Shown: one piece after another, positions 1 through 64,000 of the stretch
How positions within the stretch are numbered: the stretch's first letter is position 1
Layout: each line of letters starts with the position of its first letter
Source: Apostichopus japonicus
Taxonomy: Eukaryota; Echinodermata; Holothuroidea; Aspidochirotida; Stichopodidae
DNA length: 64,000 nt
Assembly: GCF_037975245.1 (NCBI RefSeq)
Contig: NC_092571.1
Span: 2,894,501-2,958,500 of the forward strand
Direction: 5' to 3'
Made by a program: the position numbers and the translations under genes
The notes under the pieces: generated by a model
The model's input: only the letters and a program-made list of their open reading frames with translations
What the model was told of the DNA's origin: nothing
Databases searched by the model: none

Positions 1-269
1 AAGAACCTTTGCAAGGGTTGCAGCACCTGCATGAGTAATGACATCATAGAGCTAAGGTCAGAGGTCAAATAACCATTACCACATTTTGGCCATTCAACTA
101 AAACCAAGATAACAATATGTCCCACTCTTTTAAGCAAGAGGAGCTTATCACAGAATATATCTGTACAGTGTATAAGTAAGGTAATATTGTGTGAAAACCG
201 TTTCGCAAACTACTCCTTAAGCATATGCCCAATGGACTTCAAACTCTGCTTGGTGAGTGTTTTCCTCGA
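1..269. repeat. Dispersed repeat at window edge, upstream of duplicated segment
   Basis: This stretch does not match the corresponding place upstream of the second copy (about 37170-37430). It carries phrases such as ATGGACTTCAAACT and AGGTCAAAT that recur at 20690-21000 and 24930-25330, which suggests an interspersed repeat family. No coding exon is seen. In particular there is no counterpart of the UBA-like exon that lies about 930 bp upstream of the ZU5 exon in the second copy. Confidence 0.4.
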
Positions 270-1015
270 CGTCCTATTGACGTCATTTGCTCAAAGGTAA
301 AATAACCCCAAAACAGCATTTTGGCCATTACACAAATACCAATAAAACAATATAGACGGAACCTACAAGCAAGTAGGATAACCACTGACTGCATATTTAC
401 AGTGCATTATGTAAAATGCTCAGGCCACGTGATCTTAGGAGGTGAAGGTCAAACTTCTAAACGTACCAAACTGACCTGAAATGTGCGCGGTAACTTATTT
501 CAAGTCTCATTGCATAACAATATTGCTAGAAAGTTATATTTAGTAATAGGAAAAACAACATTTTTTTTGGCGGGGGGGGGGGGCTGAATGTCAATTTCGG
601 ATGAGATATGCAACGTATAGATCGCCTACTTGTTTCATTTTTTTTTTTTATTAAATTTTTCCTCGTGTATAACATTAATGACGTCACGGCGTTGACACGA
701 TATTGAGCCGCATGGACTTTGTGGAACATGTTACGTCGAAAAACTTTAATTACAAGGAAATAACAGTAAATGCATATATTTCATTTTAAACTAGGCATTC
801 TCAAGTGACAACCCTGGTAGATATACACTTCAGGTAGGTTTGTACGTTAAATTGTCACTGCCCAATTGGAAATGAAAGCTGTGGATTCGTTTCTTGCTGC
901 TAGCTGCATGCATGTGATGAGGCATCCCTTTGAAGTCGTTTATGTTATTTATAGGCTTTCTCATCAATGTTCCAAACGTAACGTTCATGAAAATCCGTTT
1001 TTATTATGTTTTCAG

Positions 1016-2651
1016 AGAGGCTTCCTCTTTTCCCTGGATCTAACCTTTACAGAGAGCAATACATTGACCAGCAGGGAGGAGATATGGTGATTGCTGGTGT
1101 TACTTTTATTGTACCACCCGGTGCCTTACAGACTGGACGAATCATCAGCATAACAGTTTCTGCTGATTCAGCTATTCAAGGACCGATTTCAAAGGAGAGT
1201 CTAAGACTAACACCATTTGTTAAATTTGGTCCAGAAAACCTTACTTTACAGAAACCAGTCACCTTGGTCATTCCACACTGTGCATTGGCCTTAAGTAACT
1301 GGAGCGATCTGGATGTGTATTCTGGCGCACTGCAACCAGGTGTTTATTCTATTCCCTCTATAAATCAACCAATTAATAAGTACTCCTCCTCTTTCATAGC
1401 AGCCACAGGTGTCATGATGTTGTTATTATATGTAATTAAAGCTTTTTATCACTGATTTATGGAGTATTTATTTTAGTTCTTTGTTTTTTTCTTTGTTTGT
1501 GTTCTATTTTTTTGTTTCAATCTGTGTTTTGGTAAAGCTTATCAGTAATTACATTGCACCAAGCAAATTAAGAGTACTGCTTACGTCTGAAAAAAGAACA
1601 TGGCATATTGCGTTACAGAAAAAAAGCAACTATAATTTTTTTCAAACGAAAAATTCCATGATAATACATCTGCCAGGATCAATTTACATTAAATCATATA
1701 TACAGTGACACAATCTGTAAAGATTATTTTCCGAAGTATCAGAAATATGCAATCAATATTAAAAGCATCATTTACTTCATTTCAAAATTTTCAAATCGTC
1801 TTTAATTGTTTTTCCCTTAGGGTATTACCAAATAAGTCCAGCAGAAAAAGACTATTGAGTGAATTATACGCCCATTAAGTTCACCTAATTTAATTTTCTG
1901 TAAAAAAATTTGGGGAAAAAATCCAGTTGAAGGGGATTTTTAACGCGTGGTATTCAAGAGTTAATTTTTTTAAATTGCTTGTAACTAATTACATTGCACT
2001 ATCAGGCATTTATGCTAACCTCAACTTTTAAGCGCTTTAGTCTGCAAAAAAAAAAAAAAGCCGAAAAGCGAAAACATTCAATATGTTATACTTAACCATT
2101 ATTGATATAAAGTGGGAAATTTATGCAAACAAATATCATCTATTATTTTCATGACGTCTACAAATGCCTTGACTTGGTTGCTTTAATATATATTTAATTA
2201 AACTTTTATTTCTGATTGATAGAGTATTGCTTTTATTTTGGGGGGCGGGGGCAATGCTCATAAGTAATTATAGTCCACAAAACACAACGAGTGTACCCCT
2301 TATGTTTCTGAGATTAACCTGGAAGCATATCACACAAAAATAGTACTTGCTACGATCTGTTAATCATGTAGTGTTACAAGTAGTTACAATGGAAGATTCA
2401 CTTTGCTTATTTTTTTCCAGACAAAACATTGAAATGGAGCCTTGAAAACGTCACCTGCTCTATGAATGCTCATCAACTTGAGGTTAAAACTCAGAAACCA
2501 TGTCTGCTTGGTCTTCACATCCTTTACAAACCCAAGATGAAGAAGCGTATTTGTGTCATTCCGATCATGAAAAGAGTTTCTAACCGAGAGGATGACTTGA
2601 CAATTAGTCTTTGGTTTTACAATGATGACAAACTGGAATATGATGTAAGTA

Positions 2652-2696
<45 letters not shown>

Positions 2697-5600
2697 TACA
2701 TATATATATATATATCATTTTATCGTTACTATAGTCGTAGTGGGAACATAGATGGTATAAAAAAAAAATGCCAAGCATCTTGGTCGACATATTATAATCA
2801 AAATCTATTAAATCTTTATGTTCATTCAAAACTATGTTTCTGAGTGGTATTTAACTTCATGCAATTACTTATGAAAACCTGACTACAGCATCGATTCGTA
2901 TATTCGAAACATGTTACAGTCATTTGAATATATGCTGCGTAACTGTACGGGAATCTCTCGACTAAGTGTGCATAGTGTTAATTTTAATAGCCAAATACTT
3001 TGTCGGGAGTCCAGTCGTGACCTTGCGAGAGTACTACCAAAATCTAAAGATAAACTAGTTTCCTGTCCATATATATTTGATGGCGGGAGAAACTATTCGG
3101 TACGACAACAGTGAAATACTTTCAGCATCATAGGTAAATATTTTTCTTAACAATAACTTATGTTCGATCTTTTGGCCAGAGTCTCATCAATGAAGAAGTG
3201 TACAACCAAAGAGGAATAGAGCTCCATAAACCTATCTCTATTTTGATTGAGTCCTGGACTTCGTCTGTGCCTGTCACCATTACCAGCAACAACCTACAGT
3301 GCACCCCACATCCAGGTTTGAAAAAAGTGGTAAGTTTCTACCAATACATATTGTTTATCTTATTTGCCTGTTGTATTTGAATATTTTCAACATTTCGTTA
3401 GTGAGGATCGACAAAAATGCTTTTATCTGTTTTTATTTTTATTGTATATGATGGGAAAGATTTTCGATAAATTGTTTCTAAATAAAGCCAAGAATTAGTT
3501 ATGATTTTGAGTCAAGTTTTTTACTCATGCTTGTGTAAAGAAGCACAACCATGACAGCCTCAGAATTATTGAAATAAAAAACACATTTTGTATTTTAATG
3601 ACAGAATTATTGTATTATAAATGAAATAATAAAGAAAGGTCAATCACGACATTGTAGAATAAGACTATGCAAATTTTTGGGGCTAACCAAGCATCTTTCC
3701 TGTATTAAATTGATTGCGATGTTGTTCGTGACATTAGTCTAACGAGTAATGTAAAATAGCCACTATGTCATTGAAATAAAAAAGTGAAATTATAACGGTT
3801 ATTCTGTATAATATTAACAGCTGGTTTATCGCAAATATTTGTATCATTTATTGAAGTACAACTTTCTGATTTTCTTCCTATTAAAGGATGTCGACATGGA
3901 AACCCTCTGGTTACAGAACAGACATGAGGTTGCCTTACTACTTCAGAATAAAGGAATAAGAGATGATTTCAGTCTGGAAATTGAGTCAAAATATGGAATA
4001 CTGAGGAAAGTCCTCTTTCAGTTTCATATTCAACTGAAGGTAATTATGTAAATAAATGTGTAGTTTTGTACCTGAATATTGTGGGACGATGTAATAGCAT
4101 GTTAGATCAGAGGCCCGAAAACGGTCCATTATTTTTCGTTCCTTATTTCCCTCAACATAAATACCAACTCTATCCTAATGATGATTTTTAGTTACTCTAC
4201 CGAACTGAAGAATTTAGCACCATATAAGTTATACCTCAATGTAACCGAGTTTTTCGAAAGCAGACAGCTCACTGCATATTCAACTACAGGCTTCAAGACC
4301 GAGCATACCATTCAACATGACTACAAACATGATCCAAATACCAAACTCTCCAACTTTGTTGTAATTCTTGTTGCGATTTGATGTTTACATTTGTATGTCA
4401 ATTGCATGAGCAATCCATCCGTCAATATAAGCAGCTACTGATGAGACCCGGTAATTATTCTATGAGACCCGGTAGTTATCCTATGAGACCCTTTGAGGCT
4501 CAAAACGCGACTAGCAACAGGACATCTAGTTTTTACCAAACAAAATCATACACCCCAACCAGAAATTTCCAGGTACCTCATAATTTTTATCCCAATGGAA
4601 TATATATTTTCACAGTACCATACGACCATATCGGTTCCCACAATAGTTATCCAATTATGACTCTCATTACCTGTATATATTTATTATACGGCAACGTCAC
4701 AGAGTCTTGGGGAGATCACCACTGTCTTTAATTCAAACGAATTGACTGAACCACGACCCACCAAACCCTCAACCCTCATAACCGATGGTCAGAATGCATG
4801 CAGCTTGAACTAGCTTCAACTGTAATGTAATGTCAAAAAAACTTCGGCAAGCTCCGAAGACTGTAGATAAATTGTTCGATGTCTTGGTAAAATTGTACCC
4901 AGTAGTTTGTGGACGGTCGCTTTAGACACCCTTTCTCCGGTTTTTGTCGGTGAAACAACTGTTTTAATGGAAACAGAAAAACTGTATTCTCTTTTCCATT
5001 CCTTCTCCTTGTTTGTTGTCTATTGCATTGACTGTATCGTCTCATGAGGAGTAAATTGTTATTGTGATTAGGAAGGGTCTCTTTCATTTATGACTATATG
5101 CATCTATGGCATGTCGCCGAATTTTAAAGAGCATGATTCACTTTTGAAAAGCCACTTGACAAATAGAGGGTGCTTTTAATTATCTACAATATAATTTGAA
5201 ATCCATTGCTGAAATAAAATGAAAAGTAATGGAATGGCACCTATACCCTCAGAGTTACTACCACACACTTCAATCTTGTTCGATTTTGGCAGCCAGTACC
5301 ATTCTATACATATATTCAAATGAAAAACATGAAAAATTCCCATTTTGTTCTTGTAATAAATTATTAATATACTGTATAAACGAAGGTATATTAATTGCAT
5401 CATATTTTTACACAGCATATCTTCGAGTTACAAATGAATGTTATTATTGTTCATTTTATTTCTTCAGGTCGAAAGGTTACTACGCAACGATCAAATCGTA
5501 TCTCCATTCCAACAAATAATACCTGAATGTAAGTGTTCTGCAGCAGTGTAATCTATCAATATTTACCAAATTGATTTGGGATGAAAACAATGTCAAACGA

Positions 5601-6095
5601 TTTAGAAGTGTTTAGCCTTTTCTGAAGCTTGTACCTTTACACTAAACTGCCCCAAGGTTTCCTCTGCATGCTTAATGTACAGGGATTGAAATATACGTAG
5701 TGCAACTTAACATATATTAATTATGACAATAACCATAAATCTCCCACTCCCCTTTCTTGCTCTCTCCACCTCTTGACTGAACAGATATCATCGGATCTTA
5801 TCACCAGCTAATGCAAAACTTATCAACTCATCTTGATGCCGACCACTCTATTCAGCTTGCAAACGTCTTCCGGCTTCCCCAGGATGTCGTTGCTAACATC
5901 GGGAAGCACCGACCTCCTGGACCTATCTTGCTAGAAACGTTGACTAAAACTTCAAAGATATCCCCAGCGAACATCTCTGCTTTGGAGAATGCTTTAACAG
6001 AGCAAGGGAATGAAGAATGTGCCAAACTTATCAGATATTTCAGAAAGGAAAACCCAGTGGTTGAAGCAAAAATGTGTCCAAAAATGAGTATTTAA
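1016..6095 (+). CDS. ZU5-UPA-death-fold protein, 3' part (6 exons, copy 1)
   Basis: Six exons join in frame: 1016-1339, 2421-2644, 3180-3329, 3887-4039, 5468-5528 and 5785-6095, giving 406 residues and a stop. Every exon has AG before and GT after, with intron phases 1,0,0,0,1, and the first exon is entered at phase 1. The first exon is a ZU5 domain (GGDMVIAGVTFIVPPGAL, and VIPHCALALS). The next four form a UPA domain, and the last is an all-helical death-fold/DED-like domain of about 85 residues. In UNC5CL, PIDD and ankyrins the ZU5-UPA-death order serves as an autoinhibitable signalling scaffold; the role here is inferred. The 5' part lies before the window. The fragment is intact, with no frameshift, and about 95% identical to its partner at 38110-43187. 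Confidence 0.85.
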
Positions 6096-6450
6096 TCCAA
6101 GGCATACATATGCATATATCTCTTATGAATCATTTGTTCATGTGATGACCCATTCCAACTCACTGCTCTTTAGGAGATCAAGTGTTCTCATTGTTAAACT
6201 ACTTTGATAAAACTAACTGTGGTTCTGTACATTAACGTAAGAATTGAACTTATAAGTTACCGCTATAGAAGAAATTGTCACAGGTTGGTAGACCTACCAG
6301 TACGTGAATACCTATATCGTGGAACACTCCTGTACTAGGCGAGGCCCCATCATCTGGAAAACAATTAGCTTACATCGTAAAAGCAGGCATCATACAAATG
6401 CAGCTCATACAACACTAGCAGGACTATCAGGATGATCAAGATGTCATGTA

Positions 6451-6456
6451 AATAAA
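6451..6456 (+). promoter_or_regulatory. Candidate polyadenylation signal AATAAA
   Basis: An AATAAA lies about 356 bp after the stop codon at 6095 and is conserved in the duplicate at 43546-43551. It is the most plausible 3' end signal for the ZU5-UPA-death-fold gene seen in both copies, but AT-rich DNA gives many chance matches. Confidence 0.4.
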
Positions 6457-9400
6457 CGTTATCAGAACAAAGAATTAGCAATTATTTGTGCAACTGTCTG
6501 TTCTAACCAGTCATCATATTTCTTCATATTTGTGAATCTAACACCTACTATAAACAGAACAGAGTATCTGTAGTACATTTGTAAGGCAAACGGAGGCAGG
6601 ACGCATTCATACCGCACACTACACACACATTAATATTTCTATTTATCTCTGTTTATTTTCATCATTGATTTCTTCCATGAAAACAGAACATGATTTGTTG
6701 TCATTATAATATGTATATATGATATGTATGGCGTACGGTGTCTACGAGTGTATTAAGGAACTGCTCGTAAAGTCAGAGCACATTTAAATGAGTGGTTTTC
6801 TATTTTATATCGAAATCATTGTTATCAGAAATCGTAACATCATAATCATAATTTCGTTATCTGAATAATGGAAAGTACACCACTTCTTTATCGTAAATTT
6901 TCCAAAAAGAAATGAATCATTGAATAATTGTTTGTCTGTCACTTAAGCCAGGATTAAAAGTCTAGTTTTCTTTAACGTCTTTTATAAATTTGTTTTATTT
7001 TTCACTTGTTTAACAATATTCTCTTCCTGAAATATACACAGAGAATGTGTTGTTATTGGTTGAGTTCGAATGACTTTGGTATGAGTCGATGCTTCCTTTC
7101 AATACATTTGTAACAAAATGAATAATCGAAAATGAAACTTCGTTGCATTTTTTAACATAATAATGTCGGTAACAGTTGTCATTACATTCTACAAAGAAGA
7201 GAAAATTTTCTATCGCAATACGGTCCTGGAAAACACTGTACTCTATACTGAATAATGCTTGGACACCTTTCCGTAATGTTCGTTGATACAAGGCTATTGT
7301 TTTTTGGGGCTATTGAATGTCCTCTTTTACAAATTTCTGTAAACGATGTCCATAATTTGAGGGAGGGGAAGGAAGGAATAAGATGACAATTTCTTCAAAA
7401 TGTAATCTTTTCCTGGTCATTACTACTTGTAATTTCGAGGCTTATACCAGGGTTAGAGTAGCAGCTCCCTGCTTATACTATAGTGTAACGTAATAATTTA
7501 CTCCTGGTCGATATCCACTGTACTACCCTCTACAGAGTATGATTGATTAGATTGTATTATAGTATAGGTATTGTCATTGAAACCAGTCATAGCTATCACT
7601 TTTGCCGACACTTGATACGTCGACGGAAAAGAGGGGTCTTAGGGGTGTCACAACGTCAGAAGTTAGAAATCTCGACAACAGGATGCCTATTCAAAATTCA
7701 GAACTGGTTATCACACTAACTTAACTACAATTAAACGTTGCCTCAACTTTTTGGCGAGAATAACATTTTTGCCTATAGTTCAAATCCGCGCTCTTAATTC
7801 CTAGTTGGTAACCGTATTGTTACTGCTACACGTAGTTTAATAAAGAAAATGTGTTTAATCGTTATTTTCATAGCGACTCTATAACGTCGACGACGATAAA
7901 AATGCAAAAATGACGGAACGCTTAAGCAATCTGGTTGTTTCGACAACGCCTTTCGTAGCGAGACATTTACAACCTCACTTGGTTGACGTAAGCATCTGGG
8001 CTGAACACCGGATAACATGGATCAAGTGGATAATTATGAAATATGCAACTCAGATTTATATATACTCCAACTGAGGGAAACTCAAACACAAAGTATGTTG
8101 AGAGAAATATTGCGAAATTAATTCCAAAACATTTGGTACAAGCGAAAGTTTGCTGCAAATGCGTCCTCTCTAAAGATATCACAGTCTGTCTTGAACGTCT
8201 TCAGAACATGACCGTGTGGCATAGTTGTATTTATTTTCAGTAATATGCATTTTTAGAACTTGAAGCTAGAAGACTATTTATTTTTTTAACGGAGCTACAG
8301 TAAACTACCTGTAATTTGGATAGACCAAGAACGAAATCTTCAAACTGGTGTAGTGATTGAGTTTTTGGCCGAACTTCAGATCAAAGCACCTTGACAAGTT
8401 GGTCGCCGATAAACACTCTAGGAATGTCGCTACAACGAATCTCTCTGTACAAAGTGACTAACATGTAAGGGTCGCAAACGAACGTCATGATTAGTTTAAC
8501 AATTTCAAATCTTCCAGCAAATGCCTAAGTCTGCTCTAATGCCCGTCATCCCCCTGCCTCTATAGAAACCCACTCGACTCGACTCCTCTCAAACTTAAGT
8601 GTCGTTCATGGTCCAGCCAACATTTGGTGGGAATCAGTTGGTCATCAAAATTTTTTCCATTTTCTATTAGATTTTGCCCACCTCCACCCAACTTTTATAT
8701 TGGGTCCCTTCAGCAGTACCACGGTAAGTGCACACCCCTGTCCTACCCTTCTCCACTAACTCCTTTCTCAAACCCTCCTTCCGACACGCCTACCCGCTAG
8801 GTAGTATCTCTTGTCAGTGTCAAGGTTTCAAATTTGGATATATACCTTTGCCCAACGTATGTGTCTCAGTACCCCGTACACTACCCAGTTGGGACATTTG
8901 TTTGTATACTGTAGTGCCATATCCCGCTTCAGAGCACTCGTATTGTCAGTGCGAGCAATATGAATATCATGTTTCTATCAGATCAAGGTTAGGAACTGTT
9001 TGCTCTGTCAGTACCAGTGCGTTGAGAGCATGATATTGGAGTACAGTTTAGAGCGGTATTAGCATTAGGAAATTGTCCCAACTGGCTGTGCACACAACTC
9101 CTTCGATGAATATTCAGTTGTATCGACCAACGTGCAACGTGAAGTTGGCACCTTATTTAGGCTTAATTTTTAGAGTAGGAAGAAAATAAATTTAAGTTTA
9201 CGAAAGATGCATTTCCTTCCAAATAAGAACATTTTCCATCGATATGTAAGCGGGAATGTGCAGCATTGTGTACCGACCTCGTTAGTGTATCAACATGTGA
9301 TTCACTTGGTCAAGTTTGCAAAATCAACTGGGTGTGTGTGAGGAGGGGAGGGGAAGTGAAGTTGTCGTGATCTCTTATTTTCACCCCAAGAGAAGCTAAC

Positions 9401-9603
9401 GAAAGGAAAGTGGTGTTCGCTACTCGGGACATCCTAATATCCGTTTTTCGTACGTTACTGAACATTATACAGAAACGTAGACGCATTGTAGTATGATCAT
9501 ACACAGAGGTAGAGTAAATATTTCTCGGTTACAGAAACATCAAAGACAAAGCCGGAATTCGCAGAAGAGAGTAATAAGACTCTCTTTGTTTTTCGAGATT
9601 TGT
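6457..9603. other. Intergenic stretch between convergent genes (copy 1)
   Basis: No exon is supported here. Open frames in this stretch are short and on mixed strands, and they are not kept in frame by the matching stretch at 43552-46709, where small indels break several of them. From about 8390 onwards the sequence is almost identical to the second copy, whereas 6457-8390 shows several differences per 100 bp. Confidence 0.6.
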
Positions 9604-11168
9604 CTAGTCATGGTTTGCTACACATGTCTTAACATATAACAGCAGGGTCGACCCCATTGAGAGACCAACACCAATGATTGTAACGAGGGAAAGTATTATG
9701 CCTTTAAATATTACGTCATAGCAATAAGCCACTGGTATGGAGAGTGTAATAGCTGTTGCTATGTACATCATATTCTCAGTTTGTAGAGCTTTAGAAAAAC
9801 TATAGAAATGCACAATTGCAGTTAATCCTAACAAGATTGATAACAAAATCTCTTGCGTTGTACTAGGCATATCCCAGGAGTCCGTTAATGTCAAACAGAC
9901 GGTTGAAAGCATTGTTCCGCTACACCCTACAATGAGTGATACAAGGCTAGGGTCTTCTCTACCTCTATGCGCAAGTTTTCGAGCTGTTGCTTTAAGAAGA
10001 ACGACACACAGCAGAGCAAATAAAGCGATTGAAACTCCAACAAAAGGAGGTCCTTGGCTGGAGGCAGCGTAGTTTTCCATGGACGTCTTACAGATAAGGA
10101 CCAGCCCAATGGCATTTAGAATTACGAGGGCGCCATCAGTCACATCAAACACCTCCCCTAAGAAAATACACGCAAATAATGTTGATGGTATAGGCTGATT
10201 GCAGACGATAGCAGTTGCGTCAGACACTGAAAGAAATCCTGTGGAAAAGAGGAAGGATGACACTCCGATCACGTCGAAAAGTCCGTAAAGAATATTGAGG
10301 ACAAGATCTTGAGAGTCGTAATTCACAGCTTCCTCCCACGAGATGAACAAAACAAACACGAGAAGAGGTAAGCTTCTGAAAAACATTGTCTGTAGAGAGT
10401 TCAAGGCATGCGCAGTCTCTGCAAGTAACAAAACCTGTAAAGTTTGCGAGAGTCCCGCAATTACAGCCCAAAACAATCCTGGTCTCTTACAACTGAAGCA
10501 AAGACCTCCGTCGTCATCCAATGAGTCTTCCCTATCGTTACCTTCACTATCAACAGAAATTTGTTTGTGAGTCACTTTCTGGTCTGCGCAAGCGCTGTAA
10601 AAAGATAGAACAAAAGAAGTTTGGTGATTACCTTGCATTATTCTTATCAAGCCTTGCAATATTCACATAAATTGTCATTCTAAGTAAATGTGTCATCGTT
10701 CTTTGCATATAAAACAAGGTCTCCTCTTATAGAAATTAATTTAGGTAGCCTCCCCCAACTTTTTGTGAAATAAATCATCTAGCAAATATTTATGACTGCA
10801 GTCTTGGCAACTTAGTATATGTAGTACGAACTCCAACAACTCTGTATAATGGGCACCAGGCTAGCAAACTTATGTTAGATCCTTAGTATGGAGCCCATAG
10901 TGAATCCTAAATACAGCACCTGCCAACTATACATGACAATTATACCATTTAAGCGCTGTGTGAAAAGCAGCCCTTAAAAAGTATGCATGAATGTAGCCAA
11001 TATGCAACAATACGTGGAAAGTTAACCGTTCTCGTATATGAAATTTTTATAGCCCCTTAGTAGCAACTGTGCATGAGACTCAACTCCTAGCAAATATATG
11101 TATAAAATGTAATAACACATTTTCTTCTTAGTAACCCATTCTCTTATTTGAAACTGTTGTATTTTCTT

Positions 11169-11247
<79 letters not shown>

Positions 11248-11334
11248 CATATATTGCCTATATATATGGAATAGCGTGTTTATACATATATCTACATATC
11301 AGTATATATATGTATATATATATCTATATATATA

Positions 11335-11389
<55 letters not shown>

Positions 11390-11537
11390 CCTATATATGG
11401 AATAGCGTGTTTATACATATGTCTACATATATCAGCAAATGAAATTGTTAAATATTAGCAAACTAAGAACATATTGTCGCTACTCACATTCTGTCCATTG
11501 GTTTGACTAATGAAGGATCAATTCGACTTGTTTCCAT
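9604..11537 (-). CDS. SLC35G-like EamA-family membrane transporter (copy 1, 2 exons)
   Basis: Exon 1 is 11537-11488, starting [16 protein letters not shown] and ending at donor GTGAGT. Exon 2 is 10594-9604, after acceptor TTTTTACAG. The 893-bp intron falls in phase 2 and the joined frame is open, giving 346 residues. The uninterrupted open frame extends past the acceptor to 10659, but that extension is intronic. After an acidic N-terminal cytosolic tail ([16 protein letters not shown]), about ten hydrophobic segments form two EamA halves. The phrase [21 protein letters not shown] and the following FLGE are typical of SLC35G/TMEM20 drug/metabolite-superfamily proteins. The substrate is unknown. 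The gene converges with the ZU5 gene. Its duplicate at 46710-48595 encodes an almost identical protein. Confidence 0.87.
11166..11398. repeat. CA/TA microsatellite in transporter intron (copy 1)
   Basis: A short (AC)n run is followed by two long (TA)n tracts separated by a TGCCTATATATGGAATAGCG spacer that occurs twice. The array lies inside the single intron of the SLC35G-like gene. The second copy (48280-48446) has the same architecture with different tract lengths. Confidence 0.9.
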
Positions 11538-13139
11538 CTTGCTTTTTTCCTTCTTGATCAGTTTCTTTCTAAACAATCATCGAAGATATCAACATTAACA
11601 ATGGAGTGGAATTTCACCCTTCTTTGTCGTCGGTTCGTTATACTTTCAGTTACAGACAACTGCTTCTCAGTACTTATTGTTAACGTCAAAGACGAGTGCC
11701 TGCATCTCACCTCGCTAGTCATGCTCGCTCTCACAGCGTGTACATAGACAATTTATCAGACATACGTTACTGACAATCTCATAAACTAAATACCAGCAAA
11801 AAAAACCCCAAACAGCCCTGACCATTTCATATCAATCACTCCTTTTTTATTGCCATTCTCTCAAATGAAGCATGAACGTTGCATTTTGTTTAACACCGCA
11901 ATCTGGTATACTGGCGGCCTGGTATATACACAGGTCATCGTTACGAATTGACTTTGAACACATTTGGCTCCGTTTGATGATACTCGTTAGATTTTCGACT
12001 TAACAATCGTTTATATATAATGAAATGGCTGTACAGTCAGTTATGTCGTATTAAGGATATTTTAAATCTTCCTGCCTTGTCAGTCTTCTGGCTTAACTCG
12101 TCTAAAGAATGAATTCTGGACTCGCTCTAAGAATGATGAAATTCTCACTCTTCGGAATAAAGAGTTGGTGTGGGGGGGGGGGGGGAATTAAAAGGACATT
12201 TATTTTTTGGCTGGGATAACACAATTTATGTCATCATCGAGTAAACGTTATTGGAGCAATCCAAAAATTTAGCATAATTCAATTGTGAACATCTGGAACT
12301 TGACCTTAATAGTTAAATAGAGGAACATTGTCAGTACTCAGACTATCATTTTCTTTTGGACGTTGACATGTTAATACTATAGACAATTTCTACATACAGT
12401 CATATTATATACTACAAACCATGCATATAGCTATCAGTGCAGCTTCGTAAAGACCCTTATAAATATATTCACTCTTCGGAGCGTGGAACATTTTCCACGA
12501 CTCGAAATTTTACGGGTATAATGTCTGTGCACTTTATGGCAATACGATAATATTTCGGCGAGTAGCCTATTTCAGGTGTTATCAAGTGTAGTGTGTGATT
12601 TGTTGCCAAGTTCTTCAACTGTACCAAATAATATTTAGGCCTAAAACGTGTTATGAAATTAAAATTATAACTATTGTCAAACAATCTTGTAGACGTCCCT
12701 ATCAAATTTCTTAAAGATCTTTTCTAACTTTTTGTACTTTTTTATAATTTTTTTTTTTTAATAGTTATTAATTTATTTCTGATTTGCTCCAAGTTCTGCC
12801 TCAAAAAATTATAAAGTCTAACACAACTTTGAAGGAACAAGGTTTCAACGATCAAGAAGATTTGAAATATATTACGGGATTACCGATCAACTTCGAATTA
12901 GATATAGCTCACAACCTGCAAATCTATGTTAAATCGTGAAATCATACCGTGCAGTGTGTAGCATTCCACTACATAGCTTTAACCTTAGAGTTATGGATAC
13001 ACCCAGCCAGCTATCAAATATATTGCGGCATCGCGGTATTATTTAATATGCATGTATGAGCATGGACTCCGTTGACAAATTCAGAGGGGTGCAAGCACAT
13101 TTTGGTTTGCACTAACCGATTAGCTGTCCAACTAGATGA
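11538..13139. other. Non-coding stretch upstream of transporter (copy 1)
   Basis: This is the 5' flank of the minus-strand transporter and would hold its promoter. I see no reliable promoter motif. A G homopolymer at about 12172-12185 is longer in the second copy. No exon is supported. Confidence 0.5.
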
Positions 13140-13400
13140 ACCAGATAACTTGTAAATGTCGTGGATAGACGTGTAGCGGCATGAACATTGGCGTGGGAAT
13201 ATTCATGGACCTTAACGTGGACAGGACGTGAACATGCATGAATATGGCATAATCAACGTGGACATGACAACGGACGTGGATATGACATGGACGTATACGT
13301 AACGTGGAAAAATATATGGATATACACTGAGATGTTAACATGAATGTGTAAATGGATGTGGACATGGGTATGGACGTGAACATCGACGTGTATTAAAGAG
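13140..13400. repeat. Degenerate GTGGACATG-type short tandem array (copy 1)
   Basis: The stretch is built from loosely repeated GACATGGACGTG / GTGGACATGA words of about 6-12 bp. The same kind of array occurs at 50170-50650 and 61570-61990. At all three sites it lies next to a FAMeT exon or its relic, so the arrays share an origin. The apparent long frames through them are repeat artefacts. Confidence 0.75.
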
Positions 13401-13440
13401 GGATAGATGATTCTCACCTCACGGCAATTGGCGTATACAC

Positions 13441-13608
13441 TAAGTAGTTAAACCATTGAGAGTAAATATGTATTATCGATTGTATACCAAATGTAATTGG
13501 CCTCGTAGGCATTCTCCTTGAAAACAAAGACGATGGTTAATATTGATATCCAACGGACAGATGGTCTTACGACTGCTTACTGGAAAAGCATTTGGATAAT
13601 TGTATTCC
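13441..13608 (-). pseudogene. Relic of a FAMeT-domain exon (copy 1)
   Basis: On the minus strand this aligns with the functional exon 62259-62093. Both begin after a TGCAG acceptor with GGAATACA, share AAGCAGTCGTA about 20 bp in, and are followed by the same flank (GATATTATTT...ATTAGCATT, ...GAGCTRGCAACTG). The relic has several in-frame stops and lacks the clean donor. It is a decayed copy of the penultimate part of a farnesoic acid O-methyltransferase-like domain. The second relic is at 50852-50692. Confidence 0.68.
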
Positions 13609-13794
13609 CTGCAAATGTTGAAAGCATCAGTCAGAGTTAAGACAAGAAGATTTCTGTTGATATTATTTGATTAGCATTGTGGCGCGTTCGTGTCTTTTAT
13701 TTCGAAATTCTTTTCTTCTTCTCACACTCACGGACGATGTGAGCTAGCAACTGTTTTTAATAAGAGCACCACTCTCTCCATCTGTGGATGTCTG

Positions 13795-14575
13795 CAATAA
13801 TATTGAAGAGACCAATATTACACAATGCTAGTTGAGTACCGTATCCCAATACATTGCCTCTAACTTTTGATATGGTCCATCGAGTGTAACCTATTTTGAC
13901 TAGTAAAATATTCAATTACTCCAGGAAGTTGGATCACATTGGATGACATCTGTGCAAATGCTCTTCAAAATCTTTACTTAGGCTATTACACTTTTCTTGC
14001 TGATTTATCCTTGAATTTAGGATGGTTGGTTTACTGTTAAAGTTATCTGCAATTAGAAATTCATCAAAATGTACCTTTTATGTAGAATGTTTTGACACCA
14101 TATATTCAGTTGTTGCCGGCCGGATGCAGGTACAAAATGTCACAAAATTTTGAAAAATACATATCGCATACAAAATGCTAGGAGGATGTGATTTTCATTA
14201 AAGATTTCGAAATCTTTCAGCGAGTTACCTAACCAATTAGCTTTAGCAACCGGAAAATCCTTTTATGTCTGCAAAACTTATTTTGTGAGCAAACATTTGA
14301 ATTTAATTACAAATTTATTGATTGAGTAAGGTTGAATAATTTACAACTAGTCAATAGGTGAATGCATATTTTAATGCATTAGCAACAACTTATAAACAGG
14401 ATATAAAGATAATAATTACAGCACATATGTATATAATTGGATGTTAAAATAAACATCAAAATTAATCGTGCCTCCTTTCTTTACTTAGAGATAATTTAAA
14501 TCTCACCTTCTTGTCTTTGTTTGAATGTTTCTATAACAGTCACAACTAAACAAGTTAAATGAGAACCTTTACCAT
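13795..14575. other. Non-coding stretch (copy 1)
   Basis: AT-rich sequence that is conserved in the second copy at about 51040-51800. No exon, RNA gene or structured repeat is recognised. Confidence 0.5.
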
Positions 14576-14580
14576 TTCGT

Positions 14581-14872
14581 TGTAGTGTAGTGTAGTGTGG
14601 TATGGTATGGTATGGTATGGTATAGTATAGTATGGTATGGTATTGTATGGTATAGTATGGTATAGTATGGTGTAGTATGGTGTAGTATGGTATAGTACAG
14701 TAGAGTATAGTATAGTAGAGTATAGTAGAGTAGAGTAGAGTAGAGTAGAGTAGAGTAGAGTAGAGTATAGTATAGTATAGTATAGTATAGTATAGTATAG
14801 TATAGTATAGTATAGTATAGTATAGTATAGTCTAGTATAGTATAGTATAGTATAGTTTAGTAGAGTACAGTA
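14581..14872. repeat. Pentanucleotide (GTATA/GTATG/GTAGA)n array, copy 1
   Basis: About 58 units of a 5-bp repeat, mostly TATAG here, with blocks of TATGG and AGTAG. The six-frame translations through it (YTILYYTILY-type) are artefacts. The matching array at 51873-52297 is longer and mostly TATGG, so the two arrays have homogenised to different unit types since duplication. Confidence 0.95.
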
Positions 14873-15094
14873 TAGTAAGAAAATGTTTAACAAGTCGGTA
14901 AAATTGCGACACAAAGAAAAGAAGAAATGCATGTCAGTTTAATTTTTGAGTACCGTCTATCTTAGTTATTTATCAAGTATATAAACTTTAAATGGATTGC
15001 TAATGTGAAACAGACTGAGTTTAATAATCACTGTAAAGTCAGAATGCGAGGATTGTATATTTCAATCACGGTTGTTTGGACAGATTTTGAACTC

Positions 15095-15350
15095 TAAGGA
15101 CTCATAGGCTGGCGCGGTGGCATCTTTGGCTGATGGCACTTCGCGTCGGTGTTTACTGGAGGTCGTGTGAATCGCGACGATCGGCTGCACGGCACAGCAA
15201 TGTTGACCGTAATGACATTGCTAATGTGGAATTTTATACGGGTATTGGATCCCAATTCCAATCCTCCCTTAGTCTGCAAAAGCAGCCGGGAGAGTACGTT
15301 GAGAGTCCGGCCTTCGGGCCAGAAGTGGGCTGGCTGGCTGTCTTGCAATA
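15095..15350 (+). repeat. Possible tRNA-derived SINE-like element
   Basis: The sequence begins with an A-box-like TGGCGCGGTGG at about 15110, followed about 50 bp later by GTGTGAATCGC, a poor B box, and then a tRNA-unrelated body. It is GC-richer than its surroundings. The element is also in the second copy (about 52530-52757), so it predates the duplication. Its family is not recognised. Confidence 0.35.
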
Positions 15351-15960
15351 GAGGGCTCACGTCTATTAGATTGGGTTGATGTTCAATGTTCAGTGAAACC
15401 ATGGTCTCACTGAGGCGTATTCTCTGATAAAATTTGTTTTGTTTTCAAATTGTTATTTGCACTGCCTTCTTTATATTCATGTCTGCATATGTTCAATTCC
15501 CTCTTTTCTATTTCCTTTCTGATTTATTTCTTCCTTCGGTATGTAATCAATTTTTACTTCTGATTGAATTTACTCTCACTTCTGCCTAGGTACTTTTTTT
15601 TGGAGACAGTATAAAGCGGCTTCTTTTCTGGCAAGCTTTACAATGTATGTTCTTCGGGAATTTTCCGACATTATTTACCCTATTGAGTACCACTAAGTGT
15701 GGAAATAGCTTAGTTACTGTTAAATCTACTTAACATTCTCTACGTGCTGATAGTACGTGCGGCAGGCTTTTGAAAGACAGTGCCAAACAAAAGATCGTAC
15801 CGTCATGAACAATGAAAAGAGCATGCATGGGAATCTGATTGAAACGGTTGCACGATTCAGGTGTAACTTTACCATTGTACAGACAGGAATACGAAACTAT
15901 GTTTAGACACCCCACCCCTCAGCCCCTTCCCCCTTCTTTCCCTACATACTACTCAGCCGA
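15350..15960. other. Non-coding stretch, partly displaced in copy 2
   Basis: No exon is supported. The part 15345-15715 matches 55958-56660 rather than the expected position just after 52757, so the two copies differ in segment order here. A minus-strand open frame at 15915-15730 has no recognisable domain. Confidence 0.5.
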
Positions 15961-16455
15961 CTCATTAGAAGGTGAAATTGAGTGCATCTGCTTCCCAATG
16001 CATAACAAATCGAAAGATGCGACAATAATGAAACAAGACAAATTAGGCTAGCCTGCCTATACATCAGATGTCACCGAGAATAAAACTATGAGCTTGCTGA
16101 TTCAATTATGAACCATTTAGAACTTCTGCTGGCAAACTCTACTCGTTGTCGAATTAATCTCTCTAATGTCAACACTATCTAGCCTACCGGTTGCTAATTG
16201 TAACTATATACTTCTATATTTTAATGGCACTTTTCACGATGGTTAATTTACCGCTAATCACCTCTTACATTAAGAATATGAATTTGAAAAGCAAGGCATA
16301 GCCCTAGACTATAAGCATGGGCTAGGTATAGGCTAAATTTACAGACAGATAAACAGCTTCCGACTGAGTATAAAATTTCACTTACCATCCATGTACATTC
16401 TGTTTATGTCTTCAAATGTCGCCCTCTTCTCTGCAACCATATCATTGGAGACGTT

Positions 16456-18150
16456 TTTAAGGTATATGTTTCCCGCGAGTTACGTTGTATAATTGTTACG
16501 TTGTTCCATGGCCACGCTGATTCGTTGATTTATCCCGGTTCGCTTTTTAACCCTAATATTGGTTACAGGCTTCCGAATCCACGGATTGTCACCTTCACGT
16601 CCCAGCCTCCGCTTCGGACTGCGCAACCTGAGTGACCCTTTCAGTTCCAGATACAAAACACCCTGTTACAAATAGAATATAAAAAAACACACTCTAAAAT
16701 GGAGCCAGACTCTAAAACGGAGCCAGATATGATGTAATTAATTCCGATGTTTTAGAACTATCCATTGCATACAATATTTGTAAAGTATGATTCATAATGT
16801 TACTAGGAAACCTAAAATTGATCACGATGTTTTAAAAACATCATTGCATACTATAATTAATGGTAAAGCAGGATTCATAAATCTTTAATAAATTAGCATC
16901 GCCGAAATCAAAATGGCGGATGCCAATAAACTTCTCAAACAAAACAAAATGACGGCTAGCGTATACGACTCGCCTCAATTGGCGGTAAACATTTATTCAT
17001 TAATACATTGATTATTATCTTTAACAATTACCCATATCTCTTTGCAATATATCAAATAATTGTTTATGTCCCGCAAATGCTACCAGTTCAACAAGTCATT
17101 TGCATATACATAAAATCTACTTAACATGGCATAATTAAAGACCTCACACCCTACATACAAATAGCAAAGAATAAATACTCACAGAAAATGGTCGTCAATA
17201 AAACATATTTCCTGGCACACTAACTATCCAGTTTAATTTATCGTTGAAACATTTCCACAATTTTTCTCTTCGACAAGGTAAAATAACCCTAGCCAGATTC
17301 TCGGCCCTTGGAAATTGTATACAACCGTACCGCCTGAGTTCTGATGGTCAAATGCCGCCCAAAATCACAAATTCCCAAATCCACCCAGAGTTTGGTGTTT
17401 GGATTGCTAAAATCCCGCTTTTCACATTTTTAACCTTTGTCCATGTCTATGCACAGTCCCTTTAAGCCGGGGGTTACTGACCGCCTCATTGACCACTCAT
17501 AATAAGTACTTATCCTCAAAGACCATATACCGTGCGACATGCACAGTGCGCTGCAATAAGAGAAAATAAATTACACCCCCTGACACATATGCAGAGGAGC
17601 ATTTATGGTATCTTTTGGTAGATTCTTCTTGAAAACTCAGGAATACTTTGTAAACTTTGTTAAACCTTTTTTTTTTCAAAGAGTAAATTTGTATTTTTGC
17701 GAAAAGAATATTTATTAGGAGAGAAAGTTTTTGAAGAACACCTACTATATGATGACATCACATACCACCTCTTGCAAGTGATCCACTAGTAAGAGAGGGT
17801 TTAATAAGTCAAAATATACGGTTATACAGCCTACTTCAAGTAAGGAAGGTCTACAAGATATTGAGATGGGGAGGAGGGGGAGGCTCTATACTAATATCTT
17901 TAATTTATGTAGAACATTTTTTCGCTTAAGGCTAAATTATCTGCTATTGGTATTCACCCTTATGAAAAATGTTGGGTTTGAGTGTTATATATGACTGAGG
18001 ACTTAAACGTATGTTTATAGCTGCTTTTCCTGTTGTTACAGTTTTAGTTGGAAGAACGTATATACTTAAATCAAATTTGTAGACTAGTTTAAGCAATTCC
18101 CATTATTTCCCAATACTAATTTCCCAAAATTCCTATTATTAACCGGACGG
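16456..18150. other. Intergenic DNA after the duplication boundary
   Basis: Sequence beyond the end of the duplicated segment that has no partner in this window. Short phrases repeat locally (CTCTAAAAYGGAGCCAGA twice near 16700). No exon, RNA gene or element with ends is recognised. Confidence 0.5.
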
Positions 18151-18158
18151 TATTTCGC

Positions 18159-19229
18159 GGCCGTATGGAAAGCCATTTTAACATTTAATCGGGAATTTTA
18201 GATATCTGAAATTGTTTCTTATTTCAGATATCTGAAATTGAATTCGAGATATCTTAAATAGATTTCGAGATATCTGAAATTCTAATTCAGATATCTGAAA
18301 TTGAATTCGAGATATCTGAAATTGAATTCGAGATATCTAAAATAGATTTCGAGATATCTGAAATTCTAATTCAGATATCTGAAATTGAATTCGAGATATC
18401 TGAAATTGAATTCGAGATATCTAAAATAGATTTCGAGATATCTGAAATTCTAATTCAGATATCTGAAATTCAATTCGAGATATCTGAAATTCAATTCGAG
18501 ATATCCGAAATTGAATTCGATATATCTGAAATTCTATTTCAGATATCTTAAATTTAATTCGAGATATCTGAAATTTAATTCGAGATATCTGAAATTGAAT
18601 TCAAGATATCTGCAATTCTAATTCGAGATATCTGAAATTGAATTCGAGATATCTGCAATTGAATTCGAGATATCTGAAATGCATATACATAAATTTCCGA
18701 TTAAATGTTAAAATGGCACGTATGGAAAGCCATTTTAACATTTAATCGGGAAATTTCAGATATCTGTAATTGAATTCGAGATATCTGAAATTGAATTCGA
18801 GATATCTAAAATTCTATTTCAGATATCTGAAACTGAATTCGAGATATCTGAAATTGAATTCGAGATATCTGAAAATGAATTCAAGATATCTGAAATTTTA
18901 TTTCAGATATCTGAAATTGAATTCGAGATATCTGAAATTGAATTCGAGATATCCAAAATTCTATTTCAGATATCTGAAATTGAATTCGAGATATCCGAAA
19001 TTGAATTCGAGATATCTGAAATTGAATTCGAGATATCTCAAATTCAATTTCAGATATCTGAAATTCCCTGGTATTTCGAGATATCTGAAATTGATTTTAA
19101 GATATCTGCAATTATTTGTAGATATCTTAAATAAATTGGAGATATCTGTAATTTAATTTGAGATATCTGAAATTATTTCGAGATATCTGAAATTCCTTAT
19201 TAAATGTTAAAACGGCTTTCCATACGGCC
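18159..19229. repeat. 21-bp satellite array inside terminal inverted repeats
   Basis: Two blocks (about 18197-18690 and 18755-19193) consist of a 21-bp unit, GAGATATCTGAAATTGAATTC, with variants. The unit contains the palindromes AGATATCT and GAATTC. The left edge carries CCGTATGGAAAGCCATTTT, and the right edge carries its inverse (AACGGCTTTCCATACGG). A truncated right end and a fresh left end abut at about 18693-18753, so two related elements lie head to tail. This looks like a non-autonomous foldback or MITE-like transposon with an expanded internal satellite. The 128-codon frame through it is an artefact. Confidence 0.88.
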
Positions 19230-21345
19230 GGTTATTTCCCCAACATGTAACCCTGAATCATTGTGTGACATAAATAACCGGTAGTCTCATACAAGTAACG
19301 CGCTTTATACACCCCACCCACACGCCCACACAATATTATTGTTTTGTTGTTACCTGACCATGCAATGACTGACTTCGACGGCATATGATCATATATATGC
19401 CGTGGTATACAGGTACAGAAGAGAATCAAGCAGTAATGTTCTATTAGTTAGATATGGCAGTACATTGGGATAATGCTGTTCCTATAGCCAGACATGCGGG
19501 GTTCAATTGAAGCGTTTGCATACCATAGGCCTATCCATGACCTCTAATGTTTAAATGACGTCTGGTCGAGATTGTTCACTGTAATGACTTACCTTCGATT
19601 TATCCATTGGTTCTATGACAGCGCATTTATTCGGTGTAAGTTCAATGTTTTAACGCCCTGTGAATCAGGTCACATCAAGGCAGATTATCACTAACTGGAT
19701 CACTCTTTCGGTGCACAACCCCGTCAAGTATACACCTACTAGCATTAATGTAAGTATTAGCCCAACCACACTTGCTTCTGACTTGTACAACTATGTTATC
19801 AGTAACTAGAGACGGATTTTTTTCGCCTGCGTAAATAAATTATTGTCTTGTCAACGGTTCCTCAAATCTCTGGGACTGATTTCACCGATCATAATCTAGT
19901 AAGTGCACCATATTTTCACATGCATGATAGTTAGTTGTAAAGTTTATATCCACGTCATTTAATGATTTGACATATTCAGTTCACCACTGTTACATGACCA
20001 ATATTACATCGTAAAAAAAATAATAGTCATAAGCCTACTTGTTTAATGTACTTCGTGCCTTATATATCCTTCAGTATATTCGTGCTGAACACTATAAACG
20101 AAATGCAACTAGTTCATAAAGTGATTGAGAAGCCATGAGTGTGTATGGAGTGATCTGCCACCATGAAAGTGATACCGTCTAGATTAACTAAGTGGTGTGG
20201 TACATAACAATAGGTTCCTATACATGTAATGAACGTGGGGGAGGAGTGGGTGGGGGGTTGCGTCAGTTGTCTGATGCAGCCTAATGGGACTCTATTTGTT
20301 ATTATAGCAACGACTAAAAATGTGTGGTGTGGAACATTAACAAGTACTAGGAGGGCCATCGTGGTCATAGGAATTGGTGGTGGTTTCCTGTTGGGTCAGG
20401 TGCATGACGTATGCATGTAACCGAACACGCGTTTGTGCTATAGTGCACTTGTTTAGCATTCAGGCTGAGGACTTGATGAAAGGAACTACAATTAGTAAGC
20501 AGATGTCATTTGATCAAAGAAAAAAAACTCATCTGGGGAATTCTATTGTTAAGGGGTATTGTTAGGGTTAGGGTTCTCTGGATTCGAACAAAGGAAAGAA
20601 TGGGGTCTTCACTCTGCATGTAAACAACAAAACAACATCTGTTTGTGATGGTGGGTGGTGTGTGATAATTCTTGAAATGTCTCATGAAGTCCTAGACTGT
20701 TAGAGCAGTTGGACTCCAACCTTGATGAAAATTGCCTGGAGATGATATGTATTGTCTTTGTGAGGTCAAATGTTCAATAACCAAAAACAGTATTTCGGAC
20801 ATTAGGCACATACCAAATGAAAATTGGCCGTAATACTGCAAATTAGTTAATGTAGAACGCCAAAGGTCACTTGAGCAAAAGGGGTCAAATGATCGATCTT
20901 GGCCAAATTTGTGCGAAAATGTATATCCTAAAGGCAAAACTCCTAAACGGTAAAGACGATGGACTTCAAACTTGATGGTTATGTGCCCGAAAGGGGCAAT
21001 TTGTTGTATCCAGCGTTTTCAATATATTGTACGTTTTGATCCCACAGTCATTCCAGTAAATAGCTTAGTTCCAAAGATGCAAGAACAGGTCCATGTTTAT
21101 ATATCTGTGAATGGCCAGCTAATCCACCCAATCACTTACCTTACCAATAAGCCAATATGCAACGTGTATAGCACAGCCTTAAGTGTATGACATATTAGAT
21201 ACAAGTTTAGTTTTCAGTATTTTGATAGGCTGATACTTTCAGCGCCTAAATTATCATCTCTTGCATCCACGAAATGATTGTGGAAGGGGAAATAAACGTG
21301 TCATAACTGTTATCAATTCTTTGTATGTTATTATATGTTCCTGCA
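19230..21345. other. Intergenic DNA upstream of the large gene
   Basis: No coding exon is recognised. The part 20690-21000 carries words of a dispersed repeat (GGTCAAATG, CCTAAACGGTAAAGACGATGG) also found at the window start and at 24930-25330. A TTAGGGTTAGGG pair at about 20564-20576 is too short to be an interstitial telomere. An acceptor-like TCCTGCAG at about 21346 may end a 5' untranslated intron of the gene starting at 21408. Confidence 0.45.
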
Positions 21346-21407
21346 GGTATATTCTGTGACAGTAAGACATTGTAGCAACTCTATAGTCGTTTTCAAGTGA
21401 TATCAGC

Positions 21408-21439
21408 ATGGCCACCAACAGTTCCTCTGAAGCGAATTC
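21408..21439 (+). CDS. Exon 1 of large scaffold gene (start codon)
   Basis: ATG in context AGCATGG, encoding MATNSSSEAN plus two bases of a serine codon, followed by donor GTAAGT. The phase-2 end fits the phase-2 acceptor at 22880 exactly (TC plus G), which is the main reason for choosing this start. The next in-frame start-like codons inside exon 2 would cut into the propeller. Confidence 0.65.
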
Positions 21440-24400
21440 GTAAGTTTAACGAATTAATGATATTGATTTTCACTAGCAAACTACAACTCACACAAACAGT
21501 ATTTTATAGGAATTAACGCCATCGCGGGGTTTAAAGTCACAGGCGAGTCACCTGATGGTCACCTGATGGCTAAATGAGTCAAGTACAATTAAGGAATTAT
21601 TTATTTTAAATTATTTACATAACATTAATGCATTAAAACAATGTATCTTGATAGGAGGAATGTAGCATGTGCTACACCAACTAGAGACCACTGGTCTAGC
21701 TATTAACTATTAACCGATGCTTGAGAACAATATACCATTGATAGAAGGAATGAACTGAATACAGTACTATGTCCACCTGGTATACATATGTAAACTGACA
21801 CACATACTGCTCATACATAACAGGCCCAGTGCAGCCGCATAAGTAATAAGCTATCTCTACACAGTGAATGTCACATTATCTAAAGCATTTGCCTTTTCGG
21901 CAGCTAATCCTCTAATTTCCATTTGTTTGTCATGTGAGTATCTCTTTCAATTACATTTCATAACATCAATGCTTTTGATTTGTGTCCTCTTTCATGTATC
22001 TCAAACTTAAGTATGTTTACTATTGAAGATTTGTTGTGATATTTCAGTGGCTGTATGACAAATTGGCTTAACAACAGGCAAAATTCATGTCTCGCGAGTT
22101 GATTCGCGACTTAATTAGACTAAACTGTTAAGGGATGGGATTTCTACATCTCTTTGTTCCGGTATAAATTTAATTTTTATTTAGATATTGTGAAATACAA
22201 TTTTTGTTAATTGAGGGTGACAAACTGGAAGTGAACGCCCTTAAGAGACGTAAATATGGGGATTATCTCCAGAGTAACTTTAAATGGGACATAATGGAGC
22301 TTACGGGGTCAATATATACATTCCATACTTTATATAACAATACTCACAACTCAAAATACAATGCTAACCCGACCCTATATACCCTACCATATCCGAACTT
22401 GCATAAAGCTAAATGAAGGAGTTCCATCAAATGCAAAGGTTAGCTGTAGTTACGTGTTAGACTTTGCAGTATTCTATTGTACCATTATATTAGATTAAAA
22501 GCACAAAAAGACGTCATATGGACAATCCCTTTAGTAAGGTTTATTAAACGTTATTTTACTATATGATGAATCATCAAGGTACACCATGAATACCATGGTC
22601 ATTACATATACTGCGATCACTTTATTAATTCCTCTCTTAAGATTCTCAGCTTTCGGATCGTCATACACATTTCCAGATTTGCAACTTTTTCAAGTGCAGT
22701 GCTTTAAAACTCATTCGACATAAAAAATAAAAATCTTGACGTTTGGTTACTATCATTTACTATCATTTATAAGCTGTGCAAAATCCAAAGCTCACTAATT
22801 ACAATATTCATCCAAATATCAATGGATACATAATACCTGTAACAACTATAGGTGCATTTTTCGTTTTCTCTACGTACAGGAGACATTTGCATTGTACAAC
22901 TATCCGTAGATTCTCGACAGAAGATAATTGTCATGTATTCTGTATGGATTTACAGAAGGATGGTCGCCGCATGGCCGTGTCTGGATACAATGAAGAGTCA
23001 GCCTTCGTAGACCTTTTTAGCTTAGATATTGACTCCAATTCTCACGAAAAACCGTTGCTTTCGTCTCAACCTACCTTTCGTTTTGTGCAATCGCTAGAGT
23101 CATATGAAATTAGACCATGCGTTTGCTTTCTGAATGATGATTTGCTCGTATCATCTTTTAGAAATGCAATAATATTGTACGATTGTAAATCTGGCCAGGT
23201 CATCAAAGAGACGACATTGAACAAACAACCCACTTGTATGACAACCAGAGACGATTACATTTATGTCTCGTTTGGATATCTCATCTTTAACGTCAAAATT
23301 GCCAAGAAGGTGTTTGTCTTTGATATTAGTTTGAATAAAATCAGGACAATCACCTTACGAGGATTAAATGACAACGACTATCCAATTGACTTTACCGTTA
23401 ACGAAGATCAAATATTTTGTACGACTCATTTCGGAAAGGGTTTACTTTTCAATGCAAGCGGAGATGTAGAAAAGAGGTATAAGCATGCATTCTTTGATGC
23501 ATTGAGTGTAACGTTCAACGAAGTTATTGGTTTAGTAGTTATATTATGGGGTAATAGTAATCATGATCGAGTTGTTACTATCTGCCTTCCCTCTGGAGGT
23601 CCTTATTTGGCTACATTTAATGTTCCTCTTTATTCTGTGAAAATCAGAATCAACAGTAACATAAACAAGTTCTTTGTCGTTACTAAGGAGACGGGAGAAG
23701 TATACGAATATGACACAGTAAGTAATAATAATTTATTTTTAAATATCCGAATCTTTCACATGCAGTTCTATAGATCACGATCCTTGGGAATGAATATCAG
23801 CAAGTTTAGTATGACTGTATGAGCACACAGCAAGCAACTGCGGGGGAAACATTCAGCAGCGAAAAACCTACGTAAAAAGCTTCTATAGAGTTTATCATTA
23901 AAAATAATGAATATAATGAAATCAAAATAAAATAATGATGTAGCTCGTGCGTTAGGAGCACATTTAAAGTTATATGATCAAACTTTTCTTTGAGAAAAAG
24001 AGCGTTGAAGTGATGATGCATGGTCGTTTCGTTACAAAAAAACTTCGAAGGTTAAATACGAACTGTACGTTTCTATCCCTTACAGGAAGGTGAAGCTACG
24101 AAATTAAATTGCGCCATAAAAATTAGATGATTAAGGGGACAAATTTGACCTTGCCAATTTGGAAAGGGGTGGGCCTTTGTGGTAGGTCTTGGAAAGGACA
24201 AAATTGTTCTCCCCCTCCTCTTAGAAAATCAGAGTAAAGTAAAACTAGATGAGACATTCCCGTAGTTCAAAATTTCAGAGTTATTCCTTTCTCTGGCATT
24301 TATTGTTGGGCTTCAAAATCGTTACGAGAGGAAAACATCTCTAAATGCTAACGCTTCAACCATACTCCAAAGAAAACAAAACGTAAACGGAAGATTTCTT

Positions 24401-27400
24401 AGGTATTTTTATCTGGTAAGTGGCTCAAAGAAATGAATTAACACAAACAACAGTGTTTTTTCCAAAACCATATCCTTAACTGTAGAATCTTCTTGAAATA
24501 ATCATTCCAGTAAAAGTTGTGGACAAACTGCTTCGAACAGTATATGAAACGAGAAACGCCTTAGTTTCTAAACCAACACGTAGGCATAACAATTAAAACT
24601 ATGCCTATTGGCCTCAGAAGGGGGGAGGGGAACTAACTTTGTAAACTGTGTTTTTACTCCTCAATGGAAGCCAAATTAATTCATGCGATGTGATTGCGCG
24701 TGTCTATATGTGTGTGTGTGCTTGGGTAATAACTTGGTTCGTTAACACCAACTCATACATGTTGGTTTAACTTCATACTTTGTATTTGGTTTAGATCGGT
24801 AAGTACGAGCCTATTAGCCCTCGTGGGCGTTGTGTGGGACGGTGACAATAAGGTTAATTAAGGTATTGAAACAATGTAATCACAATATATATAGCTATTA
24901 AAGGAAAGCTTGAATGAACACACTAGGTTTGGTGCACTGGGCAAGTACAAGAATGTCACTTTTAGGGGAGTCAAGTGTCATTTGAGGTCAACAGAGGTCA
25001 AATTCTTTACCATAGTAAAGATTGTTAAGATTAAACTTTTATGAATACAACACTTGCTGTGTGGAACAAGACTCAACAAAGCATTTGAGTTCAAAGTCTG
25101 AAAACATATACTTGAACTATGAAGTTGCAACTTGAAGTGAGGGCCTCGACGGATTGTTTTCTGCGCAGGTCAAAAGTCACAACAGTTCAAAGTGTAAACT
25201 TCAGCAGGTTTAGCCAAGGCGAATATGAAATACGTTAGTTATGTAGACCACATAGTAAGCACAGTTAGCATATTCTTTTTTTTTCTGGAGTTTAAAGGCG
25301 AGTAGAGGTGAAAAGTTTAAAAAAGTTTAAATCTAATTAGTCCGAAAGTAAAGTTTGAATGAACTTGCCAAATTTATAGGTAGATTAACATCAATGTGTA
25401 TCATTTCGGTGAAAACAATGGTGAAATCGTAACATATTTTGTGATCATTGTACATAAATGTCTCATGTTGCATTAGACTCATTGACTAAGCCCGTTCACT
25501 TTCTGTTTGTTCTCTATCTCAACTATTATTTCCTAGATCTCAATAAAGGTGGCATGTAAGTTATTTATCCAACAGTTGTACCAGAAATCTAAATAGCTGG
25601 ATGGTTCCTTCACCTCATGAAAGACATGTTGTGTGGTACGATATATTAAAGAGTAAGATGACAAAATGGGTTTCCAATAATTTTGAGAAGTGAGGTGACT
25701 AGAGTTTATTTGAAAACCGGATTTGCACTTTGATCTGTAACGCGTAGGAAAAAAGAGGGTATATTCAATACTTTACAACTACGTGTTTCTTGTTTCACAA
25801 GAAGAAATGAACGCAATTTCATGATAAAATATATAACTTTTTTCCTATTTTGTTCTTATTGTAGAGAGATATCTTCACTTTTGACGATCTACTTGCATGG
25901 TTGTCTTCATCCATCGCAAATGAAGACCAAATGAAGTTATTCCGTTACGTTCATGGGCAGCAAAAGCACTATGAACCAACGTTTATTGACAGGACCATCT
26001 TGCAACACATGTATGAACATCCAAGAAAGACAGAGAGGCTTTCTGCCGAAGAATTAATGGAGGCATGTTATCACGCAGGGCTAAGTGAAGCAGTAGAGGT
26101 GATATCTGTATACCAGAAGATACAAAGCAAGTGTCGCACTAAACAGCGTAAGGCAAATTCACTTTAAGAAAAATATTCAGTCGACTGCAATTGTCACATT
26201 TATTGCATTCATGGGATATGTTAACAGTATGGAGGGAGGCAAACAGTTGTGGAACTGCAGAAACGCACCTGAATTAAGTGCACAACACGGCAGATTCGGG
26301 GGGGGGGGCTAAATGAACACCCCACCACCACCACCATCGGGTGAACCAACACTGTATTTATTTAAAAAAGAAAATGGCATGAAATTCAAAGTTGTGACAT
26401 ACTTAAATGTCATATAACCCAGGACAACCATTCAACAACTTTCGAGAGGAATATTGATCGATTTCGAGACTGACTAGCAATTTAGCGACCGTCTGCAGTG
26501 ATTAGTTGATCAACGTTTCGAGATATAAAAAACAAAAACAAAAACCGGTAAACTTGCTTCAGAACTTCAACTTCAATGTTATTGGCTGGAGAACAGGGCA
26601 CCCTCAGAAGCTGCTGAACCCCTTTTAGACCTTGTTCGTCTTCCTAGCGATAAAAGGAAATTCAGAGGGAGGAATTGCAATCTTCTCTGGAATCTGTCTC
26701 AGGGCTCTATATTAGAGGTCCGACGGGGGGGGGGGGGCGCCTGAAAGGTAAAACTTTTCAGATATTTATTATACTCTCTGGTAGCGAGTTTAAAACACAG
26801 AATATAGATATTCTATGGAATTTATTTCAAAGCCATGGTGTGGGTACAGGGGGAGACATCCTACATAAGTTGTAAGATGTTAAGACATTTCTTGTACTCT
26901 AGTGGGTGTTGGGACTTTAACCTGCAGTGCCTACAGATACTTCTCTTGTAGGTATGTAATTTAACCATGCACAGACTGAAGCACATTTCAGAGAAGAATT
27001 CAGTTTTATCGTGATGTATTTTAAAGCCGGTGGGGTTCAGAGCGGAACCGCGGAAGGTATAAACATTTTATTAGGCTAATAATACCTAATCTGGGAAATG
27101 TAGATATAAATGTATCATATAATTAATCATATGTTTGAAAAGAAGGAAAACACGAAAAGAAATTTAATGAGGAGTCAAAGTCGATGTGTAACCACTGTCA
27201 AAGTAATCAAGGACGTCACATGTTAAACCATGCTGACTTTATCCGAAAGCAATTTCATTGAAAAAGTTGAAGTGCTAAGTTCCACACTACATTTCCAGCA
27301 CAAAACATTTTATTTAGATATAGCTTGACGTGACTTCAATGGACGTGATTGTTATACCAACTTCGATTCCATTATAATTGTTGACTCCAATTAATAACCA

Positions 27401-30400
27401 CAACTGATGCTAAGGACCATAAGCATTCCCCATTAGTATATATTGACTAAATGATAACGTATAAAGCATCTTTGCAAATGTGGTAGGAAAGATCAATAAT
27501 TGTTTCTGATTCTAATTTATACACATTTTAAAGATCCGGGAGTCATTGGAAAGCTTCAAGCAATGCCTCATGGAGAGCAACAATACAACACACACGTCGG
27601 GAGGAGAGAGAGGAAAAGGCAACAATTGAAAGAAAGACCCAAGGCAGCAGAGCAGGAGAAACAAGAACTCATTGATCAACTGATTGAAATGTTTACCGAT
27701 AGACTGCAAGCCACACAAGAAAGACTGCAAAAAATAGAGGCTGACAATTTACAATTAACTCAGAGCGTAAGAAAAATACTATCTCTTTAAAACCATCTGC
27801 ATGACCTAATTTGTAGCCACCAGAATAAAATCATTCCATTGTGTACCTGATTCGAGAACTGAATTTTATGTCTTCCACAAGGTATATTTTCTTCGTGAAA
27901 TTTTTAAATTGGAATTTACTTTCAGTGTATCAAACATATATCTCAATATGTAGCAGTCCTTTAGGCTCCCTTAACATATATAGTTCATGGGTTTAGTTGA
28001 ATAGTTGTGTTCATTAAAACCTCCATATAATTTTTCAGAAGAGAATGATCCTAAACATAGGTTATCATATGCTAGAAAGTTAACACAATAATCTTTCATA
28101 TTTTAACTGCAACGAGCATATCTTTCCGCCCCGTGACCTTTCCCATACTTGAGCCGTTTAGCCATCTTATGTGAATACCAAAAAAAAAAGAAAAAAAGCG
28201 CACATTCCTATTCTATTTATGGTAACGTTTGAGAAGTTGCATCTTCGTGCACTAAAATCTATGGAACGAATATTGCAGTAAACTATGCCACAGGGCAAGG
28301 TCTGAAACACACATGACACAATCCCAGTTTGCTATTATGGTGCTACAATGGACACAGAGACGATGTGGCCCATCAAGATTTATTGGAATTGTTTTTCATT
28401 GAAAATGATAGTAAATCATACCTTTTGATGGATTGTACTTACAACAGCGCAGCTGGGCATGCAGAGAAAAGTCCGAGATAATGTATTTCAATACTAATGC
28501 TCATTCGCAAGTTAATAGGCGTATAATCAAATCTGACTATTTCGGACATTTTCAGAAGGAAGAGATGCTGAAGGAGCTCGGTGGGTCGAAGAAAAGCTTG
28601 AAAGTTACAAAAGATGAGCTGGCGAAGTATCAGCTGAAGTTTGCCAAAGAATCGATGGCATTGGAAGAGGTCTTGAAACATACCAGAGAAGACATGTACA
28701 AAACGGTAATCGTGAGAATATTGTTATTCGGTTGTTGAAATATCATTTCCATGGGTTAAGATGGCAAATGCCAATAAACATATAATTATGAAGGTAATTC
28801 ATTCAGTACATGAAATCCAATCTTTCATACAATATTCAATTCAGGTTGTGTAACTAACATTTGACAAATTATGTAATCTACACTGACAACGTCTTCGACT
28901 AGATATACTTGTTTGTAATGTTTAAGTTTGATCCAAACCATTTATCATAAGATATTTACTGTCTGACTGTCTGTTTTATCAACAGCTTTCACCTGTGTCT
29001 GCTCATGAAGAATCTTTTCCTGAAGAAAGAGAATCTTTAGACTTAAGTCGAGGATCGTCTTTAGCTGGTAAGATCATTCTGCACTAACAGTTAATTTAAT
29101 GCTTGCATGCCTGTTTATATATCAACAATTGGAATGTTACGATACCCCATTTTGTCTAAGCTTGACTTTTTGTGTAGACGCCCTGCTCTGAGTCTGCAAT
29201 TACCTGCTCGGAGCTGCTCAAGATTATGTAATCAACTAGTGTTCTGTAATGGAGATGAAAATGGAAAACTCTCGCTTGTAAATATTGAATACGATGATAG
29301 GAATTAACGTAATGACACTCCTTGAGATGACAGATGTCTATCCTTACATAAAATATCGTGGTGTATTGTGGGTATGAAGCGTACCACTGGTTAAGGTCCA
29401 TGTTTAGACATGTATGGAATGTAATACATCGTTTGAGGTACGTCCAGGATTAATGTGGTATCTATCTTTTTAAGTCAGTGTTACATGCTATGAGTGGATC
29501 TGTGCAGTAAAGACGTCCATTATTTGACAAGTCTATGTACTGAATAGCGTCAGAAGAACATACTGTTATATGTTGCTGGATGACACCTGGGTCTAATAAT
29601 CAAACCATTTAAAAGCAGTTGAAATTGACTACGTTGCTTCTGATTCTTATATGCACATCAAACAGTTAAGAGACTAAAAAATAAAGGTACACTTGTTTTG
29701 GGAGTTCCTTATCAGTAAACAGATTAACTTGTAACACGTATACACAATCCCAGGAAAAAATTTACCCCAAATTTACCGCGGTAACATACCACACTTTTAC
29801 CCCGGTAAAACCGGGGTAAAAACGCGGTAAATTTGTTGTACATTACCGCGGTGTTTTGGCCCTATGGACGCGGTAAACCGCGGTTTACCGCAGTAAATTA
29901 CCACAAATTTACCATGGTTTTACCATACTTTTACCCCAATTTTACCGCAATTTACCACGGTGTTACCATACTTTTACCGCGCTTTTACTACACTTTTACT
30001 ACGCTTTTACCCCAAATTTACCCCAATTTTACCGTTCTTTTACCCTAATTTACCATATTTTACCACGCTTTTACCACAGTTTACCATTCTTTTACCCTAG
30101 ATTGACCACGCATTTACTACACTTTTACCCTAAATTTACCACAGTTTTACCGTTCTTTTACCCCAATTTTACCGTAGATGTACCACGCTTTTACCTTAAT
30201 TTACCTCAATTTACCATACTTTTACCACGCTTTTACCCCAATTGTACCGTATAATTACTACGCTTTTACCTCAGTTTTACCTTAATTTACCATGATTTTA
30301 CACTAACTGTAGGACAGTTTTACCTAACATTGAGCATGATTTTGTCCTAACTTCGATCAGCATGTATACCATATATTTCTTTGAATTTCACCCATCAATG

Positions 30401-33400
30401 TACTGTATCATAATTTGGCTATATGCCTTTACCCTTATTGTAATGGTTGTATGCCTGACATGTAAGTCCTCAGTTGTAGAATGCAACAGTTTTTAATTCA
30501 TCAAATCCATGGAGGTTTCACATAGAGAAAGCTTTGTTGAATTTCAATCACCCTAGATGATATGATTCCTGACTCTTTTCTATTGAATTAATTGGTAGTC
30601 CAGATTGGACTTTTGATCTCTTATTGTCCTCAAAGACTTGTTTTAAATGAAAAAGATGACATTGACTTGTCAAGTCATTTAATGGACCTGACAGAGAATA
30701 CCCAAATCTGAGGACACTGATTGGTCAATTTTTGTGTGCCACAGTGTTGAGGCACAGAAGCTATGCCTTATGTGTGCTAGTTTATATAGTTCTTTTTTTT
30801 CATTTTAAAGGCTTTTAGGTTCTCCCTAATAATGAAAATAGAATTAATTGTTGTCTCCTCTCAAATATATCAGGGATTCCATGAAGGAATTCTCTATGTA
30901 TCTATCCTCTCCTTGTTTTTTTAGGAAAAGAGATGCATACTATAACATATAAGAATAGCAGTTTGTCTCTCTTCTTTATTCAACTCATATCCACAGGTAA
31001 TTTATATTGCCAACATTAAGATATGAATAGAACAAAAGGTTTGTCATATCAGTATTGCAAATATATGGGACAAAATCATGGAAAATTGCTGTAAATGTAC
31101 CATCATGTTTCATAGTGTGACCCATATATGTTCTACTGTGGTAAAATCATGGTACAATTATGGTAAATTTACCATAGTATAATTGCACCATATAGATTTA
31201 CCCTATTTTTACATGGTTAATCATGGCACAATTGTAGGAATTTCACATATGTAGTTTATGTACCATATAAACTTACCTTATAAATTTACCGTAGTAAATG
31301 TACCGCACTTTTACCCTACTTATACCGCGGTAATATCATGGTAAAACTGCGGTAAGTTTACCGCGGTAAATGTACCACACTTTTACCCTACTTTTACCGC
31401 GGTAATATCATGGTAAAGCTGCGGTAAATTTACCGCAGTAAATGTACCGCACTTTTACCATACTTTTACCGCGGTAATACCATGGTAAAACTGCGGTAAA
31501 TGTACCGCGGTTGATTTTACCACAATTTTACCACACATTTACCCTATTTACCACACATTTACCATAGTTTACCGCGGTAAAATTAGGGTACATTTTTTGC
31601 TGGGATTACTATGCACAAAATTAATTTTAAACTTGTACATAACGTTAACTAACTGATATCAGTTCAAGTTGTATTCCATTACTACTTTTGATTTGAGAAA
31701 TGATCCATTTAACCAGACAGCTGTGATTCATCAGTTCAAGTGACTTAACTATACAGTCTAATTCCCAAACAGCTTATTTTAAATTTTATTTACTTGAAAC
31801 CGTATAGCTATGAAAAACGTATAACTATGTTAAGATAGAAACATATAAATACTACTCAAATTATTCTTATCTTGAATATTATTTTCAAGACTAACATTCT
31901 TCCTAAACTCACCCTTTAAAAATGACCAATTTAAAACAAGTGCAGCAACGCTTCAGAAGCTCAGCCTACCTCCCTTTTAAGAAATGTGTTTCAATTGGCA
32001 ATATTTTTGAGCAGTTTATCCATATATACGTACGAAAAATGTTAGACGGAGGGTAATGGTGTCAGTACTTTCCTCCCATCTTCTTTTTTCCTTGCTTTAT
32101 GTTCCTTCTTCAAGCAGACTTGTTTGTTACAATGTTAGAAAGTTATATTCCTTCAAAGGAGAAACGCTGTCACGAACTTATTTCAAGCAAAAGATTGTTG
32201 TACTAATCACTAAGGATAAACTATGCCCCATTGCAAAACCCAAAACCAACAGTTTATGCACTTCGTGGTTTTCATTTATGCAAAAATAGAAAGAAACATG
32301 AATCCCTTTGCTAAACCTGCTAAAATGGTGTGGATATGACGTTTCACTTGTGCTGACCCAAAATTGCTCACGCAACTTGCACCATACAATAACAGAACGA
32401 CCAGCAACTTGTTTACAATCGACGTACCACAGAGAAACGTTAAGGAGCAGAAATCGGAATCGGTTCCTACAATAAAGGTCATTTTTCACATGTCGTATTA
32501 CGGACACAAACCGTGAAAAAGTCCAAATTGCAAATCTGCCAGGTAATCCTTTTAAAGAGAATGGCATTGAACTAGAAAGGAAGCCTGAATAAGAAGTAAA
32601 TATTTGAGAAAGTCTCCCACTGGTGGAACTATTTCCAAAAATGACGGGGAAATAAAGATGGAAGACATTTTGCTACTCATATCAAAACACATACTGTTCA
32701 TGAATACCAAACAGGTCAAAGAAAAATTTCACAATCATTGCATATTATATGTGGACTTCATTTCATCATAAATGAAACTCTACAAAAGACCCTCTTTTGG
32801 TCCTTCACATGACAACAGAAATATTTTTCTGAACAACTTTGGTTTACCACCATTCCAATGTTATATCCACATTTCAGCAGATTTGGACAAACGCTATAGA
32901 AGACATAGCATGTTTACGTTTTCAGAAGATGACCTCTCGTGACCTCAAATAACCTTCAAATTTATAAAATAAACTTCTGACGAAATTTCAGCCAAATTGA
33001 AAATGATGAAGTGGCAGTCATTCAAACACGGTGGCAAAAAGTGAGAGAATTTCGGCAGACTCACGATCGCTACAGCTCAGCTGAAAGCTTTCAGCTGAGC
33101 TTAACATTGGTTGAAGCTCTTGCATAATTGCTTCTATTTACATTCTATTTTCATTTTAGCTGATTATGGAAGGTTGATGGTCGGAATTGCCGAAAACCTT
33201 ACACTGGACATCACTTTGAGATTAGCAACGCTGTTTGGTTTACCACCGGCAGAAGCTGATATGCTTCGTCGGGTTTCATTCCTTGAGACCCCAGGGATCA
33301 CTCTACTGAACTTCATGAAGACACGAAATATCATCAATATGTATGATCTTACTAACTTGCAAAAGGGATTGATACTCCTGCAAATGAACAGGATTAATGA

Positions 33401-36400
33401 GAACCTGATAGTACCATACCAGAGCAAAATTGATCCATTTCACTTTGAAGAAAACCAGGCACCAAAATTACTTGATTGGCCAACCGGTAAGAAAATTTGT
33501 GAATATCAGAGCAAAAAAGTGTTTCGCAGATGATTGCAATATTTAATGTGTACTACAAATGTCACTGTGATTGATACATGCCGTTTGAAAGGTAATATAA
33601 AGTGGCAGTATTTGGATGGAAACACAAATCTGTACTATCTGTCGGTTTTGAGTTATGTCATACACATAGTCTTTCAAGTTTAACACCTTCTTGTTTAGAT
33701 AACTATCAAGCTTCACCATTTGCTGAGGAAAGACCTGTCTCATCCGAAGAATCCGAAGAAAGAGATATATCAGAACAACAACATGACGAAGCGAGTTTAC
33801 GAGAAAGGACAGATGACCTAACAACATCAACACAAGTTTCATCACCGATGCGATTAAGACGTCACCACCCATACATAGAACACAAAATCAACTGTGAGGG
33901 CGGTACCATCAGCATCACAGGGGTGCGTCTTACAATCCCCGATGATGCCCTACCGAATGATCATGTGATAGCTGTAAATGTCATCTACGATCCTGAGATA
34001 CACCTTCCTGGGGGTGCTGAAAGAGGCAGAATGACACCTCTGATAAAGCTAGAGCCAGAAGGACTCAACTTATGCAAGACAGCAAGTCTGATTATTCCTC
34101 ATTCAGCTATTATCCCTGAACCAGATCGTCATAGCGTCATTGTTTTCTTTGGACAGAAAACTGAACGTGAAACAGGAGGTAATTATTGCAGCTATAGAAA
34201 GCTATGAAGATAACACATGTGCCCTAAATTGATATATAAATCGCAATCGAAAGTTGAAGATGACATTGTTTCGTACGACTTATGTAATTTACCATTGTCA
34301 TCTTCATTGAAATTCTTTTCGACATTTATTTGTTGTGCAGGTGAGATAACTTGGACTGAAGAGAAATCTCTTTGTTGGAAGTTAGACTCGGAGAAGATCA
34401 CTCTTGACATTAACACCCTGAGCTACGTCTTTGTAAATTTAGTCAGCCAAGAAACAGAACAGAGACACACTTTCCGAGTTGTTCCATTTATTGATGCAAT
34501 ACTTGATGCTAAAGATGATGTCTTAATAACTGTTTGTTGCTGTAGAGATATTGATGAAGAGTACAAGGTGAGAATTGTTAAAGATTTTATAACTCAAGTA
34601 GGCTTAACTAAACTTGCAAGGTAGTGCACGCATTTCTTTTCTGTTTTCAGTACATTTCTCTTTTTATTCTGGTAGAGGTGTTATAAATTTACAAAATATA
34701 CAAAACCAAATGATGGCATTGTTATATGACTAAAAACGACAGAGGAGAAATAAAATTATCAAACTACCAATAGCGCACATAAAGATTTGACGAGCAGTTA
34801 CGAAAGTTTACTTCATTTAAGAGCCAAATTTACTTACATTACCAAAGACCGTTCTAGTTTTCCATGGAAAAGTTGTTCTAGTTCTATCGAGTCTGGTCTT
34901 GTTTCTGATTTCCATTGTCATAATCACTCCATCCCAATAATGATGAGTGGAAGAGAATCAATAATGATAAGTATATAGAAATATGTCATACGATCCCTCC
35001 TTGCTGAATTAAGCTTGAATTTCATATCGTTATATTATAGTTACTGTTAGAAGACCATCAGTCCAAACTGAGTCTAGGGAGCTTTGCAACTTTTCAGATA
35101 AGTCGAACATTAAAGGAATGTGGAGATGATACGTCCTACGTTGAACTAATGATGTCATCAGAGGATGGTAGCTACCAAGTGACAGCTGAATTATCAAAGG
35201 TTTGATCTCATTGCAATCAAATGGAAACTCTGAAAGGTTCAAAGATAGAGGATATGTAGTTCATGAAAAGAAAAGTGTCAATTTTGTTTGTAGTAAATGT
35301 GCAGTAAACATATGTTGTCGAATAGCGACAAAAGTTAGGGACGTAAGTTACTCATGTTCTTTGAGTATTTGTTGTTTTCATGGTTTTCTATTTTGTGCCA
35401 TATTTGTATTTCATTGATTCATATTTGGATCATTCCTATTCAGTACCTTCTTAATATTAACAGGTCAAGGTTGATCATCTGTGTGCTGCCAGTAGAACCA
35501 CTCATCAGTTCAGAATGAAGAAAATCCAAGATGGAGACATTGATTTGGTTGATGTGAAGTTGAAAGTATCACAAGATGAAAAGAACCGGATATCCATTAT
35601 CCTCCAGTCGAAGGTGAGATCGATTTTCAATTTGATGATGACTGGCGCTATGTGTAAAGTTTGTTCACCGATCTTCAATACACACCTAACCAAACACATT
35701 AGTATACTAGTGACTTACTTATCAGAAATTTAAGGTCACGTGATGTGATATCTTGGTACAGAGTTTGATGTAACGTTTAATTTGACTCTTAATAGTTAAG
35801 GTAGCTATAGTGACGTTTTCGTGTTTATTTATTGTCCTGCAGGTAAAGGATATTCTCCTTTCTCCAGAAAGCAAAGGAATAATTTGTAAAGACGTTCAGC
35901 CAGGTAAATTGTCCAACTGTGCAGTCAATTAATATGGTTCTGAATACCGAATTATCATGTATGTACTTTTTATTGATAAGAGACAAACATAAATAAAAGC
36001 AACTTAAGAAAGTATTTTTACAAGCTATTTGTTGTTCATATTTTAGATGACAACTTTGTGAACTTATATTACCATACTGTGAGTAAACCGTTCGATATTA
36101 CTGTATGGCATTTGGCGCATTATCATTATTTTTTCATTTTTTAATTGCGCTATACTTCACTGCAGTATGTTACTATGTCATGGTCTGCTTTCTCAAGCAA
36201 TTTACATTTTCTTCAAATTTTATGGCATATTGGCACTTTCAGATTTGCAAGAATACCAGAAGTTGATACGGGAGGTATCGACACGTATGGACAAACAACA
36301 TTGTGAAAATCTGGCAATGTGTTTCAATCTCTCGCCTGCGGAAAATGAGATGATAATAAAGGATGCAGAACCTGGAAAGATTTTGCTAAAAATATTAGAT

Positions 36401-39400
36401 GAAAGAGAACTTATAATGCCAGATAAAATGATTACCTTGTATGAAGGATTAAAGGTTATCCATCTCAATAAAGTAGCACGACTGGTTCTTGAGTACATCG
36501 ACACAAGGAGAAGTAAGGAACAGGAATATGAAGGGGAAACCGGTGAAATTGAAAAGGTTTGATATTTACCGAAATAAAATTGCCGAAATGAAAAAAGAAG
36601 ATTTCAATAAGGAAACAAATCGACGAAAATTTACGTTGTCTATGTTAACGGAAAGTTACTCTCAGTTAACTATAAATTGACTTAATTCAATCAATATGCT
36701 TATCTGCCAACAAACTTTACCAACCGCTTCACCGTATTATTATTTAAATAAAAAATATGTTATTTAAAATGTTACTTCTTGGGCACAATCATTATAAAGT
36801 GCAATTTGAATAAATCCATGTTGACCAGAATATCCTGCCAAACTTGTAACTGTTATTCTCAGTAATTAACAGTAGAGGTAAATGTGTTGCGATGATTTCA
36901 ATTATTGCAACTTATTTCAGCGCCATTTATGGTAAATTTATCTAAATATTGTGATAATATTCCACATCAGGTTGCTCGTTCCATTTTCTCGTTTTGCTAA
37001 TACAGGGCCAGCAGGAACAGGAATTGAGCCCAGGAAAGGACTCGAAACATGCAAGAAATATCAAGATATTGGTGGAAGAGGGATATACGAGACTGAACAT
37101 CCAACGAGCGTTGAGGTTGTCTCATGGTAAACTAGACTTGGGGCGAAGGGTGTTGCAACTCGTTAAACATGAACATGGTAAAGTAGTGAAGAGTTCACCT
37201 TTCAATTTGGAATTGCTAACATATATTCCATCCTTATTATCTCGTCTCTATACGTATTGTACTGGGGATGGGATAGTGTACTGAATCCACATTTTCTGTT
37301 TTGCAAAATTAACAGTAAAAGCCTTTGCACACCGCTTGAGGAACTAAACTAAAAGTTGGTGGGCTAATATGACATAATAGGATGGGGAGGGGGGGGGGGT
37401 GTTCTTCGACTTCGGATTTAATGCCTGCGTGACTATTGACGTCATTTGCTCAAACATTATTTTGGCAATTACATGAATACCATCAAAATAATATGGACGA
37501 AACCTACAAGCAAGTAGGATAACCACAGACTACATATTTACAGTGCATTAATCCATGGACAATGCACTGGCCACGTGATCTAAGAAGGTAATGGTTAACT
37601 TGGGCAAACTAGTAAACGTACCAAACTGACCTGATATGTGCGCTGTTAACATATTTCAAGTCTCAAGAATATTGCGGTAGCTAAAGTTGATTGCATAACA
37701 ATATTGCTAGAAATTTATATTTAGTAACTAGCCTACTAGTTTCTATTTTTGATTAAATTCTTCCTCGTGTATAACATTCAAATGATGTCACCGCGTTGAG
37801 CCGCATGGACTTTGTGGAACAGGTTACGTCGAAAAACTTTAATTACAAGGAACTTACAGTAAACGCATACATTTCATTTTAAACTAGGCATTCTCTAGTG
37901 ACAATCATTGTACATATACACTACAGGTATGGTTATACGTTAAATGTTTACTGTCCAATTGAAAATGGAAGCTGTGGATTCGTTACTTGTTGCTAGCTGT
38001 ATTCATGTGAGGAGGCATATCTTTGAAGACATTTACGTCATTAATAGGCTTTTCTCATAAATGTTCCAAACGTGACGTTTATGAAAATCCGTTTTTATTA
38101 TGTTTTCAGAGAGGCTTCCTCTTTTTCCTGGATCTAACCTTTACAGAGAGCAATACATTGACCAGCAGGGAGGAGATATGTTGATTGCTGGTGTTATTTT
38201 AATTGTACCAACCGGTGCCTTACAGACTGGACGAATCGTCAGCATAACAGTTTCTGCTGATTCAGCTATTCAAGGACCGATTTCAAAGGAGAGTCTTAGA
38301 CTAACACCATTTGTTAAATTTGGACCAGAAAACCTTACTTTACAAAAACCAGTCACCTTGATAATTCCACACTGTGCATTGGCTTTAAGTAACTGCGATG
38401 TGGATGTGTATTCTGGCGCACTACAACCAGGTGTTTATTCTATTCTCGCTAATACTCACTGAGGTCAACCATTTAATAAGTACTCCTCCTCTTTCATAGC
38501 AGCCACAGATGTCATGATGTTGTTGTTATATGTAATTAAAGCTTTTTTATCACTGATTTATGGAGTATTTATTTTAGTTCTTTATTTGTTTGTTTCTTTT
38601 GTTTGTGTTCTGTTTTTGTTTCTGTGTTTTGGTAAAGCTTATCAGTAATGATATTGCACCAAGCAAATTAAAGGTAATGCTTACGTCTGAAAAAAAAGAA
38701 CATGGCATATTTCGTTACAGAAATAAAAGCAACTATAATTCTTTTCAAATAAAAAATTCCATGTGACAATGATAATACATCTACCAGGATCAATTTTCAT
38801 TAAATCATATATACAGTGACACAATCTGTAAAGATAATTTTCCGAAGTATCAGAAATATGCAATCAATATTAAAAGCATCATTTACTTCATTTCAAAATT
38901 TTAATTGTTGTTAACTTTAATTGTTTTTCCCTTTAGGTATTACCAAATTAGTCCAGCAGAAAAAGACTATTGAATGAATTATGCGCCCATTAAGTTCACC
39001 TAATTTAATTTTCTGTAAAAAAAATTGGGAAAAAATCCAGTTGAAGGGGATTTTTAACGCGTGGTATTCAAGAGTTAATTTTTTTTAAATTGCTTGTAAC
39101 TAATTACATTGCACTATCAGACATTTATGCTAACCTCAACTTTTAAGCGCTTTAGTCTGCAAAAAAAAAAAAAAAAATAAGCCGAAAAGCGAAAACATTC
39201 AATATGTTATACTTAACCATTATTGATATAAAGTCGGAAATTTATGCAAACAAATATCATCTATTATTTTCATGACGTCTACAAATGCCTTGACTTGGTT
39301 GCTTTAATATATATTTAATTAAACTTTTATTTCTGATTGATAGAGTATTGCTTTTATTTTGGGGGGCGGGGGCAATGCTCATAAGTAATTATAGTCCACA

Positions 39401-42400
39401 AAACACAACGAGTGTACCCCTTATGTTTCTGAGATTAACCTGGAAGCATATCACACAAAAATAGTACGTGCTACGCTCTGTTAATCATGTAGTGTTACAA
39501 GTAGTTACAATGGAAGATTCACTTTGCTTATTTTTTCCAGACAAAACATTGAAATGGAGCCTTGAAAACGTCACCTGCTCTATGAATGCTCATCAACTTG
39601 AGGTTAAAACTCAGAAACCTTGTCTGCTTGGTCTCCACGTCCCTTACAAACCCAAGATGAAGAAGCGTCTTTGTGTCATTCCGATCATGAAACGAGTTTC
39701 TAACCTAGAGGATGACTTGACAGTTAGTCTTTGGTTTTACAATGATGACAAACTGGAATATGATGTAAGTAATAAATATATATATATCATTTTATCGTTA
39801 CTATAGTCGTAGTGGGAACATGGATGGTATCAAAAAAAAAAATGCGAAGCATCTTGGTCGTCATATTTTAATCAAAATCTATTAAATCTTTATGTTCATT
39901 CAAAACTATGTTTCTGAGTGGTATTTAACTTCATGCAATTACTTATGAAAACCTGACTACAGCATCGATTCGTATATTCGAAACATGTTACAGTTATTTG
40001 AATATATGCTGAGTAACTGTACGGAATCTCTCGACTAAGTGTGCATAGTGTTAATTTTAATAGCCAAATACTTTGTCGGGAGTCCAGTCGCGACCTTGTG
40101 AGGGTACTACCAAAATCTAAAGATAAACTAGTTTCCTGTCCATATGTATTTCATGGCGGGAGAAACTATTCGGTACGACAACAGTGAAATACTTTCAGCA
40201 TCATATGTAAATATTTTTCTTAACAATAACTTATGTTCGATCTTTTGGCCAGAGTCTCATCAATGAAGAAGTGTACAACCAAAGAGGAATAGAGCTCCAT
40301 AAACCTATCTCTATTTTGATTGAGTCCTGGACTTCGTCTGTGCCTGTCACCATTACCAGCAACAACATACAGTGCACCCCACATCCAGGTTTGAAAAAAG
40401 TGGTAAGTTTCTACCAATACATATTGCTTATCTTATTTGCCTGTTGTATTTGAATATTTTCAACATTTCGTTAGTGAGGATCGACAAAAATGCTTATATC
40501 TGTTTTTATTTTGATTACTTATTGTACATGATGGGAAAGATGTTCGATAAATTGTTTCTAAATAAAGCCAAGAATTAGTTATGATTTTGATTCAAGTTTT
40601 TTACTCATGCTTGTGTAAAGAAGCACAACCATGACAGCCTCAGAATTATTGAAATAAAAAACACATTTTGTATTTTAATGACAGAATTATTGTATTATAA
40701 ATGAAATAATTAGGAAAGGTCAATCACGACATTGTAGAATAAGACTATGCAAATTTTTGGGGCTAACCAAGCATCTTTCCTGTATTAAATTGATTGCGAT
40801 GTTGTTCGTGACATTAGTCTAACGAGTAATGCAAAATAGCCACTATGTCATTGAAATAAAAAAGTGAAATTATAACGGTTATTCTGTATAATATTAACAG
40901 CTGGTTTATCGCAAATATTTGTATCATTTATTGAAGTACAACTTTCTGATTTTCTTCCTATTAAAGGATGTCGACATGGAAACCCTTTGGTTACAGAACA
41001 GACTTGAGGTTGCCTTACTACTTCAGAATAAAGGGATAAGAGATGATTTCAGTCTGGAAATTGAGTCAAAATATGGAATACTGAGGAAAGTCCTCTTTCA
41101 GTTTCATATTCAACTGAAGGTAATTATGTAAATAAATGTGTAGTTTTGTACCTGAAAATTGTGGGACGATGTAATAGCATGTTAGATCAGAGGCCCGAAA
41201 ACGGTCCATTATTTTTCGTTCCTTATTTCCCTCAACATAAATACCAACTCTATCCTAATGATGATTTTTAGTTACTCTACCGAACTGAAGAATTTAGCAC
41301 CATATAAGTTATACCTCAATGTAACCGAGTTTTTCGAAAGCAGACAGCTCACTGCATATTCATCTACAGGCTTCAAGACCGAGCATACCATTCAACATGA
41401 CTACAAACATGATCCAAATACCAAACTCTCCAACTTTGTTGTAATTCTTGTTGCGATTTGATGTTTACATTTGTAAATATGTCAATTGCATGAGCAATCC
41501 ATCCGTCAATATAAGCAGCTACTGATGAGACCCGGTAATTATTCTATGAGACCCGGTAGTTATCCTATGAGACCCTTTGAGATCCTATGAGGCTCAAAAC
41601 GCGACTAGCAACAGGACATCTAGTTTTTACCAAACAAAATCATACACCCCAACCAGAAATTTCCAGGTACCTCATAATTTTTATCCCAATGGAATATATA
41701 TTTTCACAGTACCATACGACCATATCGGTTCCCACAATAGTTATCCAATTATGACTCTCATTACTTGTATATATTTATTATACGGCAACGTCACAGAGTC
41801 TTGGGGAGATCACCACTGTCTTTAATTCAAACAAATTGACTGAACCACGACCCACCAAACCCTCAACCCTCATAACCGATGGTCAGAATGCATGAAGCTT
41901 GAACTAGCTTCAACTGTAATGTAATGTCAAAAAAACTTCGGCAAGCTCCGAAGACTGTAGATAAATTGTTCGACGTCTTGGTAAAATTGTACCCAGTAGT
42001 TTGTGGACGGTCGGTTTAGACACCCTTTCTCCGGGTTTTGTCGGTGAAACAACTGTTTTAATGGAAACAGAAAAATGTATTCTCTTTTCCATTCCTTCTC
42101 CTTGTTTGTTGTCTATTGCATTGACTGTATCGTCTCATGAGGAGTAAATTGTTATTGTGATTAGGAAGGGTCTCTTTCATTTATGACTATATGCATCTAT
42201 GGCATGTCGCCGAATTTTAAAGAGCATGATTCACTTTTGAAAAGCCACTTGACAAATAGAGGGTGCTTTTAATTATCTACAATATGATTTGAAATCCATT
42301 GCTGAAATAAAATGAAAAGTAATGGAATGGCACCTATACCCTCAGAGTTACTACCACACACTTCAATCTTGTTCGATTTTGGCAGCCAGTACCATTCTAT

Positions 42401-43187
42401 ACATATAGTCAAATGAAAAACATGAAAAATTCCCATTTTGTTCTTGTAATAAATTATTAATATACTGTATAAACGAAGGTATATTAATTGCATCATATTT
42501 TTACACAGCATATCTTCGAGTTACAAATGAATGTTATTATTGTTCATTTTATTTCTTCAGGTCGAAAGGTTACTACGCAACGATCAAATCGTATCTCCAT
42601 TCCAACAAATAATACCTGAATGTAAGTGTTCTGCAGCAGTGTATCAATATTTACCATATTGATTTGGGATGAAAACAATGTCAAACGATTTAGAAGTGTT
42701 TAGCCTTTTCTGAAGCTTGTATGTACCTTTTCACTAAACTGCCCCAAGGTTTCCTCTGCATGCTTAATGTACAGGGATTGAACTGTACGTAGGGCAATGT
42801 AACATATATTAATTATGACAATAACCATAAATCTCCCACTCCCCTTTCTTGCTCTCTCCACCTCTTGACTGAACAGATATCATCGGATCTTATCACCAGC
42901 TAAAGCAGAACTTATCAACGCGTCTTGATGCCGACCAATCTATTCAGCTTGCAAACGTCTTCCAACTTCACCAGGATGTCGTTGCTAACATCGGGAAGCA
43001 CCGATCTCCTGGACCTATCTTGCTAGAAATGTTGACTAAAACTTCAAAGATATCCCCAGCGAACATCTCTGCTTTGGAGAATGCTTTAACAGAGCAAGGG
43101 AATGAAGAATGTGCCGAACTTATCAGATATTTCAGAAAGGAAAATCCAGTGGTTGAAGCCACAATGTGTCCAAAAATGAGTATTTAA
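21408..43187 (+). CDS. Large death-fold / ZU5-UPA / UBA scaffold protein (20 exons, 1575 aa)
   Basis: Exons: 21408-21439, 22880-23717, 25865-26147, 27534-27766, 28556-28705, 28986-29067, 33160-33486, 33699-34178, 34341-34567, 35041-35199, 35464-35613, 35843-35903, 36243-36556, 37006-37177, 38110-38430, 39541-39764, 40253-40402, 40967-41119, 42561-42621, 42877-43187. All junctions are AG/GT and phase-compatible; the total is 4728 nt with no internal stop. Domains by residue: beta-propeller 11-290, death-fold 291-384, coiled coil 385-512, death-fold 540-648, ZU5 ~700-808, UPA 809-1007, death-fold 1008-1112, UBA-like 1113-1169, ZU5 1170-1276, UPA 1277-1472, death-fold 1473-1575. There is no signal peptide or membrane segment, so a cytosolic signalling scaffold is inferred. 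The start has good context (ATCAGCATGG). Two adjacent genes joined by mistake remain possible, with the break before 38110. Confidence 0.72.
22880..23717 (+). CDS. Exon 2: beta-propeller-like domain
   Basis: A single 838-nt exon encoding about 280 residues. It shows roughly six blade-like repeats, each ending in an aromatic or charged turn: FVDLFSLD, AIILYDCKSGQVIKETTL, KVFVFDISLNKIRTITL, GLLFNASGDVEKRYKH, and a final GEVYEYDT before donor GTAAGT. The acceptor is CTCTACGTACAG. WD40/NHL-type propellers are protein-interaction platforms; the exact family is not recognised. In TRIM- and Apaf-like proteins such domains act as sensors, which is only an analogy here. Confidence 0.72.
23718..25864. 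other. Intron 2 of large scaffold gene with dispersed repeat
   Basis: A 2.1-kb intron bounded by GTAAGT and TTGTAG. It contains a repeat-family stretch at about 24930-25330 (TTTGAGGTCAACAGAGGTCAAA and related words). No other exon fits the phase. Confidence 0.5.
25865..26147 (+). CDS. Exon 3: first death-fold-like domain
   Basis: It encodes about 94 helical residues beginning RDIFTFDDLLAWLSSSI, with ERLSAEELMEACYHAG and a C-terminal VISVYQKI helix. The pattern of amphipathic helices and the late L-S-x-E-x-L motif resemble death-effector-type domains, but the match is weak by eye. It enters at phase 0 directly after the propeller exon and leaves at phase 1 (CAG C before GTAAGG). Confidence 0.6.
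27534..28705 (+). CDS. Exons 4-5: coiled coil
   Basis: Exons 27534-27766 and 28556-28705 encode charged heptad-rich helices. Exon 4 has EQEKQELIDQLIEMF and ATQERLQKIEADNLQL; exon 5 has KEEMLKELGGSKKSLKV and ESMALEEVLKHTRED. Phases are 1 in, 0 between and 0 out, matching their neighbours. The segment probably mediates oligomerisation. Confidence 0.72.
28986..29067 (+). CDS. Exon 6: acidic linker
   Basis: A short 82-nt exon after acceptor ATCAACAG encodes LSPVSAHEESFPEERE and a serine-rich end, then donor GTAAGA at phase 1. It is an acidic, probably disordered linker between the coiled coil and the second death-fold domain. The size and phase fit both neighbours. Confidence 0.6.
29749..31604. 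repeat. Foldback element rich in TTACCGCGGTAA palindromes
   Basis: The left end reads CCCAGGAAAAAATTTACCCC and the right end, inverted, reads CCCAGCAAAAAATGTACCCT, forming imperfect terminal inverted repeats. Two flanking arrays (about 29760-30300 and 31130-31590) consist of TTTTACC / GGTAAA words, with repeated 12-bp palindromes TTACCGCGGTAA. A more ordinary 0.8-kb core lies between them. It sits in the 4.1-kb intron between exons 6 and 7, and no transposase frame is present. It is most likely a non-autonomous transposon with self-expanded ends. Confidence 0.8.
31605..33159. other. 3' part of intron 6
   Basis: No exon is recognised. Minus-strand frames at 32178-32567 have no domain. A perfect 28-bp palindrome lies at 33074-33101, close to the acceptor at 33159. 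Confidence 0.45.
33160..33486 (+). CDS. Exon 7: second death-fold (DED-like) domain
   Basis: The exon encodes about 109 residues beginning ADYGRLMVGIAENLTLDI, with RLATLFGLPPAEADML and GITLLNFMKTRNIINMYDL, and then a helix. The arrangement (six helices, hydrophobic L..LF.L, a late D-L-T-N-L) parallels the domains in exons 13 and 20. Acceptor TCATTTTAG, donor GTAAGA, phase 1 on both sides, so the exon could have been shuffled as a unit. Confidence 0.68.
33699..34178 (+). CDS. Exon 8: acidic linker and first ZU5 domain
   Basis: The first ~60 residues are acidic and Ser/Glu-rich (RPVSSEESEERDISEQ). The ZU5 domain follows with GGTISITGVRLTIPDDAL, TPLIKLEPEGLNL and ASLIIPHSAII, which are the conserved strands of ZU5 in UNC5, PIDD and ankyrins. 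I do not see the HFS autocleavage motif of PIDD. Symmetric phase 1-1. Confidence 0.85.
34341..35903 (+). CDS. Exons 9-12: first UPA domain
   Basis: Exons 34341-34567, 35041-35199, 35464-35613 and 35843-35903 encode about 199 residues between ZU5 and the next death fold, the position of UPA in UNC5/PIDD/ankyrin. Motifs include EITWTEEKSLCWKLD, HTFRVVPFIDAILDAKDD and VTAELSK. Lengths and phases (1-0, 0-0, 0-0, 0-1) match those of the second module exon by exon. The donor of exon 10 is GTTTGA, a weak site that is also used by exon 13. Confidence 0.78.
36243..36556 (+). CDS. Exon 13: third death-fold (DED-like) domain
   Basis: It begins DLQEYQKLIREVSTRMDKQH and contains NLAMCFNLSPAENEM, GKILLKILDERELIMPDK and a final ARLVLEYID helix, followed by an acidic tail. 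I end it at AAAG/GTTTGA (phase 0) because the phase-1 donor GTAAGG at about 36514 would put the next exon out of frame. If that downstream donor is not used, translation would stop at TGA 36560-36562 and give a shorter protein that ends after this domain. That is a real alternative isoform. Confidence 0.7.
37006..37177 (+). CDS. Exon 14: UBA-like domain
   Basis: Fifty-seven residues after acceptor GCTAATACAG. The sequence NIKILVEEGYTRLNIQRALR followed by a basic-leucine helix (RRVLQLVKHE) has the three-helix UBA pattern: a GY/GF turn after helix 1, then an AL.. helix 2. UBA domains bind ubiquitin, so the protein may couple ubiquitin recognition to death-fold signalling. Phase 0 in, phase 1 out, feeding the ZU5 exon at 38110. 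Confidence 0.62.
38110..38430 (+). CDS. Exon 15: second ZU5 domain
   Basis: Entered at phase 1 after TTATGTTTTCAG. It encodes GGDMLIAGVILIVPTGAL and LIIPHCALALSN, the ZU5 strands. It is one codon shorter than its copy at 1016-1339 and has about ten substitutions. The acceptor phase fits the UBA-like exon upstream, which is the junction linking the two halves of the large gene. Confidence 0.82.
39541..42621 (+). CDS. Exons 16-19: second UPA domain
   Basis: Exons 39541-39764, 40253-40402, 40967-41119 and 42561-42621. Motifs include KWSLENVTCSMNAHQLEV, KKRLCVIPIMKRVSN, HKPISILIESWTSSVPVT and TLWLQNRLEVALLLQNKG. The duplicates at 2421-5528 have the same lengths and boundaries, which supports the exon calls independently. 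Confidence 0.82.
42877..43187 (+). CDS. Exon 20: C-terminal death-fold (DED-like) domain
   Basis: Acceptor GACTGAACAG, phase 1 in, stop TAA. The domain contains YHQLKQNLSTRLDADQSIQL, GPILLEMLTKTSKISPAN and a final ECAELIRYF helix, followed by a short tail ending PKMSI. The I-S-P-x-N-I-S-x-L-E motif in helix 5 is DED-like. The frame has no ATG (the copy at 5785-6095 has one from a Lys to Met change), so simple start-based scans miss it; it is intact. Confidence 0.8.
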
Positions 43188-46100
43188 TCCAAGGCATACA
43201 TATGTATACATCTCTTATGAATCATTTGTTCATGTGATGAACCGTTCCAACTCACTGCTCTTCAGGAGATCAAGTGTTCTCATTGTTAAAATACTTGGAT
43301 AAAACTAACTGTGGTTCTGTATATTAACGTAAGAATTGAACTTATAACTAAGTTACCGCTGTACAAGAAATTGTCGCAGGTTGGTAGACCTACCAATACG
43401 TGAATACCTTTATCGTGGGACACTCCTGTATTCGGCGAGGCCCAATCATCTGGAAAACAATTAGCTTACATCATAAAGCAGGCATCATACAAATGCAGCT
43501 CATACAACACTAGCAGGACTTTCAGGATGATCAAGATGTCATGTAAATAAACGTTATCAGAACAAAGAATGAGCAATTACTTGTGCAACTGTCTGTTCTA
43601 ACCAGTCATCATATTTCTTCATATTTGTGAATCTAACACCTACTACAAACAGAACAGAGTTTCTGTAGTACATTTGTTAGGCAAACGGAGGCAGGACGCA
43701 TTCATACCGCACACTACACACACATTAATATTTCTATTTATCTCTGTTTATTTTCATCATTGATTTCTTCCATGAAAACAGAACATGATTTGTTGTCATT
43801 ATGATATGTATATATGATATGTATGGCGTACGGTGTCTACGAGTGTATTAAGGAACTGCTCGTAAAGTCAGAGCACATTTAAATGAGTGGTTTTCTATTT
43901 TATATCGAAATCATTGTTATCAGAAATCGTAACATCATAATCATAATTTCGTTATCTGAATAATAGAAAGTACACCACTTGTTTTTCGTAAATTTTCTAA
44001 AAAGAAATGAATCATTGAATAATTGTATGTCTGTCACTTAAGCCAGGATTAAAAGTCTAGTTTTCTTTAACGTCTTTTATAAACTTTTTTTTTTTCTTCA
44101 CTTGTTTAACAATATTCTCTTCCTGAAATATACACAGAGAATGTGTTGTTATTTGTTGAGTTCGTATGACTTTGGTATGAGCCGATGCTTCCTTTTAATA
44201 CATTTGTAACAAAATGAATATTCGAAGATGAAACCTTGTTGCATTTTTTAACATAATAATGTCGGTAACAGTTGTCATTAATTCTACAAAGAAGAGACAA
44301 TTTTCTATCGCAATACGGTCCTGGAAAACACTGTACTCTATACTGAAAAATGCTTGGACACCTTTCCGTAATGTTCGTTGATACAAGGCTTTTTTTTTTT
44401 TTTTTTTGGGGGGGGGGCTATTGAATTTCCTCTTTTAAAAATTTCTGTAAACGATGTCCATAATTTGAGGGAGGGGAAGGAAGAAATAAGATGACAATTT
44501 CTTCAAAATGTAATCTTTCCCTCGTCATTACTTGTAATTTCGAGGTTTATACCAGGGTTAGAGTAGCAGCTCCCTGCTTATACTATAGTGTAACGTATTC
44601 ATTTTCTCCTGGTCGATATCCACTGTACTACCCTCTACAGAGAATGATTGATTAGATTGTATTAAGTATAGTATAGGTATTGTCATGTATACCAGTCATA
44701 GCTATCACTTTTGCCGACACTTGATACATCGACGGAAAAAAAGGGTCCTTGGGGTGTCACAACGTCAGAAGTTAGAAATCTCGACAACAGGATGCCTATT
44801 CAAAATTCAGAACTGGTTATCACACTAACTTAACTACAATAAAACGTTGCCGCAACTTTTTGGCAAGAATACCATTTTTGCCTATAGTTCAAATCCGCGC
44901 TCTTAATTCCTAGTTGATAACCGTATTGTTACTGCTACACGTAGTTTAATATGGAAAATGTGTTTAATCGTTATTTTCATTGGGTCTCTATACGACGATA
45001 AAGATGCCAAAATGACGGAACGCTTAAGCACTCTGGTTGTTTCGACGACGCCATTAGTAGCGAGACATTTACAACCTCATTTGATTGACGTAAGCATCTG
45101 GGCTGAATACCGGATAACATGGATCAAGTGGATAATTATGAAATATGCAACTCAGATTGATATATACTGCAACTGAGGGAAACTCAAACACAAAATATGT
45201 TGAGAGAAATATTGCGAAATTAATTCCTAAACATTTGGTACAAGCGAAAGTTGCTGCAAATGCGCTCTCTCTAAAGATATCACAGTCTGTCTTGAACGTC
45301 TTCAGAACATGACCGTGTGGCATAGTTGTATTTAATATCAGTAATATACATTTTTAGAACTAGAAGCTAGAAGACTATTTATTTTTGAACGGAGCTACAG
45401 TAAACTGTAAACTACCTGAAATTTGGATAGACCACGAACGAAATCTTCAAATTGTGGTAGTGATTGAGTTTGTGGCCGAACTTCAGATCAAAGCACATTG
45501 ACAAGTTGGTCGCCGATAAACACTCTAGGAATGTCGCTACAACGAATCTCTCTGTACAAAGTGACTAACATGTAAGGGTCGCAAACGAACGTCATGATTA
45601 GTTTAACAATTTCAAATCTTCCAGCAAATGCCTAAGTCTGCTCTAATGCCCGTCATCCCCCTGCCTCTATAGAAACCCACTCGACTCGACTCCTCTCAAA
45701 CTTAAGTGTCGTTCATGGTCCAGCCAACATTTGGTGGGAATCAGTTGGTCATCAAAATTTTTTCCATTTTCTATTAGATTTTGCCCACCTCCACCCAACT
45801 TTTATATTGGGTCCCTTCAGCAGTACCACGGTAAGTGCACACCCTGTCCTACCCTCCTCCACTAACTCCTTTCTCAAACCCTCCTTCCGACACGCCTACC
45901 CCCTAGGTAGTATCTCTTGTCAGTGTCAAGGTTTCAAATTTGGATATATACCTTTGCCCAACGTATGTGTCTCAGTACCCCGTACACTACCCAGTTGGGA
46001 CATTTGCTTCTATACTGTAGTGCCATATCCCGCTTCAGAGCACTCGTATTGTCACTGCGAGCAATATGAATATCATGTTTCTATCAGATCAAGGTTAGGA

Positions 46101-46709
46101 ACTGTTTGCTCTGTCAGTACCAGTGCGTTGAGAGCATGATATTGGAGTACAGTTTAGAGCGGTATTAGCATTAGGAAATTGTCCCAACTGGCTGTGCACA
46201 CAACTCCTTCGATGAATATTCAGTTGTATCGACCAACGTGCAACGTGAAGTTGGCACCTTATTTAGGCTTAATTTTTAGAGTAGGAAGAAAATAAATTTA
46301 AGTTTACGAAAGATGCATTTCCTTCCAAATAAGAACATTTTCCATCGATATGTAAGCGGGAATGTGCAGCATTGTGTACCGACCTCGTTAGTGTATCAAC
46401 ATGTGATTCACTTGGTCAAGTTTGCAAAATCAACTGGGTGTGTGTGAGGAGGGGAGGGGAAGTGAAGTTGTCGTGATCTCTTATTTTCACCCCAAGAGAA
46501 GCTAACGAAAGGAAAGTGGTGTTCGCTACTCGGGACATCCTAATATCCGTTTTTCGTACGTTACTGAACATTATACAGAAACGTAGACGCATTGTAGTAT
46601 GATCATACACAGAGGTAGAGTAAATATTTCTCGGTTACAGAAACATCAAAGACAAAGCCGGAATTCGCAGAAGAGAGTAATAAGACTCTCTTTGTTTTTC
46701 GAGATTTGT
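43188..46709. other. Intergenic stretch between convergent genes (copy 2)
   Basis: Matches 6096-9603. AATAAA at 43546-43551 is the candidate polyadenylation site of the large gene. No exon is supported; open frames differ between the copies through indels. Confidence 0.6.
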
Positions 46710-48355
46710 CTAGTCATGGTTTGCTACACATGTCTTAACATATAACAGCAGGGTCGACCCCATTGAGAGACCAACACCAATGATTGTAACGAGGGAAAGT
46801 ATTATGCCTTTAAATATTACGTCATAGCAATAAGCCACTGGTATGGAGAGTGTAATAGCTGTTGCTATGTACATCATATTCTCAGTTTGTAGAGCTTTAG
46901 AAAAACTATAGAAATGCACAATTGCAGTTAATCCTAACAAGATTGATAACAAAATCTCTTGCGTTGTACTAGGCATATCCCAGGAGTCCGTTAATGTCAA
47001 ACAGACGGTTGAAAGCATTGTTCCGCTACACCCTACAATGAGTGATACAAGGCTAGGGTCTTCTCTACCTCTATGCGCAAGTTTTCGAGCTGTTGCTTTA
47101 AGAAGAACGACACACAGCAGAGCAAATAAAGCGATTGAAACTCCAACAAAAGGAGGTCCTTGGCTGGAGGCAGCGTAGTTTTCCATGGACGTCTTACAGA
47201 TAAGGACCAGCCCAATGGCATTTAGAATTACGAGGGCGCCATCAGTCACATCAAACACCTCCCCTAAGAAAATACACGCAAATAATGTTGATGGTATAGG
47301 CTGATTGCAGACGATAGCAGTTGCGTCAGACACTGAAAGAAATCCTGTGGAAAAGAGGAAGGATGACACTCCGATCACGTCGAAAAGTCCGTAAAGAATA
47401 TTGAGGACAAGATCTTGAGAGTCGTAATTCACAGCTTCCTCCCACGAGATGAACGAAACAAACACGAGAAGAGGTAAGCTTCTGAAAAACATTGTCTGTA
47501 GAGAGTTCAAGGCATGCGCAGTCTCTGCAAGTAACAAAACCTGTAAAGTTTGCGAGAGTCCCGCAATTACAGCCCAAAACAATCCTGGTCTCTTACAACT
47601 GAAGCAAAGACCTCCGTCGTCATCCAATGAGTCTTCCCTATCGTTACCTTCACTATCAACAGAAATTTGTTTGTGAGTCACTTTCTGGTCTGCGCAAGCG
47701 CTGTAAAAAGATAGAACAAAAGAAGTTTGGTGATTACCTTGCGTTATTCTTATCAAGCCTTGCAATATTCACATAAATTGTCATTCTAAGTAAATGTGTC
47801 ATCGTTCTTTGCATATAAAACAAGGTCTCCTCTTATAGAAATTAATTTAGGTAGCCTCCCCCAACTTTTTGTGAAATAAATCATCTAGCAAATATTTATG
47901 ACTGCAGTCTTGGCAACTTAGTATATGTAGTACGAACTCCAACAACTCTGTATAATGGGCACCAGGCTAGCAAACTTATGTTAGATCCTTAGTATGGAGC
48001 CCATAGTGAATCCTAAATACAACACCTGCCAACTATACATGAAAATTATACCATTTAAGCGCTGTGTGAAAAGCAGCCCTTTAAAAGTATGCATGAATGT
48101 AGCCAATATGCAACAATACGTGGAAAGTTAACCGTTCTCGTATATGAAATTTTTATAGCCCCTTAGTATCAACTGTGCATGAGACTCAACTCCTAGCAAA
48201 TATACGTATAAAATGTAATAACACATTTTCTTCTTAGTAACCCATTCCCTTATTTGAAACTGTTGTATTTTCTTACACACACACATAAATATATATATAT
48301 ATATATATTGCCTATATATATGGAATAGCGTGTTTATACATATATCTACATATCA

Positions 48356-48447
<92 letters not shown>

Positions 48448-48595
48448 CCTATATATGGAATAGCGTGTTTATACTTGTATCTACATATATCAGCAAATGA
48501 AATTGTTAAATATTAGCAAACTAAGAACATATTGTCGCTACTCACATTCTGTCCATTGGTTTGACTAATGAAGGATCAATTCGACTTGTTTCCAT
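46710..48595 (-). CDS. SLC35G-like EamA-family membrane transporter (copy 2, 2 exons)
   Basis: Exon 1 is 48595-48546 and exon 2 is 47700-46710, with the same GTGAGT donor, TTTTTACAG acceptor and phase-2 junction as the copy at 9604-11537. It gives 346 residues. In the coding part of exon 2 I see one residue change from copy 1 (LVFVSF instead of LVFVLF); a second difference falls in the intron just upstream. Both genes appear functional. SLC35G proteins sit in ER or plasma membrane; the substrate is not known. Confidence 0.87.
48280..48446. repeat. CA/TA microsatellite in transporter intron (copy 2)
   Basis: Same layout as 11166-11398, with shorter AC and first TA tracts. Confidence 0.9.
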
Positions 48596-50169
48596 CTTGC
48601 TTTTTTCCTTCTTGATCAGATTCTTTCTAAACAATCATCGAAGATATCAACATTAACAATGGAGTGTAATTTCACCCTTCTTTGTCGTCCGTTCGTTATA
48701 CTTTCAGTTACAGACAACTGCTTCTCAGTACTTATTGTTAACGTCAAAGACGAGTGCCTGCATCTCACTTCGCTAGTCATGCTCGCTCTCACAGCGTGTA
48801 CATAGACAATTTATCAGACATACGTTACTGACAATCTCATAAACTAAATACCAGCAAAAAAAACCCCCAAAAAACCCTGACCAATCACTCCTTTTTTATT
48901 GCCATTCTCTCAAATGAAGCATGAACGCCGCATGCAATCTGGTATACTGGCGGCCTGGTATATACACACGTCATCGTTACGAATTGACTTTGAACACATT
49001 TGGCTCCGTTTGATGATACTCGTTTGATTTTCGACTTAACAATCGTTTATATATAATGAAATGGCTGTACAGTCAGTTATGTCGTATTAAGGATATTTTA
49101 AACCTTCCTGCCTTGTCAGTCTTCTGGCTTAACTCGTCTAAAGAATGAATCCTGGACTCGCTCTAAGAATGATGAAATTCTCACTCTTCGGAATAAAGAG
49201 TTGGTGTGGGGGGGGGGGGGGAGTTAAAAGGACATTTATTTTTTGGCTGGGATAACACAATTTATGTCATCATCGAGTAAACGTTATTGGAGCAATCCAA
49301 AAATTTAGCATAATTCAATTGTGAACATCTGGAACTTGACCGTAATAGTTAAATAGAGGAACATTGTCAGTACTCAGACTATCATTTTCTTTTGGACGTT
49401 GACATGTTTATAATATAGACAATTTCTACATACAGTCATATTATATACTACAAACCATACATATAGTTATCAGTGCAGCTTCGTAAAGACCCTTATAAAT
49501 ATATTCACTCTTCGGGGCGTGGAACATTTTCCACGACTCGAAAATTTTACGGGTATCATGTCTGTGCACTTTATGGCAATACGATAATATTTCGGCGAGT
49601 AGCCTATTTCAGGTGTTATCAAGTGCAGTGTGTGATTTGTTGCCAAGTTCTCCAACTGTATTAAATAATATATAGGCCCATAACGTGTTATGAAATTAAA
49701 ATTAGGTATTGTCAAAAAATCTTGTAGACCTCCCTATCAAATGTCTTAACGATCTTTTCTAAGTTTTTGTAACCCTTTCATTTTTCTTTTTTTAATAGTT
49801 ATTAATTTATTTCTGATTTGCTCAAAGTTCTGCCTCAGAAAATTATTAAGTCTAACACAACTTTTAAGGAACAAGTTTTCAACGATCAAATAGATTTGAA
49901 ATATATAACGGGATTACCGATCAACTTCGAATTAGATATAGCTCACAACCTGCAAATCTATGTTAAATCGTGAAATCATACCGTGCAGTGTGTAGCATTC
50001 CACTGCATAGCTTTAACCTTAGAGTTATAGATTCACCCAGCCAGCTATCAAATATATTGCGGCATCGTGGTATTATTTAATATGCATGTATGAGCATGGA
50101 CTCCGTTGACAAATTCAGAGGGGTGCAAGCACATTTTGGTTTTCACTAACCAGTTAGCTGTCCAACTAG

Positions 50170-50650
50170 ATGAACCAGAGAACTTGTAAATGTCGTGGAT
50201 AGACGTGTAGCGGCATGAACATTGGCGTGGGCATATTCATGGACCTTAACGTGGACAGGACGTGAACATGCATGAATATGGCATAATCAACGTGGCCATG
50301 ACATGGACGTAGATATGACAAGGACGTATACACATTGTGGACAAAGATATGTATATACACAAATATGTTAACATGAATGTGTTTATGGACGAGGACATGA
50401 ATATGGACGTGAACATCAACGTCGGCATGACATGGACGTGGACTAGGATATGCATGGACCTTAACGTGGACAGGACGTGAACATGCATGAATATGGCATA
50501 ATCAACGTGGACATGACAACGGACGTGGATATGACATGGACGTATACGTAACGTGGACAAATATATGGATATACACTAAGATGTTAACATGAATCGGTGT
50601 AAATGGATGTGGACATGGGTATGGACGTGACCATCAACGTGTATTGAAGA
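50170..50650. repeat. Degenerate GTGGACATG-type short tandem array (copy 2)
   Basis: About 220 bp longer than copy 1 through an internal tandem duplication: the block starting CATGGACCTTAACGTGGACA occurs at about 50239 and again at about 50454. Confidence 0.8.
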
Positions 50651-50691
50651 GGGATAGATGATTCTCACCGCAATGCAATTGGTGTATACAC

Positions 50692-50852
50692 CAAGTATAT
50701 AAACCACTGTGAGCATATATGTATCATCGATTGTATTCCAAATGTAATTGGCCTCGCAGGCATTATCCTTGATAACAAAGACGATTGGTCAATATTATTA
50801 TCCAATGTACAGATGGTCTTACGACTGCTAACTGGAAAAATATTTGTATTCC
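50692..50852 (-). pseudogene. Relic of a FAMeT-domain exon (copy 2)
   Basis: Counterpart of 13608-13441. On the minus strand GGAATACAAATATTTTTCCAG parallels the live exon's start, and AGCAGTCGTAAGACC parallels its AGCAGTCGTATGGCC. Several in-frame stops are present. Both relics descend from one fragment that was present before the segment duplicated. Confidence 0.68.
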
Positions 50853-51872
50853 CTGCAAATGTTGAAAGCATCAGTCAGAGTTAAGATAAGGAGATTCTGT
50901 TGATATTATTTGATTAGCATTTCGGCGCGTTCGTATCTTTTATTTCGAAATTCTTTTCTTCTTCTCACACTCACAGACGATGTGAGCTAGCAACTGTTTT
51001 TAATAAGAGCACCGCTCTCTCCATCTGTGGATGTCTGCAATAATATTGAAGAGACAAATATTACACACTGCTAGTTGAACACCGTATCCCAATACATTGC
51101 CTCTAACTTTTGATATGGTCCATCGAGTGTAACCTATTTTGACTAGTAAAATCTTCAATTACTCCAGGAAGTTGGATCACATTGGATGACATCTGAGCAA
51201 ATGCTCTTCAAAATCTTTACTTAGGCTATTACACTTTTCTTGCTGATTTATCCTTGAATTTAAGATGATTGGTTTGCTGTTAAAGTTATCTGCAATTAGA
51301 AATTCATCAAAATATACCTTTTATGTAGAATGTTTTGACACCATATATTCAGTTGTTGCCGGCCGGATGCAGGTACAAAATGTCACAAAATTTTGAAAAA
51401 TACATATCGCATACAAAATGCTAGGAGGATGTGATTTTCATTAAAGATTTCGAAATCTTTCAGCGAGTAAGCTACCCAATTAGCTTGAGTCACCAGAAAT
51501 TCCTTATATGTCTGCAAAACTGATTTTGTGAGCAAAAATTTGAACTCAATTACAAATTTATCAAGTAAGGTTGAATAATTTACAACTAGTCAATAGGTGA
51601 AAACATATTTTAATGCATTAGCAACAACTTATAAACAGGATATAAATATAAGAATTACAGCTCATATGTATATAATTACATGTTAAAATAAACAAACCAA
51701 AATTAATCGTGCCCACTTTCTTTACTTGGAGACAATTAAAATCTCACCTTCTTGTCTTTGTTTGAATGTTTCTATAACACTCACAACTAAACAAGTTAAA
51801 TGAGAACCTTTACCATTTTTTGGTCGAAAATAGAAGTGTCAATGGTACATGTGGTGTTACAGATTATTTTGA

Positions 51873-52297
51873 TACAGTATAGTATAGTGTAGTATAGTAT
51901 GGTATGGTATGGTATAGTATGGTATAGTATGGTATAGTATGGTATGGTATGGTATAGTATGGTATAGTATGGTATGGTATGGTATAGTATGGTATGGTAT
52001 GGTATGGTATGGTATGGTATGGTATGGTATGGTATGGTATGGTATGGTATGGTATGGTATGGTATGGTATGGTATGGTATGGTATGGTATGGTATGGTAT
52101 GGTATGGTATGGTATGGTGTGGTATGGTATGGTGTGGTATGGTATAGTATGGTATAGTGTGGTATAGTGTGGTATAGTGTGGTATAGTGTAGTATAGTGT
52201 GGTATAGTGTGGTATAGTGTGGTATAGTGTGGTGTAGTGTGGTGTAGTAGAGTAGAGTAGAGTACAGTACAGTACAGTATAGTACAGTACAGTACAG
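51873..52297. repeat. Pentanucleotide (GTATG)n array, copy 2
   Basis: About 85 units of 5 bp, with a homogeneous TATGG core (about 51960-52120) flanked by TATAG and TGTGG variants. Long frames on both strands (YHTIP/VWYGM-type) are artefacts. Confidence 0.95.
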
Positions 52298-52759
52298 TTT
52301 AGTAAGAAAATGTTTAACAAGTCGGTAAAATTGCGACACAAAGAAAAGAAGAGATGCATGTCAGTTTAATTCTTGAGTACCGACTATCTCAGTTATTTAT
52401 CAAGTTTATAAACTTTAACTGAATTTCTAATGTGAAACAGACTGAGTTTAATAATCACTGTTAAGTCAGAATGCGAGGATTGCATATTTCAATCACGGTT
52501 GTTTGGACAGATTTTGAACTCTAAGGACTCACAGGCTGGCGCGGTGGCCTCTTTGGCTGGTGGCACTTCGCGTCGGTGTTTACTGGAGGTCGTGTGAATC
52601 GCGCCGATCGGCTGCAAGTCACTGCAATGTTGACCGTAATGACATCGCTAAGGTGGAATTTTTATACGGGTATTGGATCCCAATTCCAATCCTCTCTTAG
52701 TCCGCAAAGGCAGACGAGAGAGTAATACATACGTTGTGAGTTCGGACTTCGGACCATAC

Positions 52760-53393
52760 ACAATTTGTCGTAGGACGGAAAAGTTCTTCATTTGGAAGTG
52801 AAGGGAGAGAAAGAATCCGTCAGTGTTGATAGACTCACAGTCGCTCATCTCCCGTCTCCCCTAAGCATGGACAACTCATTCCCTAACCAAGCGGTTTCTT
52901 CAGGGGACACCTCTAATTTTCTACCTGTTCCTGCTATTACTTCTCCACCCGTGCGGACAACTAGGCCAGGTCGCCGCATTCATTTTCCAGTTCGTTTTGC
53001 CCAGTATAGCAATGGATGAAAGGACATCTAGTTTTACTTGGCGATAACTGGAATTTTTTTAGTATCGATCAACTACCATTGTGTTGATCTAGGAGGGTAG
53101 TAGCTGTAGCGAAATTTTATCATCAATTCTTTAAAACATTAGCACTTCATCACAGTTTGTTTACTATTGTCAGCTGATTTGACTACACACCATCAGTTGC
53201 CTTTCACCATCAACAGACCAGCAATTTCTTTTGAAACCATTTCTTTTGTTTACCACTGGTCAGCGTATTCAACATTGTCACTCAATAGAATTTAGATCAG
53301 GCAAGAACACTCTTGTTAAAATACCTTCACTACTGTACCCTAGTAGTTGGTTTTGTACCATGGCAACAACTGGCCAACACATGGCAACAACAA
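52760..53393 (+). mobile_element. 3' end of an LTR retrotransposon (truncated), copy 2 only
   Basis: The stretch is absent from copy 1. A frame ending at 53019 closes with VRTTRPGRRIHFPVRFAQY, which resembles the basic C-terminal tail of Ty3/gypsy-type polyproteins. About 70 bp later AGGAGGG (53091-53097), a polypurine-tract-like run, precedes TGTAGC at 53105. The insertion ends near ...AACAACA at about 53390, giving a possible LTR of about 285 bp with TG...CA ends. The 5' part is missing. Confidence 0.45.
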
Positions 53394-54020
53394 GAGACTC
53401 ATTAAAAGGTGAAATTGAATGCATTTGCTTCCCATTGCATAAACAATCGAAAGATGCGACAATAATGAAACTAGACAAAGTAGGCTAGTGTCTATACAGC
53501 ATATATCACTCAGAATAAAACTATCAGGTTGCTGATTCAATTATGAAACATTTAGAACTTCTGCTGGCAAACTCTACTCGTTGTCGAATTAATCTCTCTA
53601 ATGTCAACACTATCTAGCCTACCGGTTGCTAATTGTAACTATATACTTCGATATTTTAATGGCACTTTTCACGATGGTTAACTTACCTTTAATCACCTCA
53701 TGCATTAAGAATATGAATTCAAAAGCAAGGCATAGCCCTGGACAATAGGCATAGGCTAGGCATAGGCTAACTTTACAGACATTTAAACAGCTTGAGACAG
53801 AGTGTAAAATATCACTAACCAGCCATGCACATTCTGTTTATGTCTTCAAATGTCGTCCTCTTCTTCTCTGCAACCATATCATTGGAGACGTTCGACCAAT
53901 TAAGACGAAGAACGATGCAAGATATATCCAACGTGTAGAATACACTGCATTTCAATGAGAACTCCCCAGTACGTGTTGATATGGACGCGTATAAAATGAC
54001 AACAACAAATTCCCATGGAA

Positions 54021-54969
54021 GGTAGCATACGCCCATTAAAAGCCCCATTGACTTACACACCAAATCACAAAAGTAATGTGGTCTCTTAGTCTAGATAGAA
54101 GTTTTCACTAGCTAAACGCTACTCATCACCGGATAGCTGACAAGTTGGCCTTTCATGGCACCATCAATTTTCCGTATCATGACCATGTAGATTTTTTGCT
54201 ATCCGAGCCGGAAGTTTTCGTCACTTGTAAACAAAACTCTTCACTCAGTAGTAAACAACTTTCCTACGCTGCTCCTGGGAGGCCTAAGGTGGCATACTCC
54301 TATTAGAGTCTATATCACTCCGCTCTATTGTTCTCCTTCAGGAAAAGTGCCAAAAAGCAGCGGGAGAACATCTTTTGTGACCTGTTCTCAATCATAATCT
54401 AGTTTTTTTTTGGCTTGCATGTTGAAGAGCATGAATGAAAGTACATGTGGTGACAAAATTGGGTCAATTGAGGCAATTTTAGACCCCTTTAGGCCTCCCA
54501 GGAGCAGTGTAGGAAATTTGTTTACCACTGAGTGAAGAGGTTTGTTTACAAGTGACGAAAACTTCCGGCTCGGATAGCAAAAAATCTTCACGGTCATGGT
54601 ACGGAAAATTGATGGTGCCATGAAAGGCCAACTTGTCAGCTATCCGGTGATGGGTAGCGTTTAGCTAGTGAAAACTTCTATCTAACTATCTAGACTTAGA
54701 GACCACATTACTTTTGTGATTTAGTGTGTAAGTCAATGGGGCTTTTAATGGGCGTATGCTACCCTAAAGGGGTCTAAAATTGCCTCAATTGACCCAATTT
54801 TCTCACCACATGTACTTCCGTTCATGCTCTTCAACATGCAAGCCAGAAAATAAAAAATCATGATTGATAACAGGTCAATAAAGATGTTCTCCTGCTGCTT
54901 TTTGGCACTTTTCCTGAAGGAGAACAATCGAGCAGATGGATATAGACTCTAATAGGAGTATGCCACCTT
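54021..54969. repeat. Interleaved inverted repeat (A-B-A'-B')
   Basis: Block A (54021-54295, starting GGTAGCATACGCCCATTA) is inverted at 54491-54763. Block B (54296-54492, starting AAGGTGGCATACTCC) is inverted at 54764-54969. The order is A, B, inverted A, inverted B, not a simple palindrome. The two block ends resemble each other (GGTAGCATACGCCCATTA and GGTGGCATACTCCTATTA), so they may be two related MITE ends. No protein frame is convincing. Confidence 0.85.
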
Positions 54970-54975
54970 AAGTGA

Positions 54976-55226
54976 AACATGTATGTGTGTATGTATATGT
55001 GATCTTCCCGCAAGCAGGAACTCGCGAAAGAAGCCATGGAGGCTTATAGACTCGCAAGCTGACCGAAGCCAATCTCTCGGCACACATCCATTTAACGTCC
55101 ATGTCGGGAAGTTGTTATTGAACAACACCCTTGCCAGACGACACACCTTGCTGTCGGCGGGGAATCGAACCGGGGATCTCATGACTGGGAGACGCCGGCG
55201 TTAACCACTAGGCTATACACTCCGCT
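54976..55226 (-). mobile_element. tRNA-derived SINE
   Basis: On the minus strand the element begins GCGGAGTGTATAGCCTAGTGG with an RNA polymerase III A box (TAGCCTAGTGG, 55215-55205). About 35 bp later comes a perfect B box (GGTTCGATTCC, 55171-55161). It ends in a CATA-rich simple tail. The tRNA-like head is about 70 bp and the body about 150 bp. It lies directly against the interleaved inverted repeat. Confidence 0.82.
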
Positions 55227-55406
55227 ATGATGATTTTTTTAATTTTTGATTTTTTTAATACCAAAATGATACTTTTATAGTCGTCACTATATAAACCACA
55301 ACAGAATCCTATGCAATTATCATTTTAGGTCCATAAAGATGTATTTTCAGAGATTTTAGTATGTACGGTGTAGTGTGTAAATACAAATATGAGCAATACT
55401 GTGTAA

Positions 55407-55745
55407 GCAGTAACCAGGTCTACGTCTGCAACAACATTTCCAGTCACCAAGTTTGATAAGCTGGACCAATTTGGGTGCATTTATGATTCTTGCAGATTTT
55501 ATCGGTATCCCTTATCACAGTCCACTTGGTCTGGCTGGTCCTGCCTGCAGAAAGATCATCCAGAGAAGGGTAAGCGGGAGGGCTTTCCCGACTCTGGCTC
55601 TGAAAATGATGAAAACTACTTTTGTTTAGCTCAGCTGATTCCTCCCAAACTGACCTACAGGACAAACCTCAATGTATTCCTGAACTGTTTGGAACATGTT
55701 CAACTGATATTGCATGTCACTCCAGTGCAACTGTTAAGTTACTAA
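55407..55745 (+). other. Unassigned open frame, 112 codons, no start
   Basis: A stop-free frame with coding-like composition: FGCIYDSCRFYRYP, STWSGWSCLQKDHPEKG, DSGSENDENYFCLAQLIPP. It lacks an ATG and has an acceptor-like TTTCCAG near its start. It could be an exon relic or a transposon piece. I do not recognise the family. Confidence 0.3.
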
Positions 55746-55957
55746 GAATAAGAGAAGAGAATTGAAGGTGTTCTTTGCCAAAAGCTGGATCATCGCGGGA
55801 TTTGTAAATCACAGCCTCATTGTAACAGTACAGTATTCTAAGGGAAAGATTATTGAAATGCTATATAGATACACTGTTCACCTCAATAGCATATCTAGTC
55901 CATTTAAAGGTTGTGCATAGGTTGCTACAATGTAGACATTAATAGGGGAAGAGAGGT

Positions 55958-56660
55958 GTCTTGCAATGGAGGGCTCACGTCTATTAGACTGGGTTGCAGG
56001 ATGTTCAACGTTCAGTGAAACCATGGCCTCAATGAGGCTTATTCTCTTGTTAAATTTGTTTGGTTTTCAAATTGTTATTTGCACTGCCTTCTTTATATTC
56101 ATGTCTGAATAGGTTCGATTCCCTCTTTCTATTTCCTTTCTGATTCTTTTCTTCCTTCGGTATGTAATCAATTTTTACTTCAGATTAAATTTACTCATTT
56201 CTGCTTAGGTTCGATGCCCGGACGAAGCAATTTCTTTTTTTCATTCTTCTTTTATGGTGGTCTCGGGTAAATATATGTGTCTATGCAGGTTGGTTTATTT
56301 TTTTGTATCTGTTTTTTCGGGGGTGGGGGGGGGGGGGTGATTTCACACAAACACAGCAAGTCATAGCAATACTTTGTTGAAGACCTAAGTGGTTTACTTG
56401 ATTTTTGTCTGACTTGTCGACTTTCACGGTAAATGTCCAGAAAGTATATTATGACGAAAATGGTAGCAGCAGAAGTGGGGTTGGGGAGGGAGTGGAAGTG
56501 CTTTTTTTTTCTTGTTACAGTATAAAGTCACTGCGGCTTCTTTTCTGGCACGCTTTACAATGTATGTTCTGCGGGAATGTTTCGACATTATTTAGCCAAT
56601 TAGGTACCACTAAGTGTGGAAATAGCTTCTTTCCTGGTATGTTATAATATCGACAAAAGT
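55958..56660. repeat. Displaced partner of 15345-15715
   Basis: 55958-56235 matches 15345-15590 and 56505-56640 matches 15600-15715, with about 270 bp extra between them. In copy 1 this segment precedes the part matching 53394-53892; here it follows it. No exon is supported. Confidence 0.8.
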
Positions 56661-57986
56661 AGACTGCCCCTAAACCTATACATATAATCCAGATAATATG
56701 CCGTACCATCCGATTCTCATGGCTTTTCACTTAAAACTGGTAAAGGTGAGTACCCGTTAACCAGTTAAAACCGATGTGTGTTATAATTTCTTAACATGTG
56801 TTACATTAATGACCAGTTGCTACGGAGAACTTACAAACAGCAAATACTAAACAGACAATATCCTATAGTTTGCATAATGATTGACTGGACTCACCAGACT
56901 ACTATAAAGGTTTCGACAATAATTTCGTCTACAGTTTAAACAGAAAGTGGATGACACTTTAATGCAGAACGCTTTAAAATATGCAGTTTGAACCATCTTT
57001 ATAAAGTATAAATACTAGTCAACAATAGTGACAGTTGTTTAGACTCATTCCCAGTCGTTACTTGAAACATCATTTGAGTAATCATTTCGTCTGTTAATCA
57101 TTTGTCCACAGTAGCATCTGCTGACAGGTCTAACATGTGTTACTGTGTTAGGCCTATAACACACTTTAGTTTATAGTGATTAACGGTCTTCTCTTATTCA
57201 CAGTACAAACTATAATCAAGCCATGTACATTGGGTGGTCTTACGCATAACATATAAACAGGTTAACAAATACCCCGATGTGTTTATTCTGTAGCTGGATC
57301 GGGGTATTTACTAATATGACCAAAACGTAAATTTATTTCTTGGTAAAATGGCAAGGACTGTTATGTTACAAAAAAACACATAACACTACATCAGATTAAT
57401 TTAGCTATTTCATTATATTGTCTTGTTCAATTCTCTATTGACAAATAAAGCAATGTCATAAAGTTAAGATAATGCATTAGGCTACAGGGTATGGATAACT
57501 TCGCGTGTCAGGAGCTTTCAGACTACATATATAGGGAAACCAGAACTTAGTTGGTCTATATTCTACATATATGATAGAACTGTGGTAGAAAGTATTCGTG
57601 TATGGCAGGGTATTTATATAACTATACGTAATACTTCCATAACAAAACGATATAGTGCCTACATGTAGTATCTACGGAGTCCAAACTGCTAGCCTATATG
57701 TATACCACAATTATAAGTTACATTTTACAAACATGGTGTACATTTCGACAAGATGTTACAATTAAGCTGCAGTCGGTCTGTTTGTGTAACTACTCTGTTG
57801 TTACTTTTAATCATTAATTCTCGTTAATGTGTACATGACTATGAATAGTATAAATTATATTAACCATCAAAACATTTGGCAGGGACGCTGTTACTCTGAG
57901 CTTACATGGTGCTACATTCAAATTACGTTAGGCTATATATGTTGCTACACTAGTGAGTGTATATTACTACGTTTCGTCTAAAGGTT
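56661..57986. other. Stretch downstream of the lectin gene
   Basis: AT-rich DNA with no supported gene. It probably includes the 3' untranslated region of the minus-strand lectin gene that ends at 57987; no clear polyadenylation signal was chosen. Confidence 0.5.
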
Positions 57987-58831
57987 CTAATTACAGATAC
58001 AGCAAGAATAGCTGATCTGAAGATACTTGAAGGTGCCAACGCATGGATCGCCGAAAAAATCATTCTTTGCGTCGATGTAGCAATCTTGTTTGCCTCTGCA
58101 GGCTTCCTGGATACGGAGTAAGTTGTCGTCTGGGTTTCCGCAGTTGAGGCTGTCAGCCTATAAATTGGTTAATGACGAAACAAAAAGAATGTAAATAGAT
58201 GGAAGTTCGAATAAACGGAGTTTATAAAAGCAGATTTAAAACTAGATAAAATAAGGCCAATCGAAATGTATCAAATACGTTTAGCTAACCATATTATATG
58301 AGAGTATCAGCTATTGCCTCTTTCGTAAAAGGTGATCTGAGGTCGCAGAAATGATATTGCTTAGGCCTAAACTGACCGGTTTTAAGGCGATCAAATTGTA
58401 ATTATTTCCGTTATCGTATCGTATCGTGATTGTACATGTACTACCAATTTCTTCCCGACACGGATCCCGGGAGATCATGAATCCCTTGATGACATTTTGA
58501 AGATTTGGTAATTTATTTTCCTCTATGAAAAACATCAAGATTTTTCTAAACAAACACACGATTTGGCCGACAACCGTCGCAAGGCCCGATAGCCAAAAAT
58601 ATTTGGTTGGGGTTCTATACAACCCCCACCTCAACCAGCCTTCATGCTTGCAAATTATTTGCAGCTACTTAATATTGTTTCAAAATAATATTTGAATATT
58701 TATACTTACCGAAAGTCCATTTACTGAGCAATAGGCATTGTTTCTACGACCGTAAAGGGCATAGTCAACGGCAACCAATCCCAAATCACAGTGAAGGTGG
58801 AATTGTTCGTGCTCACAAACGTATTGGTGAT
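57987..58831 (-). CDS. SUEL/rhamnose-binding lectin domain exons
   Basis: Exons 58831-58710 and 58157-57987. The domain starts YVCEHEQFHLHCDLG, carries the YGR sugar-contact motif, and ends with the family signature DPC.GT.KYL...Y.C, then a short Cys-rich tail and TAG. All the core features of the fold are present, so binding to galactose or rhamnose is plausible. Confidence 0.85.
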
Positions 58832-61819
58832 CTGGAAAGAAAATGGCGGATGTAATGTCAGTTTATATGGTATCGTCCTGAACGGTGGTATCGAAAGAAA
58901 ACAAAGAAAATGTGGATTTCAATTTAACTGAAATACTGTGTGTCTGTGTCTGTTGCAAGTATCGTCCACCAAGGAAGCTTTAATCATGAGAAGGGTGGCG
59001 GAGCTTCTACTAGGCCTACATAGCAGCTCCTTGGTACAACGTCAAGCTAAAACACAGGGGGGTTATACAGAAAAGGGTATTCGAAGAGCCTCAGCTTGTT
59101 ATAATATTTCGTCTATGACAATATTAATATAATGCCTTTGAAATGCGGAAAGTATCATTGCGGAAAGTATCATTGCGGAAAGTATCATTGGTATCGCAGT
59201 TATATGGCTTAAAGATAGTTTAGTGGAATATGTATACATACTAAGTATGGCAGGGTAGACAAAACACACAGCTAATGCTAACGATATACTGTATAAATAT
59301 ATATGCATAGGTATGTATTTCTCACGCGATAAAGAAATTAACAGTGTTTCCAAAAAACACACGTGTTTCATAATCTAGTGTAACAGAATCTATTATTTCA
59401 ATGCATGATAATTGAGCCAATCAGAGGAGAGATAGAGCTAAGCATCTTCACCATTATCATTCAAATCAATCATTTTAATCATCATTATTACACGTAAGAC
59501 AATGATATTCTTGTTCTGTTGTTTATGCATATCACTGTGAAGTGTGATTGGCGTATTGTCTTCAAATAGTTTGTGATAGGCCTACTAGAATCATCATTTA
59601 AAATATGAGACAATTAACATCCACCAATCACAGGAGTGTACAGGATAGCGCAGAAGAGTTATACGGGAGAGGCATTATTACTTGACAATTGAAGTAACAT
59701 CTTACCTGGGCATAGCAAGTAGAACTTCCACCAAGATTTGCATTCATAACTCGTGACTCCGAAGTATTTAACCTCAAGTGGGTCACTGTCTTCGAAAATA
59801 GCTAGTGGCTCTTCTTCGGAATAACGGCCGACTTTAAGAACACTTTTGTCGTCGCTGTAGTCGTAACTTACCCAGAAGTATCGATATTCACTGCAAAAAA
59901 ATGGAATTAAAAACATCAGCTCAAAAAATATGAGAGAATTGATCAAGTCAACGTTATCCCTTAAGTGAGGTGGGTAGCTAATGTGGTTAAATGATGACCA
60001 TTTACATCTGGTGAGGAGGGCAGGGGAGGTGAGTAGCTATATAACTGCGTGAGAAGTGAACCAGCAAGAGGTCTCGTCGGACGTTCTGACTTGACATAAG
60101 GCTTTGGTCTTTTCGAATATTTTTTAAACATATAATTACGTTATAATAAGCTTGAGCTTGCTTGTTCACGGTTGAAGCAACTTTCGATGTGCTGTTTGCT
60201 GTTTGCATGTGGTAAATAATAAACGGAAAAAGTCTGAATCTTCTTCTTTTTTATCAACTTTAAGGGATTTTTATTCATTAAAACCTCTCTAAGGATCATT
60301 GATTTATTGCTAAACTTTAGGATCAGTTTCGTAATTTTGGCTGGAAATTTGCAACCGCATGCAGAATATTTGTTTTATGATTTGTTTCTTGACTTACTCT
60401 ATGTTAACAATGTCCAATGCAATTTGATCAACGATAGGTTCTTCGTTCTTCTTACGTCTGATACACACGAAGAGGTTATCGGATGCTCCGAGAACTGTGG
60501 CAAATTACAGGCAAAAACAAGAAAGAAAAGCAGTCAGTTGAGTTTGGAAACATTAAACGTTCAGGCATAGGAAACACTGATAGTCGAACCAGGGATGTGT
60601 TAGATGGATATACAACAATAGGCCTATTATTGAACGTACTATTGTGGGCTCAGTAGAGTAATATTGAGGGCTCAGCTGTACAACAAAAGCGTTGTCTTTG
60701 AAGGTAAAAACTACTTCAAAAAGTACATATCCCTGGTCACACCAACACTCGCAATAGGCCCTTTTTTGCCTTTCAGAACCAATGTGTTCAACATTGTCTT
60801 ATGATCTCTGGTACTGCAGTATCAACACAAGTCACAGTGTTTAGTTTTTAGTTGTCAGGGCCAACCAGTAGTCAAGAAATCTGCCTGCAATTGCAGCCGC
60901 CAAACGTTGTGGCGTAGGTGCGGTTTCAAGGGCCCCGGTTCAAGAGTGAGAGCCTACTTCATCTAAACTACACTGGTATAAAACCGTATAAATAAGAACC
61001 ACAACTGAGTTGTCTTGCTATCTTACGTAGATTGTCTGTTGTGATCCGTTGGCTAACCAACCGTTTGGGTCCTTGGACATGGGGACCCAGTTTCAATTAA
61101 CCGCCCATTTTTACGCTCTGGTCAAACGATGCAAAAGGATTGACTTACTGATTTCGTAGATATCATCTACGTATTCGTTTGCAGGAGAGAACACAATGCT
61201 TGCATCTCGTGCGGCCTTGACAGCAAACTCAAAGTAGAAACTTTTGTGGGGTATTTCAGGGAAGATCCATTTGTATGTACCAATATCATGGATATCAGTC
61301 TTGAAGATGTCTCGTCCTGAAAATTAATATGAAGTAAACCATTCTTAAGACAGAAATCTATGCTCAAAATGTAATACAACCTTTTTTTGCAAAAAGGGAT
61401 CAGTTTAAATCTATTTATAAGCGTAGGGATAGGGATGAGGGAGGCGTTACTCGAGGTGCGTATAGAGGAGTACTTAGTTTCTATGCCGTTACTTACATAA
61501 AAATCGGCCAACAAAGAGAATCTAGGGAAATCAGCATTGTGGAAGAGTATGATTATGCGCTTACTTTTCCATGACATGGAAATGGACATAGTCTTATCTG
61601 AATATCGACATGACATTGGCGTCGACATCATCATAGACCTAACCGTGGACATGACGTGGACGTTAATATGGACAAAAAAATATTGACGTGGACGTGGATA
61701 TAGAAAGTAATGTGGACATGCACGTGGACATGTGTGTATGCGTGAACATCGACACGGACATAGATACGCACACGACATGACGTGGATATGGACGTGCACA
61801 TGTACGCATATATGTAAGA

Positions 61820-61854
<35 letters not shown>

Positions 61855-62259
61855 GCCATATGGATGGGGCGTGACATCAACGTGGCATGGCATGAATGTG
61901 GACACGACAGGGACGTGGACTTGGGATATAGACGTAAACGTGCATGAAGATATGGTATGTACACAAAGATGTGGACATAAAGTTTTAAATGTATGAGGAC
62001 ATGGCTGTTGACGTCAGCACCGTCGTGTAATAAAGTATAGCCGAGAGATAGGTGATGCAGATCGCAACGCGACTGCTGTATATAATACTTACCAAATCCA
62101 GGCCAGTAGAGAGACCACTGACTCCATTTTGCCGATTTTATTCCAACGTATTTGATCTCGTAGACATCATCGTCGTAAACAGAGGCGATTTCGTCGCCGT
62201 ATTGGTACCCAATTGACCAACGGCCATACGACTGCTTAATGTAAAAGTATGTGTATTCC
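57987..62259 (-). CDS. FAMeT-domain and SUEL-type lectin protein, 3' part (6 exons)
   Basis: Minus-strand exons 62259-62093, 61316-61149, 60494-60398, 59890-59706, 58831-58710 and 58157-57987 join with consistent phases (2 in; 1,1,2,1,0) to about 302 residues and a stop. The first exon is the second half of a FAMeT (Methyltransf_FA) domain (EYTYFYIKQSYGRWSIGY). The next three form a complete one: FYFEFAVKAARDASIVFS, then ILGASDNLFVCIRRKK, then YRYFWVSYDYSDDKSVLKVG and SWWKFY. The last two form a galactose/rhamnose-binding SUEL lectin domain (ALYGRRNNAYC, GDPCVGTFKYLQISYSC). In animals such proteins are usually secreted glycan binders. The 5' end, and any signal peptide, is upstream of 62259 and was not found. 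Confidence 0.82.
59147..59192. repeat. 15-bp tandem repeat, 3 copies
   Basis: GCGGAAAGTATCATT occurs three times in a row in the intron between FAMeT and lectin exons. Confidence 0.9.
61570..61990. repeat. GTGGACATG-type short tandem array in the lectin gene intron
   Basis: Degenerate GACGTGGACATG words with a central (TA)n at about 61820-61853, located between FAMeT exons 62259-62093 and 61316-61149. Related to the arrays at 13140-13400 and 50170-50650. Confidence 0.8.
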
Positions 62260-63212
62260 CTGCAATAATAGAAAACATCAATCATAAACGAAACACAATT
62301 AGATTCTGTTGATATTATTTTATTAGCATTTAGGCTCGTCCGAATCTTTTTTATTTCGACATTTTTTCCTCCGACTCTCGGAGGACGTGAGCTGGCAACT
62401 GCTCTTAATGGCATTGCTCTCTCCGTCTGTGCAGCTATGAAGTGGGGACGGGGATGGATATAAAGTATAAACTATTTTGGGTCAAGGTTATATAAGAGCA
62501 AGGAAAATTTGAGACTAAAGATAATTTACGTCGTATTAGTCATAGGAAATATGTTTGTGGGGTCATTACAACAATGAGAGTGCATCCTAGTCTTTCTACT
62601 GGTGATCATGTAACTCTATGTGCACTTTTCTGTAATGAGTGTTGCACAAACCTTGAAACTATGCGAAACGATGCCCTTCAGGCCCATCCTACCCACATCA
62701 TCCCACACAAACACACTTCAAGCAATCAGAGGACACGCCATTACTAATGCAGTCGGTGATGGAACTGCGGGATCACATTATGTTACCAACCTTTCACACT
62801 ACAACACAAACACTGTGAAATTATCAGTTAATTGCCTTACAGTACTGAATAAATTGATATTTCCCTGTCGAGACACTATTATTGTGCTGTAGCTACGAAA
62901 CACTGCACCACAGCCATCCAGGAAAGACAGAAGAGTATTGCCATGTGCGGGAAAGTTGAGGGGGGGGGGGTAGGAGAACGAACTTCGATTGTCAGGGGGA
63001 CACGTGACTTTTGGGGCAAACCACACCGTGCATTCCGTGTCCCAAATTTCAATATTTCAATGTTTTTGTAGAAAAAGCTCTTTAAATTCTTTCCCTCTTT
63101 CCTTTTTTCAGAAACAGAACAATTTGTAAATAACCAGAAATTGAAATTGTATGGCAGGCACTTATGAGGGTTTTTTTTTTCTCCACGGAACTGATAGCAG
63201 ATGTTCCAGGCT
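62260..63212. other. Stretch upstream of the lectin exons
   Basis: The missing first half of the upstream FAMeT domain and the start of the lectin gene should lie here or beyond the window. I found no exon with a matching phase-2 donor. 62290-62440 also matches the flank of the two FAMeT relics. Confidence 0.45.
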
Positions 63213-63258
63213 CCGCCGATCCTGTACCACACCTGTCGGTGTGGCACAGGATCGGCGG
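63213..63258. repeat. 46-bp hairpin
   Basis: Two 21-nt arms (CCGCCGATCCTGTACCACACC and its inverse) pair with one mismatch around a TGTC loop. It is GC-rich in AT-rich surroundings. Confidence 0.9.
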
Positions 63259-64000
63259 GCGTAAATCATAAATATGCTGCAGCAAGTCTTATCGTTACAT
63301 GAATTTTGCAAGAAATGCTGCATATCCCAAGTACGGCTTTTACCTCGTGAAATAAGTATGGATATCCTAACCGTATACTATTGGTTCGTTATACCTGAGC
63401 CTATATCAGATACTTTGTAATGGCAGTAAACCTGAAGCAGTAATATATAATACGAATTACCCACACTGCTCTATACCCTTGCACATGGTTCTAAGACGAA
63501 CAGGAAATATATTTATAGAGTTCGTACGAAATATTGCACGTACTTGTTTTAGCACTGGGCACTGGGCGGCCCCGCCCAGCACTAAAAATTACCGCCCAGC
63601 ACTGTCTTAAAAATCGTGAATCCCGCCCAGCACTATTTTCATCTAAAATCCCGACATTCTCAACATAAATTGGGCCTAGCCTATGCCAATATCATACAGA
63701 CTAATAATGCATCAGTTACGCATGCTAGAAACATTACTTACGGCTCTCAATCGGTCCCATGTAAAATCTCTTTGAAACAAACTAATAACTTTTACCACGT
63801 ACGTAATATATTTTACTAAAAACAAATTAAAAATGTAAATTGTTAGCAAAACTAGTACTTGTGTATGTGCTTAAAAGCTACACAAGTGCCAGCATCTGGC
63901 ATCTGAGCACCTTCAAAAATCAAAAAATTTCTCAGGGTGACACCCCCTCCCCTTAGACCCCTCCCCGGGAGGGCGATCAGTATAACCGACACTCAGGAAA
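63259..64000. other. Right edge of window
   Basis: No gene is supported. The word CCGCCCAGCACT or close forms occurs three times at 63572-63635 and once inverted at about 63552-63570, a small repeat cluster. Confidence 0.5.

Follow-up and report, generated by a model that had tools for sequence, protein, structure and literature searches.

The window (the whole 64,000-nucleotide stretch of sea cucumber DNA analyzed here) carries a 20-exon gene whose predicted product contains two ZU5-led modules in a single chain, and this gene belongs to a family of about 50 copies, which we consider likely, on balance, to be immune or damage sensors, probably cytosolic, signalling via a ZU5/UPA-controlled assembly of DED-like domains. 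The family thus takes the place of the unique hub envisaged in the preliminary description, the window gene being one of these roughly 50 copies. The gene model (21408-43187, plus strand; 4728 nt, 1575 amino acids plus stop; Table 1) runs from an ATG at 21408 to a TAA ending at 43187, with 19 of 19 junctions phase-compatible and a GT donor and AG acceptor in every intron, a structure that comes close to being demonstrated. The 65 bases spanning exon 1 (21381-21445) are 97% identical to the tandem copy, and a stop codon lies near the end of exon 20 in most paralogues too. An additional 32-nt exon was tried in the model and rejected because it breaks the frame.

Table 1. Features of the window gene and of its tandem copy (window coordinates).
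Feature	Position	Strand	Assignment and remarks
Tandem copy T1, exons 15-20	1018..6092	+	upstream copy, earlier T1 exons before the window start; matches 1018-1338, 2423-2644, 3180-3329, 3887-4039, 5468-5527, 5787-6092, at 91-100% protein identity
Exon 1	21408..21439	+	start codon, short N-terminus, aa 1-10
Exon 2	22880..23717	+	beta-propeller-like domain, entire, aa 11-290
Exon 3	25865..26147	+	DED-like domain 1, helical; weakest assignment
Exon 4	27534..27766	+	probable coiled coil, with paralogues showing heptad-like repeats (translations judged by eye)
Exon 5	28556..28705	+	probable coiled coil; kept in C23, C15 and C19 paralogues
Exon 6	28986..29067	+	acidic linker
Exon 7	33160..33486	+	DED-like domain 2; one of the best conserved parts
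Exon 8	33699..34178	+	acidic linker, then ZU5 domain 1
Exons 9-12	34341-34567, 35041-35199, 35464-35613, 35843-35903	+	UPA 1 position (by position and length)
Exon 13	36243..36556	+	DED-like domain 3
Exon 14	37006..37177	+	UBA-like domain
Exon 15	38110..38430	+	ZU5 domain 2
Exons 16-19	39541-39764, 40253-40402, 40967-41119, 42561-42621	+	UPA 2 position
Exon 20	42877..43187	+	DED-like domain 4, stop codon

Pfam detects ZU5 in the whole protein at E 6.9e-20 across two stretches, which correspond to exon 8 (Pfam E 1.4e-7; structure-profile matches to ZO-1 at E 0.0021 and UNC5B at E 0.012) and exon 15 (Pfam E 4e-13; UNC5B and ZO-1 structures at E about 3.5e-5). Exons 9-12 and 16-19 agree in all phases and nearly in length, and the two ZU5-plus-downstream regions align by hhalign over 169 columns at E 1e-13; by sequence comparison, a single ZU5/UPA-position/death-fold module was duplicated within the gene to give exons 8-13 and exons 15-20. 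The two post-ZU5 regions, which we infer to be UPA from position only, yielded no match to UPA among Pfam or PDB profiles, so that of the two ZU5-UPA modules claimed earlier both ZU5 domains stand as significant, and the UPA part was recovered in neither. Among the literature matches listed, titles and abstract openings describe no complete second ZU5-UPA-death-fold module in a single chain.

The four death folds proposed earlier proved to be related (exons 7, 13 and 20 are mutually homologous), and they look DED-like and not like Death domains, at scores below the Pfam cut-off. Exon 13 is weakly DED (Pfam E 6.7e-4, 20.3 bits vs. a gathering cut-off of 35.9; 21.5 and 13.2 bits for its C23 and C19 paralogues), and its sole PDB-profile matches are four cFLIP sequences at E 0.39-0.40. 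No Pfam DED or DED-type PDB profile matched exons 3, 7 or 20, Pfam Death matched neither the whole protein nor exon 20, and none of the 45 DED matches in the genome falls at a position of the propeller/double-ZU5 family. The UBA-like domain between the modules was upheld on weak profile matches: six of seven PDB-profile hits of exon 14 are CBL or CBL-B chains of 46-56 residues (best E 0.032), which we take to be UBA domains, and Pfam UBA matched neither exon 14 nor two paralogues. Exon 2 would form a propeller, perhaps of WD40 type, as suggested by weak matches both to PDB profiles of propeller proteins, among them IFT122, AIP1 and YncE (lowest E 0.0072, across 63 positions), and in Pfam (E 0.026-0.076); its C15 paralogue has no Pfam match whatever.

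The role of a possible sensor, assigned to this domain early on, agrees with its evolution, as it behaves like a recognition domain. In a comparison of three genes, the propeller omega is 0.90 vs. 0.27-0.56 in the other domains (values for exons 3, 8 and 20 come from one gene pair each, and a value of 0.99 occurs in one pair for exon 13). Across 78 pairs of the 13 paralogues that match the window best, it amounts to 0.87, with 1.11 at the 98 columns where all three outgroups differ and 0.41 at the 46 outgroup-shared columns. Four propeller sites carry 10-17 nonsynonymous changes each vs. about 2 expected (hypervariable residues of exon 2: 116, 118, 140 and 163), and 123 of 285 columns are invariant. 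Variability recurs with periods of 19-20 residues (p 0.0002) and 41-42 residues (p 0.012), which fits in part what half-blades and blades would give, and this periodicity fades (autocorrelation 0.20 at lag 61, about 0 at lag 82). Between the window gene and its tandem copy, omega is 0.55 for the propeller, higher (0.91) for exons 3-4, 1.54 for exon 14 alone (on 10 changes) and 0.29-0.44 when pooled over exon groups from 5 to 20. Recombination between copies is a process that can raise per-site change counts. Overall, as judged from sequence, the family combines many copies with a putative recognition domain evolving faster than the signalling domains, as in a diversifying immune-receptor family.

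An unlikely, although by no means negligible, alternative is a tandemly expanded family of non-immune scaffolds (in adhesion, cytoskeleton, development or regeneration), whose fast propeller would reflect relaxed constraint in redundant copies. It draws on the tree-based total of nonsynonymous to synonymous propeller changes, which is neutral (541:158, p 0.67), so that relaxed constraint may apply at many sites and selection above neutrality is unproved, and on the conservation of UPA in ankyrins and UNC5 as well (excerpt of PMC3210808). Nevertheless, the propeller frame stays open over the matched stretch in 51 of its 54 best matches, the other domains remain constrained, and the variability is both focused and periodic, all of which speaks for the immune-receptor interpretation.

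The continuity of the gene is supported by its relatives. The tandem duplication covers all 20 exons, and the order and phase of exons 2-20 are repeated in the tandem copy and, with gaps, in the copies on C23, C19 and C15. At projected splice positions, the tandem copy has an exact GT in 18 of 18 exons and an exact AG in 19 of 19, with about 1 of each expected by chance; counting exons found in the chain only (and after removal of a false C19 match of exon 3), the corresponding GT and AG values are 10/17 and 10/17 for C23, 9/14 and 11/15 for C19, and 11/17 and 12/18 for C15, again with about 1 expected each. Genome-wide, the UBA-like exon 14 has 53 matches (on C15, C23, C19, C16 and C11), preceded by a propeller exon within 40 kb in 48 cases and by exon 7 in 51, and followed by ZU5 within 3 kb in 47 and by exon 20 within 10 kb in 49. 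All four markers, with the propeller before exon 7 and ZU5 ahead of exon 20, are present at 41 of the 53 loci, which bears out the domain order originally described. Exon 2 has 131 genome matches, some of them fragments of the same exon, and exon 7 has 92, of which 57 are strong. This marker pairing used 54 of 131 propeller, 57 of 92 exon 7, all 53 exon 14, 53 of 62 exon 20 and 50 of 150 ZU5 matches; a first pairing (propeller, exon 14, exon 20 and ZU5) used 56 of 131, 53 of 53, 55 of 62 and 61 of 150, respectively, without the exon 20 matches on C5 (three), C15 (two) and C19 (two). The matches omitted were on other chromosomes, from the other family, short or low-scoring.

It is highly improbable, in light of this recurrence, that the model fuses two or three neighbouring genes, i.e., propeller/DED (exons 1-6), ZU5-DED (exons 7-13) and ZU5-DED (exons 14-20). 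Such a fusion would be in line with the considerable length of intron 2 (2147 nt) and of intron 6 (4092 nt), weak donors of exon 13 (GTTTGATA) and exon 15 (GTGTTTAT), an immediate stop upon read-through beyond exon 13, and exon 6, which is 100% identical in the tandem copy and was not found in the three distant paralogues (C23, C19 and C15). Yet four other copies share order, phases and splice positions (with gaps), the markers are in place at most loci, the duplication takes in every exon, and some 1.86 kb of intron 6 consists of a dispersed element; because the tandem copy lacks it, intron 6 originally measured about 2.2 kb. Exons 1-20 are thus very likely a single transcription unit, as far as genomic sequence can tell, in keeping with the one continuous gene proposed at the outset: the frame is open throughout, and splice sites and order recur in paralogues. 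Least probable of all is a decaying window pseudogene among dying duplicates, a view fed by a stop in the propeller exon of the tandem copy, a C19 copy whose exon 2 has a stop, whose exon 8 breaks the frame and whose exons 3-5 lie on the other strand, stops early in the translated exon 16 of the C23 copy and 12 of 53 loci lacking one marker or more, and countered by a window copy open for 1575 codons with all splice sites intact and by the low pooled omega relative to the tandem copy.

A sister family on C12 has the layout propeller, two DED-like exons, ZU5 and a Pfam Death domain. Its propellers are 30-38% identical to the exon 2 family, ZU5 and Death lie downstream in 38 of 54, and a single ZU5 was detected in the one copy examined. 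The pairing comprised 63 of 131 propellers (54 of 56 on C12, two short pieces with stops being excluded), 95 of 150 ZU5 and 150 of 150 Death matches; the propellers on C15, C19, C23 and C16 were chosen by eye, so that the counts for these four chromosomes should not be read as rates. The genome contains at least 150 ZU5 and at least 150 Death matches, both lower bounds because 150 of 204 first-look candidates were scored in each case, and the two families together may account for part of the large Death-domain count. At 1.87-1.90 Mb of C16, three DED-then-Death pairs with a spacing of 1.3-2.0 kb (one with a stop in its DED) could be candidate genes for FADD-like adaptors.

In the mechanism that we propose for the sensor family, the fast-evolving loops of the propeller would bind a ligand, either a product of microbes or a guarded host protein, and its recognition would lift inhibition from the two ZU5/UPA/DED-like modules that follow one another in the chain. 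Once exposed, the DED-like domains would assemble, aided by the coiled coil and by the domains in the UPA position, and might nucleate a platform of the DED adaptor/caspase kind (FADD/caspase-8-like) or of the NF-kB kind. UPA promotes CARD filaments in NLRP1/CARD8 (abstract of PMC7794386). The UBA-like domain between the modules may link activation or clearance to ubiquitin. A more far-reaching proposal, offered tentatively as possible rather than probable, is a germline recognition repertoire of the sea cucumber with about 50 propeller receptors, each combining two complete ZU5-UPA-DED modules with an intervening ubiquitin reader. The size of such a repertoire would be comparable to NLR/TLR expansions in other marine invertebrates. 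If it exists, it would constitute a new receptor class diversified in the propeller and not in leucine-rich repeats, a "double-barrelled" relative of PIDD/NLRP1 whose two DED seeds per chain would sharpen the threshold; an economically important echinoderm would possess a receptor repertoire built on ZU5-UPA instead of NACHT, and a natural example of duplicated ZU5-UPA control, with the four hypervariable propeller residues as direct test sites.

Among known systems, PIDD1 consists of LRR, ZU5 domains, UPA and a Death domain. The window protein resembles it in having a repeat-type N-terminal domain followed by a presumed ZU5-UPA order and a death fold, and probably in forming a death or NF-kB platform; it differs by a propeller-like domain in place of LRR (no Pfam LRR match up to E 1), by two modules, by DED-like domains instead of DD, by the added UBA-like domain and by the copy number. 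The PIDD autocleavage motif after ZU5 is HF/S (excerpt of PMC3210808), and the 1575-residue window model contains neither HF[ST] nor [SH]F[ST]. With NLRP1/CARD8, in which FIIND (ZU5-UPA) precedes CARD, it shares the features of a putative cytosolic sensor and of a presumed ZU5-UPA unit beside a death fold that may assemble, whereas it has no Pfam NACHT or CARD match, no SF/S motif, a duplicated module and DED-like tails. The presumed ZU5-UPA-death-fold order and the ZU5 match to UNC5B relate it to UNC5, UNC5CL and ankyrins, from which it is set apart by two modules, DED-like domains instead of DD and the lack of ectodomain or ankyrin-repeat matches in Pfam. Amphioxus DED-TRADD-N-WD40 proteins belong to lineage-specific DED/TRADD-N expansions of marine invertebrates, a study in which UPA-ZU5 fusions also appear (eLife 2021, PMC8195603, in its accessible portion). 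They likewise form an expanded family with DED-like domains and a propeller in one protein; in the window protein, the propeller is N-terminal, TRADD-N, the domain of DEDD2/NCOA6-type proteins, has no Pfam match at E<=1 (a divergent copy is possible), and the modules are paired, an arrangement not found in that portion of PMC8195603. The C12 sister family is distinguished by its single ZU5 (in the copy examined) and its C-terminal Pfam Death domain, and shares the propeller family, a DED-like pair and ZU5; if the repertoire proposal holds, it would be a parallel single-module repertoire signalling by Death domains.

Rebuilt from the raw sequence, the gene model comprises 20 exons with compatible phases at 19 of 19 junctions and a coding length of 4728 nt (1575 codons plus TAA), in agreement with the span, exon count and length of the preliminary description. 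The strongest evidence for a single predicted gene comes from comparison with other copies in the searched genome (671,581,487 bases, 35 contigs): aligned pieces of the upstream tandem copy (T1) extend from upstream of exon 1 past the stop codon, and three dispersed copies on contigs C23, C19 and C15 keep the exon order at roughly 29–80% protein identity, with GT/AG at the projected splice sites of the copies far above chance. Among these copies, exon 6 has a match in T1 only. In the C19 copy exon 8 is broken and exon 2 is interrupted by a stop; in the C23 copy, the first part of exon 16 as translated contains stops, and exon 20 of that copy, sitting just beyond the fetched stretch, was placed by a separate genome match.

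Exons 8–13 (480, 227, 159, 150, 61 and 314 nt) and 15–20 (321, 224, 150, 153, 61 and 311 nt) match in phase and, once the linker encoded in exon 8 is set aside, are near-equal in length, the ZU5-plus-following regions of both modules align with each other over 169 columns, and exon 13 is homologous to exon 20 by sequence comparison. Therefore, one six-exon cassette is present twice in the predicted protein, with the UBA-like exon 14 between its copies. The latter exon has 53 genome matches; a first pairing placed a propeller upstream of 50, ZU5 downstream of 47, exon 20 at 51 and all three at 44, and a stricter pairing (tighter distances, exon 7 in between) found all markers at 41. Loss, divergence or candidates outside those scored may account for the other 12 loci, at which some member was not detected. 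Read at the sequence level, the architecture occurs about 50 times in the genome and is duplicated internally, a repetition that the initial view of one scaffold with two ZU5-UPA modules, although right, had understated. Full-text searches of a literature collection that takes in few subscription journals revealed, among the titles and abstract beginnings listed (for some searches those of part of the hits), no description of a protein with two ZU5-UPA-death-fold modules; the nearest is PMC8195603 (eLife 2021), which surveys expanded DED/TRADD-N families of marine invertebrates. An earlier automatic annotation of these genes likely exists.

Positions of the gene and other features (window coordinates unless a contig is named; the window is C11:2894501–2958500)
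Feature	Position	Strand	Remarks
Gene model	21408–43187	+	
T1 exons 15–20	1018–6092		Sequence match; T1 starts before the window, ends inside
T1 propeller exon	C11:2880657–2881481		Upstream of window; in-frame stop; most later T1 exons still constrained
Membrane-transporter-like ORF, 351 aa	9604–10659	−	Near-identical pair with next
Membrane-transporter-like ORF, 351 aa	46710–47765	−	
Intron 6 dispersed element, 1.86 kb	29748–31605		39-nt terminal inverted repeats (90%)
Exon 13 donor	36557–36562		Immediate stop if read through (GTT TGA)
Simple-repeat stretch	51796–52359	−	Translates as YHTIP-type repeats; no gene implied
C19 copy	C19:5175001–5185000 (locus)		Exons 3–5 on opposite strand (local inversion)
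Three tandem DED-then-Death pairs	C16:1.86–1.91 Mb		Near 1.87–1.90 Mb; spacing 1.3–2.0 kb; one DED with stop
Weaker exon 7 DED-like relatives	C16:19–27 Mb, C22, C10, C12, C1		Many; 30–42% identity

Given the stop just past the exon 13 donor, retention of that intron would yield a single-module isoform. The intron 6 element, with at least 29 other near-full genome matches (40 of 236 candidates scored), is absent from T1 and therefore probably inserted after the tandem duplication. The two ORF copies, which by eye we take to resemble EamA/SLC35G, lie 37.1 kb apart, indicating a duplication unit of ~37 kb that includes the ORF.

Pooled omega across the three dispersed paralogues is 0.90 for the propeller; for the same three it is 0.33 (exon 7), 0.38 (exons 9–12), 0.56 (exon 13), 0.33 (exon 14), 0.27 (exon 15) and 0.32 (exons 16–19), and estimates resting on one pair each are 0.50 (exon 3), 0.33 (exon 8) and 0.48 (exon 20). 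Over 78 pairs of the 13 propellers closest to the window's (T1 left out) the value is 0.87; sorting the columns by three outgroups gives 1.11 where all of these differ and 0.41 where they agree. Column entropy is periodic at 19–20 (permutation p 0.0002) and 41–42 residues (p 0.012). These spacings are consistent with half-blades and blades, although the periodicity drops to zero at lag 82. Exon 2 positions 116, 118, 140 and 163 show 10–17 nonsynonymous and 0–1.9 synonymous changes (~2 nonsynonymous expected if neutral). Three results weigh the other way: the overall tree-based count is neutral, propeller omega for the nearest pair (window gene and T1) is just 0.55, and synonymous divergence is lower in the propeller (0.10–0.14) than elsewhere (0.13–0.42, mostly 0.2–0.3), perhaps owing to gene conversion.

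A sister family on C12, which is full of propeller exons at 30–38% identity to the window's, shows the order ZU5, Pfam Death domain ahead of the next propeller for 38 of 54 paired propellers, with two DED-like exons between propeller and ZU5 in the single copy examined. On C15, two UBA-like-exon genes have ZU5 ~6 kb downstream with a Death domain beyond it, an arrangement suggesting that the terminal module has been exchanged.

The immune-sensor role initially proposed is plausible for this family and is now backed by selection data, its functional side staying putative. No hydrophobic start or transmembrane stretch is obvious in the protein by eye, and we thus infer a cytosolic location. Possible relays are the Pfam DED genome matches above cut-off (32 of 45) and the DED-then-Death pairs on C16, possibly a FADD-like array. 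By analogy with NLRP1/CARD8, where CARD filament formation is promoted by the adjoining UPA (PMC7794386), and with PIDD (PMC3210808), the propeller would be the sensing part, ZU5 would restrain signalling, the UPA (here placed by position) and DED-like domains would assemble, and DED adaptors would relay the signal.
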